Source of the DNA: Candidatus Poribacteria bacterium
Lineage (GTDB): Bacteria > Poribacteria > WGA-4E > WGA-3G
DNA: 35,293 nucleotides
Direction: 5' to 3'
Assembly (NCBI GenBank): GCA_022824265.1
Contig: JAJEAG010000023.1
Location: forward strand, 1-35,293
Part shown: positions 1-35,293 of the stretch, piece by piece
Layout of the letters: each line of letters opens with the position of its first letter
Numbering within the stretch: the stretch's first letter is position 1
Program-made: the position numbers and the translations under genes
The notes under the pieces: model-generated
The model's input: only the letters and a program-made list of their open reading frames with translations
The model's database searches: none
Told to the model about the DNA's origin: nothing

Positions 1-191
1 ACGATACCAACATTCTTATGAATTTAGAAAAAATATACAAAATCGCAGTCAAAAAACTGGTATTTTTCCAGAGGATGCAAAAGATACCAAAATTTAATTT
101 TTTTCTCATGAAAAAACCGATTAAAATCACCGATAAACCCAGACAGGCACTATACGCAGACCGATCACACCAAAAGATACCGTTATGTAAA

Positions 192-217
192 AAAAGGATA
201 CCGTACGGTAACCTTTT
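192..217. repeat. 26-bp near-perfect palindrome
   Basis: The core TACCGTACGGTA at 199-210 is a perfect 12-bp palindrome. It is flanked by AAAAGG and CCTTTT arms with a single mismatched pair at 198/211. It lies in a stretch where TACCAAAA or GTACC words recur, near 4, 86, 175, 360, 441 and 451. It could be an operator or part of a repeat element; no neighbouring gene explains it. Confidence 0.55.
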
Positions 218-446
218 AAAGGCAGAAAATCCCCTAAAATTTATAAGAAAAACTGTTCGGCAAAAAGCAGATTACACACATAAACAGAATCATCCCCTTC
301 AATTCTCCATACAGGAAGGTAATACGAAAAAAACAGTCAATCATACTAAACCCAAACCGTACCAAAAATGCCGAATAAAAAATGTAAAAATCCATATAAA
401 AACCCCAGTAAACCCAGACAGGGACTGGGATAACACCACCGTACCA

Positions 447-480
447 AAACCGTACCAAAAAACGAAAACTGGTACGGTTT
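447..480. repeat. 11-bp stem hairpin
   Basis: AAACCGTACCA at 447-457 pairs perfectly with TGGTACGGTTT at 470-480 around a 12-nt A-rich loop. It ends the TACCAAAA-rich tract. It lacks the U run of an intrinsic terminator and is more likely the end of a repeat element. Confidence 0.6.
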
Positions 481-535
481 GAAGGAAACAAAATTCAGAG
501 AACTGGAGATAAAAAACGAGGTATATACCAGTATC

Positions 536-694
536 TTATACCATTTCTAATTGACAAATTGTCATAATGTCATAATGTCCTGTAGGTCAGGTTGAGGAAC
601 GAAACCCGACAGGACACTCTAAAAAGTCGAGTTTCGCTACCGCTTCTATCCGACCTATCAAATAATGTAATGTTATTATATAGAAATGGTATAA
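536..694. mobile_element. MITE-like element with 14-bp terminal inverted repeats
   Basis: TTATACCATTTCTA at 536-549 is the exact reverse complement of TAGAAATGGTATAA at 681-694, which bounds a 159-bp unit without coding capacity. The interior starts with a small palindrome TGACAAATTGTCA at 552-564 and a tandem octamer GTCATAAT at 561-568 and 569-576. A GTAGGTCAGG...CCGACAGGAC segment follows. The architecture is that of a miniature inverted-repeat element; no second copy occurs in this window and no target duplication is evident. Confidence 0.55.
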
Positions 695-918
695 CGTCTG
701 AAACCCAACCGCGTTAAGCTGCGATTCTGACAGATTGCGCTGATTTTTGTGCATGGCATTCTGTGAATCAGATAGACATGTTGGAGGTTGATTTGCTCGT
801 TCCAGTCTACGGGACTGTATGTGAGCATGCGGGCGAGGAAACCTCGTCCCTACGGAATGTCCGAGACACAATGAAATGCGTGACCACAAACGTATCTTTT
901 CCTTAAATTGACGCTTAT

Positions 919-940
919 GGTTCGGTTTCCTAACCGAACC
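919..940. repeat. 9-bp stem hairpin unit
   Basis: GGTTCGGTT and AACCGAACC are perfect complements around the loop TCCT. The same design (GTGCGGTT...AACCGCAC) appears split on both sides of the adjacent 961-1073 insertion, so this is a member of a hairpin repeat family in which a relative was interrupted. Confidence 0.6.
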
Positions 941-960
941 GGTATAAATAGTGCGGTTAG

Positions 961-1073
961 ATGAAGATTAATTTATTCTTTCGGTAATATTAATGTCCCG
1001 ATACTTGTAGGCGCGCTTTGTAAGCGCGCTGGATTTCAATAATAAATTACCGAATTTATTTCTTAAACTTCAT
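961..1073. mobile_element. 113-bp palindromic element, copy 1
   Basis: The unit runs from ATGAAGATTAATTTATT to TTAAACTTCAT. It has imperfect terminal inverted repeats, an inner pair CGGTAAT/ATTACCG and a central GCGCGCTTTGTAAGCGCGC hairpin. A second copy of identical length lies at 3818-3930. The flanks, GTGCGGTTAG on the left and GAAACCGCAC on the right, join into a hairpin, so the element appears to sit in the loop of an older palindrome. There is no coding capacity, so it would be non-autonomous. Confidence 0.7.
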
Positions 1074-1221
1074 GAAACCGCACCTACCACGGAGTGTGAA
1101 CATATTTTTGGATTTCACTATAAAATTGTCCAAACTATATTTATTCATAATAGGTCAACAAAATTCAATAGAATTCGTTCTAACTTGCATAAAATTATAA
1201 AACAGGAGTCATTGCGCTATA

Positions 1222-3729
1222 ATGAAACAACACCTATACATAATAGTCCTAATGTTGACAATACCAACGTCAACATTATTTGCCCAAACTGGGACAATTG
1301 AAGGCACAGTCTATAATCAAGATACAGGTGTCACACTCGCAAATGCAGAAGTACATCTCCTTGAAACTGATGAACGTCAAAAAAGTGATACAGACGGAAA
1401 AGTCTGGTTCATAGGAGTTGCTCCAGGAAAATATACACTTACAATCACACACCCTTCTTTTGCCACACCAGCAAGAACCACCGTTGAAGTGACCGCAGGA
1501 CATACGACACAAGTAAAAATGTTCCTCGGTGAAGTATTCGAGTTAGAAACCATTGTTGTTAAGGGTGAACGCGTGCCACCAACGGTGAGTCGCAAGGACA
1601 TCCGAGGCAGTGAACTTCTCCGCATCCCCGGAGTAATGAATGACGCACTAAAAGGTTTGACAACACTTCCAAGTATCGGTATTCCAAACGACTTTTTTGG
1701 AGTCCTCTATATTCGGGGTAGTGATCCTGGATCAAATCTCTATTATCTCGACAGAACACAACTCGGATATCCTTTTCATTGGGGAGGTCTACTATCAACC
1801 ATCAGCTCAGAAACAATAGAAAAAATAGATATTTACGCAGGCGGATATGGTGCTGAGTTCGGTTTAGATTCACAAGCTGTGCTTGATATTCATGCTCGTG
1901 ACAGCATTGAAGATAGGATAGATGGAAAGTTTAACCTGAACATAATCTATTCTGAAGGGTTGATTGAAGGAAGGATAGGTGATAAAGGATATATCTCTGT
2001 ATCTGGACGGAGAAGTTACTTTGATCTTATTGTTGGTCCTATTGCTGAGAGACAGACTGGATCAGAACAACAATTCCCATATTTTTCAGATTATCAGTTC
2101 AAAGTTGCATATCCATTGTCTGAAAAACACAGCCTCACAGTCAATGCCTTTGCTGCGACAGACCATTTCGAAATAAAAGAGGAAGAATACATGGATGACG
2201 ATATCTACCAAGACATTGGAAGAACAACAGCATACTTTAAAAACGGTTTTAGCGGACAAGGTATCCATCTCCATTCAAAATTTACTGATAACCTGACTTC
2301 TATATTCTCATTTACTCGCACAAACAATTATCTAAATATTGATCTGGAAGATCCGTTTGTCCTATCATACAAGGTGGAAGATGGAGTTTTCAAAAGAGAA
2401 AATGGGAAATTAGTTGCTGAAGAAATCCTCACAAACTCTTATGATGTAAAAGTGAAAGTTCCAGTGTATACGCTACGTGAAGATATATCATATAAGTTGT
2501 CACCTACCCTTCGCTTTGAACCCGGTTTCTTATTGTCATTTAGTCCTGCTAATAGTTTTGAAGACAGTATTTTCTACGAGTACGAACCCAGTGGTGAAGA
2601 GATTGATGTTGTACCACCAAGGCAAGTCATTATAAATGGAGAGGTGGTAAGTGAAGTCAGGCACACCCAACAAGCAGGGTATGAGATTACTAATGTAGAA
2701 GAGGCTAACTATGAATTTGGACACGATTTTTACCGAGCGGAAGGTTATCTACAAGCACGATATGATCCATCGTCTTACCTTTCAATAGCACTCGGTACTC
2801 GGTTTGACTACCTCGATTTAACGAATCAACTCTCAGTGCAACCGCGAGGGAGTGTAAATTTAAAACTTCCAAGTGATCTTAACATCCGCTTTGCTTACGG
2901 AAATTATGAACAGAGTCCGAAACCATATCAGATGTTAACAGATAATGGAAACAAAGATTTGAAATCAAGTATTGCACGCCACTATATCATGGAGATAGAG
3001 CATGAACTCAGTTCTCAAACAGAATTCAAGTTTGCTACATACTACAAAGATGAACAGAATCTGGTAACGAAAGATGATACTTCAACGACATCTGAATTAG
3101 TGCCTTCATCTGAAGGGGGAAGATTAGCAACAGAAGATGAATTCACAAGCTATCTCAATCAAGCAGCTGCGTATGTTGGTGGGGCAGAAGTGTTTCTTCG
3201 ACACCGTATTCCCGATAAGTTTTTTGGTTGGATATCTTATGCATACACCCACGCAGAACTCAGAGAAACCCCAGATGATACATACAAACCGAATCTTTTT
3301 GACAACACACACATCGTTAGTATTGTTGCAAACTATAACTTTTCACCAAATTTTGAAATTGGAGCAAAGTGGCAGTATTTGAGCGGAACATCTGAAGTAC
3401 CGATCACTTCTCTTTTTCTTATTCAAGATCCGGTTACACGCGGTCTGAATCCACTACTGGCAAGTGTTGACGAAGAATTACGTACCGAGTTAACACCTTA
3501 TCATAAGTTAGATTTACGAATAAGTCGAAAATGGAATGTTAGGGGAATGCGGATAGGAGGATTTTTTGATATTCTGAATGTCTATAATAGAAAAAACACA
3601 ATAAAATTCTCGTTCAAAGAAGCAACCATTGCGGTACAAGGTGAGGAAATTACAATTGATGAGTGGGAATCCGAAGAGATATCGCAAATTCCGCGGTTTT
3701 TTTATATCGGCTTAACTCTTGACTTTTGA
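1222..3729 (+). CDS. TonB-dependent receptor with carboxypeptidase-regulatory-like N-domain (receptor 1)
   Basis: The 835-residue product should be a 22-strand outer-membrane barrel that imports an unknown ligand using TonB energy. Residues 1-21 form a Sec signal peptide ending LFA-QT. Residues 24-105 are a carboxypeptidase-regulatory-like beta-sandwich (GTIEGTVYN..., GKYTLTITHP). A plug follows at about 110-225, with LYIRGSDPGSNLYYLD and YAGGYGAEFGLDSQAVLDI. The remainder is the barrel, ending in the aromatic signature IGLTLDF expected for BAM-dependent insertion. The ATG lies 13 nt after an AGGAG, which is longer than ideal. It resembles the next two receptors throughout. A 508-bp repeat-filled gap separates it from receptor 2, so it may have its own transcript. 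The substrate cannot be told from sequence. Confidence 0.9.
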   Translation: MKQHLYIIVLMLTIPTSTLFAQTGTIEGTVYNQDTGVTLANAEVHLLETDERQKSDTDGKVWFIGVAPGKYTLTITHPSFATPARTTVEVTAGHTTQVKMFLGEVFELETIVVKGERVPPTVSRKDIRGSELLRIPGVMNDALKGLTTLPSIGIPNDFFGVLYIRGSDPGSNLYYLDRTQLGYPFHWGGLLSTISSETIEKIDIYAGGYGAEFGLDSQAVLDIHARDSIEDRIDGKFNLNIIYSEGLIEGRIGDKGYISVSGRRSYFDLIVGPIAERQTGSEQQFPYFSDYQFKVAYPLSEKHSLTVNAFAATDHFEIKEEEYMDDDIYQDIGRTTAYFKNGFSGQGIHLHSKFTDNLTSIFSFTRTNNYLNIDLEDPFVLSYKVEDGVFKRENGKLVAEEILTNSYDVKVKVPVYTLREDISYKLSPTLRFEPGFLLSFSPANSFEDSIFYEYEPSGEEIDVVPPRQVIINGEVVSEVRHTQQAGYEITNVEEANYEFGHDFYRAEGYLQARYDPSSYLSIALGTRFDYLDLTNQLSVQPRGSVNLKLPSDLNIRFAYGNYEQSPKPYQMLTDNGNKDLKSSIARHYIMEIEHELSSQTEFKFATYYKDEQNLVTKDDTSTTSELVPSSEGGRLATEDEFTSYLNQAAAYVGGAEVFLRHRIPDKFFGWISYAYTHAELRETPDDTYKPNLFDNTHIVSIVANYNFSPNFEIGAKWQYLSGTSEVPITSLFLIQDPVTRGLNPLLASVDEELRTELTPYHKLDLRISRKWNVRGMRIGGFFDILNVYNRKNTIKFSFKEATIAVQGEEITIDEWESEEISQIPRFFYIGLTLDF

Positions 3730-3778
3730 TAAATGAGAATTGCATTGTTTTTTGACAATCTTAATAATGAAATTGTAT

Positions 3779-4024
3779 AATTAACAGAACTTACGCAAAA
3801 ATGGTAGGCGCGCTTTGATGAAGATTAATTTATTCTTTCGGTAATATTAATCTCCTAATACCTGTAGGCGCGCTTTGTAAGCGCGCTGGACTTCAATAGT
3901 AAATTACCGAATCTATTTTTTAATCTTCATGTAAGCGCGCTGGAAACTCAGAATTCTGCTGAAAAAAACACCATTTTAGTCATAATTATTGAAAATCGTG
4001 AAAAGTGCGTAAGTCCTGAATTAA
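3779..4024. mobile_element. MITE-like element with CAGRACTTACGCA-type termini
   Basis: CAGAACTTACGCA at 3785-3797 is matched by inverted TGCGTAAGTCCTG at 4006-4018 with one mismatch. The similarity extends outward through TAATTAA-like bases to about 3779 and 4024. The roughly 246-bp interior has no open frame and contains a GTAGGCGCGCTTTG...TAAGCGCGCTGGA hairpin that is itself split by the 113-bp element at 3818-3930. ACTTACGCA ends are common on small transposon-derived elements; I have not assigned a transposase family. Confidence 0.6.
3818..3930. mobile_element. 113-bp palindromic element, copy 2
   Basis: This is a near-identical copy of 961-1073 with the same length, ATGAAGATTAA...TTAATCTTCAT ends and central GCGCGCTTTGTAAGCGCGC. 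It is inserted inside GTAGGCGCGCTTTG | GTAAGCGCGCTGGA, a copy of the very hairpin the element carries at its own centre. The G on each side may be a one-base duplication. The termini are better matched here than in copy 1, so this may be the younger copy. Confidence 0.7.
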
Positions 4025-4064
4025 TTGAAAAATAACAAAACTTACACATAAGGTCCTTAGAACG

Positions 4065-4201
4065 TATCTCATAAATCACTTATAGGGGCGGGGTCTCCCC
4101 GCCCGATTAGAAGCACCCTTTCTATATGGGGCGAGGTTACCTCACCCCTACGATGAAAATATGATTTTCTGCCAGAGATCAGATAAACAATTTATGAGAT
4201 A
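4065..4201. mobile_element. MITE-like element with 12-bp terminal inverted repeats
   Basis: TATCTCATAAAT at 4065-4076 is the exact reverse complement of ATTTATGAGATA at 4190-4201. The interior contains GGGGCGGGGTCTCCCCGCCC and GGGGCGAGGTTACCTCACCCC hairpins and no open frame. The right end lies 36 bp before receptor 2, so the element probably contributes to its leader or promoter region. Confidence 0.55.
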
Positions 4202-4237
4202 GACTATAAAATAATAAAAGATACGGAGTCACTGGCA

Positions 4238-6505
4238 ATGAAAAATATTCTATGCCTAATAATGCTTCTTTTCCTACCTATTACTGCCTTTTCTCAAACA
4301 GGTACAATTGAAGGTACTGTTTATAGTAAAGACACGGATAAACCATTAGCAGGAGCAGAAGTTCAAATAATTGAGATTGACAAACGATTTATCACAGATG
4401 AAAATGGCACGTTTTCCTTCATAGAAATCCCTGAAGGTAAGTATACGTTGTCTATTACCTACCCAAATACTGAATTATCAGAAAAAATTGAGATAGTTGT
4501 AGAAACGGATAAGATCCTAACACCCACTATTTATGTTAGCACTAACGCTTATGAGCTTGAGGTAATTGAAGTAATTACGAAACGAACGCCTAAAACTGTC
4601 ATAAAAAAGAGCATTCAATCACAAGAAATTACACGACTACCCGGAACAGCAGGAGATGCACTGCGTGCACTACAAGCAATACCAGGTATCGGTGTAGCGA
4701 ATGATTTTAGTGGGGCACTCTATATTCGTGGCGGTTCCGATGAAGATAACCTCTATTATTTTGATCGTGTACCTGTCGGATATCCATACCACTTCGGTGG
4801 TCTCGTTTCATCTCTCAGTTCTGAAATCATCGACCGGATTGATGTCTACGCAGGGGGTTATGGAGCGGAATATGGTGTAGATTCTCAAGCAGTTATAGAT
4901 ATCTATTCTCAAAACAACAGTCCAGAAGCTCTAAGGGGAAAACTCAACCTAAATCTTTTATATTCAGAAGGATTACTTCAAGGCAAAATTGGTGAAAAAG
5001 GATTTTGGTATGCAGCTGGACGTAGGAGTTATATAGATTTATTTATCGGTTCACTGTCTTTCGCAACTGGAGCAATCACAGCATTTCCAAGATTCTGGGA
5101 TTACCAACTAAAGGCTGGCTATGATCTCACTGAAAAACATCAACTCTTTTTCAATCTGTTTGCATCGGGAGATAAATTCGCAGTTAAATTAGACGGTGAA
5201 AATGTGGATGAAGATTTCAGAGGAAATACCAGTTTTGAAAGCGGGTTTGAGGGTGCGGGGATTCACTTCCGTTCAGCCCTAACCGATAGACTCACCTCCT
5301 ATTTATCCTTAACTCGATCAAATTTCTTGTTTGATGTCAATTTCGGTCCTACAATCTCGCTTGAGATTGATGCACCAAACTACACCTTACGGGAAGATAT
5401 TACGTATGAGTTAAATGAAAAACATAGATTGGAGACGGGGTTAATCCTTGGACTTGAACCCGGTGAGGTGTCTGGAACATTCACACGTATCCCAGACGAG
5501 GGAGAAGTGGAGTTTGATATAAGGTTTGAGGAGAAGAACACTATAAACGAATCTGTTCTTGGACAGCGCATCGAAGGTTATTTGCAAGATAGGTATGATA
5601 TACTACCTTTTATGTCAATCGTGTACGGTGTCCGATTTGATTATTTCAACCGTGTGGATGAACTCTCGGTTCAACCGCGCGGCAGTATTCGGGTAGTACT
5701 TCCCAATACATCTGAACTTCAGTTTGCTTATGGAATATACAACCAGACTCCTATTCCCGCACAACTCTCATCAAGTGTTGGCAACCCTAATTTGAAGTCC
5801 AGTCAGGCAAGTCATTACATTGTTGAACTCAAACGTCAACTTTCACAGGATACAGAAATCAAAATTGCCGCTTATTATAAGGATTTGGCTAATTTAGTAA
5901 CTTCTGATATATCATCTATCTATCTTAATCAAGGTGTTGGTTATGCCCAAGGAACAGAGGTTTTTCTACGACATCGTAGTGGTGACAGGTTTTTCGGGTG
6001 GGTGTCTTATGCTTATGCGTTATCAAAGAGACGTGACCGTTTAGGTGAACCTTATCGGTATTATTCATTTGATCAAACACATGTCGCCACATTAGCGGTG
6101 AGTTATAACCTTACACCTACTTGGGAGTTTGGAGCAAAATGGCAATATCGAACTGGTAATCCGTATACTCCCGTCGTAGACGCGCAACTCGTTGTAGACC
6201 CAAGATTTGCTTTAGAAAAGGACCCAGAGGACATCACTATCACTGACTTTATCCAAAATTCTGTCTATATTCCAATATATGGTGAAACCAACTCAGAAAG
6301 ATTTCCTCCTTACCACAGGTTGGATCTACGTATAAGCAAAACCTTCCGATTTAACAGTTGGGAATTGGGACTTTTTCTGGAATTACTAAACACCTATAAC
6401 CGTAAGAATCTTCTTGATTATAATTATAATGAAAACTACACAGAGATAAACCCTATTTACCAATTCCCAATTATCCCATATTTAGGTATCACTGCCGAAT
6501 TCTAA
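4238..6505 (+). CDS. TonB-dependent receptor with carboxypeptidase-regulatory-like N-domain (receptor 2)
   Basis: This 755-residue paralogue of receptor 1 has a signal peptide at 1-19 (cleavage near FS-QT). A regulatory-like beta domain follows at 22-100, beginning GTIEGTVYSKDTDKPLAGAE. The plug is at about 110-220, with LYIRGGSDEDNLYYFD and YAGGYGAEYGVDSQAVIDI, then a barrel ending LGITAEF. Compared with receptor 1 it lacks two long extracellular-loop-like insertions, one in the first third of the barrel and one near 3080-3150 of receptor 1, which suggests divergence in ligand specificity. GGAG lies 9 nt before the ATG, a normal distance. The next receptor starts 22 bp downstream, so the two are likely co-transcribed. 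Transport role is a family inference; the cargo is unknown. Confidence 0.9.
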   Translation: MKNILCLIMLLFLPITAFSQTGTIEGTVYSKDTDKPLAGAEVQIIEIDKRFITDENGTFSFIEIPEGKYTLSITYPNTELSEKIEIVVETDKILTPTIYVSTNAYELEVIEVITKRTPKTVIKKSIQSQEITRLPGTAGDALRALQAIPGIGVANDFSGALYIRGGSDEDNLYYFDRVPVGYPYHFGGLVSSLSSEIIDRIDVYAGGYGAEYGVDSQAVIDIYSQNNSPEALRGKLNLNLLYSEGLLQGKIGEKGFWYAAGRRSYIDLFIGSLSFATGAITAFPRFWDYQLKAGYDLTEKHQLFFNLFASGDKFAVKLDGENVDEDFRGNTSFESGFEGAGIHFRSALTDRLTSYLSLTRSNFLFDVNFGPTISLEIDAPNYTLREDITYELNEKHRLETGLILGLEPGEVSGTFTRIPDEGEVEFDIRFEEKNTINESVLGQRIEGYLQDRYDILPFMSIVYGVRFDYFNRVDELSVQPRGSIRVVLPNTSELQFAYGIYNQTPIPAQLSSSVGNPNLKSSQASHYIVELKRQLSQDTEIKIAAYYKDLANLVTSDISSIYLNQGVGYAQGTEVFLRHRSGDRFFGWVSYAYALSKRRDRLGEPYRYYSFDQTHVATLAVSYNLTPTWEFGAKWQYRTGNPYTPVVDAQLVVDPRFALEKDPEDITITDFIQNSVYIPIYGETNSERFPPYHRLDLRISKTFRFNSWELGLFLELLNTYNRKNLLDYNYNENYTEINPIYQFPIIPYLGITAEF

Positions 6506-6527
6506 TAACATTACTTAGTAGGTATCA

Positions 6528-8600
6528 TTGAAACATATTTTTCTTATTTTTCTTATCATATTATCATTCTATGCTTTTGGACAAGATGATGACACAGCAA
6601 TTGACGAAACATCGGAAGACGTTGTAACCTTACCACCCGTTGTAGTCGAAGGGGAGCGAATTGAAAAGAAACCAAAACGCGCCATAACAGGTGATACGAT
6701 TACAAGTGCTGTAGGTACAGGTGGAGATCCACTTCGGGTTTTAGATAAACTACCGAGTGTCGGTGTACTGAACGATTTTGTCGGTATTCTTTCTGTTCGT
6801 GGTGGTGGACCTGAAGACAACATCTACTATTTCGATCGCTTACCGTTAGGATATCCCTATCATCTCTACGGAATCGTCTCTACCATGAACGCAGAAGTCA
6901 TAAATAATATAGATGTATACCCCGGTGGATACGGAGTAGAGTTCGGTTCCAACTCACAAGCGGTGATTGACATACATTCACGTTCAAGAACAGATAAACT
7001 TATCGGTGGAAAACTCAACCTAAATCCTGTATATTCTCAAGCGTTTTTTGAAGGAAGTATAGGGAATCGTGGATACTGGTATGTTTTCGGACGGAGAAGT
7101 TATATGGGTCCTCTGTTCGAATTGTTACCGATATTGCTGGAGATTGAGAACGACTTGGTAACCCAAGTACCCAGTTTCTGGAGTTACCAAGGTAAATTCG
7201 TCTATCAATTAACAAAAACACATAGATTAGTTGTAAACGCTCTTGCAGCTAACGATGTCGGTAAACTTCACTTTACATCTGATGAAGTGTCTGATAGTGA
7301 TTTGCGAGGTCCATTGAGTACAGAAAATCCATTTGATTCCCAAGGTATCCATTTCTATTCTGAGATAAAAGAAAGATTTAAATCAGTTGTGTCGTTGTCA
7401 CGTTCCTTTTCTCGTTCACATCTGGAATACGGGGATGGCTACTTATATCGGGATTCTGAAAGCACTTATTCTTTACGCGGTGATGTTCAGTATTGGGTAA
7501 AGTTTCCAAAGACACTGCTTGAATCAGGTTTTGATCTTTCAATCCTACCAACAAATCTTGTAAGTGTCGGTGCACGACCACTGGAAGAAGGTGATTGGGA
7601 TTTTGACTTCAGACTAAAACAAGATGGAGAAAAGATATATACTGACATATCCCAAGACATACATCGTATGGAAGGATATTTACAAGCAACTCAAGACCTC
7701 TTTTCTACACGTTATGCTGACCTTTATGCCACCTTAGGGGTGCGATCAACATATTACAATCATATAGAAAACTTTTCACTTCAGCCACGCGGGCTGCTCG
7801 GTTTAACCATTGGACCTGAACAAATCAACACTGTAGGATTTTCACTCCTACCCGTAGACATACGTTTTATGTATGGAAATTACGTTCAGAACCCGCATTT
7901 TTACCATATAGTATTGGGAAGAGAGAATCCAGACATTTCCCCAAGTCATGCAACACATTATGTTCTCACAATAGAAAAGAACCTTACCCATGAAACGAGA
8001 GTTGAAGTTGCAGGATATTACAAAAACCTTCATGATATGATTACTTACAACCTTACAGATAGACAATATGAGAATCAGCGAACTGGATCGGCGAAGGGAA
8101 TTGAGGTGTCCTTAGAACATGATTTCGGTGATGCGTTTCGAGGATGGTTAGCATACTCATATACGCTTTCCAAACGGCAAGATTCTACGAAGGATAAAGA
8201 AAGAGAGTTTATGTTTGGCACACCGAATGTTTTGTCTGTTGGACTGAATTACAAACTTGAGCCGTTTGAATTCGGTGCAAATTGGCAATTTAAGAGCGGG
8301 GTGTTATACGCTACTTTAGAAGATAGAGAACGTTATACAAATCCATTTACAAAAAATCAAACATGGATTCCAGTTTACGGAGAAATCGTCCGCTCCTCAC
8401 CATATCACCGCTTAGATTTACGCATTCACTATTCCATCCGATCGATTTTTGGGTTGAAAGGTGGATTGAACTTAGAATTTTGGAATGCCTATAACCGAAC
8501 GAATATATTGCAAGTACGTTATAACGCCAATTATACTAAAGAAGTCCCTGTTGCTCAATTACCGATAGTACCATTCCTTGCTTTGACTTTAGAGTTCTAA
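6528..8600 (+). CDS. TonB-dependent receptor lacking the N-terminal regulatory domain (receptor 3)
   Basis: The protein has 690 residues if translation begins at TTG 6528; no in-frame ATG precedes the hydrophobic signal sequence (LIFLIILSFYAFG). Unlike its two neighbours it goes from the signal peptide through a short acidic linker (DDDTAIDETSEDV) to VTLPPVVVEGERI and directly into the plug. The plug carries LSVRGGGPEDNIYYFD and YPGGYGVEFGSNSQAVIDI. The barrel ends FLALTLEF. The order of three shrinking paralogues suggests tandem duplication with loss of the N-domain in the last copy. The three plugs may share a TonB partner but recognise different ligands; that is inference. Confidence 0.88.
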   Translation: MKHIFLIFLIILSFYAFGQDDDTAIDETSEDVVTLPPVVVEGERIEKKPKRAITGDTITSAVGTGGDPLRVLDKLPSVGVLNDFVGILSVRGGGPEDNIYYFDRLPLGYPYHLYGIVSTMNAEVINNIDVYPGGYGVEFGSNSQAVIDIHSRSRTDKLIGGKLNLNPVYSQAFFEGSIGNRGYWYVFGRRSYMGPLFELLPILLEIENDLVTQVPSFWSYQGKFVYQLTKTHRLVVNALAANDVGKLHFTSDEVSDSDLRGPLSTENPFDSQGIHFYSEIKERFKSVVSLSRSFSRSHLEYGDGYLYRDSESTYSLRGDVQYWVKFPKTLLESGFDLSILPTNLVSVGARPLEEGDWDFDFRLKQDGEKIYTDISQDIHRMEGYLQATQDLFSTRYADLYATLGVRSTYYNHIENFSLQPRGLLGLTIGPEQINTVGFSLLPVDIRFMYGNYVQNPHFYHIVLGRENPDISPSHATHYVLTIEKNLTHETRVEVAGYYKNLHDMITYNLTDRQYENQRTGSAKGIEVSLEHDFGDAFRGWLAYSYTLSKRQDSTKDKEREFMFGTPNVLSVGLNYKLEPFEFGANWQFKSGVLYATLEDRERYTNPFTKNQTWIPVYGEIVRSSPYHRLDLRIHYSIRSIFGLKGGLNLEFWNAYNRTNILQVRYNANYTKEVPVAQLPIVPFLALTLEF

Positions 8601-8676
8601 TTTTCAGTTTGTTTGTTTTTCTATAACCCAATTTGCCTTCTTTTGCGTCTTAATCTTAATTAGGATCACTTCTAAG

Positions 8677-8684
8677 AAAGGAGG
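8677..8684 (+). promoter_or_regulatory. Strong ribosome binding site deciding a TTG start
   Basis: AAAGGAGG is a near-perfect anti-16S match. It lies 8 nt before TTG 8693, which supports that start for the CBM9/DUF5916 protein in the absence of a suitable ATG. Confidence 0.75.
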
Positions 8685-8692
8685 CAACGTAT

Positions 8693-10924
8693 TTGGACTC
8701 TTCTTTATCATCTTTCCCTAAGTTAAAAAGAATCACATATCACCTATTTTCACTTTCAATATTACTCTTAAGCATATTCTCTGTTTGTGCCGATACCACA
8801 ACCTACCAGATAACTGCATTCCGTACTTATGAGAGTATTGAGATTGATGGAGAACTCAGTGAAGCGGATTGGCAAAAAGCAGAGACTATAAACCAGTTCG
8901 TGCAAATTGAACCGTATGAAGGGCAAAAGAGCACCGAACCGATGGAAGTGCGCATCCTCTACGATGATGACAATATCTATCTCGGTTTTAAATGCTATGA
9001 CAAAGAAATCTCACGACTGATTGCCAATGAAATGCGTAGAGACGCACGTGACATACATGAAAACGATAATGTATTCGTGCTGTTAGATACATACAACGAC
9101 AAACGGAGTGGCTTCTTTTTTCGCGCAAACGCCTTAGGTGCAATCCAAGATAGAGTAATTACAAATAACGGAGACACACTCAACGATGACTGGGATGCAG
9201 TTGTAGCATGTCAGTCAAAAATACACGACAATTGCTGGACAACAGAAATTAGCATACCATTTAGCCAACTCCGTTTCAAAAAAAGCGACCCAATGCATTG
9301 GGGATTAAACGTTGGTCGTGAGTTAATGCGAAATCAAGAAGAATCTATATGGGCACCAGTGCCTTCTTCTTTTGGCGGATTAGCAAAATATAGAACAACG
9401 AATCTCGGTTCACTTGTCGGTATAAAAGGTATTTCACCTTCACGAAACATAGAATTACTGCCTTATGTGTTGCCAGGAATTTCACATAACAACGATGATG
9501 ATACAGGACAAGAAACTACTCGGCAATTCAAACTCGGTTTTGATGCAAAATACGGCATCACATCTAATTTGATTACTGATATTACCTATAATACAGACTT
9601 TGCGCAGGTTGAAGCAGATGAAGAGCAAGTCAACCTTACGCGATTCAGTCTTTTTTTCCCTGAAAAACGTCCCTTCTTTTTAGAGGGGGCAGGTTTGTTC
9701 GATTTTGGTATCCCAAGGCAGAGTTTTCGTAGACCTCCTCCGATGTTGTTATTCTATAGTCGACGCATCGGATTGGCTGAGGGAAATGCGATACCCATTA
9801 TATTTGGTGGCAAAGCAAGTGGAAAGATAGGTTCTTATGGCGTAGGATTCCTCAATGTTCTGACTGATAAATTCTATGACGAAAACGGTGATGATGAACC
9901 GATTGACATACAACGTAACAATTTCTCTGTCATACGAATTACTAAAGACAGTGTTGCAGGTACTCGATTCGGTATGATTGCTGTCAACAAAGATGAGGTG
10001 GGTAACTACAACCGCGCAGGTGGATTCGACTTTGAATTCCGTCCAAACGACAATCTTGATGTACGAGGGATGTGGGCGAGAACTTTCTTCCCAGGTATGT
10101 CCGGAAAGAATAATGCATTTTATTTCGGAACAAGATTGCGAAAGGATACTTTGCGTTTCAGTGCTTCCTATACAGATATAGATGAAGATTTTGATCCTGC
10201 TGTTGGATTCGTCCGTCAAGCAGGAACTCGTCATGCCCGAACTGATTTCCGTTGGGCACCAAGACCACAAAAATACGGTATTCGTGAAATGTGGTCAGGT
10301 CCAGAAGCAAACTACGTACTCAATCAAGATAATGAATTAGAACGCTGGAATCTATCCTATACACATTGGACATCATTTACTACTGACGACTCTATTATGG
10401 TTTTTGTGAGACGAGAATATGAACGACTTGATGAAGATTTTGAAATTCGGGAGGATATCTTTATTCCAATCGGTCAATACGAATTTAATAAATTCGGTGG
10501 ACGATTCTCAACCAGTGATATTCGCATCATAAATGCTACCACAGGTTTCGAGTTAGGAAATTTCTATAACGGTAATATTCGGAAATATTATGTTGATTTG
10601 GGAATGAAACCGAATGGAAGGATCAGTATACACGCAAACTACCAATTTAATCGTGTAAATTTACCTGAGGATAGTTTTGAGGCAAACCTTTTTTCAGGAA
10701 GACTCAACTATTCGTTCTCTACAACGCTATTTGCTAAACTCTATGCACAATGGAATACGGAAACAAACCTTGTGTCAACCAATTTCCTGATAAACTACAT
10801 TTATCGTCCGGGAAGTGATTTCTATTTTGTGTTCAATCAAACCTACGATACAGATAAGACAACTCAGACTATACTGCAAAGTTCAACGGTAGTCGCAAAA
10901 ATGACGTTCTGGTGGAATCCGTAA
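8693..10924 (+). CDS. CBM9-like plus DUF5916 outer-membrane protein
   Basis: The 743-residue protein starts at TTG. The signal peptide covers roughly 1-33, with hydrophobic LSILLLSIFSVCA. A carbohydrate-binding-family-9-like domain follows at about 45-225 (IEIDGELSEADW, VRILYDDDNIYLGFKCYD, WTTEISIPFSQLRF). The remainder matches what I know as DUF5916, including VEADEEQVNLTRFSLFFPEKRPFFLEGAGLFDF, split here as a recognisable block near 295-335. That domain is predicted to be a barrel. Proteins of this design often accompany TonB receptors in glycan- or peptide-using bacteria, but no enzymatic activity is established. It follows receptor 3 by 92 bp. Its stop codon abuts the stop of the opposing selenoprotein gene with no spacer. 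Confidence 0.85.
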   Translation: MDSSLSSFPKLKRITYHLFSLSILLLSIFSVCADTTTYQITAFRTYESIEIDGELSEADWQKAETINQFVQIEPYEGQKSTEPMEVRILYDDDNIYLGFKCYDKEISRLIANEMRRDARDIHENDNVFVLLDTYNDKRSGFFFRANALGAIQDRVITNNGDTLNDDWDAVVACQSKIHDNCWTTEISIPFSQLRFKKSDPMHWGLNVGRELMRNQEESIWAPVPSSFGGLAKYRTTNLGSLVGIKGISPSRNIELLPYVLPGISHNNDDDTGQETTRQFKLGFDAKYGITSNLITDITYNTDFAQVEADEEQVNLTRFSLFFPEKRPFFLEGAGLFDFGIPRQSFRRPPPMLLFYSRRIGLAEGNAIPIIFGGKASGKIGSYGVGFLNVLTDKFYDENGDDEPIDIQRNNFSVIRITKDSVAGTRFGMIAVNKDEVGNYNRAGGFDFEFRPNDNLDVRGMWARTFFPGMSGKNNAFYFGTRLRKDTLRFSASYTDIDEDFDPAVGFVRQAGTRHARTDFRWAPRPQKYGIREMWSGPEANYVLNQDNELERWNLSYTHWTSFTTDDSIMVFVRREYERLDEDFEIREDIFIPIGQYEFNKFGGRFSTSDIRIINATTGFELGNFYNGNIRKYYVDLGMKPNGRISIHANYQFNRVNLPEDSFEANLFSGRLNYSFSTTLFAKLYAQWNTETNLVSTNFLINYIYRPGSDFYFVFNQTYDTDKTTQTILQSSTVVAKMTFWWNP

Positions 10925-12484
10925 TTAGTGTTCTTCAATTGATATATTCGCATGAAATGCGTTGATATTGCCTTTACCACTGAACCAAGTGCCAGTAGCA
11001 CCTAATTTAAAGACCATACCTTTGTCAAATTGGTATTGTATTGTTCCGCTTTGTCCTGAGGGAATATCCCAGACAGATGCAACTGCACCAGTTGGAATAC
11101 CTTCTGTTGGTAATTCTGTATCGCTATCAAATAGATCAAACGATCCACCAGAAATTGCACTACCCATCCGTATATCAATATTTAGTGTGCCACCATTTTT
11201 ATAAGTTGTGGCATCTATTGTAATGACATTGTAATCTTGTTCTCCGTGTCTTGGCGCGCGAAGAATATGTAGAACCTCTGCCTCATGATGTTCCCTATCA
11301 AGGACAATATTTGCACCTGTCAACATAGGATCCGATGTGTTCTCACCAAAACCGGGGAATTTGGCATCTAATGAGTCGTTTAGAAAGGTAAGATATCCTT
11401 CCTCATCTGAAATTCCACTTCTATAACAGTCATCAAAGAAATCATTCAACTGGAGTTTTCCCATCACATCAAATTCTGGAGAAATAACCAAGCAATCCAC
11501 TGGCGAATGCTCTGTCCAACCCTCCATGATGGGTTTGGCAAATGGATGCGATCTATCAAACGCATTTGGTAAATCCTTTCGCCTTACTGCCATGTATGCT
11601 TTCTTTCTGGGTGTGCGTTCTAATTCAACATTGGAAACCCATACATTGATGAATTTATCATTCAAGAATTCAATAACTCCGTCATCAGAGAGGACACCTG
11701 CCCTCAAACCTTTTCCGCTTCCTCAGCAGGACTCATCACGCAACGGACCGTCTATTGAAATAACATGGATTAATTTACCTTGGTCTTCTGCCAGTTTTGA
11801 TGCTTCAAAAGGAGATATCCAGTTAATTTGCTCTGATTTGTAGAAACATAACGCCAGTTTGCATTCTGCTTCTTCATGTGTAATGTATTCTGGGTATTCT
11901 GTGCTATTCACAACATCTTGTGTTTCCACTGTTAATTCCATTTTGGAGCAAAAACCTGCGTCAGTACTACTGTCCCAATTGATGTCAACGTTCACTGTGC
12001 CATCAGGAACGGACATCTTGAAGAAAACAACTTTCTCTTCAATTTGGTCAATTATGAGATTTCCAGAAAACTGTGAGGGTGTGAACCAACCACCATCTAA
12101 CTTGAATTCAGCGTGTATGCGAAACTGTATGTCTGCGAATCTATCGTTATATGCACGTAGGCATGCCCACAATCTGCTGGAGTCCCCAGAGTCAATATGC
12201 ATATCCAAATTTGGATTAGGATTAAGTTGACGGAGTAATTCCAAAACACCTGTTTCTTCTACCTGCCAACAATCACCTACTGAAACAGATTCTGAGGGCA
12301 AAAAGCTTTGAAAAACCGAAGTCGGATATCTCTTCTCTGGTTCAGTCACCTGTAGATTTACCAATTCATCCCACTCTATATGAAAGTGGGACAATGTATG
12401 CTCCATCGGTACAATGAACCCTTTGACAGATACTACTCTATCTCTATTGAGATTTAGGTTGATTTTGTTTTGTAAGATACTCAA
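10925..12484 (-). CDS. selN: Selenoprotein N homologue 1 (UGA-encoded Sec254)
   Basis: I read one 519-residue protein through UGA 11723-11725; conventional reading gives halves 11723-12484 and 10925-11707. The frame across the UGA is D-E-S-C-U-G-S-G-K-G-L-R. The first half carries SELENON-family blocks such as FRIHAEF, FTPSQFSGNLIID and NWDSSTDAGFCSKMEL. The thioredoxin-like core runs from INWISPFEASKLA through the SCUG site to FINVWVSNVEL and SPVDCLVISPEF, where the Pro fits the thioredoxin cis-Pro. A C-terminal beta domain lies at about 390-519 and includes GSFDLFDSDTELP. The start is TTG 12484, preceded at 5 nt by AAGGAAGG and touching the stop of copy 2. This is the last gene of the array. 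No signal peptide is visible, so it should be cytosolic. The redox role is inferred from the animal family. Confidence 0.88.
11690..11705 (-). promoter_or_regulatory. bSECIS-like hairpin of copy 1
   Basis: On the coding strand it reads GAGGGC-AGGT-GTCCTC: six pairs including one G-U wobble. It starts 17 nt after UGA 11723-11725. Confidence 0.75.
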
Positions 12485-14095
12485 TTAACCTTCCTTTACA
12501 GTTATTGTTGCGTGAAATGCGTTGACACTTCCTTTTTCACTGAACCAGTTGCCGGTAGCACCTAACTTAAAACGTTTGCCTTCCTCAAAACGATACTGGA
12601 TTTTACCCGTTTTACCTTTTGGAATATCCCATGCAGAGGCAAGTGCTTCAGTAGGAACACCTTCGATAGGTATATCGCTATCACCACCAAACAGATCAAA
12701 CGAACCTGCAGGTTCAGCATTCCCGACCTGAATATCAATGGTAAGCATACCACCATCTTTTATCTTTGTTGTATCAATTTCAATGATAGTGTAGTCTTGA
12801 TAACCGTATTCAGGTGTTTGAAATATGTTCAAAACGTGCTGACTTAAATGTTTGGGATTGAGTTCAACATTTAATCCGTTAACCTTACTCACTTGAACCT
12901 TTTTCGCTATGTTGAAAAAAGCGTTCCAATCAATAGTATGCGATGCATAACCGTTATTATCCAAGCCAGGATTTTGACCTGATAGTGCAGCCTGAATAAA
13001 CTTTCGATACGACCTACCACTACCTTTAAATTCGTTGATTGGTAAGCTTCCCAACACCTCAAAGTCAGCAGAAATAACCATACAATCTACAGGTGAATGT
13101 TGATGCCATCCCTTCATAATTGCTTTGGTAAATGGAAGTGTTGTGTCATAACCTACTGAATCATCTGGGTAACGCTTTGGAAAGTATTCTTTATTGACAT
13201 CAGTTCGTTTTAGTTCTACATTGGAAACCCAGGTGCTAATAAGATTTTCATTTAGGAATTCGATGGTCTTATCATCAGAGAGAGCAACTGCTCTCAAACT
13301 TTTGCCAGTCCCTCAGCAGGACTCATCTTTGAGAGGACCATCAATTGAAATAACATGAATAGGTTTTTGTTGTGTTGCTGCTAATTCTATTGCTTCTTCA
13401 AACGACACCCAATTTATTTCTTCAAACTTGTAGAAACAACGCATTAGCTTCTTATTTATTTCATCTTGAGAGATAGATTCTGTAAATTCTATGTCTTTAA
13501 GTATATTTAGATTGTCAGAATGAAGTTCCATTTGTGAACAGAAACCGGAATCAATAATGCTATATGGTTTATCAGGATATTTTCTCCACGCAACATCAAA
13601 GTTCACTGTGTCCTCTGGAACATACATCTTGAAATAAGCAACTTTTCGTTGAATTCGGTCTATAATCAGGTATCCAGTAAACAGCGATGGAGTAAACCTT
13701 CCGTCATCAAACATAAACTCTGCATGTAGACGAAATTGGATGTCAGCGAACTTGTCGTTATATGCACGCAGACATGCCCACAATCCACTTGAATCCCCTG
13801 CGTCAATTGACATTTTCAGGTTAGGGTTAGGGTGTATCTGTTGAAGCAACTCCATTACACCCGCTTCATCAATCTGCCAAACATCACCAACTGAAATTGA
13901 TTCATTTGGGAGAAAAGATTGGAAAATTGAAGCCGTGTATTCCTTTTCAGGTTCCGCAATTCGTAAATTTGCCAATATCTCCCATTCCACATGAAAGTCG
14001 TTTTGTGTAAGTGTAATTGGTGCGATATTGCCCTTGACAGTAATAGTGTGTTTAGGGTTAAGGTTGAGTATGATATTGCCTGATTGTGTATTCAT
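12485..14095 (-). CDS. selN: Selenoprotein N homologue 2 (UGA-encoded Sec261)
   Basis: This 536-residue protein reads through UGA 13313-13315; the conventional halves are 13313-14095 and 12485-13297. The site is E-S-C-U-G-T-G-K-S-L-R, with Thr where most copies have Ser. After the UGA it reads LRAVALSDD, the only copy with Ala at that Val position. This substitution belongs to the compensatory change in its hairpin. The core ends at FEVLGSLPINEF, and an insert (YASHTIDWNAFFNIAKKVQV) precedes the C-terminal beta domain with GSFDLFGGDSDIP and LGATGNWFS. ATG 14095 directly follows the TAA of copy 3, and GAGGAAA overlapping that gene's end serves as ribosome binding site. Its TAA is directly followed by the TTG of copy 1, so the genes are probably translationally coupled. 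Confidence 0.88.
13280..13295 (-). promoter_or_regulatory. bSECIS-like hairpin of copy 2 (covarying)
   Basis: Coding strand GAGAGC-AGTT-GCTCTC: six Watson-Crick pairs, 17 nt after UGA 13313-13315. Relative to GAGGAC/GTCCTC in other copies, stem pair 4 changed from G-C to A-U and pair 5 from A-U to G-C. Both sides changed together. Confidence 0.8.
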
Positions 14096-16126
14096 TTATT
14101 TTTCCTCAACAGATATATTAAGTTGAAATGCGTTTATATTGCCTTTATCACTAAACCAATCCCCTGTAGCACCGAGTTTAAACACTTTTCCCTTCTCAAA
14201 TTCATGTGTGATTCTATCTGTCTCACAGGGCAAGACTCCCCAAGCAGAAACGAGGGCATCTGGTATACCTTCAGTTGGGAGTTCATCGTCCTCATCATAG
14301 AGATCAAACGACCCAGCGGGTTCAGCACCACCAACTTCAATATCAATGATTAACACCCCTCCACCGTCAAACGCAGTTGTGTCTATATTGATAACGTTGT
14401 AATCCTGATAACCACCTCCAGGTGAACGAAAAATATCTAATACTTGCTGTGTTTGATTTTCTTTGTTAAGAACAATGTTCAACTCCGTTGGAGTATCTTT
14501 GCTTATTTCAGTCTCATTCGTCTCTATGGATTTCATTTTACCCTCCACTGCAGTGATTTTTGCGACAAAAGCGTTTATACCACCTACTCCACCCCATTGA
14601 TCTCCAGTAGCGCACAATTTAAAACGTTGTCCTTTTTCAAAATCGTATGTTATTTGATGAGTATTGCCGGGGAAAAGACCCCAATAGAATTTCAATGGAT
14701 CAAGAACCTTTAAATATTCATCACTCTGCTGACTGTGCCAAACATCAGGATCAATACCATCGGGAACATTTTCGTTAGGTATTTTCTTATTTTCATCCAG
14801 AAGAAAAAATAATCCGACTGCACTATCACGACCAGCTTGGATTTCAATATTAAGTGTGCCACCATCTCTAAACGCTTTGGTATCTATAACAACAACGGTA
14901 TAATCCTCATGTGCCTTTTTTGGCGTGCGAAATGTGTCTAACACCTCTTGTGATGGTTGATCTGGGGTAAGGATAATGTCATTCAGTCCGGGTCGTTTAT
15001 CTTCCAATGAATCCTTGAGAAACTGCATGTATGCAATAGGTTCATCTTCAGGTCTTTTCATTTTGTCGAGGAATTCATTGTAGTCAACACTTCCCATCAA
15101 TTCAAAATCAGGTGAGATAACGAAACAGTCTACCGGTGAACCTTTTACCCATCCTTTCTTAATAGTGTTAGCTAAAGCGTGCGTTGAATTGAATGTCGTC
15201 CCTTCACGTTTACGTCTTTTTGCAATTGGGTCTTGTAAGCTGCCTGTTCGTCCCAATTCTGCATTTTCCACCCATGTATTGATAAAATTGTCGTTCAAAT
15301 AATCAATTATGTTGTCTTTAGAGAGGACACCTGTCCTCAAGCATCTGCCGGTCCCTCAGCAAGACTCGTCAAAAAGTGGTCCATCTAATGAAACAACATG
15401 TATCGGTTTTTGCTGAATCTGTGCTTGTTTAAACGCTTCCTCCAGTGTAACCCAGTTAATCTGGTGAAACCTGTAGTAGTGCGAAATTAGTTTACTTTCT
15501 GCTTCTTCTTGGGTTATTGATATAGCGAATTCAACATCAGTAGGGTATGTACCAGTAGATAGTTCAAGTCGTGGACAATAACCTATCTCCGCATAGTAGT
15601 TCCCATTCTTTTGCTTCCAACCGGCATCAAAATTAAGAGTAGTTTGCGGGACAAACAACTTGAAGGACACCATACTCTCTTGAATTCGGTCTATTACTAA
15701 ATGTCCAGTAAATTGTGAAAGTGTCAATTTACCGTTTTTCATGATAAATTCTGCATGAATACGGAACACGATTTCAGCAAGTTCGTCATTGTAAGCACGT
15801 AGGCATGCCAATATTCCACGATAGTGACCTTCATCACTATTCAGTCTAAGTTTCGGATTAGGATAAAGTTGTCTTAGTAATGTTAGTGCACTTTCCTCTC
15901 CAATCTGCCAACAATCACCTACAGAAACTGGATCGGTTGGGAGAAAGGATTGAAAAACGGATGTAGGATACTGTTTCTCAGGTTCAGCAACGCGCAGATT
16001 TGCCAATTCATCCCATTCAACGTGAAAGTTGTATTGTGTGTATTCAATCGGTTCAATGAATCCATTGACTAATATACTATCATTTTCATTGAGGTGGAGT
16101 GTTATTTTGTCTTGTAACGATTTCAT
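14096..16126 (-). CDS. selN: Selenoprotein N homologue 3 with two C-terminal domains (UGA-encoded Sec257)
   Basis: This is the largest member at 676 residues, reading through UGA 15356-15358 (halves 15356-16126 and 14096-15340). The active site is E-S-C-U-G-T-G-R-C-L-R, with Arg in place of Lys and an additional Cys five residues after U. Arg also occurs here in human SELENON as I recall it. After the core it carries two beta domains in tandem. The first (about 405-530) has VGLFFLLDENKKIP and resembles that of copy 6. The second (about 550-676) has GSFDLYDEDDELP and LGATGDWFSDKG, resembling copies 1 and 2. A short hydrophilic linker (MKSIETNETEISKDTPTE) joins them. ATG 16126 touches the UGA stop of copy 4. 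Confidence 0.88.
15323..15338 (-). promoter_or_regulatory. bSECIS-like hairpin of copy 3
   Basis: Coding strand GAGGAC-AGGT-GTCCTC: six Watson-Crick pairs, 17 nt after UGA 15356-15358. The loop AGGU is the same tetranucleotide I recall in the apical loop of the E. coli fdhF SECIS. Confidence 0.78.
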
Positions 16127-17707
16127 TCATTTTCCTCTATAGAAAATAGAAAATTTCGTGTAAAAAGCGTTAGTATACGGTTCATCATCATCCCAATAAC
16201 GCGTAACAACTAACTTAAAAAGTTGTCCATGATTGAAACTATACTCAATTTGTCGTTTGTCACCGGGTTCTCCCCATGTCCACGCAAGGCTACCTTCTTC
16301 CGATACTTCCTCTTCTGCGGGTAGTTCGAAATCCTTATCAAACAGATAGAATGCACCTTCCCCATCTTCTCTACCAACGACAATATCAACTGTTAATGTT
16401 CCACCGTTTTCAAAAGACGTTGCATCAATGATTATAATTGTTAAGTTTTCATTGTCAACTGTTGGAGTGCGGATTAAGTCTGAGACCTCTTCTATAGGAT
16501 TCTCTTTTGTGAGAACAAGATTACCTAAACCTGGATGTTTTCCTTTCAAGGCTTCCTTGTAGAATGTTAGGTAATACTCAGCACGTCGGTGTCTACTGTA
16601 CTTAATATCTTCGCTGAGTTCATTAGCGGGTTGCCTACCCATTAGCTCAAACGTTGGCGATATAACCAAGCAATCCACCGGTGATCCTTTTTTGGATCCG
16701 GTTTTCCACCCCTTGATAATCGTTTGTGCTAAGGGGTGCGTTGTGTCAATTGTCTTATCCTCGCGTTCGCGTCTTTTAGCAATCGGTTTCCGCAAACTAT
16801 GGATACGTCCTAATTCACAATTGGGTACCCATGTGTTAATAAAATTGTCATTCAAAAATTCGATGATTTGATCATTAGAGAGGACACCTGTCCTCAAGTA
16901 TTTCCCGCTCCCTCAGCAGGATTCGTCCAAGAGCGGACCGTCTATTGAGATAGCATGGATCGGTTTCTGTTGTGCCGGTGCCATCTCCAACGCTTCTTCC
17001 AGCGATACCCAATTAATTTGCTGCGATTTGTAGAAGCAGAGACTCAATTTGTGCTCCACTTCTTCTTGTGTAATAGATTCAATGAATTCAGTGTATTGCC
17101 CAACGTTTTTTATGCCAGCACGGAGTTCCATTTGCGGGCAGAAGCCGCTATCCGTAATATGACCCTCCTCGTCTGGATCAATCTTCCATTTAGCACCAAA
17201 GTTTATGGTGCCCTCAGGGACGTACATCTGAAAGAAGACAACTGACCTTTTAACTCTATCAATAACAAGATGCCCCGTAAATTGGGAAGGCGTGAACCAA
17301 CCATCCTTTAGGTCAAATTGCGCATGGATGCGGAACACAATGTAAGCGAATTCAGTGTCGTAGGCGCGGAGGCATGCCCACAAGCCTTGAGATTCGGTTT
17401 TGTGGGGCGGCAGCTCCGCACGCATACCCAGAGATGGATTGGGATGGAGTTGTCTCAGCAACTCCATAGCACCGGTGTGCTCAATCTCCCAAGGCGTACC
17501 GACAGTGACGGTTCCTTTCGGAAGAAAGTCGCAGAAAATTGAGGCAGGATACTGTTTTTCTGGTTCAGCAACGCGCAGATTTGCCAGTTCATTCCATTCA
17601 ACGTGAAAGTTGTATTGAGTATATTCAATCGGAGCGATAAATCCTTTGACAGACACTTCTGCATCACCGTCAAGATTAAGAGTAATTTTATTTTTTAACG
17701 TTTTCAT
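16127..17707 (-). CDS. selN: Selenoprotein N homologue 4 (UGA-encoded Sec265)
   Basis: The 526-residue protein reads through UGA 16913-16915 (halves 16913-17707 and 16127-16897). The site is E-S-C-U-G-S-G-K-Y-L-R. It has a charged insertion (KTGSKKG) before SPVDCLVISPTFELMG that is shared with copy 7. The C-terminal domain is a divergent type with GAFYLFDKDFELP and LAWTWGEPG, again closest to the first domain of copy 7. The gene ends at UGA 16127-16129 right before the ATG of copy 3. No comparable hairpin follows that UGA, so the same codon acts as stop and as Sec within one gene. ATG 17707 follows a 126-bp spacer, the only sizeable gap in the array, which contains a promoter candidate. Confidence 0.88.
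16880..16895 (-). promoter_or_regulatory. bSECIS-like hairpin of copy 4
   Basis: Coding strand GAGGAC-AGGT-GTCCTC: six Watson-Crick pairs, starting 17 nt after UGA 16913-16915. Confidence 0.78.
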
Positions 17708-17802
17708 TCTTCGTTATGAATTTCCTTTTCGGTATAGGATACCATTCCCATCAGAAGGTGGCAATGAGTTGCTTATACACGTTTTTGGATGCACTTATAC
17801 CA

Positions 17803-17831
17803 ATTATGTCGTCTCAATGAAGCCTTGTAAA
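17803..17831 (-). promoter_or_regulatory. Sigma70-like promoter inside the selN array
   Basis: On the minus strand TTTACA (17826-17831) and CATAAT (17803-17808) are separated by exactly 17 nt. It lies in the only long gap of the array and would drive copies 4 to 1 with a leader of about 90 nt. A weak hairpin, CATTcCCATC-agaa-GGTGGcAATG at 17743-17766, lies in that leader. Confidence 0.45.
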
Positions 17832-17833
17832 TG

Positions 17834-19519
17834 TTACATTGATTCGGGCTTTTCTGCTAGTTCCACAGAAATTCTTGCTTGAAAGGCGTTAACATATTCT
17901 TCTTTATCTGACAGTTCGGCAGGGGCGATAGCGAGTCTAAAAACTCGACCTCGGTAGAAAGGATAAGTAATTTGCCGCATTCCCCCAGGCGGAACATCCG
18001 TAGCATTGGCAATAGACTTGTCGTAACGTTGTCCACGTTCTGCGGGGAATTCGATATCGCCATCATACAAATAGAACGAACCTGCAAGTTTGGTACTTCC
18101 GAGGCGTATATCAACTGTGAGTATTCCACCCTTTTCAAAGGGAGTAGCATCAATTGTTACCATAGTGGATTGCTGATAACGAACCTCCAGAGTTCGGATT
18201 ACATCTAATACTTCCAACATAGGCTGCATAGGGTTGATCACAACATCCAAATCTGTTAAGAAGGGTTCAAAAGGACTCTCTTGATCGGGGGTATCTTCTT
18301 CCTCACCTAATAGATAAGCGAAAGAATTATCAGCACTAAACCCGGGATATTTCCCTTCTAAGGCTTCAATGAGAAAGAGGCGGTAATTTTCTGCCCTTGT
18401 CCTTCCGCCATCCCAGTCATGTCCTCCGTAAAGGAATTTATTCAAAGCGAGTTTACCCCTCAATTCAAACTCAGGTGATATAACAAAACAGTCCACAGGT
18501 GAGCGTTCGTGCCATCCACTCTTGATTGCTTGTGCTAACGGATGGGTAGTGTCAAACGCTTTAGATTCGCGGGTGTATCTTTTGGCAAGGTATTCTCGCA
18601 CACTCGGCTTCCTACCTAATTCAAAATTAGACACCCATGTGTTGATAAAATTGTCGTTCAAGAATTTGATGACGCGTTCATTGCCGAGGACAACTGCCCT
18701 CAAATCTTTACCGCTTCCTCAGCATGCCTCATCGGTGAGAGGACCATCCAGAGAAATGACATGAACAGGTTTCTGTTGTGCCGGTGCCATTTCCAATGCT
18801 TCCTCTAACGATACCCAGTTAATTCGTTGTGATTCGTAGAATCTCAGTATTAGGGAACGCTCTGCTTCTTCTTGTGTGATTGCTTCTGTGAATTCGGTGT
18901 TTTGTAGAACATCTTGTGTTCCAGCACGGAGTTCCATTTGCGAGCAATAGCCGCAATCTGTAATCCATCGGGGAGCGTCCCAACCTTCTAATGTCGTTTC
19001 CCAATGAACGTCAAAGTTAAGTGTGTCTGCGGGGAGGTACATCTGAAAGAAAACAATAGTCTCTTGTGCCCGATCAATAATGAGATGTCCAGCAAACTGT
19101 GAGGGTGTAAACCAACCGTCGGTTAAGGCAAATTCCGCGTGAATGCGAAACACGATGTGAACGAATTGATTGTTGTAAGCACGCAGACATGCCCAAAGAC
19201 CTTTAGCTTCTTCTATGCCATACATCTCCACACGCATTTCCAAAGAAGGATTGGGATGAAGTTGTTTCAGTAGTTTCTGGACACTGTCTTGTTGAATCTG
19301 CCAGCAATCACCTACTGAAACTGCCTCGGTTGGAAGAAAATCTCGAAACACAGACGTAGAATACTGCTTTTCTGGTTCTGCAGCGCGTAGATTCGCCAAC
19401 GCATCCCATTCCCTATGAAAGTTGCCTGCGGTATGCTCAATCGGTGCGATGAAGGCTTTGACCGATACATCTGCATCCCCAGCAAGATTAATTGTGATTT
19501 CGTTTGGTAACGTCTTCAT
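17834..19519 (-). CDS. selN: Selenoprotein N homologue 5 (UGA-encoded Sec267)
   Basis: This 561-residue protein reads through UGA 18719-18721 (halves 18719-19519 and 17834-18703). The site is E-A-C-U-G-S-G-K-D-L-R; Ala replaces the Ser before Cys, as in copy 6. The family blocks are intact: GLWACLRAYNNQ, FRIHAEFAL, FTPSQFAGHLIID, CGYCSQMEL, INWVSLEEALEMAPAQ and SPVDCFVISPEFELRG. An extra acidic stretch (LLGEEEDTPDQESPFEP) separates the core from the C-terminal domain. That domain is the most divergent of the array (GSFYLYDGDIEFP, NATDVPPGG). It ends with a short unique tail (AEKPESM). GAGGAAGA 6 nt before ATG 19519 supports the start. Only 2 nt separate it from the stop of copy 6. Confidence 0.88.
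18686..18701 (-). promoter_or_regulatory. bSECIS-like hairpin of copy 5
   Basis: Coding strand GAGGGC-AGTT-GTCCTC: six pairs with one G-U, starting 17 nt after UGA 18719-18721. Confidence 0.75.
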
Positions 19520-19521
19520 TA

Positions 19522-21060
19522 TTAATCTTCCTCTACTGTGAACTTTGCTTGATAAGCATTAACGTTTCCCTTTTCGTTAGATGCCCATCCCATACCTACC
19601 AATTTGTAGATTTGACCTTTTTCAAAACGATGCATCATCTGACCAATTTCGCGTGGATCATACCAACCAATATCATGTGCGCCATCAAACATATTAGCAT
19701 CTGGTCGTTTGTTATCAGCATCAAAGGAAAGTTTATGGTCTGCATCAAGCAGGAAGAATGAACCGTATGCTTTGTCGATTCCCAATTCCATATCAATAGT
19801 GAGTGTGCCGCCGTTTTCAAACGCTGTAGTATCAATCACAACAACGGTGTATTCCTGATGTCCGTATTCAGGAGTGCGAAATACATCCAATACTGTTTGT
19901 GATGGTTGGTCTGGTGTGAGGAATATGTTACCTAATCCAGGTAGTTTCGCTGCTATAGCATCCTTGAGAAACAACAGGTAATTCTCACTTTCCAGAGTGC
20001 CGTCTTCACGTCTGTTTTCTCCAAGATAATCATTGACAGGGATATGTCCTATAGTCTCAAGTTCAGGTGTAATTATCCATGTATCTACTGGTCCCCTACG
20101 CCATTTATTACTGACAATAGTCCGTGCTAAAGGCGGCATTTGCTTATGTCCCATAGTTTCAAGCAAACGTTTCAACTCAATAGTACGTATCCATGTATTG
20201 ATGTAATTTTCGTTTAGATAATTTATTATTCGATCATCGGAGAGGACAACTGCCCTCAAGTTTTTTCCGCTCCCTCAGCACGCCTCATCATCAAGAGGTC
20301 CAGCAATTGAAATAGCGTGGATCGGTTTCTGCTTTGCTTGAGCAATTTCGTAAGCCTCCTCAAATGGGACCCACTGAATTTGCTCTGATTTATAGAACTG
20401 CTGTATAAGTATGTGTTTTGCTTTTTCTTGAGAAATGAACGTTGTGTATTCTGTATCTTTTAGGTAATCTTGTGTCCCACCTTGTAGATGAATTTGCGGA
20501 CAAACACCGCCAGCAGTGCTATAACCAGCATTGGGATCGTCTTTATCTTTCTTCCAATTGACATCAAAACTCTTACCTTCTGGAACGTGCATTCGGAATG
20601 ATACGACATCCTCATTAGTTCGATCAATAATCAGATCACCTGCAAAGTGTGAAGGGGTGAACCAACCATCTGTTAATGCAAATTCTGCGTGGATCCGAAA
20701 CACAACATGTGCATGTTGATCGTTGTAAGCAAGTAGAGTCGCCCACAAACCAGAAGAATCTCCAATATCAATATGCATATTCAGATTAGGTTCAGGATTT
20801 AGTTGTTGAAGTATCTTCATTATGCCAGTTTCGACAATCTGCCAGCATTCACCGATAGCGACAGGATCGTTAGGAAGTAAGGCATTAAAATCAGTAGCAC
20901 AATACTCCTTCTCTGGCTGATGAACCCGCATATTCCGCAATGCATCCCACTCTTCGTGGAAATTAGGACGCATATCCTCAATTGGTGCGATGTAACCTTT
21001 TACGCTTAATCTATTATTACTTTTCAGATTAAGCGCGATTCTGTCTGTTGGTGTATCCAT
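19522..21060 (-). CDS. selN: Selenoprotein N homologue 6, shortest member (UGA-encoded Sec262)
   Basis: This 512-residue protein reads through UGA 20275-20277 (halves 20275-21060 and 19522-20259). The active site is E-A-C-U-G-S-G-K-N-L-R. It is the most divergent copy in the core. The otherwise conserved Cys of GLWACLRAYN is Thr (GLWATLLAYN), and SPVDCFVIS is GPVDTWIIT, so two conserved cysteines are gone while the Cys-Sec pair is kept. The stretch after FINTWV is shortened, with no Arg/Lys-rich AKRRERE block. The single C-terminal domain (GSFFLLDADHKLS) resembles the first domain of copy 3. ATG 21060 immediately follows the UGA stop of copy 7. Confidence 0.87.
20242..20257 (-). promoter_or_regulatory. 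bSECIS-like hairpin of copy 6
   Basis: Coding strand GAGGGC-AGTT-GTCCTC: six pairs with one G-U, starting 17 nt after UGA 20275-20277. Confidence 0.75.
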
Positions 21061-23064
21061 TCAATTCTCCTTTACTGAAATATCCGCTTGAAAAGCGTTT
21101 ATTCTACCTTTCCTACTAAACCAATCCCCTGTAGCACCAAGTCTAAATAATTTGCCCCTTTCAAAATGATAGGTTATACTGTCTTTCTGTCCGGGTTTAA
21201 TATCCCATGCTGAAACAAGAGCATCTCTCGGCGTGCCTTTTGTAGATAATTTTTTGTCAGCATCAAATAGGTCAAACGAACCTGACGCGTCTTGATTCCC
21301 CACTTGGATATCAATCGTTAGAGTGCCACCATCTTCAAATGCCATTGTATCAATACTCAGAACATTATAATCCTGATTACCATAACCAGGGGCACGAAAA
21401 ATATCTAATACTTTCTGAGATGGTTGTTCTCTTTCAAGAATAATCTTTATACCAGTTGAATGTGTTTCTGAAGAATGTGCATTAGGGTTTTCTTCTACGG
21501 AAATTTTTGCGTAAAATGCGTTGGTATAAGGCTTTTCTGCATCCCATTCTCCAGTAACGATAAACTTAAAAAATTGTCCCTGCACAAATTTATACTTTAA
21601 CTGACATGTCTCACCAGATTCACCACACGTCCATGCAAGGTTGCTTTTTGTTGCTATTTTTCCTTCTTTTGGGATTATGAAGTTCTCGTCAAATAGATAA
21701 AACAATCCATATCCTTCTTCTCGACCAATCAGAATATCAATAGTTAATGTTCCTCCGTTTTCAATTGATCTTGCATCAATATTGACTAATGTGACTTTAT
21801 GATTGTCAACTAAAGGAGACAGAAAGATGTCAGACACCTCTTGAGAAGGATTATCACAGGAGAGAACAATGTTTCCCAATCCTGGTTGTTTTCCTTCTAA
21901 TGATTTATTGAGAAAGTCGAGATAATACGATTCCTCTGAAGGAAGACCTTTATTTCTACGGTCATCGTCAAGATCATTAACCAGTTGTCTACCCATCAGT
22001 TGAAAATCTGGTGAGATGACGAAACAATCGACTGGAGAACCTTTTTTCGTCCCAGTTTTCCACCCCTTAATAATTGCTTTTGCTAACGCATGATCTGTGT
22101 TGAATGTTATTCCTTCCCGCAAGCACATTTTGGCAACCGCTTCCCGCATACTTGGGATACCTCCCAATTCTACATTTGGCACCCATGTGTTGATAAAGTT
22201 TTCGTTCAAAAACGCAATGATCTCTTCATCGGAGAGGACACCTGCCCTCAAGCTTTTACCACTTCCTCAGCAAGATTCGTCTGCGAGCGGTCCGTTAATT
22301 GAAATTGCATGAACAGGTTTCTGTTGCGCGATTGCCATTTCCAATGCTTCCTCCAACTTTACCCAGTTAATTTGCTCTGATCTATAGAAACGGAGGATAA
22401 GATTCTGTAATGCTTTTTCTTTTGTGATGGATTCTACGAATTCAATATTTTGGGTATTCCCATCATTGTTTGTCCAAAGTTCCATTTGTGGACAGTACCC
22501 CATATCTGTATACCAAGCAAGTTCGTTATTGTTATATCCTGCTTCTGACGTATGCCAGTTCACATCAAAATTGATGAGTCCTTTTGGAACGTGCATCCGA
22601 AAGAAACGGATGTTTCCTTTACTTCGGTCAACAACAAGGTTTCCCTGAAATTGAGATGGAGTGTACCAACCGTCCTTTAGTTTAAATTCTGCGTGAATAC
22701 GGAATTGGATGTCGGCAAGTTGATTGTCGTAACCACGGAGACATGCCCACAGTCCACAAGAATCTCCAGCATCCAAGTGCATATCCAAATTGGGTTCTGG
22801 GTGGAGTTGCTTCAGTAATTCCAACACACCAGCCTGTTCAATTTCCCAAACATCACCGACAGAAATAGGATGTTTAGGCAGGAAATCGCAGAAAATTGAA
22901 GCAGGATAATGTTTTTCAGGAACAGTAACGCGTAGGTTTGCCAAAGCATCCCACTTAACGTGGAAGTTGTAGTGTGTGTATTCAATCGGTGCGATGTAAC
23001 CTTTGACGGATACTTCTGTATCATTATCAAGATTAAGCGTGATTTTGTCCGATACCGATTTCAT
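21061..23064 (-). CDS. selN: Selenoprotein N homologue 7 with two C-terminal domains (UGA-encoded Sec266)
   Basis: This is the first gene of the array, with 667 residues through UGA 22267-22269 (halves 22267-23064 and 21061-22251). The site is E-S-C-U-G-S-G-K-S-L-R. I chose ATG 23064 (MKSVSDKITL, like MKSLQDKITL in copy 3) because GAGGAG lies 6 nt before it; an upstream in-frame start at 23097 lacks this support. Two C-terminal domains are fused in tandem. The first has LFYLFDENFIIP and LAWTCGESG (copy-4 type). The second has GSFDLFDADKKLS and LGATGDWFS (copy-1/2 type). Both lie after the core, joined by a linker with NAHSSETHSTG. A 78-bp gap without a clear promoter or terminator separates it from the HAD gene upstream. 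Confidence 0.88.
22234..22249 (-). promoter_or_regulatory. bSECIS-like hairpin of copy 7
   Basis: Coding strand GAGGGC-AGGT-GTCCTC: six pairs with one G-U, starting 17 nt after UGA 22267-22269. Confidence 0.75.
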
Positions 23065-23142
23065 CTCATTCTCCTCAACAATTTTAGAACTTACCACCTA
23101 TACGCTATTTCGGATGCAGTTTTTGGATAATAATAAAAAATA

Positions 23143-23838
23143 TTAAGCCAAATCGGCAAACAAATTGCTCAGTTCTGTGATTGTATCAATGGTGACACCT
23201 TGCCAGTTTTCTACTTCTGGTCTGTGTGGGTCGTAGACATCGGATAAATCAGCATGTTTCAAAATGGGGAGCATTCCGACCGATGCAGCACCTGTTAATT
23301 CTTCGTTACTACCATCACCAACATAGATGCATTCCTGTGATTTCACGTTCAATCTTTCGCATGCAATTTCATAGATACGACGGGCAGGTTTTTTGATCCG
23401 TTCTTCACAGGAAAAAACTGGGATGTTGATGTATCGGGCTAATTCGGATTGGGGAAAAAGTTGCGGGACAGTGGGGTTACAGTTAGTGATAAGTCCGAGA
23501 AGTAAATTATTGCGTTTTATACGATCTAATCCTTCTAAAACTTCAGGATTGGGAACGAGGGAATTTTTTGTAAATTCGTAATTCAGCACAAGTGTCTTTT
23601 CAATTTGTGTCTTATCCACTTTAACATTTGAGCGACGACATATCTCTATAATGTTCTCTTCAGCAGAAAGATTCCCTATAGATCTGTCTTTGATAGTTTC
23701 TGCTTTTATCTGCCAGAATTTTGGAAATGGCACTCCAAGTATTCTTGCCATCTGGACCTGAACCTGATCATACGCTTTGCGACTAAAATTACCAACTAAT
23801 GTGCCATACAGGTCAAATATAATGGCTTTGTAAGACAT
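23143..23838 (-). CDS. HAD-superfamily hydrolase, DxYGT type
   Basis: The 231-residue cytosolic protein has the HAD motifs in order. Motif I is IIFDLYGTL with nucleophile Asp9. Motif II is LITNCNP near 117-123, and the conserved Lys is in KKPARRIYEIA. The acidic motif YVGDGSNEELTGAASVG follows near 173-189. The second residue of motif I after the nucleophile is Tyr, not Asp (DxYGT). This is typical of L-2-haloacid dehalogenase-like members and unusual for phosphatases, which need that Asp as general acid/base. It starts 5 nt after leuD on the same strand, so it is in the leucine operon; a metabolite repair role there is possible but unproven. The second HAD gene of the window (33146) keeps DxDGT. 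Confidence 0.82.
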   Translation of the reverse strand: MSYKAIIFDLYGTLVGNFSRKAYDQVQVQMARILGVPFPKFWQIKAETIKDRSIGNLSAEENIIEICRRSNVKVDKTQIEKTLVLNYEFTKNSLVPNPEVLEGLDRIKRNNLLLGLITNCNPTVPQLFPQSELARYINIPVFSCEERIKKPARRIYEIACERLNVKSQECIYVGDGSNEELTGAASVGMLPILKHADLSDVYDPHRPEVENWQGVTIDTITELSNLFADLA

Positions 23839-23843
23839 CTTTA

Positions 23844-24431
23844 TTAATGTCCCCGATTTTCATACGCTGTAATGTCTGTTTCATACTGCAGTGTCCAACC
23901 GATTTCATCAAGTCCATTCAGCAAACAATACTTCTCAAAATCACCAATTTCAAACGTATGCACAGTACCATCAGGACAGACGACAGATTGATCCTCTAAA
24001 TCTACCATCAATCTATAACCCTCAGTCTTATGTGCTTCTTGACCAAGCGAAGTAATAATGTTTGCAGGCAAGGATATAGGTAAAATACCGTTTTTATAGC
24101 AATTATTGCGGAAGATGTCGGCAAAGGAGGGGGCAAGAATTGCTTTGAAGCCGTATTGCTGTAATGCCCATGGTGCATGCTCTCGTGAACTACCACAACC
24201 GAAGTTAACACCCGCAATCAGAATACTTGCCCCTGCATAACGTGGATGGTTCAGCACAAAATCTGGGTTCGGGTCACCATTTTCAAGATACCGCCAGTCA
24301 TAGAAAAGAAATTCACCAAAACCGGTTCGTTCAATGCGTTTCAAAAATTGCTTCGGTATAATCTGATCAGTATCAACGTTAATTCTGTCAAGTGGAACAA
24401 CAAGTCCTACATGTTCTTTGAATGCTTCCAT
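23844..24431 (-). CDS. leuD: 3-isopropylmalate dehydratase small subunit
   Basis: The 195-residue protein matches the usual LeuD length. It carries [19 protein letters not shown] at the N-terminus and [21 protein letters not shown], the substrate-binding swivelling-domain loop, in the middle. With LeuC it isomerises 2-isopropylmalate to 3-isopropylmalate in leucine biosynthesis. It starts 18 nt after leuC, the standard order leuC-leuD, and is followed 5 nt later by the HAD gene. No other leu genes are visible in the window, so the pathway is split in this genome. Confidence 0.96.
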
Positions 24432-24449
24432 TATTTGTTCCTTATATTG

Positions 24450-25853
24450 TTAGGATGAAAATTCTCTGATATCAACAAAGTGACCAGTTACAGCAGTTGC
24501 AGCTGCCATCTGTGGACTGACAAGATGCGTACGTCCACCCTTCCCCTGTCTGCCTTCAAAATTCCTGTTTGATGTGCTTGCACAACGTTGACCTGGACTA
24601 AGGGTATCGGGATTCATTCCGAGACACATGCTACAACCTGCTTCACGCCATTCAAATCCTGCGGATCGGAATATATCGTGGAGTCCTTCTGCTTCCGCTT
24701 GTCGTTTTACTGCTTGTGAACCAGGGACAACCATTGCATTGACGGTATCCGCAACTTTCCTTCCTTTCACCACTTCTGCAGCGGCACGAAGGTCGCTGAT
24801 GCGTGAGTTAGTGCAACTTCCTATGAATACCCTATCTACTATAATATCAGTCATCGGTGTGCCGGGTTTTAGATCCATATATTCTAATGCATGTTTAGTC
24901 GCTTGCTTCTCGTCAGATGACGTCATTTCAGCGGGATCTGGCACTTGTCCTGTTACATCAGTGACCATACCGGGATTTGTTCCCCATGTCACCTGTGGTG
25001 CTATATCAGCTGCATCAAGAATTAACGTGCGATCATATTCTGCTCCATCGTCAGTGGGTAGTTGCTTCCATTGTTCAGCAGCATCATCAAACGCTTCATT
25101 TTTCGGAGCGAAACGTCTGCCAGCAATGTATTCGTAAGTCGAGTCGTCAGGGGCAATCATTCCTGCGCGTGCACCGGCTTCTATAGACATATTGCAAACT
25201 GTCATTCGTTCCTCAATGCTGAGTGCACGGATTGCGGAACCCGTATATTCTATCACCGCACCGTTACCCCCATCTATACCAATATGTCCGATAATAGAGA
25301 GAATAATGTCCTTAGCAGTTACACCGTAAGGTAATGTGCCATCAACACGTATTTCAAAGGTTTCCGACTTGTGTTGTAATAGACATTGTGTTGCAAGGAC
25401 ATGTTCAATTTCACTCGTCCCGATGCCGAATGCAAGCGCACCGAGTGCACCGTGCGTTGAGGTGTGACTGTCACCACACACAATCGTTTTGCCGGGTTGT
25501 GTGATGCCCAATTCTGGACCGATGACGTGAACGATGCCTTGTTCAGGACTGTTGATGTCGTAAAGCGGAATATCAAATTCAGCACAGTTTTGTGCAAGTG
25601 TTTCCATCTGTTTCGCTGCAATCAAGTCTTTGATGGGTAGGCTTCTATCCGTTGTCGGCACGTTATGATCCATCGTAGCAAATGTTAGGTCAGGTCGTCG
25701 TACTTTCCGGTTGTTTAACCGCAGCCCTTCGAACGCTTGTGGGGATGTCACCTCGTGAACAAGATGGGTGTCAATATATAGAATCGGTACCTCATCATCG
25801 GATGACCGTACGAGGTGTGCGTCCCATATCTTTTCGTACATTGTTTTTTGCAT
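24450..25853 (-). CDS. leuC: 3-isopropylmalate dehydratase large subunit
   Basis: The 467-residue protein is full length for bacterial LeuC. The 4Fe-4S cluster ligands are visible: Cys in [14 protein letters not shown], and the pair C-S-M-C in [35 protein letters not shown] and [13 protein letters not shown] are also diagnostic of the aconitase family. ATG 25853 follows a GAGG by 13 nt; a second in-frame ATG (25841) has no ribosome binding site, so I kept the first. A strong promoter lies about 105 bp upstream. This is the first gene of the minus-strand series leading into the selN array. Confidence 0.96.
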
Positions 25854-25921
25854 AATTTATCTTTTGCCTCTGTCTTCTTTGTTCTTATGGAAAATAAATT
25901 GGGGCAGGTAACCCGACACTC

Positions 25922-25948
25922 AATTAGTGTAGGTATAATGTGCTAATT
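25922..25948 (-). promoter_or_regulatory. Inverted repeat just downstream of the leuC promoter
   Basis: AATTAG and CTAATT arms are separated by 15 nt, at about +3 to +29 of the predicted leuC transcript. It could be a repressor operator or a weak leader hairpin. No leader peptide rich in leucine codons and no T-box motif was recognised. Confidence 0.35.
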
Positions 25949-25957
25949 CACCTATTA

Positions 25958-25986
25958 ATTATACACATACTGGCTTAGAAATTCAA
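25958..25986 (-). promoter_or_regulatory. Sigma70-like promoter of leuC
   Basis: On the minus strand TTGAAT (25981-25986) and a perfect TATAAT (25958-25963) are separated by 17 nt. The predicted leader is about 100 nt. It probably drives leuC-leuD-HAD and possibly the selN array. Confidence 0.7.
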
Positions 25987-26108
25987 GGAATAATCTAATG
26001 TAACCAGAACCATTCAATTTTCCAAATAAAGTCTTCTTCCTCTGTAGGAGCGACCTCTTATCCTGCAAATCCTGGTTCAGACAAGAACATCAACACCACC
26101 AAAACCCC

Positions 26109-26159
26109 CTCCGCGTCTTCAGCGATTCAAACAGAAAAATTGACAATTGAATGCCTCTG
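26109..26159. repeat. Degenerate interspersed repeat, copy a
   Basis: The words TCTTCAGCGATTCAAACAG and TGACAATTGAATGCCTC recur in altered form at 30181-30262 and 30828-30938. This marks a dispersed intergenic family. There is no coding content. Confidence 0.5.
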
Positions 26160-26178
26160 AATTGCACGTTTCTTGGGA

Positions 26179-26207
26179 TTGATTAATTCCCTTGATTGTG
26201 TTATACT
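26179..26207 (+). promoter_or_regulatory. Sigma70-like promoter of the WD40 gene
   Basis: TTGATT (26179-26184) and TATACT (26202-26207) are separated by 17 nt, 30 bp before the ATG. The leader is about 25 nt and includes AAAGGA. Confidence 0.7.
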
Positions 26208-26237
26208 GACTTCACACATTTATAAAGGAAATAGAAA

Positions 26238-27152
26238 ATGAGAACAGATATTGATCAAGAAACTTCACAATCAGATTTACCCGATGGTGCAAAATTTCGG
26301 CTTGGAAAGAGCAGTATAATTGGTAATATAGTATTCTCTCCAGATGGCACACGACTTGCTGTTGCTGGAGACATTGGAACTTGGATTTATGATGCAGAAA
26401 GTGGTGAAGAAGTTAGTCTGCTTGCGGGGCATACAGAGTATGTTTGGAGCGTAGCGTATTCTCCAGATGGGACAACAGTTGCTTCTGGCAGCTATGAAGA
26501 GATATGGTTATGGGATAGTGCTACTGGACAACCTACTGCGACACTAAGTGAACATAGAGATTACGTCAGGGCATTAGCATATTCACCCGATGGAAGTACA
26601 CTCGTAAGTGGTGGCGCGGATAATATTGGATTATTGTGGGATGTTGCCTCTGAAGAAACAAAAGCCACACTCAAAGGACATTCTGGATCAATTAGAAGCC
26701 TTGCCTATTCACCGGATGGTAGCACAATAGCAAGTGCAAGTTCAGATGAGACAGTAATACTATGGAATGCTACAACAGGACAATCTAAGACAGCACTCAA
26801 AGGACATACGCATGTTGTCAATTCAGTAGCATTTTCACCTGATAGCAGCACAATCGTCACAGGGAGTTCCGATGGCACAGCACGGTTGTGGGATGCGTAT
26901 ACTGGACGACGCAAAAGTATACTTGCAGAGCACAAGTTTTATATTTGGAGTGTAGCATATTCCCCTGATGGCAGTACAATCGCTGTTGGCGGAAGGGACG
27001 GCGCGGTGCGAATATTAGATGCTGAAACAGGTAAATCGAAATCAGCTCTAAAAGGACATATCGGTTCTGTTAGGAGTGTTGCGTTTTCACCTGACGGTAA
27101 CATAATTGCAAGTGCAAGTGAAGATCATTCTGCTCTTGTGTGGGAATTATAG
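26238..27152 (+). CDS. Seven-bladed WD40 beta-propeller protein
   Basis: The 304-residue protein is built almost entirely of WD40 repeats of about 41 residues with the pattern GH...V.SVAYSPDG..IASGS.D....LWD. I count seven blades: the first begins with IVFSPDGTRLAVAGD and the last ends SEDHSALVWEL, enough for one closed propeller. There is no signal peptide, transmembrane segment or fused kinase domain, so it is probably a cytosolic scaffold. The blades are very alike (AYSPDGST recurs), which suggests recent internal duplication. It has its own promoter with AAAGGA 10 nt before the ATG. Partner and function are unknown. It stands alone between leuC (divergent) and the HNH gene 241 bp downstream; that gap holds no supported feature. 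Confidence 0.9.
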   Translation: MRTDIDQETSQSDLPDGAKFRLGKSSIIGNIVFSPDGTRLAVAGDIGTWIYDAESGEEVSLLAGHTEYVWSVAYSPDGTTVASGSYEEIWLWDSATGQPTATLSEHRDYVRALAYSPDGSTLVSGGADNIGLLWDVASEETKATLKGHSGSIRSLAYSPDGSTIASASSDETVILWNATTGQSKTALKGHTHVVNSVAFSPDSSTIVTGSSDGTARLWDAYTGRRKSILAEHKFYIWSVAYSPDGSTIAVGGRDGAVRILDAETGKSKSALKGHIGSVRSVAFSPDGNIIASASEDHSALVWEL

Positions 27153-27393
27153 TATAACTATAATACAAACCCAATTATTGGAATGCTACTTATGTGGTGT
27201 CCATATTTAAAAGTAATTAAGTTGTTGAGCCATATGCTGAATTGCAAGATGACATGGATTGGGCATGCAAGATTGGATCCAGTTAATATTATGAACCAAA
27301 CTTTAGATTTTTGGAGCAAGTAACTGTAATGCCAGAAAACCAGAAATTGAGCTAGTTTAACTTACAAATAAATCTCAACCAGAAATTAATTTT

Positions 27394-27867
27394 ATGAGAA
27401 AACTCCTAAATATTCTTTTAGAAGGGCTGACAGAAAATCTTGTAAAACCACAAGCAAAAAAGCGGACCAGACGACAAGGATTTAGAAAGACCATTCAGTC
27501 AGAATTATCCACTCAATTAGATAAGCAGCTAAAGGAATTATCAGAATCATTTATACCAAACGAAAAAAAATCTCGTAGTGATGAACCTCCAATCTTATCG
27601 CACGATGAGGAGTATTGGAAAAGACTCTCAATTTGGTATCGTAAACACAAGAAATGGACTTGTGAACAATGTAACCTGAATTTGACAAAGAATAAGAAAT
27701 TCCTTGATACTCACCACCTCCTTGGAAGGGGACACAACAGTCCAGAACATTTGATGGCATTATGTGTCGGTTGTCATGCAGAACAAAAGACTCCGACCGA
27801 TCATAGTTTTATGAAAAATACTGATAGATATTTACGATTTGTAAGAACTTATAGAAAAAGGAAATAA
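27394..27867 (+). CDS. HNH endonuclease-domain protein
   Basis: The 157-residue protein has a lysine/arginine-rich, probably helical N-terminal half (1-75). A compact HNH/zinc module follows: C90-x2-C93, H107-H108 and N115 (THHLLGRGHNSPEHL), then C124-x2-C127-H128 (CVGCHAEQ). The paired CxxC motifs should bind structural zinc and the His-Asn-His set a catalytic metal, so it is likely a DNA nuclease. There is no good ribosome binding site before ATG 27394 and no clear promoter. One base separates its stop from a small membrane protein gene, so the two are co-translated. It could be a homing or defence nuclease; the pairing with a membrane protein makes defence or competition possible, but nothing proves it. 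Confidence 0.8.
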   Translation: MRKLLNILLEGLTENLVKPQAKKRTRRQGFRKTIQSELSTQLDKQLKELSESFIPNEKKSRSDEPPILSHDEEYWKRLSIWYRKHKKWTCEQCNLNLTKNKKFLDTHHLLGRGHNSPEHLMALCVGCHAEQKTPTDHSFMKNTDRYLRFVRTYRKRK

Positions 27868-27868
27868 T

Positions 27869-28171
27869 ATGAAAAGAATTTGGATTTCTCAAGTTATTCT
27901 AATCCCACTGTTATTGTATGCACTAAATCCTAGTAATCCATACGTATACTACATTATTCTACGATGGACTTGCTTTTTAGCATTTCTATATCTCACAATC
28001 CGCGCTTTAGGGATAGGTAAACTCAGTTGGTCTATTGTTTTAGTGGTAATGGCAATCATCTACAATCCAGTCATTAAAATCTTCGCATCACGCGAAATAT
28101 GGAACATCATCAATCTAGGTACAATTGTTATTGCCATAGCATCTATTTTCGCACTTAAGTATGATAAATAG
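27869..28171 (+). CDS. Small membrane protein, four predicted helices
   Basis: The 100-residue hydrophobic protein has helices at about 5-20, 27-46, 52-70 and 78-97. The conserved-looking words are PYVYYIILRWTCFL and VVMAIIYNPVIKIFASREIWNIINLG. The layout YY-LRW...NP...W-II-N resembles small uncharacterised bacterial membrane proteins of about 100 residues that I associate with DUF6804, a weak assignment from memory. It begins one base after the HNH nuclease stop and probably depends on that gene's translation. No terminator is evident in the 110 bp that follow before the opposing RNase J gene. Confidence 0.7.
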   Translation: MKRIWISQVILIPLLLYALNPSNPYVYYIILRWTCFLAFLYLTIRALGIGKLSWSIVLVVMAIIYNPVIKIFASREIWNIINLGTIVIAIASIFALKYDK

Positions 28172-28281
28172 TGTCATATTTTAGGTAGATTTTACGAAAC
28201 CCATCAGGTCCAGACTGTGGATAATTGTTTTTTAATTTAACGACTTGTAATCCATGATTTATAACTACTAAATTGGCAATC

Positions 28282-29946
28282 CTAAACCCGCATTACAACG
28301 GGAAGAACTAACGGACTTCTTTGCATCTGCTTGGCGAAAAACCTACGAAGTGCAATTCTTATCTCCTCCTGAACAATTTCTGTCTCTTGCTTCTGTTCGT
28401 CAGTTAGTCCTTCAATGACACTCCGGGTTATATCTTTTGCTTCAGTAACAAGGTCCTCCGAATCGTCCATGTATACAAAACCGCGAGAAACAATCTCAGG
28501 TTCAGTTGCAATCGCATCACCATCGCTATGCAAAACAATAATCGGAATGACCATGCCGTCTTTTGAAAGTTGGATACGATCCCGTAGAACAATATCCTCA
28601 AGTTCAATTTCCGGTTTGCCATCAACCAATACCCTACCAGATCTTCCTTGACGTTCAAATACTTCACAGGATTCCTGTGTAAGACATATAAGTTCACCGT
28701 CCTCCGCGACCTTTATGTTAGGACGAGGAATACCAACTGATTCCGCGAGTTCTGCATGCCGCACAAGGTTCTGATATTCACCATGAATCGGAACAAAAAA
28801 CTTTGGCTGTAGCAAATTGATCATCAGTTTCAGGTCTTCACTTGAACCGTGTCCAGAAACGTGTACATTTGCATTACGTTCATGGTATATCTTGGCACCG
28901 CGTCTAAGTAGGTGGTTTATTACATTTCCAACAGATTTTTCGTTACCGGGAATGATTCGTGCAGATATTACAACTGTATCGTTAGGTTCTACCTTCAAAA
29001 AAGGGTGATTATCAAGTGCCATCAATGCCATCGCAGAACGCGGTTCTCCTTGACTACCTGTGCTTAGAATAACTATTTCATGCGGTTTGAACATAGCTGC
29101 ATCACGGGCATCAATAAGATAATCAAGATTCATTTTTAAATGTCCGAGTTCAGTAGCAGTGCGGACATTGTTTACGAGTGAACGACCCGTAACTGCAACA
29201 AGTCTCCTATGTTTCAATGCTAAATCTATAAATTGTTGCAGACGATGTATACTGGAGGAAAAAGTACATAGGAATAGTCTCTGCTCTGTTTTTTGAAAGA
29301 TGTTATCTATTGAATCGTATATACTGCGTTCTGAAGGTGTTTGACCTTGCCAATTGGCGTTTGTACTGTCAGACAGTAATAGATGAACTCCTTCAGAACC
29401 TAACCGTGCTAATGTTTGAATATCGGTCAACTTTCCATCAACAGGTGTTCCATCAAACTTGAAATCTCCTGTATGGACAACAACACCCACTGGTGTTTGT
29501 AGAGCGATTGCAACCGAATCTGGGATACTATGTGTTACGTGAATGAACTCAGCAGAAAAATCACCTAAGTCTACTTTGTCTCCTGGTGAAATCACATTTA
29601 AGTCCGCTTCAGTTAACACCCCATATTCTTTCAATCTACCACTTGCAATGGATAGCGTAAGATGCGTTCCGTAAACTGCTACATCTAACTGTTGCAGTAC
29701 GTATGCTAAAGCCCCGATGTGATCTTCGTGTCCATGCGTAAGAAGTATAGCTCGAACTTTTTCTTTTTGTTCAACGAGGTAGTGAATATCCGGAAATATT
29801 AGATCAACACCGGGCATATCAGCATTCGGTAACATGAAACCTGTATCAACGACAACAATGTCATCCTCGGTTTCGTAGACCATCATGTTGAGACCAAATT
29901 CACCTAACCCCCCTAATGGGATTATTGATATATTTTCTTCTGACAT
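28282..29946 (-). CDS. rnj: Ribonuclease J
   Basis: With ATG 29946 the protein has 554 residues, the usual RNase J size; an in-frame start at 30039 would add 31 unrelated hydrophobic residues. The family start IIPLGGLGEFGLNMMVYE follows directly. The metallo-beta-lactamase motif is THGHEDHIGAL with ligands His71, His73, Asp75 and His76. Then come IPDSVAIALQTPVGVVVHTGDFKFD, LLSDSTNANWQG, the beta-CASP element STGSQGEPRSAM, HVSGHGSSEDL, and PIHGEYQNL before the C-terminal domain. It degrades and matures RNA with 5'-exonuclease and endonuclease activity. It is monocistronic here, between the HNH pair (convergent) and a repeat-rich spacer. No terminator is clear. Confidence 0.94.
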   Translation of the reverse strand: MSEENISIIPLGGLGEFGLNMMVYETEDDIVVVDTGFMLPNADMPGVDLIFPDIHYLVEQKEKVRAILLTHGHEDHIGALAYVLQQLDVAVYGTHLTLSIASGRLKEYGVLTEADLNVISPGDKVDLGDFSAEFIHVTHSIPDSVAIALQTPVGVVVHTGDFKFDGTPVDGKLTDIQTLARLGSEGVHLLLSDSTNANWQGQTPSERSIYDSIDNIFQKTEQRLFLCTFSSSIHRLQQFIDLALKHRRLVAVTGRSLVNNVRTATELGHLKMNLDYLIDARDAAMFKPHEIVILSTGSQGEPRSAMALMALDNHPFLKVEPNDTVVISARIIPGNEKSVGNVINHLLRRGAKIYHERNANVHVSGHGSSEDLKLMINLLQPKFFVPIHGEYQNLVRHAELAESVGIPRPNIKVAEDGELICLTQESCEVFERQGRSGRVLVDGKPEIELEDIVLRDRIQLSKDGMVIPIIVLHSDGDAIATEPEIVSRGFVYMDDSEDLVTEAKDITRSVIEGLTDEQKQETEIVQEEIRIALRRFFAKQMQRSPLVLPVVMRV

Positions 29947-30180
29947 ATCTCCATCTCTAATGACATAGTTTATAACAAGATTTATCACAACTAATGTGGT
30001 TGTGTGAATAGTATTAATGATAACAGATTTTATGTCCACATTCCAGTAAATCCACGATTATATTGGTTAATTTAGTTTTCGATTTTACTGGTGAATTTTA
30101 TCACAGATGCTAATACTATAAATTTGTCTGTAGGTCAGGCGAGTGTAGTAACCTCCGACATGTTCTGTCAGAGATCATAG

Positions 30181-30262
30181 AAACCACAGAAAAAACCTCT
30201 TCCTCCCGTGTTTTCAGCGTCTTCCGCGCCTTCAGCGATTCAGACAACAAAAAACTGAAAAC
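30181..30262. repeat. Degenerate interspersed repeat, copy b
   Basis: It contains AACCACAGAAAAAACC and TTCAGCGATTCAGACA, words shared with 26109-26159 and 30828-30938. A TCAGAGATCATAGAAA segment just before it also resembles 4172-4187. Confidence 0.45.
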
Positions 30263-30450
30263 TGAAAACTACACCAAACATACATGAAACATATTGTTCC
30301 AACTTCCACAAACCCTTCTATCTCCTCCCAATACCCGTTATACTACTACCACTATGAAACACAAAAACCCACTACACCCCACATTCACACCAAAAACCCT
30401 CACACGTCACCCAAAAAACATCAACCCAAAACCGACCAAAATCAAGCAAA

Positions 30451-30580
30451 TAAAAAACGCACAAAAATGAAAATATCAAAATTTTCGAAATACCCTATAA
30501 ACCCAGTACCAGACTGGTATAACCCCAAATATCAAAACGCACTAATGTGCGAAAAACAGCCGTTTTTTGTGCGTTTTTAG
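30451..30580. repeat. 130-bp unit with inverted TAAAAAACGCACAAAAA ends
   Basis: TAAAAAACGCACAAAAA at 30451-30467 is matched by inverted TTTTTTGTGCGTTTTTA near 30563-30579, with a one-base slip. Inside are a CGCAC-TAAT-GTGCG hairpin (30538-30551) and a GAAAAAC/GTTTTTT stem. The middle (AAACCCAGTACCAGACTGGTATAAC) resembles AAACCCAGACAGGGACTGGGATAAC near 410-434. Confidence 0.5.
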
Positions 30581-30827
30581 AAGGAGCAAAAACCGATGTA
30601 TTTACAAGCAAAGGACAAACAATTCGCCGTCAAATCTTACGCAAAATTCATGACACGCAAACAAGCCACAACAACCATAGTAAAAAAATCATACAAAACA
30701 ACAAACCACACCATACACCATAAACCCCATACCCATCGTAGGGGTGAGGTCACCTCGTCCGTCTTCTCACATCAGCCTCGTAGGTCGGAGCGAGTTTACG
30801 ACCTACGACATGTTTATTGTCTGTATC

Positions 30828-30938
30828 ACAGAAACCTCAGAGGACACGGAAAACCGCAAATAAATGGTATTTTCAGTGTCTTCTGTGGTATCAACGTCTT
30901 CTGCAATTCAGACAGGAAAATCAACAATTAAATGCCTC
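30828..30938. repeat. Degenerate interspersed repeat, copy c
   Basis: ATCACAGAAACC, GTCTTCTG, AATTCAGACAGGAAAATC and AACAATTAAATGCCTC correspond to words in copies a and b. It sits just upstream of the enolase-family promoter region. Confidence 0.5.
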
Positions 30939-30963
30939 TTGTTTCGGAATAGATTTATCTTTA

Positions 30964-30991
30964 CTGTCACTGTGAAACATGTTAGTATAAC
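30964..30991 (+). promoter_or_regulatory. Possible promoter of the enolase-family operon
   Basis: CTGTCA and TATAAC are separated by 16 nt, about 70 bp before the GTG start. The match is moderate. Confidence 0.35.
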
Positions 30992-31060
30992 CTTGATATT
31001 GAAAGTGCAAAAATTATCGTTTTTCTTCAGTATCACATTTGTCAATATAAAGGAGTATTC

Positions 31061-32164
31061 GTGAAAATAAGTCGTATAAAAGCCTATCAAGTTGATCTTC
31101 CACTCCACGAAGGCAGCTATAACTGGTCTGGAGGAAAATCTGTATCTGTATTTGACAGTACTATTGTCTCTGTTGAGACAGATGAAGGGATAACTGGTTA
31201 TGGAGAGGTATGCCCTTTGGGACCATTCTATCTTCCTGCTTATGCTAAGGGAACACGTACAGGAATTGCTGAACTTGCACCTCATCTCATCGGTAAAGAC
31301 CCAACTCAACTCCTACCGCTAAATCAATACATGGATATTGCACTGAAGGGACACCCTTATGTCAAATCTGGTATTGACATTGCGTGTTGGGATATACTGG
31401 GGAAAGTTTCTAACCAACCAGTATGTACACTTCTCGGTGGAAGATATGGTGAGGATTTCATGCTCTATCGTGCGATCTCACAGCAATCTCCAGACGAAAT
31501 GGCGGAAAAAGTCACGACTTATCGTGCAGAAGGGTACCGAAAATTCCAGTTGAAAGTCGGTGGCGATCCAAATACTGATATTGAACGTATTCATGCAGTT
31601 GCCGAATTGATGCAACAAGGAGATGTGCTCATTGCTGATGCCAATACCGGTTGGTTGATGCATGAAGCGGCTCGGGTTGTGCGAGGCGTAAGCGATGTAG
31701 ATGTCTATATTGAACAACCTTGTCTTTCTTATGAAGAATGCCTTACCATACGCCAAAACACTAATCATCCATTTGTTCTTGACGAGACAGTAGACAGTAT
31801 TCATACGTTATTACGCGGACATGCTGACCGTGCTATGGATGTAGTGAACATTAAAATCAGTAAATTCGGCGGACTTACCAAAGCAAAACTTGCAAGAGAT
31901 TTATGCGTGGAACTTGGCGTTGCTATGACGATTGAAGACAGTTGGGGTGGTGATATAACAACCGCTGCGATTGCTCATCTTGCACACAGTACACCGACAA
32001 ATTACCTATTTACTGCTACCGACTTCAACAGTTATGTCACCGTCAGTACTGCAGAAGGTGCACCACAACGAGTCAATGGAAGGATGGCAGCCTCAACACA
32101 ACAGGGTTTAGGAATTGCTCCAGATATGAGTGTGTTAGGAAACGCTGTTGTTAATGTGGAATGA
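31061..32164 (+). CDS. Enolase-superfamily (muconate lactonizing subgroup) racemase/dehydratase
   Basis: The 367-residue protein begins at GTG 31061, 5 nt after AAAGGAG. It has the capping domain at 1-125 and a TIM barrel with the superfamily catalytic set. The KxK position reads Q163-L-K165, so the second Lys is kept and the first is Gln. Metal ligands are Asp193 (IADANTGW), Glu218 (YIEQP) and Asp241 (LDETVDS). Lys265 (NIKISKFGG) lies on the opposite face, and the end-of-barrel EDSWGGD follows. K165 plus K265 fits 1,1-proton transfer or beta-elimination next to a carboxylate. The neighbour is a cyclodeaminase-type enzyme, so a proline-analogue substrate is plausible, such as cis-3-hydroxy-L-proline dehydratase or hydroxyproline betaine epimerase. 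The specific activity is inference. Confidence 0.85.
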
Positions 32165-32168
32165 TATT

Positions 32169-33134
32169 ATGAGTATTAGAATTCTCACAGGTTCGGATGT
32201 CCGAAAAGCATTACCGATGCCAAAAGCAATTGAAGCAATACGTCATGCTTATGGTCAACTATCTGCAAACAAAGCAATAGCACCACCACGACAACACATA
32301 TCCTCTGATAAAGGTATTACACTGATAATGCCTGCTTATCTTCCTGAACGGAACGAGTTTGGAATTAAAGTTGTCTCTGTTTATGATGAAAATCCATCTC
32401 ACAATTTACCACGTATCACAGCAACAGTCTTAGTACTTGATCCAACAACTGGTGTGCCTTTAGCGTTTATGGATGGAAGCAGCCTTACTGCCATCCGAAC
32501 AGGTGCAGGTGGTGGATTAGCTGCAGAATTGCTTGCTCGGAAGGATGCAAAGATAGTCGGATTGTTCGGTGCAGGTGTTCAGGCAAGAGCACAATTACAG
32601 GCTGTAATGGCAGTCAGGGATATAACCCACGTCAATCTCATTAGTCGCACACAGACCTCTGCCCAACGACTTGCTACGGAAATATCTGAATGGAACAATC
32701 CACCGAAAGTCAATCTCGTATCCTCCCCGACAGAAGTCGTTGAAGATGCTGATATCGTTATCTGTGCAACGACATCCAGTACACCACTCTTTGATGGGAA
32801 CGATTTAAACGCTGGAACCCATATTACTGCAGTTGGGACGTTTGTACCAGAAAAACGTGAGGTAGACACAACAACCATTAGACGTGCAAACCGAATTGTA
32901 GTAGATTCAAGGAAAGACTGTTTGGAGGAAGCAGGAGACCTGATTATACCAAACGCTGAAGCGGATGCTGAAATCGGGGAAATTGTCAATGGAGATAAAC
33001 CGGGTCGCGAATCAGAAGATGAAATTACATTCTTCAAATCTGTTGGAGTAGCAGTACAAGATGCTGTTGCCGCATCAGTGGTACTTGCAGAGGCGGAAGC
33101 GAAAAACTATGGAACTATCTTTGAACTGACTTGA
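32169..33134 (+). CDS. Ornithine cyclodeaminase / mu-crystallin family enzyme (possible pyrroline-2-carboxylate reductase)
   Basis: I chose ATG 32169 (MSIRILTGSDVRKALPM), giving 321 residues, the typical family length; an upstream in-frame start at 32148 would overlap the previous gene. The N-terminal substrate domain includes APPRQHI and GIKVVSVYDENP. The Rossmann domain starts at IVGLFGAGVQARAQLQAV (G-x-G-x2-A), with DGSSLTAIRTGAGGGLAAELLA just before it. The C-terminus contains DSRKDCLEEAGDL. Family members include ornithine cyclodeaminase, alanine dehydrogenase and reductases of Delta1-pyrroline-2-carboxylate. Placed 4 bp after an enolase-type enzyme, reduction of Delta1-pyrroline-2-carboxylate to L-proline is the most attractive role. 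Cyclodeaminase activity is the main alternative. Confidence 0.85.
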   Translation: MSIRILTGSDVRKALPMPKAIEAIRHAYGQLSANKAIAPPRQHISSDKGITLIMPAYLPERNEFGIKVVSVYDENPSHNLPRITATVLVLDPTTGVPLAFMDGSSLTAIRTGAGGGLAAELLARKDAKIVGLFGAGVQARAQLQAVMAVRDITHVNLISRTQTSAQRLATEISEWNNPPKVNLVSSPTEVVEDADIVICATTSSTPLFDGNDLNAGTHITAVGTFVPEKREVDTTTIRRANRIVVDSRKDCLEEAGDLIIPNAEADAEIGEIVNGDKPGRESEDEITFFKSVGVAVQDAVAASVVLAEAEAKNYGTIFELT

Positions 33135-33145
33135 GATAAGAAAAT

Positions 33146-33868
33146 ATGATTAAAGCCGTATTTTTTGACCTTGATGGAACACTCTGCGACTCCGATACAG
33201 CATGGCATATAGCGGTTAAAGATACATTTCAACTTTTTCGTAAACATGTGCAAGGTGTTCGGAAGGAGAGCCTTACAAATGCATGGGAAACAGTGCATCA
33301 AAAACTCTTTCAGCAACTTGACGCAGGGAAATGCTCTATGGCTGAAGTAAGAGACTTACGTTTCCAGTGTTTATTTGAAGAACTGAATTTGCCCCAAAGT
33401 CAAATCACAGAAGAACTCAACGAGTTTCTCAGTAAGCGTTACATCACAAGTTTATCTCTTTACGAGGATGTTGCAGTCCTTGAAAAACTACACGCATATC
33501 ATGTCGGTATTATTACAAACGGTGCACACGATGAACATACTGACAGCCAACTTACTAAAGTTCGTTACCTTGGACTAAACGACCATATCCAGTCATTAAC
33601 AATATCTGGTGAAATTGGGATTAGGAAACCGAATTACGAAATCTTCAAAGTGGCTTGTGAACGGGCGGATGTTTTGTTTGAAGAAGCTGTGTTCGTTGGA
33701 GATTCCATTCAAAATGACATTATTGGTGCTAATCGGGCAGGAATGACAAGTGTCTTAATAGACCGAAAATCTGAAATGGTGATTCCTAAAACTGCTAATG
33801 AACGACCTGACTATTCAATATCAAATCTATATGATGTGTTTACATGTATAAAACGAAAACAGACTTAG
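33146..33868 (+). CDS. HAD-superfamily phosphatase
   Basis: The 240-residue protein has complete phosphatase motifs. Motif I is VFFDLDGTL with Asp8 nucleophile and Asp10 acid/base. Motif II is IITNGAH, the conserved Lys lies in GIRKPNYEIF, and the acidic motif is VFVGDSIQNDIIGANRAGM. A helical cap occupies about 15-100. It is of the phosphoglycolate-phosphatase/YjjG type, and the substrate cannot be told. It starts 11 bp after the cyclodeaminase-family gene, so the three form one operon. It may remove a phosphorylated side product or act independently. Downstream, TTGACA and TGTCAA arms (near 33878 and 33898) are a weak inverted repeat, not a convincing terminator. Confidence 0.87.
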   Translation: MIKAVFFDLDGTLCDSDTAWHIAVKDTFQLFRKHVQGVRKESLTNAWETVHQKLFQQLDAGKCSMAEVRDLRFQCLFEELNLPQSQITEELNEFLSKRYITSLSLYEDVAVLEKLHAYHVGIITNGAHDEHTDSQLTKVRYLGLNDHIQSLTISGEIGIRKPNYEIFKVACERADVLFEEAVFVGDSIQNDIIGANRAGMTSVLIDRKSEMVIPKTANERPDYSISNLYDVFTCIKRKQT

Positions 33869-33934
33869 TACGATATTGACAAAATGTTATTTCTTTCTGT
33901 CAAATATGTGGTTTAGATGGTATTCTATTGATAG

Positions 33935-34744
33935 TTACTCAGCTAAAAGATAGTTGATGATCTCTGCAGCAACTTCTCCTTTTGGATTATTCTTATACAG
34001 TGTATGGAATACGATTGCTAATCTGCCACGATCCCCGTCTCGAACAATGATCGGATCTGCTACGGTTGCTTCAGAATCAGTCGCCAATACCTTTTCAGCA
34101 AACCAATCACCTTCAAACTGATTTAATGAGAATGGTCTATCTGATGCAAAATTGTTCAAACTCGGAGTTAATGTTTTACCTTCAGTTGTAACAACCATAC
34201 CAACGTTGTGTTCATAGACATTAATTTCAATATCGGGGATGTCCATTAGGTTTTGCATAGCACCACGTTCATTTGCTTTACCTTCTGAACTGTTATATCC
34301 AAAATAATCTGCGTGATTCAGTATCGTATTGCCATCCGTTGATTCAATCCAGTTTTCAGCGACAGAACCATCGGGTTGTGCATTTCCAGATGGATAAATT
34401 GTGGAAGGTAAAATGCCATATAGAATACATACATTCACGTCGCCATTTGCAGTTGTTTGGATCATCCAGTCCCTTAAGTATTCCTCACTATCTGTAATCG
34501 TCGCTGTAATTCCGTGAGCACCCAATAGTTTTTTGGTCGTTTTTGCTTCAATTATTGCATTTTCCAAAGTTAACCAAGATGCGTTCCCTGTATAAATTAA
34601 CACATCCATCAATGCCTCTACCGGTTCTTCATCGGCTACACTTGGCACAACAGGTATTGTCTTTTTCTGCACTTTTGTGCAACATGCAATTGAGACCATA
34701 CAGCCAATTAGTGAGATAACAACTAACCATCGATATATCAACAT
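33935..34744 (-). CDS. Putative lipoprotein with ThuA/glutamine-amidotransferase-like domain
   Basis: The 269-residue product begins with a short signal sequence (MLIYRWLVVISLIGC). L-I-G-C at 12-15 fits a lipobox; a second candidate Cys pair follows at 21-22. Residues 46-150 read as an alternating strand-helix fold. MDVLIYTGNASWLTLENAI, KKLLGAHGITATITDSEEYLRDW, VNVCILYGILPSTIYPSG and DGNTILNHADYFGY resemble the ThuA-like class I amidotransferase fold from memory; no catalytic triad is obvious. It likely faces the periplasm. Its ATG follows the end of the broken propeller gene, with AAGGAA 9 nt upstream, so it may have been the second gene of that unit. The function is unknown. Confidence 0.65.
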   Translation of the reverse strand: MLIYRWLVVISLIGCMVSIACCTKVQKKTIPVVPSVADEEPVEALMDVLIYTGNASWLTLENAIIEAKTTKKLLGAHGITATITDSEEYLRDWMIQTTANGDVNVCILYGILPSTIYPSGNAQPDGSVAENWIESTDGNTILNHADYFGYNSSEGKANERGAMQNLMDIPDIEINVYEHNVGMVVTTEGKTLTPSLNNFASDRPFSLNQFEGDWFAEKVLATDSEATVADPIIVRDGDRGRLAIVFHTLYKNNPKGEVAAEIINYLLAE

Positions 34745-34749
34745 TTATT

Positions 34750-35037
34750 TTATTCCTTCAGTATAAGTTGTTTTGGGATTATTCGCCGAACTTGACCATT
34801 TACTCCCCCGATTGCAATACTACCATCTGTAGGATGCACAGCAAGAGCATACACCTAACCTGATAGTACTTGAATTTCAACTGATACTTCCACCGAATCA
34901 GGATCAATAATACGTACACTGTCATCTTCACATGCAGCAACAACTTGTGTTAAGTATAGCAAAAATAAAAAATAATAAAAGCGAAAATATATAGAACTGG
35001 TATAACAGAGATATTGAGAAAATACACGAAAAACCAT
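34750..35037 (-). pseudogene. Beta-propeller (WD40-type) gene remnant interrupted by TAG
   Basis: One continuous frame of 96 codons runs from 35037 to TAA 34750-34752 with an in-frame TAG at 34855-34857. Before it the translation reads VVAACEDDSVRIIDPDSVEV...QVLSG, and after it VYALAVHPTDGSIAIGGVNGQVRRI. Together these form a normal propeller blade junction (LSG-x-VYALAVHP), so the TAG replaces a residue where WD repeats usually have His. Only about one and a half blades remain, preceded by a hydrophobic, low-complexity stretch (YFRFYYFLFLLYL). I interpret it as a decayed fragment of a longer propeller gene. Pyrrolysine recoding is conceivable but has no support. Confidence 0.6.
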
Positions 35038-35081
35038 TATTCAGAATATAACAAAGTATGATTATCTAACGAAAATAGAAA

Positions 35082-35293
35082 ATGAGATATAATTTATTAG
35101 AATTGATATTATACATCGCAAAATCTCTTTTCAACAGATACTTGTACAAAAACTTTACCAAACGTTGCGGTGTGAAAGCCCAATGCTTTAAGCTTTGGGA
35201 TGAAACAACGCCAAACGTCTCCATCGTTAAAAAAGTCCTTGATTTTATTCAAGAAATATGGTATAATTATAATGTCAACTGGATAGGAAAGCA
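35082..35293 (+). CDS. Possible partial gene running off the window end
   Basis: From ATG 35082 the frame stays open for 70 codons to the end of the window. I recognise no family; visible words include YLYKNFTKRCGVKAQCFKLW and VLDFIQEIWYNYNVNW. There is no good ribosome binding site, and a sigma70-like promoter lies inside the frame, so the DNA may instead be a leader for a gene beyond the window. Confidence 0.3.
   Translation, partial: MRYNLLELILYIAKSLFNRYLYKNFTKRCGVKAQCFKLWDETTPNVSIVKKVLDFIQEIWYNYNVNWIGK
35239..35267 (+). promoter_or_regulatory. Sigma70-like promoter near the window end
   Basis: TTGATT (35239-35244) and an extended TGGTATAAT (-10 at 35262-35267) are separated by 17 nt. 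The -35 is identical to that of the WD40 gene promoter. It points out of the window. Confidence 0.5.

What the first reader, a model, noticed from the sequence alone, without database searches (positions are those of the whole stretch)
11690..22249. Hairpin at a fixed 17 nt after every UGA, with compensatory changes, fits bacterial SECIS elements
Copies 3 and 4 have GAGGAC-AGGT-GTCCTC, copies 1 and 7 GAGGGC-AGGT-GTCCTC, copies 5 and 6 GAGGGC-AGTT-GTCCTC, and copy 2 GAGAGC-AGTT-GCTCTC. In copy 2 two stem pairs changed on both sides, which keeps the pairing even though it alters Val to Ala. The loop always has G in position 2, and the loop lies 24-27 nt after the UGA. This is inside the window I recall for bacterial SECIS elements, whose E. 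coli fdhF loop also contains AGGU. The leucine codon closing the stem is CTC in all seven.
Basis: partly seen in the sequence, partly recalled or inferred. Interest (0 to 1): 0.9.

Follow-up and report, generated by a model that had tools for sequence, protein, structure and literature searches.

The report
Selenocysteine signals in Poribacteria tandem genes
Seven neighbouring genes of an uncultured Poribacteria bacterium each contain a UGA 'stop' codon followed at a fixed distance by the same small RNA hairpin, and comparison with about 250 relatives shows that the hairpin is selected as RNA, as expected if it tells the ribosome to insert selenocysteine; the genes form a large selenoprotein family that the searched public family libraries and the published inventory text I could search do not list.

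Summary
In each of seven tandem minus-strand genes an in-frame UGA is followed 17 nt later by a 6-bp/4-nt hairpin. The interpretation (bacterial SECIS element) is well supported. The genome encodes SelA, SelB with its RNA-binding wing, a tRNA-Sec with anticodon UCA, and a SelD that itself contains UGA. The window genes belong to a family found here only in Poribacteria (65 of 85 genomes, 1-16 copies). Of 258 distinct regions, 256 have UGA at the site, one TCA, one GGA, none Cys. A hairpin with at least 6 bp and G in loop position 1-2 starts exactly 17 nt after the codon in 243 of 254; recoding the same peptides with background synonymous codons gives 2.3%. Genuine UGA stops of the same genes never have it (0 of 85). 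Covariation exceeds all 500 shuffles, and some lineages keep the stem by shifting register when the peptide changes. The protein has a thioredoxin/DsbH-like domain in which Sec occupies the first Cys of the WCxxC motif of remote Cys relatives. No Pfam or NCBIfam model matches. Sec insertion itself is inferred, not measured. I file this as a new selenoprotein family using the standard bSECIS mechanism.

The parts
10925..12484 (-). Selenoprotein gene copy 1 (519 aa, TTG start), Sec codon UGA at 11723-11725
   Evidence: ORF open with TGA read as Sec; homologous over full length to copies 2-7
11690..11705 (-). bSECIS hairpin copy 1, GAGGGC-AGGT-GTCCTC
12485..14095 (-). Selenoprotein gene copy 2 (536 aa), UGA at 13313-13315
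13280..13295 (-). bSECIS hairpin copy 2, GAGAGC-AGTT-GCTCTC
14096..16126 (-). Selenoprotein gene copy 3 (676 aa, extra C-terminal beta domain), UGA at 15356-15358
15323..15338 (-). bSECIS hairpin copy 3, GAGGAC-AGGT-GTCCTC
16127..17707 (-). Selenoprotein gene copy 4 (526 aa coded; ends in a genuine UGA stop at 16127-16129), Sec UGA at 16913-16915
   Evidence: the stop UGA has no hairpin
16880..16895 (-). bSECIS hairpin copy 4, GAGGAC-AGGT-GTCCTC
17834..19519 (-). Selenoprotein gene copy 5 (561 aa), UGA at 18719-18721
18686..18701 (-). bSECIS hairpin copy 5, GAGGGC-AGTT-GTCCTC
19522..21060 (-). Selenoprotein gene copy 6 (512 aa), UGA at 20275-20277
20242..20257 (-). bSECIS hairpin copy 6, GAGGGC-AGTT-GTCCTC
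21061..23064 (-). Selenoprotein gene copy 7 (about 667 aa from ATG 23064, extra C-terminal beta domain; ends in a genuine UGA stop at 21061-21063), Sec UGA at 22267-22269
22234..22249 (-). bSECIS hairpin copy 7, GAGGGC-AGGT-GTCCTC

Best explanation
Each hairpin is a bacterial SECIS element. In each of the seven mRNAs, probably co-transcribed, it recruits SelB with GTP and Sec-tRNA(Sec UCA) so that the UGA lying 17 nt upstream of the stem is read as selenocysteine instead of stop. The product is a three-part protein: an N-terminal beta-rich domain, a thioredoxin/DsbH-like domain with an invariant C-U-x-x-G motif, and a C-terminal beta-sandwich domain. Sec takes the place of the nucleophilic first Cys of the WCxxC motif; Gly replaces the resolving Cys, and a Cys replaces the Trp before it. 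It most likely acts as a selenol-based oxidoreductase or peroxidase, perhaps resolving through the neighbouring Cys. Shown: the ORFs, the hairpin, its RNA-level selection and covariation, the Sec gene set, and the homology. Inferred: Sec insertion, SelB binding, operon, and catalytic role.
For: Sec genes in the same genome: tRNA-Sec with anticodon UCA adjacent to a selB whose product carries SelB-wing_2 and wing_3; selA; selD with its own in-frame TGA and hairpin. Homology continues through the UGA in 65 of 85 Poribacteria genomes; 256/258 distinct regions have TGA. Hairpin at +17 in 243/254 against 2.3% in the synonymous null. Arg is AGG or AGA in 250/250 although CGN is 77% of background Arg; Leu is CTC in 242/250 against 14% background. 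Synonymous conservation at codons +8, +9 and +11 is 0.95-1.00 against 0.22-0.31 expected. Covariation: 3 of 6 pairs change on both sides, 99.1% of cells paired, 0/500 shuffles as high. AGA is never opposite C. Register-shifted stems GAGAGC-AGTTGA-GCTCTC, GAGAGCG-GGTC-CGCTCTC and GAGGGCA-CGTG-TGCTCTC keep G[G/U] in loop positions 1-3. UGA stops of the same genes: 0/85. Remote Cys relatives align WCGxC with CUGSG. A trained covariance model finds the eight copies at 59-71 bits, next hit 20 bits.
Against: No protein or reporter data. Two intact copies with Ser (TCA) or Gly (GGA) at the site keep the hairpin; these read best as recent losses because their nearest relatives (71% and 68%) have UGA. 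Seven of 65 carrier genomes showed no tRNA-Sec, including the genome with the Gly copy; incomplete MAGs and strict filters may explain this. The tree-based independent-pairs test of double changes is underpowered (3:0 for pair 4; about 2:1 for pair 5), because G.U intermediates absorb most changes. Single-sequence folding z-scores are unremarkable.
Confidence: 0.95

Rival explanations
1. The hairpin is a by-product of the conserved LRAGVL peptide and codon bias, with no RNA function.
For: The peptide L-R-x-x-[VAEP]-L is itself highly conserved, and a few synonymous spellings of it do fold.
Against: Recoding the same peptides with family background codon usage gives the hairpin in 2.3% against 243/254 observed. 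Rare codons AGG/AGA and CTC are fixed, synonymous divergence collapses only over these codons, and register-shifted stems accompany peptide changes.
Confidence: 0.01
2. The UGA is a regulated stop or readthrough site: the hairpin promotes readthrough by near-cognate tRNA, or pauses ribosomes, and gives short and long products, without Sec.
For: Some Sec codons are bypassed by termination when Se is low (general knowledge), and the upstream half (about 253 aa) is a self-contained beta domain in the fold model.
Against: The Sec gene set is present. UGA, never UAA or UAG, sits in 256/258. The position aligns with the catalytic Cys of a thioredoxin-fold family, and an invariant Cys precedes it. 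The element fits the bSECIS constraints.
Confidence: 0.03
3. UGA is reassigned to a standard residue in this genome.
For: In-frame UGAs occur in eight paralogues.
Against: UGA is also a normal stop in the same gene family: 86 of 221 ORFs end with it, including two in the window, followed directly by the next gene's start. Only the Sec-type UGAs have the hairpin.
Confidence: 0.01

Closest known systems
Bacterial SECIS element (bSECIS; E. coli fdhF type and the consensus of Zhang and Gladyshev, as given in PMC13188914)
   Same: Short stem-loop inside the coding region directly after an in-frame UGA; small loop with G then G/U at its start; loop within 16-37 nt of UGA; organism has SelB and tRNA-Sec
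   Different: Unusually uniform: fixed 17-nt spacer, 6-7 bp stem and AGGU/AGUU (or GGUC, CGUG, AGUUGA) loop over hundreds of genes; no lower stem reaching back to the UGA is conserved
Thioredoxin-fold selenoproteins (UxxC thioredoxin, thiol:disulfide interchange protein PF13098 and others in the 2026 inventory, PMC13188914)
   Same: Sec replaces the nucleophilic Cys of a thioredoxin-like active site
   Different: Motif is C-U-x-x-G with no second Cys of CxxC; flanked by two beta-rich domains without a Pfam or NCBIfam match; no Cys version found inside the family; strong paralogue amplification
DsbH / Thioredox_DsbH (PF03190) and thioredoxin_7-like proteins
   Same: Best fold matches of the Sec domain (7tkv, 2lst, 2ju5); weak sequence match to PF03190 (E 0.035); remote Cys relatives share the WCxxCK-x10-LN-x-x-F pattern
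   Different: Sequence match is below the family cut-off; second Cys absent; Cys in place of Trp

Membership tests
bSECIS element | Hairpin with 3-9 nt loop and 4-16 bp upper stem directly downstream of an in-frame UGA | tested here: met
   243/254 with a perfect stem of at least 6 bp and 4 or 6 nt loop
bSECIS element | G in the first two loop positions, usually followed by G or U | tested here: met
   loops AGGT 149, AGTT 57, AGTTGA 15, GGTC 11, CGTG 5, AGGTGA 4
bSECIS element | 16-37 nt between UGA and loop | tested here: met
   23 nt (24 nt with a 7-bp stem) in all
bSECIS element | MFE at most -7.5 kcal/mol | tested here: met
   252/254
bSECIS element | Organism carries SelA, SelB, tRNA-Sec and SelD | tested here: met
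bSECIS element | Binds SelB and directs Sec insertion | not testable with these tools
   needs a binding assay, reporter or mass spectrometry
Selenoprotein family | UGA position conserved across species with homology on both sides | tested here: met
   65 of 85 Poribacteria genomes; 256/258 TGA
Selenoprotein family | Sec/Cys pair: homologues with Cys at the UGA position | tested here: met
   only remote thioredoxin-like proteins outside the phylum (E 7e-5 to 8e-4; WCGYC, WCGWC); none within the family
Known NCBIfam or Pfam family | Score above a curated cut-off | tested here: not met
   no match, apart from an AhpC/TSA domain fused to one relative
Thioredox_DsbH (PF03190) | Profile score above the gathering score | tested here: not met
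   2 of 7 domains at E 0.035 or worse
Thioredox_DsbH (PF03190) | Thioredoxin/DsbH-like fold | tested here: met
   AlphaFold2 pLDDT 86; Foldseek 7tkv E 2e-4, 2lst TM 0.54

The most novel reading that the evidence does not exclude
A phylum-specific, (almost) obligate selenoprotein family in Poribacteria, many of them sponge symbionts, amplified to as many as 16 UGA-containing paralogues per genome in tandem operons, with a C-U dyad replacing the CxxC motif in a thioredoxin-like fold. This would mean a dedicated redox or selenium function, for example a selenenylsulfide catalyst or Se storage or carrier proteins, that has no Cys equivalent.
Probability: 0.4. Interest if true: 0.72.

Novelty: new member of a known kind. 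Interest (0 to 1): 0.6.

Why it matters
It adds an apparently unlisted selenoprotein family to a phylum in which the library searched holds no selenoprotein report. The amplification is large (eight genes in this genome, up to 16 in relatives), and no Cys version exists inside the family, which is uncommon because nearly all selenoproteins have Cys homologues (PMC13188914). With 250 or more natural variants of one bSECIS, including compensated and register-shifted ones, it gives a rich natural data set on what SelB requires. Standard gene callers cut each of these genes into two pieces, so the family is probably misannotated throughout public Poribacteria genomes.

Tried and rejected
Rfam gathering scan of the window: no match, as expected for short bSECIS variants. 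Single-sequence folding z-scores: not significant, dropped as evidence. Phylogeny-aware independent-pairs test of double changes: same direction but too few events. Covariation in the register-shifted subset alone (11 rows): not beyond shuffles. Pfam, NCBIfam and PDB sequence searches: no family. Phage and plasmid collections: no relatives. Correlation of the family with tRNA-Sec within the phylum: uninformative, because tRNA-Sec is nearly universal there (73/85). One apparent non-hairpin row (L200) was a frame-shifted gene, not a real exception.

Full report
What is there. The window is from a Candidatus Poribacteria metagenome-assembled genome: the close relatives that carry names are all Poribacteria, and the genome has 4.45 Mb in 100 contigs. 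On the minus strand, 10925-23064, lie seven adjacent genes. All but one pair of neighbours abut or are separated by 2 bases, and six of the seven have an AGGA-type ribosome-binding site inside or directly after the preceding gene. Each is split by one in-frame UGA; with UGA read as Sec each is a single protein of about 510-680 aa, 45-54% identical to copy 1 over aligned columns. One nuance: the two double changes of copy 2 hold against copies 3-4; against copies 1 and 5-7 only one pair changed on both sides.

Is it more than chance or peptide constraint? I collected 258 distinct UGA-site regions of the Sec domain from the window and from relatives in the phylum. The codon is TGA in 256, TCA in one and GGA in one, never Cys. 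One further row was a frame-shifted gene and was dropped. Of 254 usable regions 243 have a perfect stem of at least 6 bp, starting exactly 17 nt after the codon, with G in loop position 1 or 2. When the same peptides are rewritten with the family's background synonymous codons, 2.3% do. The codons in the stem are odd ones: Arg is AGG or AGA in 250 of 250 although CGN makes up 77% of Arg elsewhere, and Leu is CTC in 242 of 250 against 14% elsewhere. Between sequences only 55-80% identical, synonymous identity at codons +8, +9 and +11 is 1.00, 0.99 and 0.95 against 0.2-0.3 expected, and falls away on both sides.

Covariation. On 39 non-redundant sequences in the 4-nt-loop register, 99.1% of cells pair, three of six pairs carry changes on both sides (G-C to U-A and C-G at the base; G-C to A-U; G.U to A-U, G-C and U-A), and 0 of 500 shuffles reach any of the five measures. 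The Arg codon's third base is A only where the opposite base is U, with no A-C combination seen. Other lineages change the peptide (V to E, or V to P) and keep the helix by sliding register: GAGAGC-AGTTGA-GCTCTC, GAGAGCG-GGTC-CGCTCTC and GAGGGCA-CGTG-TGCTCTC, each again with G then G/U at the loop start. The limits are these: an independent-pairs test on a tree agrees for pair 4 (3:0) but has too few events, the 11-row register-shifted set alone is not significant, and single-sequence folding energies are ordinary.

A natural control. UGA is also used as a real stop in this family: 86 of 221 complete ORFs end with it, two of them in the window. None of the 85 distinct stop UGAs has the hairpin at +17, against 242 of 254 Sec UGAs. 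This rules out a general UGA reassignment and ties the hairpin to recoding.

Machinery. The same genome has tRNA-Sec (78 bits, anticodon UCA) next to selB, whose product carries the SelB wing domains including wing 3; selA; and selD, itself with an in-frame TGA followed by GGCTC-CGGGT-GAGCT. tRNA-Sec was found in 58 of the 65 family-carrying genomes.

The protein. AlphaFold2 gives a confident model (pLDDT 87): a beta-rich N-terminal domain, a thioredoxin-like domain and a C-terminal beta sandwich, which is repeated in copies 3 and 7. The Sec domain alone resembles DsbH-type thioredoxins in Foldseek (7tkv, 2lst, 2ju5). A profile of the domain finds weak Cys relatives in three genomes outside the phylum; they align WCGYC or WCGWC with C-U-G-S-G. 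So Sec sits at the nucleophilic first Cys, the second Cys is Gly, and the preceding Trp is Cys. That Cys directly before Sec is invariant in all intact copies. The Cys relatives have no hairpin at that position. The two family members that lost UGA (Ser in L155, Gly in L144) keep the hairpin and are otherwise intact; their nearest relatives (71% and 68%) have UGA, so they read best as recent losses.

Known or new? The mechanism is the standard bacterial one and every tested bSECIS criterion is met (PMC13188914). The protein family has no Pfam, NCBIfam or PDB sequence match. Poribacteria are not mentioned in the 2026 inventory text, and no paper in the searched open library holds both 'Poribacteria' and 'selenoprotein'. 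One sponge metagenome paper notes SelA and SelB among genes shared by many symbiont bins (PMC5649159). I therefore call it a new member of a known kind: a new, amplified, Poribacteria-restricted selenoprotein family with a uniform bSECIS. Restriction to Poribacteria rests on a pattern scan of about 85,000 genomes, whose 76 listed loci are all Poribacteria although not every weaker hit was listed, and on a sample of about 300 genomes outside the phylum.

Status of the steps. Shown by sequence: the ORFs, conserved UGA, hairpin, RNA-level selection, Sec genes, and homology to thioredoxin-fold proteins. Inferred: co-transcription, SelB binding, Sec insertion, and redox catalysis by the C-U pair.

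Noticed in passing
L155:6387-7979 and L144:724-2415: Two otherwise intact family members have Ser (TCA) or Gly (GGA) at the Sec position but keep the hairpin; the Gly copy is in a MAG (G061) in which no tRNA-Sec was found.
   Followed up: partly
L011:3221-4549 (contig C15 of the window's genome): An ECF-type sigma factor directly downstream of the eighth family copy ends in what looks like the same C-terminal beta-sandwich domain as the selenoproteins, suggesting a regulatory or envelope link.
   Followed up: partly
L187:685-2406: A relative in which the Sec domain is fused to a C-terminal AhpC/TSA-Redoxin domain (E 8e-17), a hint at a peroxide-related function.
   Followed up: partly
L217 near 1531: selD of the window's genome is itself a selenoprotein gene (VKCAGU) with a GGCTC-CGGGT-GAGCT hairpin 11 nt after UGA.
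   Followed up: partly
L011 and L205: Some copies begin with a signal-peptide-like stretch whereas the seven window copies do not, so the family may work both inside and outside the cytoplasm.
   Followed up: no
window 1222-8600: Three consecutive TonB-dependent-receptor-like genes lie on the + strand, followed by another large gene (8693-10924), converging on the selenoprotein array.
   Followed up: no
codon before UGA in the family: The Cys before Sec is written TGC in nearly all sequences (same codon 0.97 against 0.67 expected), and the codon after UGA is mostly GGG; a context constraint on UGA decoding is possible.
   Followed up: no

What the first reader, a model, noticed from the sequence alone, without database searches (positions are those of the whole stretch)
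11706..22269. Silent codon changes between UGA and the hairpin show that this segment is translated
The four codons after UGA vary as GGA/GGG, AGC/AGT/ACT/ACC, GGA/GGC/GGG/GGT and AAA/AGA while the peptide stays G-(S/T)-G-(K/R). If the second half started at its apparent TTG, these codons would be untranslated and free to drift. No ribosome binding site precedes that TTG, which itself overlaps the hairpin stem. An automatic annotation would report fourteen genes where there are seven.
Basis: seen in the sequence. Interest (0 to 1): 0.75.

Follow-up and report, generated by a model that had tools for sequence, protein, structure and literature searches.

The report
Seven selenoprotein genes in sponge symbiont
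Seven neighbouring genes in a sponge-associated bacterium each carry a stop codon that the cell almost certainly reads as the rare amino acid selenocysteine, and the proteins look like distant bacterial cousins of an animal muscle-disease protein, selenoprotein N.

Summary
The segment between UGA and the hairpin is translated. The seven ORF pairs are seven genes of one family, each with one in-frame UGA read as selenocysteine (Sec). Of 183 sites of the family found with an upstream anchor alone, 182 have UGA, 1 has UCA, none UAA, UAG or a Cys codon; 182 of 183 keep frame and spacing to the next motif. Codons +1 to +4 evolve with pN/pS 0.10; the hairpin codons show suppressed silent change (pS 0.19 against 0.5 to 0.8 elsewhere). 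The hairpin meets published bacterial SECIS rules in 167 of 181 sites, 7 of 7 in the window. The genome has SelA, SelB, tRNA-Sec and SelD. The organism is a Poribacterium. The proteins match no Pfam or NCBIfam model and no family of a 2026 review; they hold a DsbH-like thioredoxin domain with an SCUG motif. The best lead is homology to animal selenoprotein N, tested only against letters recalled from memory. Sec decoding: near certain. Kinship: probable.

The parts
10925..12484 (-). gene 1, 519 codons, UGA(Sec254) at 11723-11725, hairpin 11690-11705
12485..14095 (-). gene 2, 536 codons, UGA(Sec261) at 13313-13315, hairpin 13280-13295
14096..16126 (-). gene 3, 676 codons, UGA(Sec257) at 15356-15358, hairpin 15323-15338; C-terminal domain doubled
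16127..17707 (-). gene 4, 526 codons plus TGA as its true stop, UGA(Sec265) at 16913-16915, hairpin 16880-16895
17834..19519 (-). gene 5, 561 codons, UGA(Sec267) at 18719-18721, hairpin 18686-18701
19522..21060 (-). gene 6, 512 codons, UGA(Sec262) at 20275-20277, hairpin 20242-20257
21061..23097 (-). gene 7, UGA at 22267-22269 (Sec277 counted from the GTG), hairpin 22234-22249, true stop TGA; likely start is ATG 23064 with GAGGAG before it; C-terminal domain doubled
11708..11722 (-). five translated codons between UGA and hairpin in gene 1 (same layout in the other six)

Best explanation
Each pair of ORFs is one selenoprotein gene. The ribosome reaches the in-frame UGA; the 6-bp hairpin with an AGGU or AGUU loop, 23 nt downstream, acts as a bacterial SECIS that recruits SelB with Sec-tRNA-Sec(UCA), so UGA is read as Sec and translation runs on through G-S/T-G-K/R and the hairpin into the second half. 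The product is an oxidoreductase with an N-terminal beta-rich domain, a DsbH-like thioredoxin domain whose redox site is S-C-U-G, and a C-terminal beta-sandwich. It most likely works as a thiol/selenol reductase of protein disulfides, and is probably homologous to the Sec domain of animal selenoprotein N. Shown by computation: frame, selection, hairpin, machinery, fold of the model. Inferred: SelB binding, Sec insertion, reductase role, kinship with selenoprotein N. The confidence below is for Sec decoding; for the kinship it is about 0.7.
For: 182 of 183 sites UGA, constant frame and spacing; pN/pS 0.096 in +1..+4 and suppressed pS in the hairpin (22 stricter representatives); stem pairs formed in 97.3% of cells against 63.5% (sd 1.1) in 200 synonymous randomisations, MFE -8.70 against -2.36 in 40, with pairs changed on both sides at 21-36, 24-33 and 25-32; bSECIS constraints met in 167 of 181, 5 of 910 control windows; own SelA, SelB, tRNA-Sec, SelD; SelB in 60 of the 64 genomes with the family; TGA also the true stop in 69 of 174 family ORFs, so no reassigned code; thioredoxin domain 218-375 matches DsbH 2ju5, Z 12.8, rmsd 2.8 over 121, and thioredoxin-like chains again in a second model.
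Against: No Cys homologue was found, although the review PMC13188914 says nearly all selenoproteins have one. 14 of 181 sites miss a bSECIS rule, all on energy. The inner TTG has SD-like pairing, so additional internal initiation is not excluded. No protein or ribosome data. Selenoprotein N kinship rests on recalled letters and on a few positions from papers; no EF-hand was found.
Confidence: 0.95

Rival explanations
1. Split genes: UGA stops the first half and the second half is a separate protein started at the TTG by reinitiation.
For: TTG in all 7 window genes and SD-like pairing upstream of it.
Against: Start codon absent in 41 of 113 relatives; codons +1..+4 under strong purifying selection; Cys before UGA kept in 113 of 113; a split would cut through the thioredoxin domain.
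Confidence: 0.02
2. UGA is read as some other amino acid, by a changed code or plain readthrough.
For: The in-frame TGA is kept in nearly all members.
Against: TGA is the true stop in 69 of 174 family ORFs; tRNA-Sec, SelA, SelB, SelD present; SECIS-like hairpin.
Confidence: 0.02
3. Pseudogenes or assembly errors: the TGAs are real breaks.
For: Draft metagenome-assembled genomes.
Against: 64 of 84 genomes of the phylum have the family; the TGA-site pattern occurs in 64 and its reversed control in 0 of 84; selection continues after the TGA.
Confidence: 0.005
4. On function and kinship: a DsbH-like thioredoxin selenoprotein family of bacteria with no special tie to selenoprotein N; the SCUG likeness is convergent.
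For: PF03190 (Thioredox_DsbH) matches 3 of 29 members weakly, best E 0.0018; DsbH 2ju5 and ER protein Rp19 1sen match the fold; no record of selenoprotein N could be compared.
Against: A recalled selenoprotein N stretch scores E 2e-26 (Z set to 1e5) against the family profile A2, with 0 of 200 shuffles reported; a lead only.
Confidence: 0.25

Closest known systems
Bacterial SECIS-dependent selenoprotein genes (decoding as in E. coli formate dehydrogenases)
   Same: UGA, hairpin with its loop 16-37 nt downstream and G in the first two loop positions, SelA/SelB/SelC/SelD (rules from PMC13188914, passage)
   Different: Seven paralogues in a row; no Cys homologue found
Selenoprotein N (SELENON/SEPN1) of animals
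   Same: SCUG motif, Sec in a thioredoxin-like domain, basic residue at +4 (human Sec462 and Arg466: PMC8967691, passages); profile match to a recalled stretch
   Different: No EF-hand found, no ER targeting; extra C-terminal beta-sandwich in the window's genes; SECIS inside the gene; many copies per genome
DsbH / DUF255 thioredoxin domain (PF03190; PDB 2ju5)
   Same: Fold of residues 218-375, Z 12.8
   Different: Adjacent C-U redox site; sequence match only marginal
119 prokaryotic selenoprotein families or subfamilies of Table 1 in PMC13188914
   Same: Many are thioredoxin-like and a few have a CU motif
   Different: None is listed as selenoprotein N or with this architecture (whole table read)

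Membership tests
bacterial selenoprotein gene | in-frame UGA with conserved coding sequence on both sides | tested here: met
bacterial selenoprotein gene | bSECIS: loop 3-9 nt, stem 4-16 bp, G in first two loop positions, 16-37 nt from UGA, MFE <= -7.5 | tested here: met
   7 of 7 window sites, 167 of 181 in all; 14 fail on energy, one of them also on stem length; 5 of 910 control windows pass
bacterial selenoprotein gene | SelA, SelB, SelD and tRNA-Sec in the same genome | tested here: met
bacterial selenoprotein gene | Sec shown in the protein | not testable with these tools
   needs mass spectrometry or selenium labelling
selenoprotein N | SCUG motif | tested here: met
   position -2: S 69, A 43, G 1; -1: C 113; +1: G 107, A 6, of 113; all seven window genes have CUG, five with S and two with A before it
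selenoprotein N | thioredoxin-like domain around Sec | tested here: met
selenoprotein N | sequence homology to recorded selenoprotein N | not testable with these tools
   no record available; recalled letters only, positions from PMC8967691
selenoprotein N | EF-hand calcium-binding domain | tested here: not met
   no EF-hand model among the Pfam matches of 7, 29 and 19 proteins
selenoprotein N | membrane anchor, ER lumen | tested here: not met
   the window's N-termini show no hydrophobic stretch (read by eye); some paralogues elsewhere have a signal-peptide-like start
Thioredox_DsbH PF03190 | match over the family's threshold | tested here: inconclusive
   3 of 29 members, best E 0.0018; cut-off not shown in that table

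The most novel reading that the evidence does not exclude
Poribacteria hold a bacterial branch of selenoprotein N, strictly Sec-containing in all but one member seen, multiplied to as many as 14 Sec sites per genome. A 2020 paper places selenoprotein N among additions at the base of the animals (PMC7016017, passages). A homologue in a phylum of sponge symbionts would make gene exchange between symbionts and early animals, or a much older origin of the core, directly testable.
Probability: 0.6. Interest if true: 0.85.

Novelty: new variant of a known kind. Interest (0 to 1): 0.68.

Why it matters
It adds an uncatalogued selenoprotein family that ordinary annotation would cut in two at every member, with a tandem expansion and no Cys form found. 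If the selenoprotein N kinship holds, it offers small bacterial relatives of a human myopathy protein (no solved structure matched the family by sequence), and a route to that protein's origin.

Tried and rejected
Reassigned TGA: rejected, TGA is a true stop in 69 of 174 family ORFs. Rfam and tRNA scans of the window: nothing. Pfam and NCBIfam: no family. PDB by profile: no relative up to E 1 (A1) or 10 (A2) beyond chance matches. Foldseek of the whole model was filled by beta-sandwich matches to the C-terminal domain; the VIA second look brought out the thioredoxin domain. Relatives outside Poribacteria: none in plasmids or viral contigs; the one genome-contig scan listed 73 loci, all Poribacteria, but it was a close-relative search. 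Neighbour genes: leuC, leuD and HAD-like genes recur beside the array, which shows synteny but no functional partner (gene names recalled from their sequences). Literature: 'Poribacteria' with 'selenoprotein' 0 papers, with 'selenocysteine' 2 papers, neither on this; 'SelN-like' and similar phrases 2 papers, judged irrelevant from the search listing; subscription journals and preprints are not covered, so a prior report is not excluded.

Papers: PMC13188914 passages and section 7 parts 1-2; passages only of PMC5649159, PMC9999580, PMC12839072, PMC4807772, PMC10298544, PMC7016017, PMC8639696, PMC8584023, PMC8148124, PMC6955215, PMC8967691; PMC7474598 outline with abstract, and passages. Others: search listing only.

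Full report
What is there. On the minus strand, 10925-23097, seven frames follow each other with gaps of 0, 0, 0, 126, 2 and 0 bases. Each is open from a start codon with a Shine-Dalgarno-like stretch to a stop and is broken by exactly one in-frame TGA. The ORF finder reports 14 ORFs. Around the TGA all read D-E-(S/A)-C-U-G-(S/T)-G-(K/R)-x-L-R. The seven are homologous: gene 1 is 46 to 55% identical to the other six, and an eighth copy lies elsewhere in the genome at C15:106312-107862. Genes 4 and 7 end in TGA as a true stop.

Whose genome. The genome-contig search gave 73 loci, all titled Candidatus or uncultured Poribacteria. The closest locus is 81% identical to gene 4, while genes within the array are about 50% identical to each other, so the copies are older than the split of these species (inference).

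Is the segment between UGA and hairpin translated? With an anchor that uses only the protein sequence before the UGA, I found 183 sites in 75 sources (73 loci, the eighth gene's locus and the window): 182 TGA, 1 TCA (L047), no TAA, TAG, TGC or TGT; the downstream motif lies in frame 0, 20 codons on, in 182 of 183, and the last one (L013) only fails the motif pattern. One site was dropped for want of flank; 181 with TGA gave 113 representatives under 90% identity. Uncorrected pN/pS: codons -40..-16 0.263; -15..-1 0.196; +1..+4 0.096; +1..+5 0.273; hairpin codons +6..+11 0.492; +12..+16 0.528; +17..+30 0.159; +31..+59 0.533. Position +5 is variable in residue, so the constraint is on G-S-G-K, not on the whole spacer. 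In 22 representatives under 75% identity +1..+4 gives 0.097 (bootstrap 0.041-0.142); in the seven window genes alone 0.128.

The alternative start. Only 72 of 113 relatives have ATG, GTG or TTG at +6; in 33 the next in-frame start is at +20, beyond the redox motif.

The hairpin. Pairs 21-36 to 26-31 (1 = U of UGA) form in 112, 113, 113, 103, 106 and 113 of 113 sequences; loop AGGT 76, AGTT 35, ACGT 2. Pairs changed on both sides occur at 21-36 (T-A, C-G, one each), 24-33 (A-T, 9) and 25-32 (A-T 10, T-A 2). With the protein kept and codons drawn from the family's own usage, 63.5% of pairs form (sd 1.1, 200 runs) against 97.3% observed, and the mean energy is -2.36 against -8.70 (40 runs). pS in the hairpin codons is 0.191 against 0.5 to 0.8 elsewhere. 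The published bSECIS rules (PMC13188914, figure legend) are met by 167 of 181; the 14 misses are on energy; 5 of 910 control windows pass. Distant members keep UGA and a hairpin; in five of them (L134, L135, L147, L150, L151) the loop is shifted by one base in the fold.

Machinery. SelA on C85, tRNA-Sec with anticodon tca on C34, SelB beside it, SelD with an in-frame TGA of its own on C8. In 84 genomes of the phylum, 64 have the family, and a DNA pattern of the Sec site hits 64, its reversed control 0; up to 14 sites per genome (G053, G080), 8 in this one. SelB is found in 60 of the 64 and in 16 of the 20 without the family; the four family genomes without SelB are 73, 81, 83 and 94% complete. 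So Sec decoding is general in the phylum and the family is a part of its use.

The protein. No Pfam, NCBIfam (release 20.0) or PDB sequence relative. AlphaFold models have mean pLDDT 84.1 and 82.5. The thioredoxin domain (218-375) matches DsbH 2ju5, Z 12.8, rmsd 2.8 over 121, and ER protein Rp19 1sen, Z 10.7, rmsd 2.3 over 113; in the second model 3f9u Z 11.6, 1sen Z 10.7, 2ju5 Z 10.0. The C-terminal domain resembles PliG (Z 12.7, rmsd 2.9 over 113) and the collagen-binding domain of ColH (Z 10.7, rmsd 2.5 over 104), beta-sandwiches whose likeness shows no function. Several distant members lack it. The N-terminal domain was not resolved by these searches.

Selenoprotein N. The motif struck me from memory. 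What papers give: human selenoprotein N has Sec in an SCUG motif in a thioredoxin domain, numbered Sec462, with Arg466 in disease variants (PMC8967691), that is +4, where the family has K 106 or R 7 of 113. A stretch recalled from memory scores E 8e-19 against profile A1 and 2e-26 against A2 (Z set to 100000), with 0 of 200 shuffles and not the reversed copy reported up to E 1000; split in three, the motif part scores 7.5e-08 (A1) and 2.2e-07 (A2), the part before it 0.096 and 2.4e-05, the part after it 1600 and 29. The tail alone therefore gives no support. As the letters are recalled, this remains a lead. The family lacks the EF-hand, so I do not file it as selenoprotein N, but as a family that probably shares its Sec domain.

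How it would work. Inferred: SelB with Sec-tRNA binds the AGGU/AGUU hairpin, UGA is read as Sec, and the C-U pair reduces protein disulfides. The window's copies have no signal peptide by eye; some paralogues do, so there may be cytoplasmic and exported forms. Why so many copies are kept is unknown.

Verdict. The finding is right in substance, with one wrong side argument. The decoding mechanism is known; the family, its array and its possible tie to an animal protein are what is new here.

Noticed in passing
L047:4426-4428 (+), same gene in L141: One family member has UCA (Ser) in place of UGA and Glu at +1, with the hairpin intact and meeting all bSECIS rules: a recent loss of Sec or an assembly error.
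   Followed up: partly
L034, L037, L039, L040, L041, L043, L131: Signal-peptide-like N-termini in many paralogues; hydropathy flagged 46 of 174 ORFs, 12 printed, 11 of those N-terminal.
   Followed up: partly
codon before the UGA, all members: The Cys codon before UGA is TGC in 112 of 113, and the 21-nt window that starts 6 nt before the UGA folds more stably than synonymous controls (-4.39 against -2.59): a possible second element.
   Followed up: no
G000:C8:37723-38649 (L096): SelD of this genome itself has an in-frame TGA.
   Followed up: no
window 1222-8600: Three consecutive ORFs that look like TonB-dependent receptors (recalled likeness, no search run), beside the array.
   Followed up: no
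window 14096-14491 and 21061-21474: The C-terminal domain is doubled in genes 3 and 7.
   Followed up: no
G000:C15:82290-83048 (L002): A second SelA-like match, E 1.4e-12, over the cut-off; more likely another PLP enzyme.
   Followed up: no
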